Shown one piece after another: positions 1-45,228 of a DNA stretch of 45,228 nt. Made by a program: the position numbers and the translations under genes. The DNA lies in assembly GCA_024400875.1 (NCBI GenBank), contig JAKSMB010000010.1, positions 1 through 45,228 on the forward strand. The letters are read 5' to 3'. Numbering within the stretch: the stretch's first letter is position 1; every line of letters begins with the position of its first letter. A model generated the notes under the pieces. It was not told the origin of the DNA and did not search any database. It saw only the letters and a program-made list of their open reading frames with translations. The stretch is from Bacteroidales bacterium (GTDB lineage Bacteria > Bacteroidota > Bacteroidia > Bacteroidales > WCHB1-69).

Positions 1-2
1 TT

Positions 3-797
3 TCTCTAATCAACACGCACTCTCACTTGGCGGAGAAGCACACCTTCTCCTCAAAAGAGCGCGACACGGAAACGGGGTTGAGCTACTTTGGGGCACGCTA
101 TTACAGCAGCGATTTGAGTGTTTGGCTCAGCGTTGATCCGATGAGTGACAAATACCCGAGCATGAGCCCGTACACGTACTGCGCGAATAACCCGGTGAAG
201 CTGGTGGATCCGAATGGGGAAGATTACGAGGTGGTAGTAGATGACAAGGCGATGACGATAACTATCAAGGCCACATATTACACTTTTGCCGATAACAAAG
301 AAAGGGTTTTAGAGGGCATCCAAGCTTGGAATAACGAGAGCGGCAATTATGAATATACAACTGATGATGGACAAACCTATACTGTCAATTTTGAATTGAC
401 GGTAAAAACAAGCAAAACGACAGGCGACACACCAGGCTCACGAGGTGCTTGGAATTGGGTAAGAACGGCAGGACTGTTGGAAAAAGGCAGACGTGGCGAA
501 TCGAACGGATATGAAGTCGTACTAGATTACGACCAAGTTGTTGCACCTACGAGAACCACCATTCATGAAATTGGCCATACGTTAGGAATAGCAGACGACA
601 AGTATGGTGTGATGGAGTCTGGTGGAACATCAGATATTATTCTTGATGAGCATATTATGACCGTCCTAAGGGGAAGCGGAATAAATGCCACCAATGGCTC
701 GTCAGGCAATACCATTAATACAACTCCTTCAAAAGCGGAAATACATTGTGAAACAAAGTATAATATGAATGGCAACCTTAGAAGAAAGAATTTGTAA
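3..797 (+). CDS. RHS-core cassette 1 with metzincin-like C-terminal tip (5' end open)
   Basis: The frame is open to the left edge, so the start is unknown (a TTG at 27 is the first start-like codon) and the gene may be the end of a larger RHS protein. From the TTG, residues ~6-65 are the RHS-repeat-associated core (ETGLSYFGARYY, YTYCANNPVKLVDPNGE). After DPNG the sequence switches to a variable tip, the usual architecture of polymorphic toxins. Residues ~180-190 read HEIGHTLGIAD, a zinc-binding HExxHxxGxxD motif, with a possible Met-turn at residue 196 (YGVMESGG). This spacing resembles snapalysin-type metzincins with Asp as third ligand. The inferred role is a secreted or contact-delivered metalloprotease effector, neutralised by the product of the gene starting 4 bp downstream. 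Core identification is firm; the protease call rests on the motif alone, and the toxin role is inference. Confidence 0.75.
   Translation, partial: SLINTHSHLAEKHTFSSKERDTETGLSYFGARYYSSDLSVWLSVDPMSDKYPSMSPYTYCANNPVKLVDPNGEDYEVVVDDKAMTITIKATYYTFADNKERVLEGIQAWNNESGNYEYTTDDGQTYTVNFELTVKTSKTTGDTPGSRGAWNWVRTAGLLEKGRRGESNGYEVVLDYDQVVAPTRTTIHEIGHTLGIADDKYGVMESGGTSDIILDEHIMTVLRGSGINATNGSSGNTINTTPSKAEIHCETKYNMNGNLRRKNL
30..223 (+). repeat. 194-bp direct repeat, RHS core, copy 1
   Basis: This segment encodes the RHS core from AEKHTF to DPNGE and appears identical, base for base, to 3025-3218. Sequence diverges at once on both sides. Cassette 2 encodes nearly the same protein at 1555-1736 but with many synonymous changes, so the identity of copies 1 and 3 points to recent duplication or gene conversion. 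Confidence 0.9.
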
Positions 798-801
798 AGA
801 T

Positions 802-1407
802 ATGAAAAGTATTCCGTTGATATTGATGATAACAACCTTCAGCCTTTCGTCTTTTTGTCAGTGCTTTTCTCCTAATATCAATGTTATTGTTTTGGGAGAA
901 AAAAAGATGGAGAATCCAATTGTAATATCCATAAATGAAAATGCAAGAAAAATAGATTCTTGTCACATTAATTGCAATTGTTACAACTATCCTCTCATGA
1001 TGTTGCTTGAAAAAAAAAACTTTGATTTGATAAAAGATTATACTGAATTATCAGTCTTTGACCAGAGTTGCTATTTCTACAACCCTTCATTCTTTGGAAG
1101 TTTGGTACATGATTATATTATTCCATATATGGATACGGATTCAGAATTGTATCAAAGACTTCGTAATGCATATCCAAGAGCGTGGATATATCCATACGAC
1201 AAGCCAGTCTTGAGTGTGGTAGATCATGGGACATATCGCTACGCAGAGATTTTACCCCATAATTTCATGATAGTGTTGATGAATGCACGAACATATAATG
1301 AATACCTTTCAACTATTTCTCCTGTTAGTAGTTATTATGAGGGTACGTTCGAAGAAAATGGGATATATTTTAAAGTTGCCATTCCTCTTCCCGAAGAAGA
1401 AGATTAA
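802..1407 (+). CDS. secreted hypothetical protein, putative immunity partner of cassette 1
   Basis: A 201-residue protein. I chose the ATG at 802, 4 bp after the cassette stop, because it gives a hydrophobic signal sequence (KSIPLILMITTFSLSSFC); the longer frame from 769 overlaps the upstream gene and has no such start. The signal peptide may end before or at the Cys pair (FCQC), so processing as a lipoprotein cannot be excluded. The mature part is Tyr- and Asp-rich and AT-rich at DNA level. I recognise no family. Its position directly behind a variable RHS tip is that of an immunity gene, and export suggests protection in the periplasm or at the membrane. Function is inferred from position only. 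Confidence 0.6.
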   Translation: MKSIPLILMITTFSLSSFCQCFSPNINVIVLGEKKMENPIVISINENARKIDSCHINCNCYNYPLMMLLEKKNFDLIKDYTELSVFDQSCYFYNPSFFGSLVHDYIIPYMDTDSELYQRLRNAYPRAWIYPYDKPVLSVVDHGTYRYAEILPHNFMIVLMNARTYNEYLSTISPVSSYYEGTFEENGIYFKVAIPLPEEED

Positions 1408-1441
1408 CAGTATTGCTATTTGAGATCACAAATAAAAAGCA

Positions 1442-1449
1442 TATCTTCG
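1442..1449 (+). promoter_or_regulatory. degenerate -7 box before cassette 2
   Basis: TATCTTCG followed by CACCCGC resembles the TATCTTTG-CCCCCGC leader found before cassette 3 (2931) and at 4041, with one change in the -7 consensus. It is probably a diverged copy of the same cassette promoter. Confidence 0.4.
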
Positions 1450-1489
1450 CACCCGCACTACAAAAGAACACCAAAATCCAAGTTCCAAA

Positions 1490-2341
1490 TTGAAAACGAC
1501 AAAGCCAACATATTGCTCCACCGCCCCAGTCAGTTCGCTGGCCGCACTGTCCGCCTTTTCCTCAAAGGAGCGCGACGTGGAGACGGGCCTGAACTACTTC
1601 GGCGCACGGTACTACTCTTCGGATTTGAGTGTGTGGTTGAGCGTGGACCCGATGGCGGACAAATATTCCTCGCTGAGTCCGTATGTTTACTGCGCGAACA
1701 ACCCGGTAAAGTTGGTGGACCCGAACGGGGAAGAGGTTCATCCAGTGGGTGAAGAAGAATACAAAATGATATTGAACACATTGCCTCTGGAAGACCGAGC
1801 ATATGTTCAATTAGACAAAAATGGTTATATTAACAAGGAATTGATGAACTCTCATGATAGTGAAAGTGGCAATTATAATGGATTATGTGATCTGGTCAAC
1901 GACGATGTTACATATGATGTGATTTTAGATGATGCAGGGTTCCCCTACGTGGATCAAAAAGGTTCTCTTAAAAGTCAACATCCAGAATACCAGAAATCGT
2001 CGCCTGTATTAATTGACAAAGATTTCAAATATTTGAGCGGTAACACGACTGGAGAAGGTGGTGTTTTGGGACTTACTGCATTCCCCGGATTGTCTTGCCC
2101 GACTAATTCACCTGATAATAACGTTAAAATATATGTTAACAAGAGACTCTCAGAAGTAGCAAGAGCAGAGTCATTTTCACATGAGGGATTCGGACATGCT
2201 TTGTTATATTGTTTGAACGGCCATAATGCGTATAATGCTGGACACTACTCGCAACCAGGACAAAAAGATGCCAATACACAACTAGCTGATATGATTAAGT
2301 CTGCAAGAAAAGAAACCTATAAAAACATGATGCATCAATGA
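1490..2341 (+). CDS. RHS-core cassette 2 with HExxxH zincin-like tip
   Basis: A 283-residue orphan cassette. A short unrelated N-terminus (~22 residues) leads into the RHS core (ETGLNYFGARYY ... YVYCANNPVKLVDPNGEE), after which a ~195-residue variable tip begins. Residues 231-236 are HEGFGH, an HExxxH zinc-protease signature, followed by NGHNAYNAGH, which could supply a third ligand, and a conserved-looking tail (ANTQLADMIKSARKET). No Met-turn is evident, so it is probably a different zincin fold from cassette 1. The stop codon overlaps the next start (ATGA at 2338), implying translational coupling. There is no N-terminal delivery domain and no signal peptide, so it is either a silent donor cassette for recombination into a full RHS gene or a standalone effector. 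Toxin role inferred. Confidence 0.75.
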   Translation: MKTTKPTYCSTAPVSSLAALSAFSSKERDVETGLNYFGARYYSSDLSVWLSVDPMADKYSSLSPYVYCANNPVKLVDPNGEEVHPVGEEEYKMILNTLPLEDRAYVQLDKNGYINKELMNSHDSESGNYNGLCDLVNDDVTYDVILDDAGFPYVDQKGSLKSQHPEYQKSSPVLIDKDFKYLSGNTTGEGGVLGLTAFPGLSCPTNSPDNNVKIYVNKRLSEVARAESFSHEGFGHALLYCLNGHNAYNAGHYSQPGQKDANTQLADMIKSARKETYKNMMHQ

Positions 2342-2853
2342 AACGTTTTTTTTTCTTATTTCTGGTTTTATTAAGCATGTTTAAAATTAATGCACAAACT
2401 TTAAGTGTGAATCTGCGCCCTTACACGTCCTATTTCTATAAACAAGACAAATACTTCATCAAAGAACTAACTATTACAAATATATCACCAGATACTTTAA
2501 TTGTTTGGTTTTCGGATTCGTTAAAAAAGGACAATGAATTACAAAATATAAATGACTATTTTTTCAAATATGTAGGCGACATGTCACTATCTGGCCTCAT
2601 CTATGATGGTAATGTAACAGAAATAGCGATAGATATTGGATGCACTTTCCTAAAAGAACTTCCTCCTGCTAATACGTTTACGATTCTTTTTGGAGACACG
2701 TGCAAAAAAAACGATAATTATTACTCTCATTTTGCAAGTAATAGAATTGTATCCGTAAGGAAGGATTCGTTACTTCCTTTTCACTTCACCGATACTCCAA
2801 CATGGCACCAGTTATTATTCAACAGCAATACTATTGTTCTGCTAAATCAATAA
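2338..2853 (+). CDS. secreted hypothetical protein, putative immunity partner of cassette 2
   Basis: A 171-residue protein whose ATG overlaps the cassette 2 stop by 4 bp (ATGA). The N-terminus is a clear signal peptide (KRFFFLFLVLLSMFKINAQ), with cleavage likely after INA. The mature part is Asn-, Asp- and Tyr-rich and has no motif I recognise; the DNA is markedly AT-rich. Tight coupling to a variable RHS tip is the standard place for an immunity gene. Export would put the inhibitor in the periplasm, matching a secreted protease effector. It could instead be a secreted accessory to the tip protein. Confidence 0.65.
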   Translation: MKRFFFLFLVLLSMFKINAQTLSVNLRPYTSYFYKQDKYFIKELTITNISPDTLIVWFSDSLKKDNELQNINDYFFKYVGDMSLSGLIYDGNVTEIAIDIGCTFLKELPPANTFTILFGDTCKKNDNYYSHFASNRIVSVRKDSLLPFHFTDTPTWHQLLFNSNTIVLLNQ

Positions 2854-2920
2854 TAGACAAATAAAGAATGAACAATGTGTTGTCGTCTGGCAACATTAAA
2901 AAAATAAGCCGAGTTGCTCT

Positions 2921-2988
2921 CATTTTTCCCTATCTTTGCCCCCGCGTTCCGCACACAAACCCAAACTAAACCCCAACCCAATATGCAC
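2921..2988 (+). promoter_or_regulatory. cassette leader/promoter repeat, copy A
   Basis: This 68-bp segment contains a perfect Bacteroidetes -7 box TATCTTTG at 2931-2938 and ends at the ATG of cassette 3. It matches 4031-4098 at about 63 of 68 positions. The same element in front of two sites indicates that promoter, leader and start codon travel as part of the cassette. Confidence 0.7.
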
Positions 2989-3507
2989 ACAACCCATAAC
3001 CCATCATCCATAACCCGTAACCCCGCGGAGAAGCACACCTTCTCCTCAAAAGAGCGCGACACGGAAACGGGGTTGAGCTACTTTGGGGCACGCTATTACA
3101 GCAGCGATTTGAGTGTTTGGCTCAGCGTTGATCCGATGAGTGACAAATACCCGAGCATGAGCCCGTACACGTACTGCGCGAATAACCCGGTGAAGCTGGT
3201 GGATCCGAATGGGGAAGAGATTGTGATTTCAGAGTCTGTGGATGATCAAGGAAACAAGGTGGTAAACATTAAGTTCACTGCAGCATTGATAGATAGGACG
3301 GGATATCTTGGAGAAAAAAGCAAGATTTCTGATAAAGAGATGGAAACCTACAAAACGGCTATCGCTCAGTCTATTCAAAATCCTTATAGTGGCACAACTG
3401 TAACCGGAAAACAAATAGGCATGGTCTGCTCTAATTATAACAAGCAAATGTTGAATTACGGACTACTTCGAACTATGTCCGAAAGAAAGAGAGGAGGGTG
3501 TAGATGA
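2983..3507 (+). CDS. RHS-core cassette 3 with short, apparently truncated tip
   Basis: A 174-residue protein. I chose the ATG at 2983, directly after the leader with its -7 box; a longer frame from a TTG at 2914 would start upstream of the promoter. Residues ~1-14 are leader-derived, ~15-79 are the RHS core, identical at DNA level to cassette 1. The tip after DPNGEE is only ~95 residues. Its opening (VVNIKFTAALIDRTG ... KTAIAQSIQNPYSG) resembles the opening of cassette 1's tip (TITIKATYYTFADN), but it stops before any HExxH motif and ends in a basic stretch (SERKRGGCR). It may therefore be a decayed or internally deleted metalloprotease tip. The stop overlaps the next ATG (ATGA at 3504). Core call firm, truncation inferred. 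Confidence 0.7.
   Translation: MHTTHNPSSITRNPAEKHTFSSKERDTETGLSYFGARYYSSDLSVWLSVDPMSDKYPSMSPYTYCANNPVKLVDPNGEEIVISESVDDQGNKVVNIKFTAALIDRTGYLGEKSKISDKEMETYKTAIAQSIQNPYSGTTVTGKQIGMVCSNYNKQMLNYGLLRTMSERKRGGCR
3025..3218 (+). repeat. 194-bp direct repeat, RHS core, copy 2
   Basis: Identical partner of 30-223. The two copies lie 2995 bp apart in direct orientation, so recombination between them would delete or amplify cassettes 1-2 with their partner genes. Confidence 0.9.
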
Positions 3508-4025
3508 AAAAAACAGTAACGATAGTCGTTTTCGGACTGCTGACCACTATGATGAGTGGTTGTGGCTCTTTCAAATCATCTTTCCCTAAATATCTACCAG
3601 ATTTAGCGTATTACAAAGGTGAAAAGGAATCTCATTTAATACAAATGAGAGGATTTGAAGATGTGGATTCTATTCAACTGTGGATACAAAACAAATACAT
3701 AGACTTAAGAAGAATAGCTGCTCCTTCTATTTTAGGACCATATAGTGACGGAGTGAAGCGTTATTATTATGATATACTTATACAGAGGAGGCCACATACC
3801 CGAAATTACTACTTATATCTGTTTCATATACGTCCAGGCAAACATAATCCATCACAGTGCTTCCACAATAGAAAAGTGAGCGATGGAGTAACCATACGAT
3901 GCCAATACGGGAAGGATGTTCGCGAATGCACTTTGCGTGAAGATGAATTTAGAAATGTTATACTTCTATTTTATCAAGATACAATTGAGCTACACAAGTC
4001 GAACTATATTTCTTTGTTAGAATAA
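3504..4025 (+). CDS. lipoprotein, putative immunity partner of cassette 3
   Basis: A 173-residue protein coupled to cassette 3 by a 4-bp stop/start overlap. The N-terminus (TVTIVVFGLLTTMMSGCGS) is a lipoprotein signal peptide with a lipobox ending at the Cys of SGC, so the protein should be lipid-anchored in the envelope. The mature region is rich in Tyr, Arg and His (KRYYYDILIQRRPHTRNYY) and not assigned to a family. By position it is the immunity partner of cassette 3, and it is intact even though the cassette tip looks truncated. Function inferred from context. Confidence 0.65.
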   Translation: MKKTVTIVVFGLLTTMMSGCGSFKSSFPKYLPDLAYYKGEKESHLIQMRGFEDVDSIQLWIQNKYIDLRRIAAPSILGPYSDGVKRYYYDILIQRRPHTRNYYLYLFHIRPGKHNPSQCFHNRKVSDGVTIRCQYGKDVRECTLREDEFRNVILLFYQDTIELHKSNYISLLE

Positions 4026-4030
4026 TACAT

Positions 4031-4098
4031 CATTTTTCCCTATCTTTGCCCCCGCGTTCCGCGCACAAACCCAAATTAAAACACAACCCAATATGCAT
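4031..4098 (+). promoter_or_regulatory. orphan cassette leader/promoter repeat, copy B
   Basis: Near-copy of 2921-2988 with the -7 box TATCTTTG at 4041-4048 and an ATG at 4093. The frame from that ATG stops after five codons because IS sequence begins at about 4104. It is therefore the start of a fourth cassette cut off by an insertion. It may now drive transcription into the IS remnant. Confidence 0.7.
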
Positions 4099-4163
4099 GT
4101 CAATGCCTGAAATAGGTTGACCGTTAGGAAGAGAAAAAAAAGAAAATCCTAACGAAAAAGACA

Positions 4164-4574
4164 ATGGAAAAATTAACACAAGAAGAGAGAAGGAGACGCA
4201 CCTTCAGTGAAAGTTTCAAGCGAAAAAAAGTTCAGGAAATCGAAACCGGCCAATCAAAAATTTCCGAGATTTGCCGCCAGTACCAAGTGTCCTATCAGAA
4301 CGTATACCGGTGGCTGAATAAATTTGGCAGTATGAAAAAGAAACAAGAGAGACTTATCGTAGAAACATCAAGCGACACCAAGAGGCTGCATGAGCTCCAG
4401 CAACGCATCGCCGAGCTGGAACGCATTGTCGGCCAGAAGCAAATAGAGATTGATTTCAAGGACAAGATGATCGAGATTGCGGAGGAAATGTACAGTGTTG
4501 ACATAAAAAAAAAGCTCGGAATTGCACTTTCCGGTACTTCGTCGAACACAGGAAAGAATTCCCCTACTCGCTGA
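4164..4574 (+). CDS. IS3-family transposase OrfA
   Basis: A 136-residue helix-turn-helix protein: residues ~10-60 hold the HTH (SESFKRKKVQEIETGQSKIS, ICRQYQVSYQNVYRWLNKFG) and residues ~75-115 a Leu-rich coiled coil (LHELQQRIAELERIVGQKQ), as in OrfA proteins of IS3-type elements. Near the 3' end the bases ATAAAAAAAAAGC form a slippery A-run of the kind used for -1 frameshifting into orfB. Reading in the -1 frame gives an orfB-like start (RYFVEHRKEFPYSLN) that soon hits the deletion junction. OrfA itself looks full length, but without orfB the element cannot transpose. Confidence 0.8.
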   Translation: MEKLTQEERRRRTFSESFKRKKVQEIETGQSKISEICRQYQVSYQNVYRWLNKFGSMKKKQERLIVETSSDTKRLHELQQRIAELERIVGQKQIEIDFKDKMIEIAEEMYSVDIKKKLGIALSGTSSNTGKNSPTR

Positions 4575-4575
4575 A

Positions 4576-4701
4576 CAGTACTATTCCAAGGATTTCCTCA
4601 GGGATACCGAAAAGCTGGAATTCAGAAACAGCATGTGCACCTATCCTTGGGAGAATGGTTTGGCTGAAAGAATAAACGGGATAATAAAGAACAATTACCT
4701 C
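4576..4701 (+). pseudogene. IS3-family transposase OrfB, C-terminal fragment
   Basis: The fragment reads QYYSKDFL ... NSMCTYPWENGLAERINGII, matching the rve/DDE domain around the last catalytic Glu (ENGLAERINGIIKNNYL) of IS3 OrfB. It lies in a frame different from the -1 frame used for the orfB start, so an internal deletion separates the two. The frame continues into unrelated tRNA-flank sequence after 4701. Confidence 0.75.
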
Positions 4702-4716
4702 GTTGTCGTTTCTTAC

Positions 4717-4745
4717 AAAAAAAAGCCCCGCGTTTGCAGGGCTTT
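4717..4745 (-). terminator. rho-independent terminator of tRNA-Leu(TAG)
   Basis: On the minus strand AAAGCCCTGC and GCGGGGCTTT pair across a 4-base loop (one mismatch), followed by a run of eight T. It starts 3 bp beyond the tRNA 3' end. Confidence 0.75.
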
Positions 4746-4747
4746 CG

Positions 4748-4829
4748 TGCGGATAGAGGGACTCGAACCCTCACGGCTCTCACCACTAGATCCTAAGTCT
4801 AGCGCGGCTACCAATTACGCCATATCCGC
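4748..4829 (-). tRNA. tRNA-Leu, anticodon TAG
   Basis: The minus strand folds as a class II tRNA: acceptor GCGGATA/TATCCGC, D-loop with AATTGGTAG, anticodon stem CTAGA/TCTAG around loop CTTAGGA (anticodon TAG, reading CUA), a long variable arm, and T-arm GAGGG-TTCGAGT-CCCTC. Discriminator A; no CCA encoded. The gene sits at the border between the RHS/IS accessory region and core genes, as tRNA genes at insertion hot spots often do. Confidence 0.93.
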
Positions 4830-4846
4830 TTTGCTTTTGGGCGGCG

Positions 4847-4876
4847 CAAAAGTAATAAAATTTCTTGAATTCCCAA
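4847..4876 (-). promoter_or_regulatory. promoter of tRNA-Leu(TAG)
   Basis: On the minus strand TACTTTTG (4854-4847) matches the TAnnTTTG -7 box, with TTG (4876-4874) 19 bp upstream as the -33 element. The -7 box lies 17 bp upstream of the mature tRNA. Confidence 0.65.
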
Positions 4877-4902
4877 TGCACCGTTGCAATCCTGATAGTT
4901 TG

Positions 4903-7233
4903 TTATTCTTTCACAAATAGTTGCGTGGCAATACGACCGTCCGACAACCCAATCCCTAACACGTAAGTGCCAGCGGTCAACTTGGTGATGTCAACCGCAT
5001 TGCTGCCGGGCTTTATCCGGATGGTTCTTAAAATACGACCGGTGGTGTCGTATATCGCCCCTTTTACGCTGTTCTGCGCAACACCGTCGAGATGGATGTT
5101 CAACGTGTTGCCTGCCGGATTCGGATAAATGTGCAGACTGGGGCTTTGACTTCTGTCGTCAACACTCGCCGTTACGTCGCCCATTGCAAAACAGTATTGG
5201 CCAGCACGGAATTGCTCGGTCTTCAAGTTGCCAGAGTTCGGACTTCCTGAACGTGTAGCTTCGATGATACGCCACGGCATAGAGGCATCTTCACGATACA
5301 ACAACTTGAGGTTCTCGGCAGTGTATTCGCTGCCAAACAATTCCTGGTCGGGTGAGGTGCTGACGCCTTTCTGGAACTTGAACTGCAGTTGGCCCGTCGG
5401 AATGGTGTTTACATTCTGGGCGTGGGCAAACTGGATGTTCCAGTAATGGTTGCTCGACAATCGGTAGATGCCCTCTGGCAACTGCTCGGGAATGTCAGGG
5501 GTGACCATATTGTGCTCTACACGAACCAAAACGGTGTCAGGGAAGTTGTCTAACTTCACGGTACAATAGGCGTTTGTCAAGTTCTTGCTTTGCCCGGAAA
5601 CCATCGGCAAGGTGTAGTCGATGGTGGCGTCCGTGATCTTTTCAAAGTAATCAACCATTCCAAACATAGGCACGAAAGGCAAGGTTACCTCTACACTGCC
5701 AAATTCGCCGGAGAAACTACATCCTTCAACGGTGAACAGCTCTCTGTTGGAAGATACAAACGTGAGATCCAGCTTGTTGCTGTTGCCAAAATGAGTGGCA
5801 CCGCATAACTTTTGATGAAGATATACGCGGTACTGATTACCGCCCATCGAACGAATGGAGTCAATGCTGAAATGCAAGAATCCTGGCTGATGTACCCACG
5901 CTTCGTAAAAGTCGTGCAATGGCATACCCGTGACTTGTGTGAGGTAGCTGAACAATTCTTCGGAGTTGATGTTCTGGTAGGCGTAATGATCCAACAATTG
6001 CTGGAAACCGCTGAAGAACAGCGAGTCGCCCATATAGTTGCGTAAGGTGTGTACAATGAGGGAACCTTTTTGATAGGAGTGTGTGCCGTAGGTTACCTCC
6101 TGTGGTACGTTGTCTAAGGCGTAGTGCGCGCCATCATCCTTAACGATGTCTTTCAGGGTGGCGTGATGTACGTCGCGGATGTAGTTGAGGTAGGCATCGG
6201 TGGAGTCGTTGCTGTTCAACAATCCTTCCGTCAACGCCTCGGCGTAGGAGGCAAAACCTTCGTTTATCCACATCTGCTCGGCCTGGTTGCAAGTGATGAG
6301 GTCGCCAAACCAAAGATGGAAGAGCTCGTGCGCATAGAGGTCTTCGTGACTCAGGGTGCCGTTGATGCCGCTGTTAGGGTAGGCAATGTTGGTGGCGTGC
6401 TCCATAGCCCCACTGGTGAAGTTGACGGCAACGTAACCAACACGTGGCCAACGGTATGGACCAAAGAGCGATTCGTACATGCGAAGCACACGCTTGAGGT
6501 TTACGAATGAGCCTGCCACGTTGTTGATAGTGGACGGTTGAGCATAAATCTCAATGGGAATGGTGGCTTGCATACCTTGGAAGGTGTCGGCGTACAGACG
6601 ATAAGGACCTACCGCCATGGAAGCCAAGTAGGTGGGGATGACCTCTTCCAACTCCCACGTCCACACACGACTGCTGTCTGACAGGGTCAGCGAGTCGGTG
6701 AGTAAGCCGTTGCAAACGGCCATCTTGCCCGGCTCGGTACGGATGTGCATGGTGTAGGAGGACTTGTCGGTGAACACGTCCAAACAAGGGAACCAGCATC
6801 GACCAAAGTTGTGCGGCTGGTCGGTGAAAGCAACGCCCATATTGTAACAGTATTGCCCGGAGTAGTAGAAACCGCCCCAGCGTGTGTCAGCCACCGGCGT
6901 GCCGTGGTAGTAAACCCGCACCAACGTGGTGTCGCCTATGGCACTGGCGTGGTTGATGAACAGGCGCATACCCTGGTGGGTGAAGGTCTTCGTTTCGTCG
7001 GCAACAACGACGGAGTCAACCGTCAAACCCTGCAAATACAACGCAAACTGCGAAAGGCTGTTTACCTTGGTGACGATCGAAAGGTCCGTATGCCCTTGGA
7101 TGACCCGGTTGGTGAAATCGGTGACATCCAGGTTGATAGCGTAATGTGTGACGTGAATGGAATCGCTGACATCTTGGGCCTTGGTGGCAAACAATGCCAA
7201 CGTGAGCAATAATGGGAGTAGTATCTTCTTCAT
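4903..7233 (-). CDS. M1-family metallopeptidase with T9SS sorting domain
   Basis: A 776-residue secreted aminopeptidase. I chose the ATG at 7233 because it gives a clean signal peptide (KKILLPLLLTLALFATKAQ); an upstream ATG at 7254 adds MPPTIFI and lies in the -7 box. An N-terminal beta domain is followed by the M1 catalytic domain: substrate-binding GAMEH at ~274-278 (usual family form GAMEN, so Asn is replaced by His) and zinc site HELFHLWFGD at ~302 with WINEGFASYAE supplying the distal Glu. The last ~75 residues (LHIYPNPAGNTLNIHL ... GTYVLGIGLSDGR) are a T9SS type-A C-terminal sorting domain, so the enzyme crosses the outer membrane and may be anchored at the surface. Likely role: releasing N-terminal amino acids from extracellular peptides. 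Confidence 0.92.
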   Translation of the reverse strand: MKKILLPLLLTLALFATKAQDVSDSIHVTHYAINLDVTDFTNRVIQGHTDLSIVTKVNSLSQFALYLQGLTVDSVVVADETKTFTHQGMRLFINHASAIGDTTLVRVYYHGTPVADTRWGGFYYSGQYCYNMGVAFTDQPHNFGRCWFPCLDVFTDKSSYTMHIRTEPGKMAVCNGLLTDSLTLSDSSRVWTWELEEVIPTYLASMAVGPYRLYADTFQGMQATIPIEIYAQPSTINNVAGSFVNLKRVLRMYESLFGPYRWPRVGYVAVNFTSGAMEHATNIAYPNSGINGTLSHEDLYAHELFHLWFGDLITCNQAEQMWINEGFASYAEALTEGLLNSNDSTDAYLNYIRDVHHATLKDIVKDDGAHYALDNVPQEVTYGTHSYQKGSLIVHTLRNYMGDSLFFSGFQQLLDHYAYQNINSEELFSYLTQVTGMPLHDFYEAWVHQPGFLHFSIDSIRSMGGNQYRVYLHQKLCGATHFGNSNKLDLTFVSSNRELFTVEGCSFSGEFGSVEVTLPFVPMFGMVDYFEKITDATIDYTLPMVSGQSKNLTNAYCTVKLDNFPDTVLVRVEHNMVTPDIPEQLPEGIYRLSSNHYWNIQFAHAQNVNTIPTGQLQFKFQKGVSTSPDQELFGSEYTAENLKLLYREDASMPWRIIEATRSGSPNSGNLKTEQFRAGQYCFAMGDVTASVDDRSQSPSLHIYPNPAGNTLNIHLDGVAQNSVKGAIYDTTGRILRTIRIKPGSNAVDITKLTAGTYVLGIGLSDGRIATQLFVKE

Positions 7234-7251
7234 AATAAAAATTGTAGGTGG

Positions 7252-7259
7252 CAAAAATA
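7252..7259 (-). promoter_or_regulatory. -7 box for the M1 peptidase
   Basis: TATTTTTG on the minus strand, 18 bp upstream of the chosen ATG; it also argues against the ATG at 7254. Confidence 0.55.
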
Positions 7260-7274
7260 CGTTTTTTTATTGTT

Positions 7275-7282
7275 TATCTTTG
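7275..7282 (+). promoter_or_regulatory. -7 box for the nitrilase gene
   Basis: TATCTTTG, a perfect match, 28 bp upstream of the ATG at 7311. It is divergent from and nearly adjacent to the M1 peptidase -7 box. Confidence 0.6.
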
Positions 7283-7310
7283 CGTCCTCGTAACATAGAA
7301 ATAGATAAAA

Positions 7311-8105
7311 ATGAGTATGTCCCCTACGATACGTCTTACTGTTGTGCAACCGGAGATCCGCTGGTGTCAGCTGGAGGAGAATCTTCGACATTTAGAGAAT
7401 CTTCTGGAAAAGGCAGGTGATGCCGACCTGATAGTGCTTCCCGAAATGTTTGCCACGGGTTTCATTTTCGACGATCTTGCCACGATGGCGGGCGGTGATC
7501 GCGTGCAACAGTGGATGCAGGATACGGCACGGGCACACGGGGCCGCCGTGATGGGTAGCGTGGCAGTGCGGGAAAACGACCGGTGGTACAATCGCTTGTT
7601 GCTGGTGGAACCCAATGGCAAGGTGCAACAGTACGACAAACGACACCTTTTTGTGAAAAGTCCGGAGCCAATCTTCTTTAAAAGGGGAGAGCAACCCGTT
7701 GTTTTTGAATATCAAGGGTGGCGTATTTGCCCGCAGGTGTGCTACGACCTTCGCTTTCCGTTGTGGAGTCGCAACACGTATGCTGATGGTCGGTTCCGTT
7801 ACGACATTTTGGTGTATGTGGCCAATTGGCCGGCAGCTCGCTCCGAACATTGGAATGCGCTTCTGAAGGCACGCGCCATCGAAAACCAGGCATACGTGGT
7901 GGCCGCCAATTGTGTAGGCCACGATCCCCAAAACCTCGCCTATGTGGGCGACAGCCAGGTGTTGGATTTCCAGGGCGTTTCAGTGCAAACCGCCCCTCCC
8001 GGCCAGGAATGTCTATTGTCGGTAATGCTCACCCAGGAATCCTTGCAGCGCTACCGCCAAACCTTCCCCGTCTGGCAGGACTGGGATCACCCAGTGGGGT
8101 TGTGA
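7311..8105 (+). CDS. nitrilase-superfamily amidohydrolase (omega-amidase type)
   Basis: A 264-residue cytoplasmic enzyme with the complete nitrilase catalytic triad: Glu45 in LPEMFATGF, Lys110 in YDKRHLF and Cys144 in QVCYDLRFP. Length and these motif contexts fit the omega-amidase/YafV branch, which hydrolyses 2-oxoglutaramate or 2-oxosuccinamate to the keto acid plus ammonia, supporting glutamine transamination and methionine salvage. A second in-frame ATG at 7317 is an alternative start. It is transcribed divergently from the M1 peptidase with no operon partner. A Cys/Met PLP enzyme lies ~1 kb away on the other strand, but the palindrome array separates them. Subfamily assignment is moderately sure; the superfamily is certain. 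Confidence 0.88.
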   Translation: MSMSPTIRLTVVQPEIRWCQLEENLRHLENLLEKAGDADLIVLPEMFATGFIFDDLATMAGGDRVQQWMQDTARAHGAAVMGSVAVRENDRWYNRLLLVEPNGKVQQYDKRHLFVKSPEPIFFKRGEQPVVFEYQGWRICPQVCYDLRFPLWSRNTYADGRFRYDILVYVANWPAARSEHWNALLKARAIENQAYVVAANCVGHDPQNLAYVGDSQVLDFQGVSVQTAPPGQECLLSVMLTQESLQRYRQTFPVWQDWDHPVGL

Positions 8106-8131
8106 TGTCCCGTATGGTGTATGTATTTAAA

Positions 8132-8332
8132 GAGATTGAACCCCTACGGGGTTCCGATATGTCATAGGGTGCCGTATGCTACAGATATTGAAGTCCTACG
8201 GACTTCGACAAAGGGGTGAATGATATGAAAATGGTCCGGGTGTAATCAAATCCCGTCAGGGATTACATATCTGTAGAAGCAGATGTGATCGTATTCCGCA
8301 CCAACCCCGATAGGGGTTTCATATCTGTAGAA
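8132..8332 (+). repeat. direct repeat, copy A (201 bp)
   Basis: Near-identical to 8462-8663, from GAGATTGAACCCCTACGGGG to CATATCTGTAGAA, with only a handful of substitutions and one extra G in copy B. It contains four palindromic units, so the duplication copied a block of the array. Confidence 0.88.
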
Positions 8333-8718
8333 GCGGATGTGGTCGCATTTCGCATCAACCCCGACAGGGTTTGCATATCTGTAGGAGGGAGCAACCTTTC
8401 GTGTCAATATACCCCGTTAGGGGTATCATATTTATTTGATTGCAATGTGATGAATCCGCAGGAGATTGAACCCCTACGGGGTTCCAATATGTCGCAGGGT
8501 GCCGCATGCTACAGATATTGAAGTCCTACGGACTTCGACAAAGGGGGTGAATGATATGAAAATGGTCCGGGTGTAATCAAATCCCGTCAGGGATTACATA
8601 TCTGTAGAAGCAGATGTGATCGTATTCCGCACCAACCCCGATAAGGGTTGCATATCTGTAGAAAGGAATGTTGTTTTTTTCCACATCAACCCCGATAGGG
8701 GTTGCATATCTGTAGGGA
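8138..8718. repeat. array of eleven short palindromes with ATATCTGTAG motif
   Basis: Hairpin-forming palindromes of 15-18 bp, most with arms like AACCCC/GGGGTT, lie at 8138, 8190, 8249, 8303, 8357, 8409, 8468, 8520, 8580, 8634 and 8688, spaced about 52-60 bp. Six are followed within a few bases by CATATCTGTAG; at 8190 and 8520 the inverse motif CTACAGATAT precedes the palindrome, so units occur in both orientations. Loops vary (TACG, GATA, GTCA, GTTA). The pattern resembles REP-type dispersed palindromes, not CRISPR. It could also act as an RNA-level insulator after the nitrilase gene. Confidence 0.82.
8462..8663 (+). repeat. direct repeat, copy B (202 bp)
   Basis: Partner of 8132-8332, offset 330 bp. 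Differences include CGATATGTCATAGG versus CAATATGTCGCAGG and one extra G in the GGGG run. Confidence 0.88.
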
Positions 8719-8725
8719 ATTTTGT

Positions 8726-8935
8726 TTATGCTTCTGTGAAAAAAGGTGAACGGCACGATCCCTTCGCACTATGCGGCAACGATTGAAGCACATTTACGAG
8801 GGCGGCAATGCGTTTACAATGGAAACATAGAGTATGTATGGGACCATAGACGTGCTTTGGTACGGGACTTTCGCCCGAAGTTAGTGCGGAAAGCGTGACG
8901 GCGACGTCAGGAGCCGGGCCGCCCAAAGAATTCAT
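8726..8935 (-). other. short unrecognised ORF or element remnant
   Basis: A 69-codon minus-strand frame (MNSLGGPAPDVAVTLS ...) in DNA noticeably more GC-rich than its surroundings. It has no -7 box and no family I can name. Its composition differs from the AT-rich intergenic norm here, so it may be the remnant of a dispersed element or a structured RNA rather than a gene. Kept as a low-confidence feature because the stretch is otherwise unexplained. Confidence 0.2.
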
Positions 8936-8978
8936 ATCCTGCTAATCTCATAGGTGTTATTTATGAGCAGGCAATGAA

Positions 8979-9008
8979 AAAAGAGGTTGGCACATGCCAA
9001 CCTCTTTT
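8979..9008 (-). terminator. terminator of the Cys/Met PLP enzyme gene
   Basis: A perfect 14-bp inverted repeat (AAAAGAGGTTGGCA / TGCCAACCTCTTTT) lies 22 bp past the stop codon at 9031. On the minus strand it ends in a T-run. It could also act on the plus strand. Confidence 0.85.
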
Positions 9009-9030
9009 ATGTTAAAAGCAAACGTACGTG

Positions 9031-10227
9031 TTATTTGGTTGCGTCGATAGCTTGTTTGATCAATTGGAATGTGCGTTCTGGGTCGTTGTCCAAACCTACA
9101 GAGAAACGGATCAAACCTTCGCTCATACCCATTTCCTTTTGGATGTCTTCTGGAACTTCAGAAGATGTTGACTTACCAGAGTTGCTGAACAAGGTCTTGA
9201 AGTAACCCAAGCTTACTGCGAGGTAACCAACGCCGAGTTCTTGCATTTTTTCCATAATAGCGCTTGCTCTGTCAGCAGTGCCCATATCGATGGAGATCAT
9301 ACCGCCGAAGCCGTATTCTTCGTTCATCATAGTCTTGAACAATTCGTGGTCAACGTGTTCTGGAAGACCTGGATAGTTGTATTTAATACCGGTTTCTTTG
9401 AAACGTTTTGCAAGATACATAGCGTTTTCGCTGTGTTTCTTCATACGGATGTGCAAGGTGTGAAGGTTCTTTTGAATGCTGGAAGCGCGGAAAGAATCCA
9501 AAACAGGACCGAGCAACATAGCTGTACCATCGTTAACATCGATCAAAGAGTTAACGTAATCAGCAGTACCGCAGATAGCGCCAGCTACACAGTCGTTCAT
9601 ACCGTTAACATATTTTGTCATAGAGTAGATAACAACGTCAGCACCCAAGCGATATGGTGAGAAAATCATTGGGGTGAAGGTGTTGTCAACCAACAATCTT
9701 GCGCCGTTAGCGTGAGCGATCTTTGAAAGTTCAGGGATGTTGGCGATGCGAAGCAATGGGTTGTTCATTGTTTCGGTGTACAAAACTTTGGTGTTAGGAC
9801 GGATAGCAGCCTTAACAGCATCCAAATCTTGGAAGTTGACGAATGTTACTTCAACACCGAATTTCTTGATATAGTTGTTTAAGAATGCGAAAGTACCGCC
9901 GTAAGTTGTCATACTGGAAACGATGTGATCGCCAGCTTTAACTTCGTGCAACAAAGCAACGGTGATAGCAGCCATACCAGAACCGGTACACCAAGCAGCT
10001 TCTGTACCTTCCATAGCAGCCAATGATTCGCAAAGAGCCATTGCGCTTGGATTCCAATGTCTGGAGTACAAGTAGTAACCTTGAGTTTCACCGTGGAAGG
10101 TGTCGGTCATAAGGTGTGCTTTTTCGAACATAAATGTTGCGCTATCGTTGATAGCTGGGTTGACGCCACGGTAAGCATCTCTTTTGTCCAACTTTTCGAT
10201 GTTGGTTGCAGGATCGAATTTTTCCAT
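9031..10227 (-). CDS. Cys/Met-metabolism PLP-dependent enzyme (gamma-lyase/sulfhydrylase type)
   Basis: A 398-residue fold-type I PLP enzyme. The Schiff-base lysine sits in YSMTKYVNG, preceded by the PLP-binding Asp in LLVDNTFTP; phosphate-binding GSGMAAI and the C-terminal SNSGKSTSSEVPED ... IRFSVGLDN are typical of the Cys/Met metabolism family. The family covers cystathionine gamma-synthase, gamma- and beta-lyases, methionine gamma-lyase and O-acetylhomoserine sulfhydrylase. The loop that carries the catalytic Cys of methionine gamma-lyases reads TTYGGTFAF here (Gly where Cys is expected), so a true methionine gamma-lyase is less likely. The exact reaction is left open. It is a single gene with its own promoter and terminator, and codon use looks optimised, suggesting strong expression. 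Confidence 0.88.
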   Translation of the reverse strand: MEKFDPATNIEKLDKRDAYRGVNPAINDSATFMFEKAHLMTDTFHGETQGYYLYSRHWNPSAMALCESLAAMEGTEAAWCTGSGMAAITVALLHEVKAGDHIVSSMTTYGGTFAFLNNYIKKFGVEVTFVNFQDLDAVKAAIRPNTKVLYTETMNNPLLRIANIPELSKIAHANGARLLVDNTFTPMIFSPYRLGADVVIYSMTKYVNGMNDCVAGAICGTADYVNSLIDVNDGTAMLLGPVLDSFRASSIQKNLHTLHIRMKKHSENAMYLAKRFKETGIKYNYPGLPEHVDHELFKTMMNEEYGFGGMISIDMGTADRASAIMEKMQELGVGYLAVSLGYFKTLFSNSGKSTSSEVPEDIQKEMGMSEGLIRFSVGLDNDPERTFQLIKQAIDATK

Positions 10228-10263
10228 GTTTATATGTGTTTAGTTATTGTAAAAATGAGATTG

Positions 10264-10271
10264 CAAAAGTA
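10264..10271 (-). promoter_or_regulatory. -7 box for the Cys/Met PLP enzyme
   Basis: TACTTTTG on the minus strand, 36 bp upstream of the ATG at 10227. Confidence 0.6.
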
Positions 10272-10310
10272 AAAAAAATATAGGAAGGGTTGGAAATGAA
10301 AAAAGATAAA

Positions 10311-11663
10311 TCAACCACGGATTTTAGCTTTTTTCTCCGGCTTCCAAGGATAATACTTCAAAAACAGAACCGATGCCATTAAAAGGAGGGAACTGTACAC
10401 CCATTCGGCACTCCACACCCAGTGTACTGGGAATTGTAACTGATGCGTTGCCAGGTAGATATAGACGATGTAAAAGATCAACACGCAGGTTTCCAGTATC
10501 AAGGCCAACATCGTTCTGCCGGTGCCCGATACGAACTCGAAGTAGATCATAGCGGCGGTCATGATGATGGCCCCCACATAAATGACGTATAATGCCGGGA
10601 TGGATTGTGCGGCTAATATGACGTCAGCCGTGTAAATGGCGGCAATCTGACGGGGAAAACATACGAAGATGAGCAACACAGGCAGCAAGGTCAGGGCCGA
10701 CATCTTCAAGATTTTCAACAACGTGCGTGGCACTTCGTTGGCTTTGTCTGCGCCGATAAGTCTGCTGGTCAGGGTGTTGGCGGTGGCACTGTAGGCGAAT
10801 ACGGAGATGGTGCAAAGCATATAAACGCTGCGCACGATTCCGGAAATGGCCATCGATTCTTCCCCGAGGTGTTCGATCATCGCAAAAAATAGGAACCAGG
10901 ATCCGAAGGATACTAACCGCTGGAACATCGTGGGCAACGATATCTTCATCACCGAACGCAGCAATGGACTATCAAATCGGGCGAACCGGAAAAGGTTGTA
11001 TTGCTGGTAGGGGAGCTTGGTGAACGTGTAGATGAAGAATACGATGGTGGCCGATACTTCTGCCAATACGGAGGAGAGACCTGCGCCGGCAACGCCTAAT
11101 TGCGGAAGGCCAAACTTGCCGAAAATCAGCGAGTAGTCGAAGAAGATGTTCACAACAGCCATCGTCAACGTGGTGATGGTGATGATCTTTGTGTTGGAAA
11201 GACCGATGTATAGCGACCGGAACAGGAAATTCACGCTAACGAAGACGATGCCCCACTGCCGGAAGTCCATAAACTTCAGGGCCGAGGCGTGGATGGCTGG
11301 CGACTGAATGATATGGTCGAAGATGGTGCTGGTGCAGAAATGTAGTGTGGCCAGCAGCAGTAAGCCTAAGCCTAAGGTGAAATAGAGTCCGTGTTCGAAG
11401 ATGGAGCCGATGCTTTTAAGATTGCCTTCCCCTAACCGGCGGGCTACCATAATCTGTATGCCGATGGCAAACCCTTGCGTGATGGTGGTGAACACCAGGT
11501 AGTATAGTCCTGCCATCATAGCGGCACCCAACTCGGCATTGCCAACGTGTCCTAAAAATACGGTGTTGACAAACACGATGATGGTTTGCGCCAGATTACC
11601 GAAGATGATAGGGTAGGTGATCTGCCAGATTTCTTTGTTGGATATAGACAAAACTTGTTTCAT
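10311..11663 (-). CDS. MATE-family efflux transporter
   Basis: A 450-residue integral membrane protein with about twelve hydrophobic segments in two similar halves, starting KEIWQITYPIIFGNLAQTI, the usual opening of MATE (multidrug and toxin extrusion) proteins. These export cationic drugs or metabolites using a Na+ or H+ gradient. The middle break between the halves falls near residue 230 (YTFTKLPYQQYNLFRF). It lies 51 bp downstream of the DUF4270 gene on the same strand with no visible -7 box of its own, so it may be the last gene of the GT5/DUF4270 transcript. Substrate cannot be told from sequence. Confidence 0.9.
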   Translation of the reverse strand: MKQVLSISNKEIWQITYPIIFGNLAQTIIVFVNTVFLGHVGNAELGAAMMAGLYYLVFTTITQGFAIGIQIMVARRLGEGNLKSIGSIFEHGLYFTLGLGLLLLATLHFCTSTIFDHIIQSPAIHASALKFMDFRQWGIVFVSVNFLFRSLYIGLSNTKIITITTLTMAVVNIFFDYSLIFGKFGLPQLGVAGAGLSSVLAEVSATIVFFIYTFTKLPYQQYNLFRFARFDSPLLRSVMKISLPTMFQRLVSFGSWFLFFAMIEHLGEESMAISGIVRSVYMLCTISVFAYSATANTLTSRLIGADKANEVPRTLLKILKMSALTLLPVLLIFVCFPRQIAAIYTADVILAAQSIPALYVIYVGAIIMTAAMIYFEFVSGTGRTMLALILETCVLIFYIVYIYLATHQLQFPVHWVWSAEWVYSSLLLMASVLFLKYYPWKPEKKAKIRG

Positions 11664-11714
11664 CGGAATAAGATAGTCCGTTGAATAGATGATGTTTATT
11701 AAAGAAAGGAACGC

Positions 11715-13049
11715 TTAGTACGGCGTGTAAGATAACTCCAGACGGATGCGTTGGTCGTTGTCAAGACCGGTGCCACCGGCAACAAGACGGTTTGCACGAA
11801 CGGCAGAACCTTTCACAACGACGTATAACTCATCTGAAAATTGAGTAGAAGCATCGCTGATCAATTGCTGAACATATTGTGTTACACGGAAGCGATATTC
11901 GTGATTGGTTTCGTCGTAATATCCTCCATAATAAGCTGCGGAGGTGTAAGATTCATCGTCAGGAACGAAAGTGATGCCGCTACCATCTTTTTTGATGGCT
12001 TGCAAAGTTAAAGCGGCAGGATGGGTGAGCTTCTTTTCGTCTGGGTTGAGATCTTTGATGACCAATTCTGCTCGGTTTATAACAACACGGTTGTCGTAGC
12101 GCTTGAAAGCATCACGGAGGTATGGGAAGGATACCTTGGTCTTGACACCGCTGCCGGCTTGGAAGAAGAGTTTCTGAGCTCCAACACTATGATCGCCGGC
12201 AATGACCTCTTGAATGAAAGATGCGTCGGTGGATGTGTTGTAATTGTGGGCATAATTTGTGAATCGAACGCAACTGCTGTTACACGGGAAAGAGTATTTC
12301 GCGCTATTCTTGCTGCGTTTGCTGCCGTTATGGTAATGTAAGGTGATGCCGCTTAAAGAACTGGTCAAGTTGGAGATCATGACGTATCCCGTTTGTCCAG
12401 TGTGTGATTCAGCAGTGATACATAATCCTTTGAAGAATTCTTTAAAGCTGTTGTTTGAATACATATGGTCGCTGTTGTTGAGCAGGTATTGACCAAAACT
12501 GTTTTTCAGGCGGATGCGCAAATGTGGGCTATATGCGCCGGTGTCAACTACAATAGCAGTGTTCGGATGGATGGTGTAGTTCTCGTCCAAATAGTTCAGT
12601 GTAGAAGCTTTGCGGGCTACTGTACTATTGTTGTAGTATTTTGTTGTGGTGTCTAACGCTTCGTCCAGCTCGTATACCCGAATCGCTACAGCATCGGTTG
12701 TGTCGCCAAAGAAGGCGGCCAATTGGATGGTGAGTACGACGGAGTCGATGATAGGATTCTCGCCGAAGTTGACGGAAGAGCCTGTCAAGTCGAACTGAGC
12801 ATAGGTGGTCGCGTTCATTTCTCCGAACACCGGATCAGATACGGAGCCGATCAGGTTTGCCGATAAGCCGGTCGTGTTGATAGTGTCTTCAAAAAACGAG
12901 TAAGCTGTCAGAGTGCAAGTGTCCGTGAAATCGGTACCTAACAGTTCTGTGTTTAATCCAAGTCCAATGTTGGTGATATCGTTGTTGCAGGATGAAAACA
13001 ATGCGGCAACGACGGTCAAGAATAGACCAACGATCCAGTTCTTTTTCAT
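11715..13049 (-). CDS. DUF4270-family lipoprotein
   Basis: A 444-residue protein with a lipoprotein signal (NWIVGLFLTVVAALFSSC) followed by the Asn/Asp-rich start typical of the Bacteroidetes DUF4270 family (NNDITNIGLGLNTELLGTDF). The rest is beta-rich, with repeated Tyr/Thr patterns (FRVTQYVQQLISDAS) and a C-terminal strand RIRLELSYTPY. Family members are envelope lipoproteins of unknown function, commonly encoded beside the short GT5 protein as here. It starts 5 bp after the stop of that upstream gene, so the pair is very probably co-transcribed. Role unknown; possibly linked to surface glycan handling by context only. Confidence 0.85.
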   Translation of the reverse strand: MKKNWIVGLFLTVVAALFSSCNNDITNIGLGLNTELLGTDFTDTCTLTAYSFFEDTINTTGLSANLIGSVSDPVFGEMNATTYAQFDLTGSSVNFGENPIIDSVVLTIQLAAFFGDTTDAVAIRVYELDEALDTTTKYYNNSTVARKASTLNYLDENYTIHPNTAIVVDTGAYSPHLRIRLKNSFGQYLLNNSDHMYSNNSFKEFFKGLCITAESHTGQTGYVMISNLTSSLSGITLHYHNGSKRSKNSAKYSFPCNSSCVRFTNYAHNYNTSTDASFIQEVIAGDHSVGAQKLFFQAGSGVKTKVSFPYLRDAFKRYDNRVVINRAELVIKDLNPDEKKLTHPAALTLQAIKKDGSGITFVPDDESYTSAAYYGGYYDETNHEYRFRVTQYVQQLISDASTQFSDELYVVVKGSAVRANRLVAGGTGLDNDQRIRLELSYTPY

Positions 13050-13054
13050 TTAAA

Positions 13055-13864
13055 TTATTCTGTTGCTAATAATTCGTCGTAAAATTCGTCGTATAAGTCA
13101 ACGTAGTTGTCATCTTCAGGATGCTCAAGGATAGGCTTGCCAGATTCCTGAGCGCTGGTGATCAATTTCTTTTTAGCTTCTGGTGTGATAGCGATAGCAT
13201 CAGAAAAGTCGATGGCCAATTGAATCAGTTGGTCATAACCTGGTGATCTGAACTTGGTGAGATGCTCGCTTGGGATGTTGGTTTGACGCAATTTCTTTGC
13301 AAAAGATGTGGAGAACTTCTCCGGAAATTGGTCGGGATAGATAGAGTAGACGATTTTCGCCCCTTGTAACAGTGGGTCGTCTTTGTATACGCTCTTGATA
13401 AACAAAGGCACTAAAGCGGAAATCCATCCGTGGCAGTGGATGATGTCGGGTTGCCAACCTAACTTACGTACGGTTTCGATAACGCCCTTGGCATAGAAAA
13501 TGGCACGGGAGTCGTTGTCTGGATAGAAAACACCTTCCGCATCGTAGTATGGAGTCTTGCGTTTGAAATAGTCCTCGCTGTCGATGAAGTAGATCTGCAT
13601 ACGGACATTCTGCAAGGAGGCCACTTTGATGATCAATGGATGGTCGGTGTCTTCAATGATGATATTCTGTCCGGAAAGTCGGATGACTTCGTGCAACATA
13701 TGTCGGTGCTCATTTACACAACCGAACTTAGGCATGAATGTGCGAATCTCGTTTTCGCGTTCTTGAATGCCCTGTGGTAGATAACGACAAATGTTAGAAA
13801 TATAACCTTCGGGAAAATATGGGAAGATTTCCGGAGTGATGAATAAAACTTTTTTCTGCGCCAT
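13055..13864 (-). CDS. short glycogen/starch synthase-like (GT5) protein
   Basis: A 269-residue protein matching only the N-terminal Rossmann lobe of GT5 starch/glycogen synthases: KKVLFITPEIFPYFP at the start, RTFMPKFGCVNE, QIYFIDSEDYF, then IIHCHGWISALVPLFIK around residue 135. The ADP-glucose-binding KxGG motif expected near residue 15 is replaced by FPEGYISN, and the whole C-terminal catalytic lobe (usual full length ~480-530 residues) is absent. The coding frame ends cleanly in an acidic tail (DEFYDELLATE), so it is a complete short form rather than a broken gene. Such short forms are common in Bacteroidetes next to DUF4270. A catalytic role in glycogen synthesis is doubtful. Confidence 0.82.
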   Translation of the reverse strand: MAQKKVLFITPEIFPYFPEGYISNICRYLPQGIQERENEIRTFMPKFGCVNEHRHMLHEVIRLSGQNIIIEDTDHPLIIKVASLQNVRMQIYFIDSEDYFKRKTPYYDAEGVFYPDNDSRAIFYAKGVIETVRKLGWQPDIIHCHGWISALVPLFIKSVYKDDPLLQGAKIVYSIYPDQFPEKFSTSFAKKLRQTNIPSEHLTKFRSPGYDQLIQLAIDFSDAIAITPEAKKKLITSAQESGKPILEHPEDDNYVDLYDEFYDELLATE

Positions 13865-13888
13865 TATATATTATATTTTTGGAGTGTG

Positions 13889-13896
13889 CAAAGATA
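13889..13896 (-). promoter_or_regulatory. -7 box for the GT5-like/DUF4270 operon
   Basis: TATCTTTG on the minus strand, 24 bp upstream of the ATG at 13864. Confidence 0.6.
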
Positions 13897-13934
13897 AGAA
13901 AAAAAATCGAAAATAAAATTTTTTTTCAAAATTG

Positions 13935-13964
13935 TTGTACGGAATGAAAAAAAGTGTATTTTTG
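13935..13964 (+). promoter_or_regulatory. promoter of tRNA-Leu(GAG)
   Basis: TTG at 13935-13937 and TATTTTTG at 13957-13964 are separated by 19 bp, the same spacing as for the other tRNA-Leu gene in this window. The -7 box lies 17 bp upstream of the tRNA. Confidence 0.7.
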
Positions 13965-13981
13965 CGGCCTCAAAACAAGTA

Positions 13982-14065
13982 GCCCAGGTGGTGGAATTGG
14001 TAGACACGCTACTTTGAGGGGGTAGTGGGAGGACTCCCGTGCAAGTTCGACTCTTGTCCTGGGCA
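13982..14065 (+). tRNA. tRNA-Leu, anticodon GAG
   Basis: Class II tRNA: acceptor GCCCAGG/CCTGGGC, D-loop with AATTGGTAG, anticodon stem CTACT/GGTAG around loop TTGAGGG (anticodon GAG, reading CUC/CUU), variable arm TGGGAGGACTCCCGT and a T-arm with GTTCGAC. Discriminator A; CCA not encoded. Confidence 0.93.
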
Positions 14066-14069
14066 CTGA

Positions 14070-14102
14070 AAGCATCGAAATCATTGATTTCGATGCTTTT
14101 TT
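14070..14102 (+). terminator. terminator of tRNA-Leu(GAG)
   Basis: AGCATCGAAATCA / TGATTTCGATGCT form a stem of about 13 bp with a minimal loop, followed by seven T. It begins a few bases after the tRNA. Confidence 0.85.
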
Positions 14103-14201
14103 TATGTCATAAAATTTGATAAATTATTGACAATGAGTTTTATAGGCTAATTCCCATTGACTTATCTTTAAGAACTTGTTCCAGCATTCTCTCTTTAAAT
14201 T

Positions 14202-14486
14202 CTATAGAAAAGAATGCAAATAACCCTGCCGGATGAGAATTATTGCAAGTACAATTTGTGCAATCAATATGACAGGAATTCCGATCTTAAACTTCCAATG
14301 TTGCGTCTTGTGGCGGAATGAATACATCCCCAAGAGGGCACCGATGCTGCCGCCAACAGCCCCAATTCCAATTAAAGTGGCTTCCGGAATGCGCCAACGA
14401 TGACGCTTTGCCTTCCCTTTGTCGATACCATAAAGTGTAAATGCCACCAGGTTTATAACTAAAAGATAGATGATCAGTATTTTCAT
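14202..14486 (-). CDS. DUF1294 small membrane protein
   Basis: A 94-residue protein with three hydrophobic segments: residues 2-20, ~38-55 and ~70-88. The motif YGIDKGKAKRHRWRIPE followed by GGSIGALLGMYSFRHKT is the hallmark of the DUF1294 family of small inner-membrane proteins. It follows the UvrA-like gene after 29 bp on the same strand and has no visible promoter, so it is likely the second gene of that transcript. The function of the family is unknown. Confidence 0.85.
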   Translation of the reverse strand: MKILIIYLLVINLVAFTLYGIDKGKAKRHRWRIPEATLIGIGAVGGSIGALLGMYSFRHKTQHWKFKIGIPVILIAQIVLAIILIRQGYLHSFL

Positions 14487-14515
14487 AAGTGCAATTTTCT
14501 ATTTTCGTTTTTGTT

Positions 14516-16756
14516 CTACATCCATTCTCTCGTAACGCTTTCCTTGCTTTTCAGAATGTCGCGTGGCACGCCTTGGAATAGCAGATGACCTCCTTCGTCA
14601 CCGCCACCCGGACCCAACTCAATGATGTAGTCTGCTTCTTTCATAACATCTAGACTGTGCTCGATGAGTATCAACGTGTTGCCGGCATCGGTCATCTTGT
14701 TGAACAACTTCATCAACTTGCGGATGTCGTCCAGATGCAATCCGTCGGTAGGCTCGTCCAAAATGAAAATCTCGCCCCGACAATGCAACTGGTCTGCGAG
14801 TTTGATGCGCTGTAACTCGCCACCGCTAAGCGTGGTCATCGACTGGTTGAGATGCAGATAGCCTAATCCCACATCTTGCAGAGCTTGTAGTTGTGACTCA
14901 AACGGTTGACCCTTGAAAAACTGCAAGGCTTCGTCAATGGAGAAGTCCATCACTTCGGCAATGTTTTTCCCATTGTAGGTGTATTGCAAGGTGTCTGTAT
15001 TGTAGCGGGTTCCGTGACAAACGTCGCAAACAGTTTCTATGGATTCCATGAATGCCATGTCGGAAACAATGACTCCTTTGCCGTTGCATGCGGGACAAGC
15101 CCCTGTGGAGTTGAAGGAGAACTGCTGCATGTTGGTGTGGTTGGCCTTGGCGAAGAGTTTGCGTATGGTGTCGGAAATGCCTAAATAGGTGGCTGGCGTG
15201 GAACGAAGATTGATGCCGATGCTTTTTTGTCCAATAAAGATGATGGAACTGCTGCATTGCTGCTGAAATTCTTCCATCAAGGAGCTTTTCCCAGAGCCTG
15301 CAACACCGGCGATAACGGTGAGCACGCCCATTGGAATGTCGAGCGTCAAATTCTTCAGATTGTGTAGATTTGCGTTGCGTAGGGTGAAACAACCTGTTGG
15401 CTTTCGTGTAGTTTGCTTGAAGGCGGTGGTCGCTTGTAGCATATCGCCTGTCAGAGTGTTGGATTTCAAAAGATCAGGGTAGGTGCCTTGGAACGTGATA
15501 TGTCCCCCGCCAGCGCCAGCAAGCGGTCCCATATCCACGATATGGTCGGCCATAGATATGATTTCTCGATGGTGTTCTACGATAAGGATGGTGTTGTTGT
15601 GGTCGCGCAACTGGCATAACGAGTGTTTCAAACGTGCAATGTCTTGCGGGTGTAATCCAACCGAGGGCTCGTCCAATACATACGCCATATCGGTGAGCGC
15701 TGAGTTGATGTACTTGGCAATCTTGATACGTTGTGCTTCGCCACCGCTGAGGGTGCCAGTGCCCCTGCTGAGCGATAGATAACCCAACCCGATGTTTATC
15801 AAAGCCTGAAGCCGGCGCTCCAACTCGCGTTTGAGGTCTATGGCTAAGGGGTCATTGATGCTTTGTATGAAAGTGAGGGCATCGGTGATTGACATCGCCA
15901 CTACGTCGGCGATGTTTTTCCCTTGTATCTTGCAACTGCGCACACGCTCGTTAACACGTGTGCCACGACAGTCTGGACACTCGAAAGTTGAGATCATCTT
16001 GTCCAAGATCTTCTGCTGCCGTTTGCCCTCTTTTGTGGTGATGATGCTACGGTACATACGCGGGTACATACCCTCGAACTTCGCCGACTTGGGCCAGTTG
16101 GAAGGTGGATTCTTCAACCGTATCTGTGGCGAATATAAGAATAAATCCAACTCCTCTTTGCTGTAATCTTTTATCTTTTTGTTCAAATCGAAAAGACCGC
16201 TATAGGCATAGCGCTTCCAACGCCACGCTCCCGTGGTGAAGGTCGGAAAGTGAATGACGTCCTCGTCGTTCAGACATTTGTCGAAATCTACCAGTTTGTG
16301 AATGTCCAGTTCGGTAACCTGCCCTAAACCCGTGCAACGCGGGCAGCTGCCCGACGGGTGATTGAAGGAAAAACTGTCGGAGTAGCCCACGAAAGGTTGT
16401 CCCACGCGTGAGAACAGCAGTCGCAGCAAGGCGTAGATGTCGGTGTAGGTTCCCACCGTAGAACGATTGTTGTTGGCGGGCTTTTTCTGGTCGATGACAA
16501 TGGAAACGGGCATATTTTCAATGCGTTCCACTTTGGGCCGTCCATATTTTGGAAGATATTGCTGGATGAAGGAGGGGAAGGTTTCGTTCAACTCGCGCCG
16601 ACTTTCGGCAGCGATGGTGTCTAAACATAGGGAACTCTTTCCAGAACCGGATACGCCGGTGAACACCGTGATTTTCTTTTTGGGTATTGCCAACGATACG
16701 TCATTCAGGTTGTTTTCCGAAGCGTGATAAATTCGAATTGGAGCGTGATCTTCCAT
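14516..16756 (-). CDS. UvrA-like excinuclease ATPase (UvrA2 type)
   Basis: A 746-residue protein with two ABC ATPase modules. Module 1: Walker A GVSGSGKSS at 34-42, zinc-finger halves CPRCTGLG and CPDCRGTR, signature LSGGEAQRIKIA, Walker B VLDEPSVGLHP. Module 2: GVAGSGKSSL, CPACNGKG and CDVCHGTR, LSGGELQRIKLA, ILDEPTDGLHL. At ~200 residues shorter than UvrA (~940), it lacks the UvrB-binding and insertion regions of the first module. This matches the UvrA2/DrrC-like branch, linked in other bacteria to tolerance of DNA-intercalating drugs rather than core excision repair. It opens a short operon with DUF1294. Confidence 0.88.
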   Translation of the reverse strand: MEDHAPIRIYHASENNLNDVSLAIPKKKITVFTGVSGSGKSSLCLDTIAAESRRELNETFPSFIQQYLPKYGRPKVERIENMPVSIVIDQKKPANNNRSTVGTYTDIYALLRLLFSRVGQPFVGYSDSFSFNHPSGSCPRCTGLGQVTELDIHKLVDFDKCLNDEDVIHFPTFTTGAWRWKRYAYSGLFDLNKKIKDYSKEELDLFLYSPQIRLKNPPSNWPKSAKFEGMYPRMYRSIITTKEGKRQQKILDKMISTFECPDCRGTRVNERVRSCKIQGKNIADVVAMSITDALTFIQSINDPLAIDLKRELERRLQALINIGLGYLSLSRGTGTLSGGEAQRIKIAKYINSALTDMAYVLDEPSVGLHPQDIARLKHSLCQLRDHNNTILIVEHHREIISMADHIVDMGPLAGAGGGHITFQGTYPDLLKSNTLTGDMLQATTAFKQTTRKPTGCFTLRNANLHNLKNLTLDIPMGVLTVIAGVAGSGKSSLMEEFQQQCSSSIIFIGQKSIGINLRSTPATYLGISDTIRKLFAKANHTNMQQFSFNSTGACPACNGKGVIVSDMAFMESIETVCDVCHGTRYNTDTLQYTYNGKNIAEVMDFSIDEALQFFKGQPFESQLQALQDVGLGYLHLNQSMTTLSGGELQRIKLADQLHCRGEIFILDEPTDGLHLDDIRKLMKLFNKMTDAGNTLILIEHSLDVMKEADYIIELGPGGGDEGGHLLFQGVPRDILKSKESVTREWM

Positions 16757-16776
16757 AGTGATTTGTTTAATGGCGG

Positions 16777-16784
16777 CAAAGGTA
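16777..16784 (-). promoter_or_regulatory. -7 box for the UvrA-like gene
   Basis: TACCTTTG on the minus strand, 20 bp upstream of the ATG at 16756. Confidence 0.6.
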
Positions 16785-16786
16785 CA

Positions 16787-16820
16787 TAAAAAGGCGGTGC
16801 CTTGGTTTGAAGCACCGCCT
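16787..16820 (-). terminator. terminator of the Cys/His-rich protein gene
   Basis: Nine-base arms AGGCGGTGC/GCACCGCCT with an 11-base loop, then five T on the minus strand, 34 bp after the stop at 16855. The terminator nearly touches the next gene's -7 box. Confidence 0.8.
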
Positions 16821-16854
16821 GTATGGCTATGATTGTTTAAATGTTTAATAGGTT

Positions 16855-17517
16855 TTAGTTTTTGTGAAGTTCGTCAGGTTTGCCTGGCTTTACGATAGGT
16901 TGTGCAGGTTGGTTTTTACATTTCATATCCTTGCCATCGTTAACTGGACGTTGTCCGTTGTGACCGTAATGACCTTTACCGTTGTTGTCGTGATGCAACT
17001 TTGCCAATTCCATTTTGAAGCTCTTTTCTAATCCAAGATATTTGGCCACTTGTTCTTCGTTCAGCGTCTTTGAGATTTCTTTGAAGAAGGTTTGTTCTGC
17101 GGTAAGTTCTGCTTGACGTTTATTGAGTTGGATGTTGTACATCGCTACCTTTTGTGCATCTGTAGGTTGCTTTGCATCTTTGTCTTTACAACAAGGGATT
17201 CCAGCTTTTTCACGAGCAGCTTTAGCATCAGCGCGAGCTTGTTCTAAGGCCTTTTGATATTTGTTGTAGGACTTCCAGAATGCGTCTTTTTCCTTGTCGC
17301 TCATTGGAAGGTTTTCGTTGATGTAGTTCTCTTTGAGAAGCTTAATAGCTGCAGGAGAAAGTAATTGAGGGTGACTCATTTTGCAGGCTGATTGGTCGAG
17401 GTTGCAAGTTGGTTGATTGTGGTTGCAAGGTGTTGCGTGTTTGTCGCATTGAGCAAATGCGGAAGATGAAATACCAAGTGCGATGCAGAAGCATACTACG
17501 GCGATTATTCTTTTCAT
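16855..17517 (-). CDS. secreted Cys/His-rich Spy/CpxP-like protein
   Basis: A 220-residue exported protein. Signal peptide RIIAVVCFCIALGISSSAFA is followed by a Cys/His cluster (CDKHATPCNHNQPTCN, QSACKMSH), a helical Lys/Glu/Ala-rich middle with a CCK pair, a segment LNEEQVAKYLGLEKSF that resembles the LTxxQ motif of Spy/CpxP-type periplasmic sensors and chaperones, and a His/Gly tail (HHDNNGKGHYGHNGQ). The clusters suggest binding of a soft metal such as Cu or Zn. It could be a periplasmic metal buffer or an envelope-stress protein. It is flanked by terminators on both sides and has no obvious -7 box. The LTxxQ resemblance is by eye. Confidence 0.65.
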   Translation of the reverse strand: MKRIIAVVCFCIALGISSSAFAQCDKHATPCNHNQPTCNLDQSACKMSHPQLLSPAAIKLLKENYINENLPMSDKEKDAFWKSYNKYQKALEQARADAKAAREKAGIPCCKDKDAKQPTDAQKVAMYNIQLNKRQAELTAEQTFFKEISKTLNEEQVAKYLGLEKSFKMELAKLHHDNNGKGHYGHNGQRPVNDGKDMKCKNQPAQPIVKPGKPDELHKN

Positions 17518-17545
17518 AACAATAGATTTAAATAGTTAATAAAAA

Positions 17546-17585
17546 TGCCCGAAAGCACGTCGTTGTAGATGCGTGCCTTCGGGCG
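17546..17585 (-). terminator. terminator of the T9SS cargo gene
   Basis: On the minus strand GCCCGAAGGCACG and CGTGCTTTCGGGC pair (one mismatch) and are followed by ATTTTTA. It lies between the stop at 17624 and the next gene. Confidence 0.8.
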
Positions 17586-17623
17586 AAGTTTAACCGCTAT
17601 AATTATTTTTTAAGAAATATGAT

Positions 17624-18607
17624 TTATTTGATCATTTTCTTGACGGTGCTGCCAGCGTTCGTCGTTATTTTTACGAAGTAGGAACCGGAAGCAAGTCTGG
17701 TGAGGTCAATAGGACCGTTGTAATTTTCAGTCATAAGCAGATGGCCTAATACGTCGTAGATTTGCACCGTTGCACCATCTGCACCCGTGAGCGTCATCGT
17801 GTTTTGTACGGGATTGGGCGCGAGGGTGATGTTGAGGTTATCGTGGCTTTGAATGCCAACACCTTCCGGTATGAAACGATATACGGTACCGGATGTTGGC
17901 ATGGCATTCAGATAGACGGATTCGAGGTCTATGTCCTCGTCGGAAGCGTCCAGCATAGATGCGGTTGGATCGTCAGGATCGCCCCAAACCACGATTGCTC
18001 GGCCGCTTTCGGTCATAGGGTTGAAGGCTTCGATGAGGGAGAAAAAACCATCTCCCTGGAGCTCTTCAACAACATCCGCCGTGACAGTGTTGTCGCCGAA
18101 ACGAAATTCCAGAATGTTGCTTCCTTCGTAAAACCATACTTGAATGTTTAATGTTACCTCGGGCTCGAAACCATAGATGGAGGCATTGTTCCATTCCAAT
18201 TTGCAGATGCGGCTGCCTTCTTCACCTTCCACTTTATAGGAAATGTTTGAGCAAGCGCCAGGTTCTTCCTCGTATTCGTAACAAGGGTCAATCAAGTCAA
18301 TGAACAGGGGAGAAAACAGGACGACGGTGCTGTAATATGCGCTTTCATCATCTAAATTCTGGTTGGCTATATCAACACCTGACATGTCCACATATAAGGT
18401 GTTGAATGTTTTGTCAAGTAAAGTAAAGGGAAATCCTAAGTCGAATTGATAGATTGGATCATCCCATTGTGTACCATTGTTTAGCGAGATGCTGTTGGTT
18501 AGGTTCAGATAGGTTTCGGTCGTTTTTTGAAATACATAGTTGGTTTGCGCTGTTGCCATAGCAAAGAGTCCGCATCCAATAATGACGGATAGAATATACT
18601 TTTTCAT
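17624..18607 (-). CDS. T9SS type-A sorting-domain protein, function unknown
   Basis: A 327-residue secreted protein. Signal peptide KKYILSVIIGCGLFAMATAQ leads into a ~200-residue beta-rich domain with an acidic, Cys-containing segment (CYEYEEEPGACSN) and aromatic strands (CKLEWNNASIYGF, ILEFRFGDN). The last ~75 residues (LNITLAPNPVQNTMTLTG ... LASGSYFVKITTNAG ... KKMIK) are a T9SS type-A sorting domain, so the product is secreted to or anchored at the cell surface. The body looks like a carbohydrate- or ligand-binding jelly roll, but I cannot name a family. It has its own promoter and terminator and appears monocistronic. Confidence 0.85.
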   Translation of the reverse strand: MKKYILSVIIGCGLFAMATAQTNYVFQKTTETYLNLTNSISLNNGTQWDDPIYQFDLGFPFTLLDKTFNTLYVDMSGVDIANQNLDDESAYYSTVVLFSPLFIDLIDPCYEYEEEPGACSNISYKVEGEEGSRICKLEWNNASIYGFEPEVTLNIQVWFYEGSNILEFRFGDNTVTADVVEELQGDGFFSLIEAFNPMTESGRAIVVWGDPDDPTASMLDASDEDIDLESVYLNAMPTSGTVYRFIPEGVGIQSHDNLNITLAPNPVQNTMTLTGADGATVQIYDVLGHLLMTENYNGPIDLTRLASGSYFVKITTNAGSTVKKMIK

Positions 18608-18642
18608 TGTTGTGAAATTTAAGTTTGTTATAAAAAAGAATG

Positions 18643-18650
18643 CAAATGTA
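18643..18650 (-). promoter_or_regulatory. -7 box for the T9SS cargo gene
   Basis: TACATTTG on the minus strand, 35 bp upstream of the ATG at 18607. Confidence 0.55.
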
Positions 18651-18728
18651 AAAAAAAAGACAATAGGCGTATGGTTGCCAAAATTATGGTTGAGATTCGA
18701 AAATGAAAAATCACAGTGGGAAAATGAC

Positions 18729-18736
18729 TACTTTTG
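18729..18736 (+). promoter_or_regulatory. -7 box for the MFS transporter
   Basis: TACTTTTG, 26 bp upstream of the ATG at 18763. Confidence 0.6.
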
Positions 18737-18762
18737 CACCCCTGAAAAATGCAGTGTAAAAG

Positions 18763-19956
18763 ATGAAAGAGGAATCTGTAAAACTGGAACGATTGTGGAA
18801 TGCAAACTATACGAAGGTGTGGTTTGCTAACTTTATGATTTTCTTTTCATTCATGTTGCTTACTCCGTTGTTGCCGCTGTATCTCAAGGATACATACGCT
18901 GCGGACAAGCAGATGATCGGCATTGTGCTCTCCGGCTACACGCTTTTTGCTCTGCTGATCCGTCCGTTTAGCGGTTTCTTTGTGGATTCCTATCCTCGAA
19001 AGATTGTGCTGCTGGTCTGCTACGGACTTTTCAGCATCTTTTTTGGGGGCTACTTGGCAGCCGGCTCTTTGCTGCTGTTTGCCATTGTGCGTACGCTTCA
19101 TGGGGCTCCGTTTGGAGCGGCAACGGTGGCCAACAGTACGGTGGCTATTGATGTGCTGCATCCTTCTCGACGCGCGGAAGGTATTGGGTATTATGGACTT
19201 AGTAACAATATCGCATCGGCTATCGCCCCCGCCTTGGCAATCTATATTCTACATCTGACCAATAGCTACGAACTGCTGTTCTGGATTTCGCTGATAACGT
19301 CCGCTATCGGTTTTGCTGTAAATGCTTCGTTAAAATTGGAATCTCGCGAGCTGATTAAGGGAAAACCCAAAATCTCGATGGACCGCTTTTTCTTGCTAAA
19401 GGGGTGGAGCGAGGCGCTGACAATGGCGTGTTTTGCTTTTTCGTATGGCGTCCTCTCTACGTATGTGGCTATCTATGGCAAGGAAGAACTGGGCATCAGT
19501 GGTGGCTCTGCGCTGTTCTTTATGTTGCTGTCAATCGGCCTGATCTTATCCCGTTTGGTGGGTAGCCGTACGCTCCGACAGGGGAAAATTACGCAGAATG
19601 CGGCTGTGGGTATGACCATCTCCGTGTTTGGTTATTTGATGTTTGCGGCATTGCACAACCCGATCGGATACTATGGCGCCGCTTTGGTCATTGGTCTGGG
19701 CAATGGACATATGTGGCCGGCCTATCAAACGATGTTTATCAACCTGGCCCCTCATACGCAACGAGGTACGGCCAATTCATCTGTCCTGATCAGTTGGGAT
19801 ATTGGTGTGGGGTTAGGTGTATTGATTGGCGGTGTGCTGGCCGAGAATTTCAACTACCACTGGTCGTTCTGGGCCGCTTGGATCGTCAACGTGCTGGGCG
19901 TTGTGGGCTATTATGCCTATGTGCGTGGCAGCTTCTTGCGGAATAAGTTGAGGTAG
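18763..19956 (+). CDS. MFS transporter
   Basis: A 397-residue membrane protein with about twelve hydrophobic segments. It begins with a short cytoplasmic tail, then WFANFMIFFSFMLLTPLLPL, a typical first helix of drug/sugar exporters of the major facilitator superfamily. The loop between helices 2 and 3 carries a motif-A-like RPFSGFFVDSYPRK. Helix 4-5 (RTLHGAPFGAATVANSTVAI) and the mid-loop around residue 200 are also typical. It transports a small molecule by proton coupling; the substrate is not evident. It is a single plus-strand gene between minus-strand units. Confidence 0.88.
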   Translation: MKEESVKLERLWNANYTKVWFANFMIFFSFMLLTPLLPLYLKDTYAADKQMIGIVLSGYTLFALLIRPFSGFFVDSYPRKIVLLVCYGLFSIFFGGYLAAGSLLLFAIVRTLHGAPFGAATVANSTVAIDVLHPSRRAEGIGYYGLSNNIASAIAPALAIYILHLTNSYELLFWISLITSAIGFAVNASLKLESRELIKGKPKISMDRFFLLKGWSEALTMACFAFSYGVLSTYVAIYGKEELGISGGSALFFMLLSIGLILSRLVGSRTLRQGKITQNAAVGMTISVFGYLMFAALHNPIGYYGAALVIGLGNGHMWPAYQTMFINLAPHTQRGTANSSVLISWDIGVGLGVLIGGVLAENFNYHWSFWAAWIVNVLGVVGYYAYVRGSFLRNKLR

Positions 19957-20015
19957 GACGAAAGGTAGAAAGCATTTCTACAATCATCCTCTAATTCTAT
20001 AAACCTATAATCAGA

Positions 20016-20660
20016 TTAGTTGGTGAAGACGTATTGAATGATGTTCGCGCCCATCTGAAGGGCTTTGGTGCGCGTGGCTTCTGAGTCTTTGTGTACGATG
20101 TAGTCTTCCCAACCATCGCCTAAGTCGCTTTCGTAGGTGAACAGAAATACCATACGTCCCTCCCAAAACAATGCGAAGGCTTGAGGTGGCTTGTTGTCGT
20201 GTTCGTGGATCTTTGGCAAGCCGTTCGGGAAGTTATATTTCTGATGGAAGATCGGATGGTTATAAGGCAGTTCTACCAATTCCAGTTCTGGAAAAACTTT
20301 CTTCATCTCTTTACGGATGAAGTTGGAAAGACCGTAGTTGTCGTCGGCGTGTAGGAATCCCCCAGAGATGAGGTACATACGTAGGTTGGCAGCTTCAGCG
20401 TCGCTGAATACTACGTTGCCGTGGCCAGTCATATGTACGAAGGGATATTGGAAGATGTCGGCACTGCCTACCTCTACGGTGGCTGGCTTTGCATCCAATG
20501 AGGTGCCTAAGTTGGCATTGCAAAACTTGATCAGGTTGGGGAGTGAGGTAGGGTTGACGTACCAGTCGCCTCCTCCATTGTATTTCAAAAGAGCGATCTG
20601 TTGCGCCGATAACCCCATCGTCGCTATACATATTATTATTATAGTAAGTATCTTCTTCAT
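20016..20660 (-). CDS. DUF4159-family secreted protein
   Basis: A 214-residue protein with signal peptide KKILTIIIICIATMGLSAQ. The mature part has the DUF4159 signature: DWYVNPTSLPNLIKFCN, FVHMTGHGNVVFSDAEAANLRMYLISGGFLHADDNYG, and FPELELVELPYNHPIFH. Related domains look like glutamine-amidotransferase-like folds, but no Cys/His/Glu triad is obvious. It is the last gene after trpS and the VWA-like membrane protein, separated from the latter by an 85-bp tract of purine-rich tandem repeats. DUF4159 proteins often accompany BatA-type VWA and MoxR genes, which supports a shared envelope function here. Confidence 0.87.
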   Translation of the reverse strand: MKKILTIIIICIATMGLSAQQIALLKYNGGGDWYVNPTSLPNLIKFCNANLGTSLDAKPATVEVGSADIFQYPFVHMTGHGNVVFSDAEAANLRMYLISGGFLHADDNYGLSNFIRKEMKKVFPELELVELPYNHPIFHQKYNFPNGLPKIHEHDNKPPQAFALFWEGRMVFLFTYESDLGDGWEDYIVHKDSEATRTKALQMGANIIQYVFTN

Positions 20661-20687
20661 AAAGCAAAATCCTTTATCCTTTTATCT

Positions 20688-20743
20688 TTCAACCCTTTAA
20701 CCCTTTAATCCTTCCATCTTTCCATCTTTCCATCTTTCAATCT
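20688..20743 (-). repeat. degenerate 8-bp tandem repeat between two operon genes
   Basis: On the minus strand the tract reads as repeated 8-mers of the type GATGGAAA, then GGTTAAAG, with three near-perfect consecutive GATGGAAA units and further diverged ones. It occupies most of the gap between the VWA-like gene and DUF4159. Slippage here would alter the DUF4159 leader length. Confidence 0.65.
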
Positions 20744-20745
20744 CT

Positions 20746-22842
20746 TTAGTACCCACCATGCCATTTTCGAAGGAACCATTCGGCGCCAAACAATAAAATG
20801 ATAGCAATCAAATACCAAGGGGAGTTGAGCATCATGGCATATTTTTTCTTGTAGGAAGCAATGGTCTTGATGTTGTCGTTGGCCTTGATTTCACCAACGA
20901 CTTTGCTGATTTGGTCTTTGGTGAAAAACTTGCCGTTTGTTGCATTTGACATGCTCTTGAGCAGGTCGTGGTCGGCAACTAAGTTGGCAGTTTCAATGAG
21001 GATTTCTTGGACGGAGAAACGACCACTCTTTTGTAGTTTTTTGTTGCCGAGTTGGGTGGTGGCTGTCCAAGTGTAGTTGCCAACAGGCAGTTCGCCCATA
21101 TTTAGATGATAGCTGTTGTTCTGCTTTGAAAACTGTGATTCGTAAGGCTTACCTTCGCTATCTGTAATGACCATTTTGATGTCGGACTCGTTGATGAGTT
21201 CGTAGCTGTCGTTGTAAAGTTCTGCATCAAACTCGATGGCAGCATTCTCTGCGAATATGCTTGGGTGGGTGATGCGGAATTGACTTTTATCACCTTTGGT
21301 GGCAATGTAAAGTACTGTTTTGTCGATTACCTCGTTGAAAGCGTCGTGGTTTTCAGCGTGTAAGAAATTGTACATCTTCCAACTCCAGAATCCGGTGCCG
21401 GTGATCACACCCGTACGAACACCATTCTGACTGTTGAAAACGATCAGCGGATATTTAGTGTCAACACCACTGATTTTCTGATACATGAAGATGTTGGCAG
21501 ACACGGCGGTCTTATACGTCCCAAAGGTGGTCTTAACAGGAGGGTAGTGGACCAGCATCTTGCGTGCCTCTTCGGAGAATGTGAAGGCAGTGAAATTGTC
21601 GTTGAACGTTGGCATGGCGTTGTTGGTCAACGACTTACTTTGCGTGATGGTGACGCCGGTGTTTAGCGTGTTGAAGGTGGAAAGATTGGTTTGTGGACCA
21701 ATGATATATAGGGTGGAGGTTCCACTCTTTCGAATCTGTGAAATCAGATTTGCAGCTGAGTTCTTTTGTGAAGGTAGTTGATGCAGGATGATCAAGCTGT
21801 AGTCGGAAGGTGATGCTGTGAATGCGTCAACAGATTGAACGTCAATGTCGTAGTTGTCGGTCAACTCCAAAGCTTCGCGCATGGCCGCCACATCTGGATG
21901 CGGGGCGTTGTATACGATAGCAACCTTCTCTTTCGACTCGACAACTTCTACATAAAAACTGCCGTGATTGTTCTTGTGCGTAATCTCTCCATCCAAGTCG
22001 GTAAGGTCAACCTTGTAATGGTGGATGCCTGCACTTTTGGCTTCAATAGAGAGTCGTACCGTTTCAAAATGTCTGTTACCATTGATGGTAATGGTTTTCT
22101 TAAACAGTTCTTCATTCCCTTCGGAGATGGTGAGCGTTGCCGCTTTCCCAGACAACTTGTTGGCAGCAACTTTAACCTCTACCGGGAAGAAATTGCCTTT
22201 GAGCGCTTGACGGTTGTGCACGATGTCGCTGACAAACAGGTCGGTGGAAAGTTCTGTGCTGCCTAATCCTACGGTGTAAACGGGGAAGTTTGTTTTTTCG
22301 GATTTGTAGTATGGACTTGCACCATTGTTGAAGATACCGTCGCTCAGCATGACCATGGCGCCAACGTTGCAAGTGGCATAAAGCATGTTCACTTGGTCGA
22401 AGATGGAGGACAGGTTGGTGGATTTGTCATCGAGACTGATGTTGAGTTCTTCATTGTCACTAACAAGATGGTCTTCGTCGCCGACGAGGTATGTTTTGAC
22501 CTCATAGTTTTTTTTCAGTTCGTTGACCATCTGTTGCACCTGTTTCGGGTAGTCGCTTTTGTAGAAGGCTGAGTCTTTGTTGGAACGGATGGACTCGCTG
22601 TTGTCGATGGCAACCAGGATGATAGGTTTCTCGGTTTTCTTAACAGTCATCTTCAGCATTGGAGCAAGTAAAAGGAATGCTATCAAGGTGATAGCCAGTC
22701 CACGAAGGGTGGCCATCACGATGCGTGGCTTTTTCTCGAAGATGATGCTTCTGTTCTTGTGGTACAAAAACAGTGCATATCCTACGCCCAATAAAACGGC
22801 GAAGATGGCAAGCCAAAGTGGATGTTCTGTTAAGAGTGCCAT
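20746..22842 (-). CDS. VWA-like integral membrane protein (BatA-related)
   Basis: A 698-residue protein. Two N-terminal membrane segments (LWLAIFAVLLGVGYALFLY and ATLRGLAITLIAFLLLAP) are followed by a von Willebrand A-like domain: MIDAS-type DNSES at ~79-83 (VAIDNSESIRSN) and VMLSDGIFNNGASPYY. A middle beta-rich section and an amidotransferase-like segment (KVAIVYNAPHPDVAAMREAL ... YSLIILHQLPSQ) come next, and a final membrane helix (SPWYLIAIILLFGAEWF) near the C-terminus. The layout matches Bacteroidetes membrane proteins of the aerotolerance (Bat) neighbourhood. It starts 12 bp after trpS and precedes DUF4159. The exact role is unknown; likely an envelope scaffold. Confidence 0.8.
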   Translation of the reverse strand: MALLTEHPLWLAIFAVLLGVGYALFLYHKNRSIIFEKKPRIVMATLRGLAITLIAFLLLAPMLKMTVKKTEKPIILVAIDNSESIRSNKDSAFYKSDYPKQVQQMVNELKKNYEVKTYLVGDEDHLVSDNEELNISLDDKSTNLSSIFDQVNMLYATCNVGAMVMLSDGIFNNGASPYYKSEKTNFPVYTVGLGSTELSTDLFVSDIVHNRQALKGNFFPVEVKVAANKLSGKAATLTISEGNEELFKKTITINGNRHFETVRLSIEAKSAGIHHYKVDLTDLDGEITHKNNHGSFYVEVVESKEKVAIVYNAPHPDVAAMREALELTDNYDIDVQSVDAFTASPSDYSLIILHQLPSQKNSAANLISQIRKSGTSTLYIIGPQTNLSTFNTLNTGVTITQSKSLTNNAMPTFNDNFTAFTFSEEARKMLVHYPPVKTTFGTYKTAVSANIFMYQKISGVDTKYPLIVFNSQNGVRTGVITGTGFWSWKMYNFLHAENHDAFNEVIDKTVLYIATKGDKSQFRITHPSIFAENAAIEFDAELYNDSYELINESDIKMVITDSEGKPYESQFSKQNNSYHLNMGELPVGNYTWTATTQLGNKKLQKSGRFSVQEILIETANLVADHDLLKSMSNATNGKFFTKDQISKVVGEIKANDNIKTIASYKKKYAMMLNSPWYLIAIILLFGAEWFLRKWHGGY

Positions 22843-22854
22843 TGATATGATGGA

Positions 22855-23850
22855 TTAGAGTGCTTTGAAACCGATGATTTCGCGAACCTCACGGATGGTC
22901 TTGGCTGCGCTTTCACGTGCTTTTTCAGCACCTTCTTTGGCCACTTTGCTGATGTAATCAGACTTTGAACGCAATTCCAAGATACGTTCGTGGATAGGTT
23001 GTGTGAACGCAACCATATCTGCAGCCAATTGCTTTTTCATATCACCATAGCGGATCTGACAAGCTTGATATTGGTCTTCAAAATATTGGAGAGTGTCTTC
23101 GGTGGATACAATCTTCATCAAGCTGAAGAGGTTTTCTACGGCTTGGCTTTTAGGTTGGCCAGGTTCTGTAGGACCGCTATCGGAAACGGCTTTCATGATT
23201 TTCTTGCGAACGACTTCTGGAGTGTCGGAAAGGTAAACGCAAGAGTTCTCGTTGTCGGATTTTGACATCTTGGTAGAACCATCCAAGCCAGGAACCTTTA
23301 CGAGTTCGTTGCCGAAATTATAAGCTACTGGCAACTTGAAGTATTCGTTGCTGTAAAGGTGGTTGAAACGTTGTGCGAAGTCGCGAGTCATCTCCAAATG
23401 TTGCTCCTGGTCTTTGCCTACTGGAACTTTGTCGGCACGGTGCAACAAGATGTCTGCTGCCATCAAAACCGGGTAGTTGAGCAAACCTACGTTGACGTTG
23501 TTGGGCTGGCGACGAACTTTTTCCTTGAAAGAAGCTACGCGCTCCAATTCGCCAACATACACGTTCATAGAGAGCAGAAGGCTGAGCTCGCATACTTCAG
23601 GAACGTCACTTTGTACATAGATGGTGGCCTTCTCTGGATCTAAGCCGGCTGCAATGTAGTCGATGAGCACGTTACGAACGTTGCTTTGTAAGTCGGCAGG
23701 ACAAGGGTGCGTTGTAAGAGAATGATAATCAGCAATGAAGAAGTAACAATTGTTTTCATTCTGCATCTTGATGAAGTTGCGCAAAGCACCAAAATAATTG
23801 CCTAAATGTATAAATCCGGTTGGTCTAATACCACTAACAACAGTATCCAT
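22855..23850 (-). CDS. trpS: tryptophan--tRNA ligase
   Basis: A 331-residue class I aminoacyl-tRNA synthetase, the normal length for bacterial TrpRS. The HIGH-type motif is PTGFIHLGN at 10-18, and the KMSKS loop is TKMSKSDNE at ~193-200. Tryptophan-binding and dimer motifs (DYHSLTTHP, VPVGKDQEQHLEMTRDFAQRFN) are present. It charges tRNA-Trp in the cytoplasm. It heads an operon with the VWA-like membrane protein (12-bp gap) and DUF4159, a grouping with no obvious functional link. Confidence 0.96.
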   Translation of the reverse strand: MDTVVSGIRPTGFIHLGNYFGALRNFIKMQNENNCYFFIADYHSLTTHPCPADLQSNVRNVLIDYIAAGLDPEKATIYVQSDVPEVCELSLLLSMNVYVGELERVASFKEKVRRQPNNVNVGLLNYPVLMAADILLHRADKVPVGKDQEQHLEMTRDFAQRFNHLYSNEYFKLPVAYNFGNELVKVPGLDGSTKMSKSDNENSCVYLSDTPEVVRKKIMKAVSDSGPTEPGQPKSQAVENLFSLMKIVSTEDTLQYFEDQYQACQIRYGDMKKQLAADMVAFTQPIHERILELRSKSDYISKVAKEGAEKARESAAKTIREVREIIGFKAL

Positions 23851-23891
23851 ATCTATGTTTTTTATTAGTTTTTTATTTTTTTAAAAGGGTG

Positions 23892-23899
23892 CAAAGATA
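23892..23899 (-). promoter_or_regulatory. -7 box for trpS operon
   Basis: TATCTTTG on the minus strand, about 41 bp upstream of the trpS start. Confidence 0.6.
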
Positions 23900-23924
23900 C
23901 AAAATACTTTTGACTCATTTTTTG

Positions 23925-23932
23925 TACCTTTG
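23925..23932 (+). promoter_or_regulatory. -7 box for DUF721 gene
   Basis: TACCTTTG, 21 bp upstream of the ATG at 23954, divergent from and close to the trpS promoter. Confidence 0.6.
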
Positions 23933-23953
23933 CCACTGCAATCCTAAAGGAAT

Positions 23954-24244
23954 ATGAAGAGTAATAATGATTTGTTATTGAGTGATTTAATACACGATTT
24001 TATTAATCGTTCTGGTATGCAGAAACAGTATAGCGAACGTACGGTTATGGAAAAATGGTCGGAATATGTTGGGGAAATGTGTGCGAAACAATCCACGTGT
24101 GTTTCTATCAAGAATGGCATACTGAAGGTGAAGGTCCCCAATGCTGCTCTTCGTTTTGAGTTGACTGGAAACAAACAGACGATTATCGACCGGATTAATG
24201 CCGATTATACGATACCGGTAGTTATGGACATAATGTTTCTATAG
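23954..24244 (+). CDS. DUF721/DciA-like protein
   Basis: A 96-residue protein with the DUF721 pattern: helical start (LLSDLIHDFINRSGMQKQY), W in VMEKWSEYVGEMCAKQS, and the KH-like strand/helix run NGILKVKVPNAALRFELTGNK. DciA proteins of this family assist loading of the replicative helicase DnaB, but short forms such as this one lack the extended tail, so replication function is only possible. Its last 23 bp overlap the end of aroE on the opposite strand, so the two transcripts converge. Confidence 0.85.
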   Translation: MKSNNDLLLSDLIHDFINRSGMQKQYSERTVMEKWSEYVGEMCAKQSTCVSIKNGILKVKVPNAALRFELTGNKQTIIDRINADYTIPVVMDIMFL

Positions 24245-24974
24245 GTGCATTCCAGATTTCCCAAGCGGCATCTGCTTGTAGATGAAGCATCGGCAATCCG
24301 TTCATCGTGCGTGCGTTACGCTCGATTCCGGCTTGCATAAACGAGGTTGTGGAGGGATTGTAAACCAAGTCGTAAAGGAAATTGCGTTCTGTGAGTGCTT
24401 CGTAGGGTAGGGGCGGCCTTTTATCCTCTAATGTCCCCACAGGAGTACAGTTGATAATCAGTGGGTATTCCTCAACCAAAGAGCCAGTGACTTCACCATA
24501 GGTGATGGTGCCCTGCTGCTTGGTGCGTGAAACGGTAAGGTACTCAATGCCTTTTTCTTTCAATACGTAAAGTATGGCTGCAGCCGCACCTCCACTGCCT
24601 AATACTAAGGCCTTTGCGGGAAGCTCATGGCCGGATAGCGAGCGACGGAAACCTTCTACATCGGTGTTGAAACCCCATAATTCTTTTTTGTTGCCAACCT
24701 TGACGACCTTGATGGCGTTGACGGCACCAATGGCCCGTGCTTCGTCGGAAATGCGATCTAAATAGGGTAGAACCTGCTGCTTGTATGGGATGGTGACGGT
24801 GAAGCCGCAAAGTTTAGGATGCTGCTCCAATAAGGCGGGCAGCAGGTTGATGTTTTCTATCTCAAAAAGATGAAATTGACAGTCCGTTAGGCCTTCTTTT
24901 GCAAATTTTTCTTCAAAATAATTTTTTGAAAGACTGTGCGTTAAGGTTTTTCCTAGAAGTCCGAAGGTTCTCAT
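24222..24974 (-). CDS. aroE: shikimate dehydrogenase
   Basis: A 250-residue NADPH-dependent enzyme that reduces 3-dehydroshikimate to shikimate in aromatic amino acid biosynthesis. Visible motifs: substrate-binding GLLGKTLTHSLSKNYF, the catalytic Lys/Asn/Asp set in FTVTIPYKQQVLPYL, GAVNAIK and GFNTDVEGF, the nucleotide-binding GSGGAAAAILYVL, and INCTPVGT. Its ATG overlaps the dedA stop by 4 bp (ATGA), so translation is coupled. The TPR / dedA / aroE run looks like one operon with mixed roles. Confidence 0.95.
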   Translation of the reverse strand: MRTFGLLGKTLTHSLSKNYFEEKFAKEGLTDCQFHLFEIENINLLPALLEQHPKLCGFTVTIPYKQQVLPYLDRISDEARAIGAVNAIKVVKVGNKKELWGFNTDVEGFRRSLSGHELPAKALVLGSGGAAAAILYVLKEKGIEYLTVSRTKQQGTITYGEVTGSLVEEYPLIINCTPVGTLEDKRPPLPYEALTERNFLYDLVYNPSTTSFMQAGIERNARTMNGLPMLHLQADAAWEIWNAPIETLCP

Positions 24975-25750
24975 TGTGCGCTACTTTCGTTATTTTCGGG
25001 TAATTCAACTTTGGCGGCACGTGAGGATTTGATGCCTTTGAATATAAGATAGGCTACAAAGAGAAAACATAATCCCCACAAAGCAATTTTTAATGGGCCA
25101 TTGTATTTTTCAATAAGGTCTTGTTGACCATGAGCTAAATAGCCTAATAATGCTAAGATGGTGTTCCAGATGGCCGCACCGATTGTGGTGAAGATGATGA
25201 AGATGCCGAGGTTCATTTTGGCTAAACCAGCGGGAATGGAGATTAACTGTCGGATAGCAGGGATAAGTCGTCCGATCAATGTGGAACTCTTACCATTTGC
25301 AATGAAGTAGTCTTCCGCTTTTTTGATTTTAGCACTGTTTAACAAGAAGATGTGTCCCAATTTACTATCTGCAAACCAATAGATGATGGGACGGCCTAAT
25401 ACTAAAGAAAGCACGTAGTTGATGAGTGCTCCGATAATGGCGCCGATGGTTGCAAACAGTATGACAAGCAGCACGTTGACGATATTTGAATCGGTTTTGT
25501 ATAAGGCAGGGTTGTCGCTGTTGCAAGCTTGATAGGCTGCCGGAGGAACGATGACTTCCGAAGGGAATGGAATGAAGGAACTTTCAATGGCCATCAGCAT
25601 GGTGACGGTGCCGTAGTTCAGGTGGCTGTTGTACCAGTTGATGACTTTGTCGGTTGTGGAGGTTTTTTCCACTTTGCAGGTGTCGGTGTTGGCCGATACG
25701 GAAGTAAAGGTGGCAATGGCCAAAAGTAGGCAACAGATTATCTTTTTCAT
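24971..25750 (-). CDS. DedA/VTT-family membrane protein
   Basis: A 259-residue membrane protein. A cleavable signal-like start (KKIICCLLLAIATFTSVSA) is followed by ~30 soluble residues, then the DedA core: MAIESSFIPFPSEVIVPPAAY (family motif with the conserved Glu and Pro residues), GAIIGALINYVLSLVLGRP, and the re-entrant motif FIANGKSSTLIGRLIPAIRQLISIPAGLAKM. DedA/VTT proteins act as lipid scramblases or flippases, for instance recycling undecaprenyl phosphate or phosphatidylethanolamine. The signal peptide plus spacer before the core is a little unusual. Gaps of 25 bp upstream and -4 bp downstream place it inside an operon. Confidence 0.92.
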   Translation of the reverse strand: MKKIICCLLLAIATFTSVSANTDTCKVEKTSTTDKVINWYNSHLNYGTVTMLMAIESSFIPFPSEVIVPPAAYQACNSDNPALYKTDSNIVNVLLVILFATIGAIIGALINYVLSLVLGRPIIYWFADSKLGHIFLLNSAKIKKAEDYFIANGKSSTLIGRLIPAIRQLISIPAGLAKMNLGIFIIFTTIGAAIWNTILALLGYLAHGQQDLIEKYNGPLKIALWGLCFLFVAYLIFKGIKSSRAAKVELPENNESSAQ

Positions 25751-25775
25751 AATGTCTGGTCTTGTTTCGATATCG

Positions 25776-27203
25776 TTAATCGTTGTTGTCGTCGAAGTTA
25801 ATGTAGGTGTTTAATAATTGGTTGATTTCCGGTTCGTTGGTGCTTTGTGGGACGATGTTGAGGAAGTCGATGAGGTAGGCATCTGGAGCAGCTTGTAAGG
25901 CAAGCTCTAGATATTCGCAGGCTTCTCGCAACAAACCTTTGGAGAGTAGAAGTGCCGCCATAAAATAGTGAGCGTCAGTGCATACGTCGCTGTCAGTCAA
26001 AAAATCCTTCACCACTTCAATGCCAAGGTCGGCTGCGTTGTTGCTACAGCAATAGGTCGTGAAAAAGTGAAGATAGGCGTGCTCCGGTATTTCTTGGGCA
26101 TTCAGTGCGGCAACCGATAATTCTCGAATGTAGTCGATGTCCTTTTCTGGGTCGGAGAGCTCGATGAGTTGTTGGATGACCTCCAGTTGTTCGGGGTTCT
26201 CTTCGTACTTCATACGTAGATATGCCCTTGCTTCGTCGTACTTGCCTTGCACTTTGAAAGTCTTCACAATGTGTGTGATAGCACCTACGTACATGGGATC
26301 TATCTCTAATACTTGCATGTAGTTGTTTAGAGCCGATTGATAATCCTTCATTTGGAAATAGCAGTTACCTTTTTGGAAGGAAACCATCAGCCAGTCGCAT
26401 TTTTCGCTTACAGCATTGAAGTTCAGGAGTGCCTCTTCATAATAGCCTAACTCATAGTATGCATCTGCTAAGTTCAAAAGGCAAACTGGATCATTCTCAT
26501 CTAAAGAGTGTTGGAAGTGGAACGCTTCAATGGCTTGCTCGTATTCGGAGCAGGCTAAGTAGGAGAGTCCTAAACCGCTCCACAAACTTGCGCACATCGG
26601 AAGTTCGTCGGTAAGGCGTTGGAAGAACTGGATCAAAATGTGATCTTTGGTCTGAAGAAAGTCTTGGAAATCGATGGTGACAATCTTCAGATCCTCGGCG
26701 GCGGCATTGTCCAGTTGGATGGCGCGGACGGCATGCTCTACGGCCGTGTCTATATTGCGCTTGCCGAGAAACTCGTGTGCGAGAAGCAGATGCGCCTCGG
26801 GCAAACGATTGTCCATGTCCAATGCCTTGTTGAGCAACTCAATGCCGTTGATGGGTTGGTTGGCTGCACGCGCGATGAGCACCTTCTCGATATAGAATTC
26901 GGGATTGATTTCAAAATTCTGTTCAACGTAGTCGAGTTCCTTCATGGCATCCGAGAAGTTAAACTCCAAAGCGAAAAGCTTGGCACGCATCAGGCGGAAG
27001 AAAGATTCTTGCGGATGGTCTTGGATTGCCTGGAAAACGGCCTTTTTGGCGTATTCAAAATCGCCGGTGTCTATGAGGTAGATGATGATGTCTTGGTAGT
27101 CATCGTTGTCAAAGAAAGCAAAGTTACCGCTGTCAACAGATTGCTTAAACTGCTTGGCAAGTTCTTCTATTTCTTCATCTTCACTGTCGTTGAACGGGTT
27201 CAT
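25776..27203 (-). CDS. tetratricopeptide-repeat protein
   Basis: A 475-residue soluble protein. I chose the ATG at 27203 (MNPFNDSEDEEIEELAKQF); a longer frame to 27272 would run through the promoter. It is built of at least nine TPR-like helical hairpins, visible in LPEAHLLLAHEFLGKRNIDTA, SLWSGLGLSYLACSEYEQAI, VCLLNLADAYYELGYYEEAL and SFQKGNCYFQMKDYQSAL. The N-terminus is strongly acidic. It is probably a cytoplasmic scaffold; partner unknown. It heads the operon with dedA and aroE. Confidence 0.88.
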   Translation of the reverse strand: MNPFNDSEDEEIEELAKQFKQSVDSGNFAFFDNDDYQDIIIYLIDTGDFEYAKKAVFQAIQDHPQESFFRLMRAKLFALEFNFSDAMKELDYVEQNFEINPEFYIEKVLIARAANQPINGIELLNKALDMDNRLPEAHLLLAHEFLGKRNIDTAVEHAVRAIQLDNAAAEDLKIVTIDFQDFLQTKDHILIQFFQRLTDELPMCASLWSGLGLSYLACSEYEQAIEAFHFQHSLDENDPVCLLNLADAYYELGYYEEALLNFNAVSEKCDWLMVSFQKGNCYFQMKDYQSALNNYMQVLEIDPMYVGAITHIVKTFKVQGKYDEARAYLRMKYEENPEQLEVIQQLIELSDPEKDIDYIRELSVAALNAQEIPEHAYLHFFTTYCCSNNAADLGIEVVKDFLTDSDVCTDAHYFMAALLLSKGLLREACEYLELALQAAPDAYLIDFLNIVPQSTNEPEINQLLNTYINFDDNND

Positions 27204-27226
27204 TGTCGTCTTTTTTTTGAGGCGGC

Positions 27227-27234
27227 AAAGATAG
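27227..27234 (-). promoter_or_regulatory. -7 box for TPR/dedA/aroE operon
   Basis: TATCTTTG on the minus strand, about 24 bp upstream of the ATG at 27203. Confidence 0.6.
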
Positions 27235-27245
27235 TGCTTTTTTTG

Positions 27246-27253
27246 TACTTTTG
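27246..27253 (+). promoter_or_regulatory. -7 box for the metal exporter
   Basis: TACTTTTG, 35 bp upstream of the ATG at 27289. The two divergent -7 boxes lie within 27 bp, so the promoters overlap. Confidence 0.6.
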
Positions 27254-27288
27254 CAGCCCGTTGTAAATACATAATTTGAAAAAACTGG

Positions 27289-28224
27289 ATGAACGCATCT
27301 TCAATACTTTTACATATTCACGAACATGAGGCTGATATTACCAATTATTGGGGTGTCTTGGCAGAGGTGATGGAAAGTACGCTTCACATTACGCTTTTGG
27401 TGATTTTGATGATGGCGTTCATTGAGCTGATCAATGTCTCCTCGTCCGGAAAGCTGATGAAAAAGTTGCAAGGACATCCTTTTTTGCAAACGGTCATCTC
27501 TTGTCTGTTGGGTGCAATCCCGGGGTGCGCCGGTGGTTTTGCAGTGGTATCCATGTTTACTCACGATTTGCTGTCCTTTGGCGCATTGACAGGTGGCTTG
27601 GTGGCAACGTTTGGCGATGAAGCGTTTTTCCTTTTTGCCAAAGATCCCAAGACGGCATTCATCATCACAGGCGTTTTGTTCGCGCTAGGCGTTGTGGTGG
27701 CAACTGTCCTGAACTTAATAGGAAAGAAATGGCATTGGCGTATGGAAAACCATCGCTTTGACATACATGAGGAAAAAGATGCTCATGAACATCATCATGG
27801 AGAAAGCCATGGGCATAACTTTAAAAGCTGGTGTGAACATTTTTTTAAAGAACATCTTTGGGAGCATGTTATTAAGAAACACCTCTTGACCATATTCATG
27901 TGGTCGTTCGGTGTGCTGTTGGTGGTTAAGACTATCGGCTATTTCGTGGACATAGAGATGCTTATGGAAACCCATGTGTGGGCGAAGTACCTGCTGCTGC
28001 TGGTTGCGGTATGCGTTGGTTTTATTCCTGAATCGGGCCCGAATCTCATTTTCGTCGTGATGTTCCTGGAGGGCAACCTCCCGTTTGGCATCCTTTTAGC
28101 CAATAGCATCTCCCAAAATGGTCACGCCGGACTTCCATTGTTGGCCCAATCTCGCAAAACGTTCTTCGTTCTGAAAACCATAACTCTGCTGTTAGGTTTG
28201 GTCGTTGGTTTTCTGCTTATATAA
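27289..28224 (+). CDS. putative manganese/heavy-metal exporter (10-TM family)
   Basis: A 311-residue membrane protein. An N-terminal His/Glu cluster (HIHEHEAD) is followed by helices with LLGAIPGCAGGFAVVSMFTH and LVATFGDEAFFLF, then a His-rich cytoplasmic loop (HEEKDAHEHHHGESHGH) and a second half with a pseudo-repeat (VGFIPESGPNLIFVVMFLEG; NSISQNGHAGLPLLA). The paired GAIPGCAGG / GFIPESGPN motifs are those of the 10-TM heavy-metal exporter family (ArsP_2-like), members of which export Mn. The His loop fits metal sensing or delivery. The leader is only ~35 bp, too short for a yybP-ykoY Mn riboswitch. Confidence 0.85.
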   Translation: MNASSILLHIHEHEADITNYWGVLAEVMESTLHITLLVILMMAFIELINVSSSGKLMKKLQGHPFLQTVISCLLGAIPGCAGGFAVVSMFTHDLLSFGALTGGLVATFGDEAFFLFAKDPKTAFIITGVLFALGVVVATVLNLIGKKWHWRMENHRFDIHEEKDAHEHHHGESHGHNFKSWCEHFFKEHLWEHVIKKHLLTIFMWSFGVLLVVKTIGYFVDIEMLMETHVWAKYLLLLVAVCVGFIPESGPNLIFVVMFLEGNLPFGILLANSISQNGHAGLPLLAQSRKTFFVLKTITLLLGLVVGFLLI

Positions 28225-28275
28225 GTATATACGAATATAAGTATTTTTACGTAGAAGTATAATCCGAAAAAAATA

Positions 28276-28283
28276 TATTTTTG
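28276..28283 (+). promoter_or_regulatory. -7 box for the barrel/megaprotein operon
   Basis: TATTTTTG, ~100 bp upstream of the ATG at 28385, giving a leader of ~95 nt. The leader contains a possible hairpin (GTGCA ... TGCAC around 28305-28330). Confidence 0.55.
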
Positions 28284-28384
28284 CTAATCAATAGAGTGAG
28301 GTCGTGCATTCTTGAAGTTGATGTGCACGCTTTGCTCGGATGCTTATTTGTAAAAGTTTGATGGATAAATAATTAGTGTAGCCT

Positions 28385-30268
28385 ATGGGAAAGAGATTAC
28401 CCGTTTTTCTTATCTTGTTATGGAGCATATTGGCTGTGAATTTTGTTCACGGCCAGGGGCGTATACGCGAAAGAATCAACGATGTAAAAAACGCAGATCC
28501 ATTTGCTATTAGTGGACAAGTGGGGACGGGAATGGGTGTTTCATACAATTCAAATCAACCTGGAAGTACCCCTTTTTCTGCTAATATTTATGCCAGCTTG
28601 AATCTGTCATTCTATAGTTTTGAGCTGCCGTTGTCTTTCTATTTTAGTGATAATACAACTTCTTTTAGCTATCCGCAGTTGCCTACCTTCCATCTTGGAT
28701 TTATGCCAACGTGGCGCAATTTCAAGTTCCATATTGGTAGCAGTAGCATGCACTTCTCAAACTACACCTATTCGGGTTTGACCTTTATGGGTGGTGGTCT
28801 GGAATATCAGGGAAAACTGTTCCGCGCGTCTGCTTTCGGTGGCCTGTTGAACCGCGCGACACGCCCGAAGGGTTACGACGACCGCACCGCTATTCAGCAG
28901 TTGGCCGACTCTTTGTTAGGCTTGAACGTGCCCGAGGCTGATCTTCCTCAGTATCGTCGCGACGCTGTTGGTTTTAAGGTGGGTGTCGGCAATGAACGAA
29001 ACTTCATAGATTTCAGTGTCTTAAAAGCTAAAGATAAACTGAAGTCGTTGCCAGAAGAATGGCGAGACACAATTGCTCCGGAAGAGAATTTAGCAATTGG
29101 TCTTTCAGGTCGATTTGCCATAAAGAAGTGGTTCTCCTTTACCGCCAACTTGGGCGCAAGCGTGTATACCAACGATACCCGTGATTCCTTGGCTTCGATG
29201 ATCGGCAAGGAAGAGGCCGTGCAAAAATTGGTGAAATATACCAACTGGCTGATGCCATTCTGTAACAATACGAACTTCCGTTTGGCCGGCGATGCTGCCA
29301 TGAACTTCATAGCAAAAGGCTTTAATGGAAGTTTGACCTACCGTTTTATCCAACCTGACTATGTCTCCTTGGGCGCCTCAAAGTTCAATCAAAACTCCCA
29401 TAGCTTGGGTACGGTGATGAACTTCACAATGTTTAGAGGCCACTCGAACTTGAACCTTGTGGGTTACCTGCAACGTGACAACCTGAACAAAAAGCAGATG
29501 TATATGAACCAAGTGGCTACCTATTCATTGAACTGGAACAACCATATTGGCAATATTTTCAATATGGGTATCAATTATAGCGGCATCAAACAGGATCAGT
29601 TCAGCGGAACTTGTATCCTGGCCGATAGCCTTAAATTAAACCAAATCGTACATACACTTACTGTATCGCCTTCATTTACCATAGAAAAGGAATATACCCA
29701 CACGATTGGACTGAATGCTAACTTCGTACAGAATAGTAATCTCAACAAGTCTTATATCAATGGTGTAAATATAAAGACTTTGACAACGGGCATCTCATAC
29801 GGCATCGACTTTTCAGAAATCCGTCTGGGTGTTGATGCTGGTTACGATTTCTCTATGTCTTCGTCTGAATTCGCGAAGTATAATTCCCATGGCCTCAATG
29901 CGGGCGTGAACTATAAAATCATGCAAAAGGACAAACTGAGCTGGAATGTGAACTATAACGGCTCGTTTGCATACAATATTCAAAAGATGGATGGCGTGGA
30001 AAACGACTTCTCCATAAGTAATAGCATTGGTAGCAACTTCAGTTTCAACAAGGCCCATACGGCATCGTTGTATCTGTCGTTGAGCAATTTCAGTGATAAT
30101 GAACGTATTGGCCAACGTGTGGCTACCGATCTTGATTGTCGTTTTACCCTATCATACTCCTATTCATTTGCAGCGAGGGTGATTAAGAAAAAGACGAAAG
30201 CGGAAAGAGCACAAGATCGTCTTACTCGTAAAGCTGACAAACTGCAAAAACAAAGTGTAAAAAAATAA
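28385..30268 (+). CDS. outer-membrane beta-barrel protein, megaprotein locus
   Basis: A 627-residue exported protein: signal peptide KRLPVFLILLWSILAVNFVHG cleaved before QGR. From residue ~40 to ~595 alternating aromatic/polar strands recur (SFYSFELPLSFYFSDN, LNLVGYLQRDN, SLNWNNHIGNIFNMGINYSG, ISYGIDFSEIRLGVDAGYDF), typical of a large outer-membrane barrel. It lacks a TonB plug or POTRA domain. After the last strand (RFTLSYSYSFAARV) comes a ~35-residue very basic tail (KKKTKAERAQDRLTRKADK), unlike a barrel that ends in a terminal aromatic residue. It is encoded 21 bp before the 2916-residue megaprotein, so a role as its secretion or anchoring partner is plausible. Family not recognised. Confidence 0.72.
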   Translation: MGKRLPVFLILLWSILAVNFVHGQGRIRERINDVKNADPFAISGQVGTGMGVSYNSNQPGSTPFSANIYASLNLSFYSFELPLSFYFSDNTTSFSYPQLPTFHLGFMPTWRNFKFHIGSSSMHFSNYTYSGLTFMGGGLEYQGKLFRASAFGGLLNRATRPKGYDDRTAIQQLADSLLGLNVPEADLPQYRRDAVGFKVGVGNERNFIDFSVLKAKDKLKSLPEEWRDTIAPEENLAIGLSGRFAIKKWFSFTANLGASVYTNDTRDSLASMIGKEEAVQKLVKYTNWLMPFCNNTNFRLAGDAAMNFIAKGFNGSLTYRFIQPDYVSLGASKFNQNSHSLGTVMNFTMFRGHSNLNLVGYLQRDNLNKKQMYMNQVATYSLNWNNHIGNIFNMGINYSGIKQDQFSGTCILADSLKLNQIVHTLTVSPSFTIEKEYTHTIGLNANFVQNSNLNKSYINGVNIKTLTTGISYGIDFSEIRLGVDAGYDFSMSSSEFAKYNSHGLNAGVNYKIMQKDKLSWNVNYNGSFAYNIQKMDGVENDFSISNSIGSNFSFNKAHTASLYLSLSNFSDNERIGQRVATDLDCRFTLSYSYSFAARVIKKKTKAERAQDRLTRKADKLQKQSVKK

Positions 30269-30289
30269 CCCAAGATAATTCAATCGTCT

Positions 30290-33200
30290 ATGAAAAAGAT
30301 ATTTATCTTCTCGTTTTTATTGTTCTCCATAATTTTCCAATTGGGAAGACTTTCTGCACAGATTGTGACGACCATCACACCAAAGGTGAGCCTGTTCCCA
30401 TCTTCAGGTTTTAGCTATGTGGACGACCCCGCCCGTTATTTCAACATCCAGATGATCAACACTCAGGGTGATTCAAAACAGGTGTTCATCACCTTGGATA
30501 TCACGTGTGATTTCTCTGCTACGGGTGAGAATATCTATCTGAAAACCAAAAAGTCGTCGCAGCCGCATACCCCGCTGACTATTGGCTCGACTCCCGTTCA
30601 ATTGAATAGGGCTATCTTCGATCAACTGTTGGGACACCTCGGTCGTGGAGACTTGGATTACAACTTTGGTAAGGATAGACTGTCCGACGTGCTAACATTG
30701 CCGGAAGGCCAGTATAGAATATGTATTACACCGTATGAATGGACGGGGCATAATGATCAGAATCCAACGCAGTTGGGTGAACCTTGCTGCTATTCCTTTA
30801 CAATTTGCTATTCGGGCTCTGCTCCGGAGTTCACCTCTCCAGTGAATGGCTTTAGTGCCGCTAACCTCAACAATAGCAATCCCGCTAATAACTTGCTGTC
30901 GGCATCACCGAGTATCACATCCGATAACCGCAATTCTGCCGCTTATACCATATTGCCCTTACAACGCACGCTGAACTTCAACTGGACGGGCGTTATCTCC
31001 AACTGCTTGGCACCGAATGATTTCAACTATACGTTGAAACTCGTTGAAGTTTATAAAAATCAGAACGTGCAGGAGGCTATTCGCACTAATGCAACCCTGG
31101 CAACGATTGACGTGAAATCGAAAACGATGTACTCACATGATACGACGTCCAATCGCCATTTCCGTTTGAAACCTGGTCATGTGTATGCCGCTCAGGTGAT
31201 TGCCACATTGAAGGGCTCTATGATGACAGAGGTGCGCTTGGGCAATGAAGGAAAAAGTCAGGTGATTGCCTTCGTATGGGGCGATGTTCCTGTGGTTCAA
31301 GAATTACAAAGCAATACATCTTCCAATGTCTCTGATAATAGAGACGAGGTGCTGAAGTCTATCCGCACACCGTATCTTGTTGATCCAGGTAAGGATAAGA
31401 CTACTATTGATGCATTGAAAAAATCGTTCTCTTCGGAAAAGACCAATGAACCAGCTGATGACAATTACGGCACATACGTTTCTGGCGATGAACCTTACTA
31501 TAAGGTGAAGCCGTCAGATTCTTTGTTGGTGAAGTGGATGCCGGTACGTGGCGACTCCGTCTTCAAAGTTAACTATGTGGCTGAATTGTATGAATATGTA
31601 GGTGGCCCGGTGGCCAACTCTATGAATGTGACACCTATAAAGTCTAAAGGTGTTGACTTGGAAGCGCCACACGACTTTGGCGTATCAAATACCGAGGTGA
31701 TCAATATCGCAACGAATGGTTGGTCTGACACCTTGAAGGAAGGCTATAAATACGTACTTAACCTGAAGGCCGAAACCTTCTTCTCCTACAATGAGAAAAC
31801 AACTTATACGATAACAGATTACGTACATAATACGCCAACGAATAGAGATAGCGTGGTGAACTCAGTGAAGTTCTCCAGCGAAATGCTTCAGTCGAACGTC
31901 GTTTTCGCATGGGGCGTTGATAGTGGCGCACTTGACAAGGTTACCCCACCGCAGTTTACCTATCCTGTGGATAACTCCAAACGTGCATGGAACGATAGCA
32001 CTTGGACGGAGATTCCGGAAGTCGTTAAACGCGAGGACTTCTCCTTCCGTTGGAAGGCCGCTTCTGGCGTCGACTACGGCGATTCCGTCTTCTACAACTT
32101 GCGCATCGCCAAACTGCCGAAGGGTAAAACCCCGCAACAAGTGAAGGATACGTTCTACTTTAAATCAAATATCACAGATCTTTCTTATATCGATACCGTG
32201 CTGTTCGACTCCATCAAGGTGAACGAACAGTATCTGGCCATCTTGGAAACGAATATTAAGCAGTTGGGCGATACCTCTTCTCATTATAATATGTTGAATG
32301 GAGGTAAATCCTTGTATGCAACGTTCAAGCTGAAACCAGAACCGGAATTCAAGGCTGATATCAACACAAAGATTAAGTGCTTCCCTGATAAACTGAAGGA
32401 TTTAAGCAAGGAAACCATTACCCCGTCCACGGAAAGCCTCATTACCGAAAAGAAAAAACTGAAGATCGGCGACTTCCCGTTGGTGGTGCAGACCGCAACC
32501 TACGATACGACCAAGAAGGTGTATAATGGTGATGGTTACGTGATTTGGCATCCGCTGGGCGTTGACGTCCGTTTGAAAGTTCATTTCGATTCTGTACAAA
32601 TCAATAAAAACTACGAGATTATCAAAGGTACGGCAGTGAGTACAGCGACCGACTCTTCCACCTATCTTCCTGGTTTGATGAACGATCTGGAGATGGATAA
32701 GTGGACCAATGATGATATTAACAACATCACGTCAAAGTTGGGCGAAAACGAAACTATCAAGGGGTATTATGATAAGTTCCAAGAATATGGTGAGAAGTAT
32801 GGCAAGAAATATGGTGGTCTGTTAGGCCCAATCGTGGGTGAGAACATGGCTACCGAGGTGATGACCTTCCCATTGAGTATTACGGATGAAGATATTACCG
32901 GTTCGAAGAACATCATCTTCGCCATCAACAATATGTACTTCTCTCCGGAAACATCTTTGATGAATCTCTGGGCAATCTTTGCCGCTCAAAGCGATAACGG
33001 TTATGTACCGTTCCTCGCTAACAATATATGTATGGATCAACAAGGCTTCTTGGGTAACTCCAGTCAACATATCGAACTCTATATGGGTAGAGACTATGAG
33101 TTTACGATGCAGGATGGCTACAAGGTCCGTTTCAAAGCCTCATCCGATTTTGCCAACCCTAAAGATGGTACGGTTATCGTAGTGGATTCTGCAAAACTCG

Positions 33201-36200
33201 ATTATATGATGGCTGAAATCCATTTCGATATGGATAACAGTGATGTCTATGGTATCGAAGCGGATGGCACACCGCGTAAGGGTAAAACCGTTACGGCGAA
33301 ATTGCAGGCTAAAATTAAAGAATGGGACAACTGGTGGGCTAAAATTACGATGGACCCATTTGCTGTGGCCGATTGTGATCGCTTCACCTTCGTTCCTACA
33401 GGTAAGGGTATCTACTATGACCACTCTTCTACGGAAACACCAAATGGTATCACTTTCCCATCAAACTACCTGATGAATCAGGATAGTATTGCTACGGCGA
33501 ATAGTAATATAAAGGATGAAAAGACAAAGAAAGAGAAGGAAGATGAAGCAAAGAAGGCTTTGAATAAGGCTACCAAAGAGTGGCAAGGTTTCTATTGGGA
33601 CGAGTTGACCGTATTCCTTTCTGATGAAATCAGCAATACCTTTACGGAAGAGTCTAAGGACAGAAAAGACTCTATGGTTCAATATACCTATGGTATCAAC
33701 GGTACGATTAAGGATTCTGTACATTATTATTATCCAGGAAGCCGAATCAACTTCGGTGCAAAACAGTTGATGATTGACCACTCAGGTTTTACGGCCGAAC
33801 TCTTTGCCCGCGATTTGATTAACGCGGAAACAAAAGATGGTGGTGGTTGGGCTTTCTCTTTGGATACTATTCGTGTGAACTTTGTGAAGAACAAATATAA
33901 AGAAGGTGTCATCAAGGGTGGATTCGGCATTCCGTTGTTCAGTGGCGGCTTCGACTATAATTGCTCCATTGGTTCCGACAGCTTGATGTTTGGTATTACG
34001 GCTAAGAACGATTCTCTGAAACTGGACATGTGGGTGGCCAATGTTCAATTTGATAGTGCTTCTTCCTATTTCAGAATCAAGAAAATCTACAAAGAAGACC
34101 GTACTCGCATTGATTTGACGATGAATGGTAAGATCAATGTGGACTTCAACAAGATTGGTCTTCCGCTCAATTTTGCATTGGCGAAGTTTGAGCACATGGG
34201 TATGCGTAACTACAACTTAAGCGGCAAACCGAAAGAGGGTACCGCTTCTATTGATAAGTTTGAATTCGATATTGGTGAGTGGTCGTTCGCTTCTCCGCAG
34301 AAGACCATTGGCGGGGCACCGTCGACGGGTGCTGGCGTACCGGCAGATGATAAGAACGTGGCATCCGTATCGTTTGGTGGCTTCACGTTCAGTATCACCA
34401 AACTTGATCCGATTATCGGATTTGAGGGAAACAACCTGAAATTGGGTATCTCAACAGGCGGCCAGATAAAGTTTGCAACCGAAGGTACCGACCTCGGCGC
34501 ATCTTGCGGCTTCTCCTTCTGGGGTATCGTTAACCCGAAAGATCACTTCAAGGTGGTTAAGGTGGACGGAAAACTGAACTCTATTAAATTTGATAAGATC
34601 AACTTTGAGGTGTTTACCTTGGATGGCTCGCTCGACTTCTTCGACAGCAAGAGCAATCCCGCCCCAGGTGGTACAAGCGGCAATGGCTTCGGCGGCTCAC
34701 TCAAGGTGACCATGATGAGCAAGGTTGAACTTGCTATGAAGGTCGGTTTCGGCTCTGAAGGCTCCGGTAGCAGCAAATATACATGGTGGTACTTCGATGG
34801 CGCTTGCAAGTTCCCAGGCGGTATTCCATTGGGCGCCGTAAGCATCAACGGCTTTTCTGGCGGTTTTGCTTATAATATGGCAGCTAAAAAATCACTCACC
34901 GATCCAAGCTACAACGCTGTAAATCTTCTGAAACAGGCTGACAAAAACACCAACGAGGATAAGACGTTCGCCTCTGGTATGGACTTCAAACCTTCAAAGA
35001 ATAGCTGGGTGGCTAATGCCGGTATCAGCATCACGCTTACGGGTCAGGAGAATACGATGAACGCCGATGGTTTGGTTTCTTTGCGTATCGCAAACAAACA
35101 CTTCTCCGGTATCTTCATCGATGCAAATGCTTACGTGCTCAGTAAGATGGACAAAACGAAAACGCCGGGTGACGGTAGCAACAACACCTCCCCGTTGATC
35201 CGCGCAAAGGCTATTATGGGCTTTGAAACAACCAAGAAATACGACTATTTCCGTCTCTCTATCGCTGTCAAGGCCAACATCAATCTGCAAAACTTGTTGG
35301 AAGGTGTAAGTTCAACGACGTTAGGTAGCGCGTTGTCGGGTATTCACGGGGGTACATCTCTGCTTACCAGTTCGAACGTGACCAAGACCTTGGATGCTCT
35401 AACAAATAACAAATCCGGTTTAGGTTCACACACTGCAAGCGACCGCGAGTCGGCAGCTGCCGCCTCAAACAACTCTGGAGCTTCTTCTGTAGGCTTCAGC
35501 GTAACGGCCAGCATCCCTATCGACTTCGAGTTGAAATACTATAAGGAAAAAGAGGGCACCCATAAGAAAGGCTCCACCGACTGGTACTTTGCAATCGGTA
35601 AACCGAAATATGAAGAACGCGTTCAACTGAAAGCGGATCTGGACCTTGTCATCTGCAAGTCCAATGCGGAATTCACCTTCTATATGCAAACCGGTAATGC
35701 ATTTGCTTACCAGATGCCACCTTTGAGCAAGGATTTGCAGAACTTCTTCTTCGGCTCGGGTAGCGGTAAGAAAAACGACGCTAGCCGTGATGATATCAAG
35801 AAAAACCGTATGATTTCATCCACCGACTGGTTGAATATCGACAAGGGGGGTGGCTTCTGTATGGGTTCAACTTTCCACGCTTACGTGGGCTTCGACTGCT
35901 TCCTGTACGTGCATGTGACTGCAGACCTTGGTTTCGACGTTGCCTTAATGAACGTGAATGGCGTTGGCTGTCCGGGACATCCGCAGATTGGTAAACACAA
36001 CTTCTATGCACTCGGTCGTGCTTACGCTGCCTTGCAAGGTGACGTTGGCTTGAAATTGAACCTCGGTTTCTGGAAGGGCGAAATCTCCCTCTTCAAGGCG
36101 GGTGTAGGTGCGCTCCTGCAAGGCGGTGGCCCGAACCCATCCTTCGCCTATGGCTTGCTCAGATTCAAGGTTAGCATGCTCAATGGTCTGCTTAAATTCA

Positions 36201-39040
36201 ACACCAGCGTCGATTTCTCTATGGGTGATGTCTGCGTGCCAGGTGTGGGCGACCCGTTGGCGAACGTGAAACTGTTCCAGAACGTAACTCCGGGCTTCGG
36301 TACGGAGGCTGCGGCAAATACAAAGAGCAATCTCCAATCTCCATTGCAAGTCGGCACCATCGTGTCTAACATGCCGTGGGATACGGATGTATATTTGAGC
36401 GATGGCCAAACGACCCGTCGTTTCAGATTTACCCTCGTTGAAAAAAATATCTCCTATTCTTTGAAACCGACCAACAAGAATTCCTATACTGTGGTTACTT
36501 CAAATGAACAGAAACTTCAATTCACTCCAAATTCGGATGATCCTAACGCTATTTTCTTTGAAACAAAAGAGGGTGGCTTTGTGGAAGATTGCAATGCTAA
36601 GTATTTCTTGAGAGCGATGGCCTTCGAAAGAAGAAAAACGGCACAAGGCGATACCAAAAACTACACTCTCCTGAATGGTAACGACTATCCGTATTATGTT
36701 ACGGGTGCCAATAGAGGTACGAAGAAAACAAGCAACACATCTGGATACGACTGGTTTGATCCTACCTTCTATAATGAAAAGACGAAGAAAAATGACGTAA
36801 AGGCCTTCAGGAAGGATACCACGATGTATTTCAAGACGATGGATATCGGCAACAGCGTGGGTGAGGTGGCCGTGTTCAGTTGGCCGTACAATGGTGATCA
36901 GGTCTTCCCGTGTAAGGAATATGTGCATACTGGCTCTGGCTCCAATGCGCAACCGTATGCTATGCTTTACTTGTACAAACAATGCGATAACCTGTTTGAC
37001 AAGACGACGTTGAGCAATAAAGGTAAGCAACTCAAAATCTTCTTGTTGGGTAACGGTGGTGAAAAGGGCGATGTGTATGAATGTAGCTATACCTACTATA
37101 AGAATGCTACCGTCCCGTACGTGAAGGTTGCACTGCCGAAGAAACTTTATCAGTCTGATTTTGGTCCGCATAAACTTCGTTTCCTGGTGGTGGGCAAATC
37201 ACAGTATGATTCCGCTGTGGAGGCTGCAAGGAAGGCCATGACGGAAAAGAAGAAGGAACTTACGCAGTTGACCTCTAATTCGGTGTACAACCAGGCAACG
37301 AATGCTCATAAAGCCAACACCTCAAGTTCTGGCAAGAAGAGCGTTAACATCCAGAATCAGCAACTGGATGAAATCTACAACAACAAACAAAGCAATGGTA
37401 AGGATACGATGCTTTATTATCGTACACAGATGAAGAGCGACTTTTCAATATGCTCATCTATTGGCGAATGTATTTACGAATGGAACTGGTTCGTAGAAGG
37501 CAATTTTGATACGTATAACGAATTCTATCGTAAATATTATAACAGTTCTTTTGCAAGTCAGTTCCGAACATCCTCGGTTTACGATTATGGAACGTACAAT
37601 AGAATCCGATCTGGAAGTGTCAACTGTTATGCCTTAATTGAAAACCCATGGCCATTTATGAGCTATGATCCTTCAGAGTTGAAGGTCTATGCAAATGGTT
37701 GTGTGATGCCACCGCGTGCGTATTTCGCCATTAAGACGAATGGCAAAGGCTATACCGCTTTTTGGTGTATGCACAACGACTTCTATAGACGTTTTGTAAA
37801 TCTGTCGAACGATTTCAAAGAAACACCGTTGTTGCTGTATCGTTACACCGACAATAGCGGCGATGTGGATTACAACTTTAGCAAGTCGGTAAAGGATGCG
37901 CGTACGGTTAACGATGCCTCATTGCAGTCGGAACTCACCAACCGCTTGAAAGGTGGTTTGATTCGCAATTATACAACGTACTTCAAAGAAATCAGTTTGC
38001 GTGTGGGTGCCAATAACGACGTCTATCAAAATTGTTCCAAGGCAACATACGATCCTACGAAATCGAATTATAACTATACAAAGCCGGTTATTTTGAAGTT
38101 TGGCAATGGAATGGAACTGGAGCCGATGGACGAGAAGTACTTCGACAAGGAACGATCTGGTACATATAGTCTTGGACACACAGAAGCGCGTAATTACGGA
38201 TGGTGTATTTATGACTATGCAACGTATGCCGCATCCGATGATATTAAGAAATTCGCCAACTTCTTCCAAGAAAATGTGATCCATGCTCAACGTTACAACG
38301 GCAGAGGTTGGAGCCATAAGGTTGACTATTTCAAGGATTATTATAGTAACAAATACCGCAACTCAAGCATGTCATACGCAGATTTTCCGTATGATATGCC
38401 GGAAATCTATATTGTTACACACTATATGACAGCATTGCAGAACTTATATAGGGCAACCCAAAAGAATTACTCGTATGCAACCATCTATGATGGTACTTTC
38501 CAACTCTGTAACAAAAATGATTACTACATCCCTGCTTCTACGCTGCAATTGAAGGATGCCTATTGGGCTCTACATTGGTGGCAGTCGTATGCTCAGACCT
38601 TGGACTTCGAAGGAAATGGCTTCGACCGTGACTTTTATTATAGAAAAGACAATGCTAAGTATTACAACTATTTGTATAATAGGGATTTGAAGAGTAAGAA
38701 CAGCTCCTACAAGTCTTCGTTCCTGCCTCATCAATCTGAAAATTATTTTCCTGTGAATAATATGAAAATAGTAACTACGAAGTCGATACAGAATTACATC
38801 TGTATTTATTATATGACGGCTCAAAGCAGCGATTTCGAAAATTCGTTGATGCAGACGGCATACGATGTGAAATATAAGAAGGAGCTGATTTTCCATCCGA
38901 ATGCTATATACGATTTAAATGATGCGTATTATACCATTCCTTGGTCCAATACATGCACCTTTATGAATGTGAATCTTGGCAACTTTGGCTTGAAATATAT
39001 AAAGGATAATTATGGTAACATGGGTGAGTTTGGTCGTTAA
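30290..39040 (+). CDS. 2916-residue secreted megaprotein with TANFOR-like N-terminus
   Basis: Signal peptide KIFIFSFLLFSIIFQLGRLSA (cleavage before QIV). Residues ~25-180 (VTTITPKVSLFPSS ... LPEGQYRICITPYEW) resemble the TANFOR domain of large Bacteroidetes surface proteins, followed by FN3-like segments (LNFNWTGVISN, YTLKLVEVYKN). Residues ~700-1980 are long beta-rich repeats with Gly-rich amphipathic strands (FGGFTFSITKLDPIIGFEG, GFSGGFAYNM), suggesting a beta-solenoid or lipid-binding groove; a charged coil (KTKKEKEDEAKKALNKATKE) lies at ~1075-1100. Residues ~2050-2916 are Tyr/Asn/Ser-rich and end without a T9SS sorting domain. It sits between a barrel gene and an FN3 gene, probably as a surface or periplasm-spanning component. 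Function unknown; I know of no characterised homologue. Confidence 0.78.
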   Translation: MKKIFIFSFLLFSIIFQLGRLSAQIVTTITPKVSLFPSSGFSYVDDPARYFNIQMINTQGDSKQVFITLDITCDFSATGENIYLKTKKSSQPHTPLTIGSTPVQLNRAIFDQLLGHLGRGDLDYNFGKDRLSDVLTLPEGQYRICITPYEWTGHNDQNPTQLGEPCCYSFTICYSGSAPEFTSPVNGFSAANLNNSNPANNLLSASPSITSDNRNSAAYTILPLQRTLNFNWTGVISNCLAPNDFNYTLKLVEVYKNQNVQEAIRTNATLATIDVKSKTMYSHDTTSNRHFRLKPGHVYAAQVIATLKGSMMTEVRLGNEGKSQVIAFVWGDVPVVQELQSNTSSNVSDNRDEVLKSIRTPYLVDPGKDKTTIDALKKSFSSEKTNEPADDNYGTYVSGDEPYYKVKPSDSLLVKWMPVRGDSVFKVNYVAELYEYVGGPVANSMNVTPIKSKGVDLEAPHDFGVSNTEVINIATNGWSDTLKEGYKYVLNLKAETFFSYNEKTTYTITDYVHNTPTNRDSVVNSVKFSSEMLQSNVVFAWGVDSGALDKVTPPQFTYPVDNSKRAWNDSTWTEIPEVVKREDFSFRWKAASGVDYGDSVFYNLRIAKLPKGKTPQQVKDTFYFKSNITDLSYIDTVLFDSIKVNEQYLAILETNIKQLGDTSSHYNMLNGGKSLYATFKLKPEPEFKADINTKIKCFPDKLKDLSKETITPSTESLITEKKKLKIGDFPLVVQTATYDTTKKVYNGDGYVIWHPLGVDVRLKVHFDSVQINKNYEIIKGTAVSTATDSSTYLPGLMNDLEMDKWTNDDINNITSKLGENETIKGYYDKFQEYGEKYGKKYGGLLGPIVGENMATEVMTFPLSITDEDITGSKNIIFAINNMYFSPETSLMNLWAIFAAQSDNGYVPFLANNICMDQQGFLGNSSQHIELYMGRDYEFTMQDGYKVRFKASSDFANPKDGTVIVVDSAKLDYMMAEIHFDMDNSDVYGIEADGTPRKGKTVTAKLQAKIKEWDNWWAKITMDPFAVADCDRFTFVPTGKGIYYDHSSTETPNGITFPSNYLMNQDSIATANSNIKDEKTKKEKEDEAKKALNKATKEWQGFYWDELTVFLSDEISNTFTEESKDRKDSMVQYTYGINGTIKDSVHYYYPGSRINFGAKQLMIDHSGFTAELFARDLINAETKDGGGWAFSLDTIRVNFVKNKYKEGVIKGGFGIPLFSGGFDYNCSIGSDSLMFGITAKNDSLKLDMWVANVQFDSASSYFRIKKIYKEDRTRIDLTMNGKINVDFNKIGLPLNFALAKFEHMGMRNYNLSGKPKEGTASIDKFEFDIGEWSFASPQKTIGGAPSTGAGVPADDKNVASVSFGGFTFSITKLDPIIGFEGNNLKLGISTGGQIKFATEGTDLGASCGFSFWGIVNPKDHFKVVKVDGKLNSIKFDKINFEVFTLDGSLDFFDSKSNPAPGGTSGNGFGGSLKVTMMSKVELAMKVGFGSEGSGSSKYTWWYFDGACKFPGGIPLGAVSINGFSGGFAYNMAAKKSLTDPSYNAVNLLKQADKNTNEDKTFASGMDFKPSKNSWVANAGISITLTGQENTMNADGLVSLRIANKHFSGIFIDANAYVLSKMDKTKTPGDGSNNTSPLIRAKAIMGFETTKKYDYFRLSIAVKANINLQNLLEGVSSTTLGSALSGIHGGTSLLTSSNVTKTLDALTNNKSGLGSHTASDRESAAAASNNSGASSVGFSVTASIPIDFELKYYKEKEGTHKKGSTDWYFAIGKPKYEERVQLKADLDLVICKSNAEFTFYMQTGNAFAYQMPPLSKDLQNFFFGSGSGKKNDASRDDIKKNRMISSTDWLNIDKGGGFCMGSTFHAYVGFDCFLYVHVTADLGFDVALMNVNGVGCPGHPQIGKHNFYALGRAYAALQGDVGLKLNLGFWKGEISLFKAGVGALLQGGGPNPSFAYGLLRFKVSMLNGLLKFNTSVDFSMGDVCVPGVGDPLANVKLFQNVTPGFGTEAAANTKSNLQSPLQVGTIVSNMPWDTDVYLSDGQTTRRFRFTLVEKNISYSLKPTNKNSYTVVTSNEQKLQFTPNSDDPNAIFFETKEGGFVEDCNAKYFLRAMAFERRKTAQGDTKNYTLLNGNDYPYYVTGANRGTKKTSNTSGYDWFDPTFYNEKTKKNDVKAFRKDTTMYFKTMDIGNSVGEVAVFSWPYNGDQVFPCKEYVHTGSGSNAQPYAMLYLYKQCDNLFDKTTLSNKGKQLKIFLLGNGGEKGDVYECSYTYYKNATVPYVKVALPKKLYQSDFGPHKLRFLVVGKSQYDSAVEAARKAMTEKKKELTQLTSNSVYNQATNAHKANTSSSGKKSVNIQNQQLDEIYNNKQSNGKDTMLYYRTQMKSDFSICSSIGECIYEWNWFVEGNFDTYNEFYRKYYNSSFASQFRTSSVYDYGTYNRIRSGSVNCYALIENPWPFMSYDPSELKVYANGCVMPPRAYFAIKTNGKGYTAFWCMHNDFYRRFVNLSNDFKETPLLLYRYTDNSGDVDYNFSKSVKDARTVNDASLQSELTNRLKGGLIRNYTTYFKEISLRVGANNDVYQNCSKATYDPTKSNYNYTKPVILKFGNGMELEPMDEKYFDKERSGTYSLGHTEARNYGWCIYDYATYAASDDIKKFANFFQENVIHAQRYNGRGWSHKVDYFKDYYSNKYRNSSMSYADFPYDMPEIYIVTHYMTALQNLYRATQKNYSYATIYDGTFQLCNKNDYYIPASTLQLKDAYWALHWWQSYAQTLDFEGNGFDRDFYYRKDNAKYYNYLYNRDLKSKNSSYKSSFLPHQSENYFPVNNMKIVTTKSIQNYICIYYMTAQSSDFENSLMQTAYDVKYKKELIFHPNAIYDLNDAYYTIPWSNTCTFMNVNLGNFGLKYIKDNYGNMGEFGR

Positions 39041-39053
39041 GAAAAATAGAATT

Positions 39054-41258
39054 ATGAAAAAGATAAATAAACAGTTAATCAAGTTTCTTTTTGCAGGTAT
39101 TTGTCTGCTAAATCTGGGCGGATTGTTTGCTCAGGATGATCAGTCGCCGGTGGCGAACGAACCGGATACCACCTATCAGATTCCGGAGACTATTTTCTAT
39201 GTGAGATCCACGGCGCGAAGTTATGGCGATAGCATCGTGCTACGTTGGGCGCCCGAAAATGCCGGTGTCTGGATTTCTGCCAACTATTACGGATGGAATA
39301 TCATCCGCGATAGGGACGAGGATGATATCAAGGAGACGGATACCATTTTTAAAATGCAACTCAACGATAATCCGATCCGTCCGTTGACATTAGAACAGAT
39401 GATGCAACGCTACGATTCCACCAATCTCTTCGTGGGTGCGGCGGCGCAAGCGCTTTATGGCGAATCCTACTATAACCCGCAGGAGGGCGACGGCCTGGTG
39501 AACTACGTGTTCCGTAGAGAACAGGAACAGACCCAACGTCAGATGATGGCTTACATGGCTGCCGAAAGCAGCCGCGATGCCGCCGACGCTCTCGGCCTCC
39601 GCTTCGTGGACCGCAATGTGAAGAAGGGTCACTCCTATACGTACCGCATCGAGTGCCTCATTCCCGAAGAGGACGCCATCGTGCCTATCAACATTGTGGA
39701 AGTGGATTGCACACCTTACGAACGCCAATACGACGAACGTATTAGCAAAGTGAAAATCTACCAGGCTTCTCCCTATACCGCGTTCATCTATTGTGAGAAG
39801 AACAAACTGTCGGGCTACTATTTCGAACGCAGCACCGATAACGGCAAACACTGGACCGCCCTCAACACTTCTCCTGTATATGGCTATAAACCTACCAAGG
39901 ATGAATACGATGTGTATGGTGAAGATCTTGCCCGCCTGATGGAAGGTAATGTCGGCATCCTCGACTCCCTGAGCTTGAACATCTCCTACAAATACCGTGT
40001 CCGCGCTTTTGATGCGTTCGCCGATTTTGCCCCAGAAGTTGAGTCGGAGACTTTCCAAATGGAGGATTTCATTGCGCCAACGGTACCGGTTCTGGAAGAA
40101 GTCGTTCCGGAAGATAACAAGACCTGCACCCTGAACTGGACTATGGACAAGCAGGATGACGACCTCAAGGGTTTTGTGATTGCCTTCTCCGATGACCCAA
40201 GCGGTCCTTGGGAAAAGGTTACCGACCTGTTGCCTATCAATACCCGCGAATGGGTGGATAACAATGCCCACGACCGTGGCCGCGGCTTTTACCGCGTCTT
40301 CGCCTTGGACAACAATAACAACTACTCGTTCTCTCTGTCACAAATCAACAATATCGAAGACGATGTGGCCCCTTCCGCCCCTACGGGTGTGACCGCCATC
40401 GTGGATACGGCAGGCGTGCTCTATATGCAATGGAACGAAAATCCGGAAAAGGATGTCCTCGGCTATCGTGTCTATTTCGCCAACCAACTCGACCACGACT
40501 TTATCCAAAGAACCGGCCGCCGTATTGAAAACGATACCACGTTCATCGATACGTTGAACCGCCGAACGCTGACTCGCAGAATCTATTTCTACGTGGTAGC
40601 AGAAGATAACAGTCACAACTTCTCCGCCCCTTCGGATACGTTGGCAGTGCCTGTACCCGATATCGTGCCTCCAGGCGTGGCCGTGCTTAAAGACCACACG
40701 CAAACCGACGAGTCGGTGACCTTCACCTGGCTGCAAAGTACTTCCGAAGATGTTGCTTTCTACTATGTCTATCGCAAAAAAGATAACGAACAACAGTGGA
40801 AATGCATCAAGATTATCAAACCGGAGGAACTGGAACCTAAAGCGCATATCGTGTTTACGGATTATCCTGAACCATCTGCTCAGAATTACAACTATTGTAT
40901 AGAAGTGATTGATGAAAGCCGTCTCTCATCTGGCAAGACCGGTCAAACAACCGTTCGCTTCAGAGGTTCTGCTTTCGTAGAGGTCCCGATGACATTGAAG
41001 GCTTCGCTCACTAAAACCAAGGCTGTGAAGTTGGATTTTACCTACGATTATCCATCCAAGAATAAATATTATGGCGTTGTGTTCAAATCCGTGAACGATG
41101 AACCAGCATACGCGTTCACCAGTTTTCAACGTGGCGAAAACTCTTGTATGGACTACAAGGTGGAGCAGGGACAAAAGGTGACCTACTACATCCAGATGTT
41201 CTTAGGCAAAGGCAAGCGATCCAAACCTTCGAAATCCGTTACGCTTACAGTGAAATAG
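39054..41258 (+). CDS. fibronectin type III repeat secreted protein
   Basis: A 734-residue protein. The ATG at 39054 is chosen because it follows the megaprotein stop by 13 bp and starts a signal peptide (KKINKQLIKFLFAGICLLN ... GLFAQ). An N-terminal ~300-residue region contains FN3-like strands (SIVLRWAPENAGVWI, SYTYRIECLIPEED). At least three clear FN3 domains follow, starting near residues 338 (IAPTVPVLEEVVPEDN), 436 (VAPSAPTGVTAIVDTAG) and 536 (VPPGVAVLKDHTQTDE), with a fourth partial one at the end. There is no T9SS sorting domain or lipobox. Likely a periplasmic or surface binding partner of the megaprotein. Confidence 0.87.
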   Translation: MKKINKQLIKFLFAGICLLNLGGLFAQDDQSPVANEPDTTYQIPETIFYVRSTARSYGDSIVLRWAPENAGVWISANYYGWNIIRDRDEDDIKETDTIFKMQLNDNPIRPLTLEQMMQRYDSTNLFVGAAAQALYGESYYNPQEGDGLVNYVFRREQEQTQRQMMAYMAAESSRDAADALGLRFVDRNVKKGHSYTYRIECLIPEEDAIVPINIVEVDCTPYERQYDERISKVKIYQASPYTAFIYCEKNKLSGYYFERSTDNGKHWTALNTSPVYGYKPTKDEYDVYGEDLARLMEGNVGILDSLSLNISYKYRVRAFDAFADFAPEVESETFQMEDFIAPTVPVLEEVVPEDNKTCTLNWTMDKQDDDLKGFVIAFSDDPSGPWEKVTDLLPINTREWVDNNAHDRGRGFYRVFALDNNNNYSFSLSQINNIEDDVAPSAPTGVTAIVDTAGVLYMQWNENPEKDVLGYRVYFANQLDHDFIQRTGRRIENDTTFIDTLNRRTLTRRIYFYVVAEDNSHNFSAPSDTLAVPVPDIVPPGVAVLKDHTQTDESVTFTWLQSTSEDVAFYYVYRKKDNEQQWKCIKIIKPEELEPKAHIVFTDYPEPSAQNYNYCIEVIDESRLSSGKTGQTTVRFRGSAFVEVPMTLKASLTKTKAVKLDFTYDYPSKNKYYGVVFKSVNDEPAYAFTSFQRGENSCMDYKVEQGQKVTYYIQMFLGKGKRSKPSKSVTLTVK

Positions 41259-41315
41259 AAAATACTTATAAAGAATACACATTTATGAAATTCTAACAAA
41301 TAAAAACATAATCTT

Positions 41316-41777
41316 ATGAAAAAAATTTTTTTGATGACATTAGTGGCAGGTATTGCCATGATTTTCGCATCCTGCGGAAAAGAAGTTAATTTGGCTGGTA
41401 CCAGCTGGCACGCAGATGAAACCTATACGAAGCAACTCGTTGTAAGCGGTATTACGGCAGACTGTGTGTTCAACTTTGACGTTGATCTTAATTTTACAGA
41501 TGCTACTACGGGTACTATGAACGCAAAGTACAGCGGAACCATAACAGCAATGGGTCAAGAGCATCCCGTTCCAGATGGTGGCGGTACCGACAGCTTTACC
41601 TACACATTTGACGGCGAAAATGGTGTGCTGTACTCTACCGATCCTAACGAGACCGAAACAATCCCTTTCACCTATGATAAGAAAGAAAAAATGATTGTGA
41701 TCAACCTCGACTTTGACAATAGTGACGAAATGCCGGGTCTTGAATTCCATATTCCATTGCATTTCAAACGTCAATAA
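41316..41777 (+). CDS. small lipocalin-like lipoprotein
   Basis: A 153-residue lipoprotein: KKIFLMTLVAGIAMIFASC ends in a lipobox at Cys20. The mature part begins GKEVNLAGTSWHADE and continues in alternating strands (CVFNFDVDLNFTDATTGTMN, SFTYTFDGENGVLYST, KMIVINLDFDNSDE), the pattern of small lipocalin-like Bacteroidetes lipoproteins that open with a GTSW motif. Role unknown. It follows the FN3 gene after 57 bp with no clear -7 box between, so it may be the last gene of the megaprotein operon. Confidence 0.75.
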   Translation: MKKIFLMTLVAGIAMIFASCGKEVNLAGTSWHADETYTKQLVVSGITADCVFNFDVDLNFTDATTGTMNAKYSGTITAMGQEHPVPDGGGTDSFTYTFDGENGVLYSTDPNETETIPFTYDKKEKMIVINLDFDNSDEMPGLEFHIPLHFKRQ

Positions 41778-41892
41778 CCGATAGATGCACTTCGTATGGA
41801 CGGGATTGAAAACCGCCCATGACAAACGTTGAAAAACGATGAAAACCGTGGTACTCACGGTGAAATAAAAAAATATAATGGATATAAAAAAG

Positions 41893-41932
41893 ATACGATT
41901 TTCTTGTAGGATTTTATACGAGAAAATCGTAT
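41893..41932. promoter_or_regulatory. 12-bp inverted repeat across the ppdK promoter (putative operator)
   Basis: ATACGATTTTCT (41893-41904) and AGAAAATCGTAT (41921-41932) are perfect inverted repeats separated by 16 bp. The right arm runs into the -7 box, and the left arm covers the expected -33 region. A dimeric regulator bound here would block or contact RNA polymerase. Confidence 0.7.
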
Positions 41933-41937
41933 TTTTG
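41904..41937 (+). promoter_or_regulatory. promoter of ppdK
   Basis: TATTTTTG at 41930-41937, with TTG at 41904-41906 as possible -33 element (23-bp spacing). The transcript leader would be ~40 nt. Confidence 0.6.
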
Positions 41938-41983
41938 CACCTTCATTTTTGAAAATAATTATTAATCATTTAAAATATTGACT

Positions 41984-44728
41984 ATGAGTAATGTAAAGTA
42001 CGTTTATACCTTTGGAGGTAAGACAGCTGAAGGTAAAGCCGACATGAAAAACTTGTTGGGTGGTAAAGGTGCTAACCTTGCCGAAATGTGTTTGTTAGGT
42101 TTGCCGGTACCTGCTGGTTTGACTATCACAACCGAATGCTGTACAGCATATTATGACAACAACTGTCAACTTCCTGCTGGCCTTATGGATGAAGTTTGGG
42201 CTGGTATGAAGAATGTTGAAAACATCATGGGATTGAAATATGACGATCCTGAAAATCCTCTTTTGGTATCCTGTCGTTCAGGTGCTCGTACTTCTATGCC
42301 AGGTATGATGGACACCGTTCTCAACATCGGTTTGAGTTCCAAAACCATCCCTGGTTTGATCAAGAAAACAAACAATCCTCGTTTCGTATATGACTCCTAC
42401 CGTCGTCTCATCATGATGTATGCTGACGTCGTTATGGAAAAAGCTGAAGGCATTGAACCTGCTGACGGCAAGAGCATCCGCAAACAATTGGATGACATGC
42501 TCGACGAATTCAAAGCTAAGAAGGGTTACAAGAGCGATACAGACATCACCGCTGAAGAACTCCTTGAACTCGCTACCGCTTTCAAAGCAAAAGTTAAAGA
42601 AGTTCTCGGTACTGAATTCCCAGATGACGCTAAGGCTCAACTCGAAGGCGGTATCAAGGCCGTTTTCAAGAGCTGGAATGGTAAGAAGGCTATCTCCTAC
42701 CGTCGCATCGAAGGTATTCCAGACGATTGGGGTACTGCAGTAAACGTTCAAGCTATGGTATTCGGTAACATGGGCGACAACTCCGCTACTGGCGTTGCTT
42801 TCACCCGTAACCCGGCTACTGGCGACAACCAATTCTACGGCGAATGGTTGATCAATGCTCAAGGTGAAGACGTTGTGGCTGGTATTCGTACACCGAACCC
42901 ATTGAACGACGACACAAAGAACGAACAAAACAAGATGATGCACTCTATGCAAGAGTTGATGCCAGAAACCTACAAGGAACTCTGCGACATTCGCACCATC
43001 CTCGAAGACAGCTACCGCGATATGCTCGATATCGAGTTCACTATCCAAGAAGGTAAGCTCTATATGCTCCAATGCCGTGTTGGTAAACGTACTGGCGTTG
43101 CTGCTTTGACCATGGCTCTCGACATGCTTCACGAAGGTCGTATCGACGAAAAAGAAGTTGTTATGCGCCTCTCTCCAGCTCAATTGGATGAACTCCTTCA
43201 CCCAATCCTCGATGCTGCTGATGAAAAGAAACACGCTGTTATCGCTAAGGGTCTTCCTGCAGGTCCTGGTGGCGCAGTTGGCGTTATCGCTCTTGACAGC
43301 GAAACATCTAAAGCTTACACAGCTAAGAATGTTAAGAACATCCTCGTTCGCGAAGAAACCAATCCAGAAGACGTTGAAGGTATGCGTTCCGCTACCGGTA
43401 TCCTTACCGCTCGCGGTGGTATGACTTCTCACGCTGCTCTCGTGGCTCGTGGCTGGGGTAAATGCTGTATCGTAGGTTGCGAAGCTGTTAAGATCAACAT
43501 GGACGCTCGCACCGTTGAAATCGCTGGCAAGACTTACAAAGAAGGCGACCTCTTGAGCTTGAACGGTTCTAAGGGTTGGGTTTATGATGAAGAAATCAAG
43601 ATGATTGACGCTTCTGAAAACCCATTGTTCCAAGAATTCATGAGCTTGGTTGACAAATACCGCAAGATGGGTGTTCGTACCAATGCTGACAACCCTGAAG
43701 ATGCTCAAAACGCTATCAACTTCGGCGCTGAAGGTATCGGCTTGTTCCGTATCGAACACATGTTCTACGGTGAAAACAGTGAAGAACCACTGGAGAAACT
43801 CCGCAACATGATCCTCGCCGACACCCTCGAAGCTCGCGTAGCTGCTCTCAACGAACTTGAACCTTACATGCGCAAAGCTGCTAAGGGTACGTTGAAAGTT
43901 ATGGACGGCAAACCTCTTACTTTCCGTTTGATGGATCCTCCATTGCACGAATTCGTTCCTCAAACTGAAGATAAACAACGCGAAGTTGCTAAAGAACGCG
44001 GTCTCGACTTCGAAGCACTCAAAAAACGTATCGAGTCTATGCACGAAGTAAACCCAATGATGGGTCTTCGTGGTGTTCGTCTTGGCGTTATGTACCCAGA
44101 AATCACTGAAATGCAATTCCGCGCTCTCTTCACGGCAACGGCTGAGTTGATGAACGAAGGTTTCGATCCACATTTGGAAATCATGGTTCCACTGACCATC
44201 AACGTTAAGGAACTTCAACACCAAAAAGCTATTGCTACTCGCGTAAAAGCTGAAGTAGAAGCTAAGTTGAACGTTACCATCAACTACATGTTCGGTACCA
44301 TGATCGAAATCCCACGCGCAGCCCTCGTTGCTGACAAGATCGCTGAGGTTGCTGAGTTCTTCTCCTTCGGTACCAACGACTTGACCCAAATGACCCTCGG
44401 TTTCTCCCGCGATGACGTTAACGCTATCGTTCACAAATACGTGGAAGAAAAGATTATCCCTGTTGACCCATTCAATGTATTGGATCAAGAAGGTGTTGGT
44501 CAATTGGTTAAATGTGGTGTAGAAAGAGGTCGTAGCACCCGCGCTAACTTGAAGTGTGGTGTTTGTGGTGAACACGGTGGCGATCCAATGTCATCCGAAT
44601 TCTTCTACAAGACTGGCATGAACTACGTATCTTGCTCTCCATTCCGCGTACCAGTTGCTCGCTTGGCTGCAGCTCAAGCTGCTATCAAGGAAGAAAGAGC
44701 AAAATGTTGCTGCTGCAACTGCAAATAA
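41984..44728 (+). CDS. ppdK: pyruvate, phosphate dikinase
   Basis: A 914-residue enzyme that interconverts ATP, phosphate and pyruvate with AMP, pyrophosphate and phosphoenolpyruvate in glycolysis or gluconeogenesis. ATG at 41984 chosen; a TTG two codons upstream is unlikely. N-terminal ATP-grasp domain (GGKGANLAEM ~23-32; SCRSGARTSMPGM), swivelling phosphohistidine domain with catalytic His in GGMTSHAALVARGWGKCC (~470-487), and C-terminal PEP/pyruvate barrel (MFGTMIEIPRAAL, FSFGTNDLTQMT, catalytic Cys in CGVCGEHGGDP). The protein ends in an unusual Cys tail (AKCCCCNCK). Codon choice is strongly biased (GGT, GCT, AAC, CGT), indicating high expression. Single gene with its own promoter and terminator. 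Confidence 0.97.
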   Translation: MSNVKYVYTFGGKTAEGKADMKNLLGGKGANLAEMCLLGLPVPAGLTITTECCTAYYDNNCQLPAGLMDEVWAGMKNVENIMGLKYDDPENPLLVSCRSGARTSMPGMMDTVLNIGLSSKTIPGLIKKTNNPRFVYDSYRRLIMMYADVVMEKAEGIEPADGKSIRKQLDDMLDEFKAKKGYKSDTDITAEELLELATAFKAKVKEVLGTEFPDDAKAQLEGGIKAVFKSWNGKKAISYRRIEGIPDDWGTAVNVQAMVFGNMGDNSATGVAFTRNPATGDNQFYGEWLINAQGEDVVAGIRTPNPLNDDTKNEQNKMMHSMQELMPETYKELCDIRTILEDSYRDMLDIEFTIQEGKLYMLQCRVGKRTGVAALTMALDMLHEGRIDEKEVVMRLSPAQLDELLHPILDAADEKKHAVIAKGLPAGPGGAVGVIALDSETSKAYTAKNVKNILVREETNPEDVEGMRSATGILTARGGMTSHAALVARGWGKCCIVGCEAVKINMDARTVEIAGKTYKEGDLLSLNGSKGWVYDEEIKMIDASENPLFQEFMSLVDKYRKMGVRTNADNPEDAQNAINFGAEGIGLFRIEHMFYGENSEEPLEKLRNMILADTLEARVAALNELEPYMRKAAKGTLKVMDGKPLTFRLMDPPLHEFVPQTEDKQREVAKERGLDFEALKKRIESMHEVNPMMGLRGVRLGVMYPEITEMQFRALFTATAELMNEGFDPHLEIMVPLTINVKELQHQKAIATRVKAEVEAKLNVTINYMFGTMIEIPRAALVADKIAEVAEFFSFGTNDLTQMTLGFSRDDVNAIVHKYVEEKIIPVDPFNVLDQEGVGQLVKCGVERGRSTRANLKCGVCGEHGGDPMSSEFFYKTGMNYVSCSPFRVPVARLAAAQAAIKEERAKCCCCNCK

Positions 44729-44755
44729 TCGTTGATTACTATACAATCCAAATAG

Positions 44756-44785
44756 AAGCGGGCGTCTCGGAAGAGGCGCCCGCTT
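44756..44785 (+). terminator. terminator of ppdK
   Basis: AAGCGGGCGTCTC and GAGGCGCCCGCTT form a 13-bp stem (one G-T pair) around a GGAA tetraloop, 27 bp after the stop codon, followed by a T-rich but interrupted tail. Confidence 0.8.
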
Positions 44786-44848
44786 TGTATTTAGGGAATG
44801 GAGGGCCTTGCATAACAATTCCCAAGGGTGATACTCCAAGCAAGAGAG

Positions 44849-45031
44849 ATGTTCATTGGTGGTAACTGTGTTTCTACAATAGAAGATACCGGATTTAGCA
44901 ATGTTGATCAAGTCATAACATCGCTTGTTACATCCTTACCAGACGAAACACCACGTCCTGTAAAGGCTCAAGTAAAGATTACAAATATTGATAAACAACA
45001 GATACAATTGTATCAGCGAGTACTAAAATAA
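44849..45031 (+). CDS. small hypothetical protein
   Basis: A 60-residue frame from the ATG at 44849, preceded at 7 bp by AAGAGAG, which resembles a ribosome site. The product (MFIGGNCVSTIEDTGFSNVD ... QIQLYQRVLK) is mixed alpha/beta with no signal peptide or motif I know. An in-frame ATG at 44828 would add seven residues. It could be a fragment of a larger gene; no promoter consensus is visible. Confidence 0.35.
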   Translation: MFIGGNCVSTIEDTGFSNVDQVITSLVTSLPDETPRPVKAQVKITNIDKQQIQLYQRVLK

Positions 45032-45058
45032 TGTATCAAAAGAAAGTTGCATATAAAA

Positions 45059-45102
45059 GTACAAACTTACCACAATCAAAACCATTTGTGGTAAATTTGT
45101 AC
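45059..45102. repeat. 17-bp inverted repeat with GTACAAA ends
   Basis: GTACAAACTTACCACAA (45059-45075) and TTGTGGTAAATTTGTAC (45086-45102) pair with a single mismatch across a 10-base loop. A further GTACAAA occurs at 45139-45145. There is no T-run, so a terminator is unlikely; an operator pair or mobile-element end is more plausible. The remaining bases to 45228 hold no gene I can see, only a weak hairpin (TCGCA/TGCGA at 45177-45191). Confidence 0.6.
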
Positions 45103-45228
45103 CTTATTATTAGGCTGCATTCTTTCCAAAGGTTTGTAGTACAAAGTTGTATTTTCGACATTTAATGTTAAAAACGTCGCATAATGTGCGATAATTTTGT
45201 AGATTGTTTGATAATTAGCAAAAAAAAT

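Follow-up and report, generated by a model that had tools for sequence, protein, structure and literature searches.

A conserved barrel–giant–FN3 gene trio in Bacteroidales, a candidate T9SS-linked surface cassette

The locus and its three products

The stretch of DNA analysed here (the window; 45,228 nucleotides, contig JAKSMB010000010.1 of a Bacteroidales bacterium, GenBank assembly GCA_024400875.1) carries three ORFs in tight succession, all on the forward strand (28385–30268, 30290–39040 and 39012–41258). They are separated by 21 bp (barrel–giant) and, if translation of the FN3 protein begins at ATG 39054, by 13 bp (giant–FN3), so that the ORF coordinates bear out the spacing given in the first-pass annotation. 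All three translations, judged by eye, have apparent signal peptides. The features are listed below.

28385–30268, + strand: predicted outer-membrane barrel protein, 627 aa (ORF; family matches in relatives)
30290–39040, + strand: giant, predicted exported protein, 2916 aa (ORF; relatives)
30359–30859, + strand: TANFOR-like N-terminal domain of the giant, residues ∼ 24–190 (L040 match, 1.7e-8; hhalign, 96.9%)
32441–33484, + strand: core segment M2 of the giant, residues 718–1065
33740–34354, + strand: core segment M3 of the giant, residues 1151–1355
35408–36349, + strand: core segment K2 of the giant, residues 1707–2020, best conserved within the clade
37382–39037, + strand: C-terminal region of the giant, residues 2365–2916, close clade only, least conserved and without family match
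39054–41258, + strand: FN3-repeat protein (ORF open from 39012, 748 aa; probable start 39054)

The gene upstream (27289–28224) encodes an arsenic-efflux family protein (Pfam/NCBIfam). Downstream, a lipoprotein ORF (41316–41777) begins 57 bp beyond the FN3 gene and is followed by a gene that we take to resemble pyruvate phosphate dikinase.

Searches of the trio against Pfam and NCBIfam gave a single credible family, FN3 in the third protein (PF00041, 4.9e-7), which confirms its earlier description as an FN3 repeat protein; all other matches were below cut-off. PDB sequence searches returned nothing credible for the barrel or the giant, and generic FN3 chains only for the third product. Neither Pfam nor NCBIfam detected a T9SS sorting domain in the barrel, giant or FN3 protein, and two CTD ORFs lie elsewhere in the window (Por_Secre_tail matches at 4927–5130 and 17630–17818); the earlier statements that the trio lacks such a domain and that T9SS cargo is encoded nearby both hold.

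No credible Pfam or NCBIfam family was found for the window barrel, and its assignment as a predicted outer-membrane barrel derives from relatives. When 49 proteins of the family, that of the window among them, were scanned, three matched PF14905 (outer membrane beta-barrel), one PF19089 (membrane-bound beta-barrel) and one PF13557 at E ≤ 0.01, and the C-terminal residue is Phe in 34 of the 51 family members that have a stop codon. The claim that the first gene encodes an outer-membrane barrel thus draws its support from relatives. In the window protein, the final strand-like motif (LSYSYSF) is followed by a charged tail of ∼ 35 aa.

Profile comparisons indicate that the N-terminus of the giant is a remote TANFOR relative. 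TIGR02542 has no match in the window's genome and none in the first 200 aa of the giant (hmmscan), whereas hhalign of the giant's N-terminus against eight TIGR02542-positive N-termini gave 96.9% (E 1.9e-10). A single-pass profile of the first 200 residues matches the N-terminus of the giant at locus L040 (1.7e-8), the only match < 0.05 in 20 loci, and this N-terminus is also matched by TIGR02542. The 'TANFOR-like' start noted previously therefore stands as remote homology, but it is not one that TIGR02542 itself recognizes. Across the phylum TIGR02542 matches 8 of 296 genomes, none above its cut-off; in seven of the eight (G247 was left out) the match lies in a fetched locus beside an FN3-family gene, and the barrel is also present in six of these seven. 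A profile of the giant's N-terminal 740 residues matches six of the 296 genomes including its own, the other five weakly, and the wider family depends on iterated profiles.

The core of the giant is long and conserved, with no specific family match. Twenty-eight giants have the N-terminal domain fused to the core. A further 15 complete cores lack it, and a separate protein bearing the domain is encoded in the same locus in six of these; for the other nine none was found in the stretch fetched. Conversely, giants of ∼ 4000 aa with the N-terminal domain but without the core occur at L044, L057, L058, L059, L061, L064 and L065. Among six clade members, conservation of the giant is lowest over its last 550 residues (mean identity 42%, compared with 53–71% elsewhere and 47% in the gap-rich linker that precedes the C-terminal region), and the C-terminal region has no match in the tested loci outside the clade.

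Conservation of the three genes

The trio is carried by five close relatives, which were located through giant or barrel matches. Four are MAGs (loci L009–L012; Bacteroidales/Bacteroidetes with RUG isolate names, presumably of rumen origin) and the fifth, from the order search, is the same-genus genome G414 (locus L097). All five keep the barrel–giant–FN3 order and the small gaps. When five genomes, that of the window among them, are compared pair by pair, the trio products show 54–77% identity, which puts the observation beyond chance; between the window and L009–L012 the identities are 69–71% for the barrel, 54–65% for the giant and 63–68% for the FN3 protein. Another same-genus genome (G296, 99% complete) has no match to any of the three.

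The downstream lipoprotein was considered as a fourth part of the cassette and rejected. Its distance from the FN3 gene is as described in the first-pass annotation, but in the five relatives neither it nor any other gene is conserved at this place. At L009 the FN3 gene is followed by a small protein whose end looks CTD-like by eye, and at L012 by a Fib_succ_major protein, to which the corresponding protein at L010 has a similar start. Nothing is evident on the same strand at L011 (900 bp read), nor is there a same-strand ORF of at least 100 aa in ∼ 2.3 kb at L097.

Within the order (168 genomes) the barrel profile matches 27 genomes, the core 20 and FN3 32. The barrel is present in 18 of the 20 core-positive genomes (Fisher 1e-15, not corrected for phylogeny) and FN3 at bits ≥ 60 in 19 of them; all three are found in 18 genomes at the same FN3 threshold. 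Conversely, among the 27 barrel-positive genomes eight are without a strong FN3 match and nine without a core match. In the phylum (296 genomes) the five-row barrel profile matches 43. The FN3 profile matches 104, many of them across generic FN3 stretches only; at ≥ 100 bits it matches 32, of which 21 have the barrel. In genome G313 the core lies on a different contig from the barrel and FN3 genes.

Divergent versions of the trio recur across the phylum. Members of the barrel, FN3 and giant families all occur in 57 of 79 fetched loci according to iterated profiles, and this holds under stricter criteria too; these loci were chosen for their matches, count the window as one, in some cases share a genome with another locus, and omit the 1 kb locus L076. 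Several of the remaining 22 are truncated by locus or contig ends, and at others, such as L037, L088, L093 and L108, a member is missing in the stretch seen. Barrel–giant–FN3 and giant–FN3–barrel are the commonest orders, and L106 has giant–barrel–FN3. Of 143 pairs of family members adjacent on the same strand, 99 are spaced by ≤ 60 bp. As a control for profile drift, 703 ORFs from the chosen loci were reversed and gave no match to any of the six iterated profiles. The neighbourhood survey proposed in the first-pass annotation has thus found the genes co-occurring, and did not find the giant occurring alone as ordinary T9SS cargo. Judged from these comparisons, the trio is conserved as a single unit, with a link that is not absolute.

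A possible T9SS connection and the proposed role of the cassette

SprA (TIGR04189) is present in 229 of the 296 phylum genomes (228 above cut-off), including 43 of 43 barrel-positive and 32 of 32 strong-FN3 genomes. The association between barrel and SprA has a Fisher p of 7e-6, uncorrected for phylogeny, and none of the 67 SprA-negative genomes gave a match to the five-row barrel profile; 17 of the 20 SprA-negative genomes listed (of 67) belong to one family. Eight large unrelated proteins adjoining FN3 or barrel genes were scanned (L012, L046 and six others, a subset of such proteins). Six have SprB repeats and a CTD, the L099 protein, which is cut by the locus end, has an SprB match below cut-off only, and the L012 protein, which follows FN3, lacks SprB repeats and a CTD alike. 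The presence of SprA in all barrel genomes, together with SprB/CTD genes in several loci, suggests that the cassette works alongside T9SS. No sorting domain was detected in 54 giant or TANFOR C-termini with searches that included Pfam and NCBIfam, and one was detected in 1 of 58 FN3 C-termini (NCBIfam only); we assume that NCBIfam includes the type B sorting model TIGR04131. A T9SS route for the giants would therefore need a signal of an unrecognized kind.

We tentatively favour, at somewhat less than even confidence, a surface cassette linked to T9SS, with the barrel keeping the giant attached to the outer membrane. In this reading the three genes would form one operon-like cassette whose products cooperate at the outer membrane. 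Sec would export all three, to go by their signal peptides, and the barrel would insert into the outer membrane. The giant would reach the surface, most likely with the assistance of T9SS and without a standard sorting domain, to be held by the barrel, perhaps via its TANFOR-like N-terminal domain. We speculate that the FN3 protein serves the same complex as adaptor or spacer, that the conserved core is the body of the structure and that the rapidly evolving C-terminal region is turned towards a target or ligand. Separately encoded TANFOR proteins of relatives, at least one of them toxin-ended, may share the apparatus. Location, contacts, export route and purpose are all inferred. Support comes from co-occurrence, gene order, small gaps, TANFOR homology, the N-terminal domain fused to the core in 28 giants, SprA presence, SprB/CTD neighbours and the TANFOR–barrel fusion proteins found in three relatives (L054, L055 and L083), as well as from the precedent of type B CTD proteins with linked PorP/SprF barrels. 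The lack of detected sorting domains and of PorP/SprF matches, the weak single-pass N-terminal profiles, the split in G313 and the L012 neighbour all argue against it.

A wider proposal, which we consider possible but doubtful, is that barrel, core (M2–M3–K2) and FN3 constitute an undescribed, phylum-wide delivery apparatus cooperating with T9SS, with TANFOR as the barrel docking tag both for the apparatus and for separate toxins. That only six of the 15 cores are accompanied by a separate N-domain protein lowers confidence in this proposal and in the surface cassette alike.

The giant could instead be a polymorphic toxin of the kind proposed by Jana et al. (2020), its C-terminal region being delivered to other cells. 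Its TANFOR-like N-terminus would fit, as would a C-terminal region that is less conserved than any other part of the protein and comes after a gap-rich linker, and the TANFOR protein of L069, whose locus has FN3 and barrel genes, ends in Col-Pyo_DNase (colicin/pyocin DNase). However, this DNase is the sole Pfam toxin among the 54 C-termini of giants or TANFOR proteins, Pfam and NCBIfam find no known toxin family in the window giant, and no immunity-like gene is conserved after the cassette in relatives. The tails of six clade members, window included, are homologous and not swapped. The window clade tail is unlike the tail shared by other giants (no match at E ≤ 10), which would favour a toxin, but many tails elsewhere are related: BLAST of 42 giants with tails of at least 150 aa linked 314 of 811 divergent pairs and left 497 unlinked, while K2 segments were linked in 751 of the same 811 pairs. 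Six giants are practically tail-less. We consider a toxin role for the window giant unlikely. Swapped (polymorphic) tails among the core giants were considered and rejected; many pairs, though not most, share a recognizable tail.

Alternatively, the giant may stay in the periplasm and connect the barrel with either the cell wall or the inner membrane. A very long core without family match, a linked barrel and the absence of a detected CTD are consistent with such a bridge, which we nevertheless regard as quite improbable, since neighbours of the FN3 and SprB/CTD types hint at a surface location and since the patchy presence (the barrel is found in 7 of 17 g7 genomes among those listed and is absent in the congener G296) is unlike that of a core envelope part. 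Similarly improbable is the dedicated export put forward in the first-pass annotation, with the barrel as conduit and FN3 as adaptor, taken here to mean that the giant passes the outer membrane independently of T9SS: one barrel is tightly linked to one giant and no CTD was found on the giants, but the occurrence of barrel-profile matches in SprA-positive genomes only and the SprB/CTD genes in several loci point to T9SS, and no secretion-pore family was found among the 49 barrels.

Comparison with known systems

Jana et al. (2020; PMC7073777) described the TANFOR domain in proteins which they proposed to be polymorphic toxins and which are encoded near FN3 and T9SS-cargo genes; many TANFOR proteins have no recognizable toxin, and their export by T9SS is only hypothesized there. 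The SprB/CTD neighbours found here fit that neighbourhood result, which does not in itself establish T9SS use by the window giant. In the main text of PMC7073777 the words 'barrel' and 'porin' each occur 0 times, and in the open-licence PMC literature we found no other paper devoted to the TANFOR class, an earlier mention elsewhere being possible. The claim that no characterized system has this composition should thus be softened, since TANFOR proteins with FN3 and T9SS-cargo neighbours are published; the linked barrel is unnamed in that main text. Like the TANFOR polymorphic toxins, the window giant is very large and has a signal peptide and a remote TANFOR-type N-terminus, its FN3 gene adjoins it 13 bp downstream, the hosts bear T9SS, and CTD genes occur nearby (the window has two such ORFs outside the trio, and loci of relatives have SprB/CTD genes). 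Unlike them, the giant is missed by TIGR02542 and has a long conserved core without a family model, and the cassette has a linked barrel, judged against the main text of PMC7073777. No known toxin domain was found in the giant, as in many TANFOR proteins, and a toxin fold of an undescribed kind is conceivable. The cassette provides a class of giant Bacteroidota proteins, whose export route is hypothesized, with a three-gene unit that is defined and includes a barrel partner.

The closest analogy for that partner is SprB–SprF. Passages of PMC9143113 and PMC12618676 describe type B CTD proteins that bind or require linked PorP/SprF barrels, the adhesin of SprB–SprF-type systems needing its barrel for secretion or anchoring. 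Unlike SprB, the giant has no sorting domain found by NCBIfam; no PorP/SprF-type Pfam match was obtained among the 49 barrels at E ≤ 0.01; and the cassette has an extra FN3 gene. Its barrel is also larger than SprF. What the two share, by analogy, is a protein of very large size whose gene is linked to that of an outer-membrane barrel of its own, and if barrel and FN3 prove to be delivery parts, the surface route of TANFOR proteins and related giants becomes testable.

Distribution within the genus

All three cassette genes (barrel, giant and FN3 protein) are found in G414, a genome of the window's genus, whereas none of the three was found in G296, a second genome of that genus that is listed as 99% complete. 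The presence of the cassette is thus patchy inside one genus.

Other genes of the window

The window also encodes the following.

4903-7254, ORF with a T9SS Por_Secre_tail domain
17624-18607, ORF with a T9SS Por_Secre_tail domain
14516-16756, ABC ATPase of 746 aa with a match to a DnaJ-type zinc motif

The two Por_Secre_tail ORFs are likely T9SS cargo, encoded in the same window as the cassette. The ABC ATPase may be a short UvrA-like protein.

Variant architectures in relatives

Seven loci of relatives (L044, L057, L058, L059, L061, L064 and L065) encode, between the barrel gene and the FN3 gene, giants of ∼ 4000 aa that have the N-terminal domain without the conserved core (segments M2, M3 and K2 of the window giant). 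Elsewhere, a TANFOR-like N-terminus and a barrel domain are joined in one protein, in loci that also contain giant and FN3 genes:

L054:1509-4352, TANFOR-barrel fusion
L055:3524-6139, TANFOR-barrel fusion
L083:7010-9721, TANFOR-barrel fusion

A further locus, again with FN3 and barrel genes, carries a TANFOR protein with a toxin domain:

L069:12925-18105, TANFOR protein, 1726 aa long, whose C-terminus is a colicin/pyocin DNase domain
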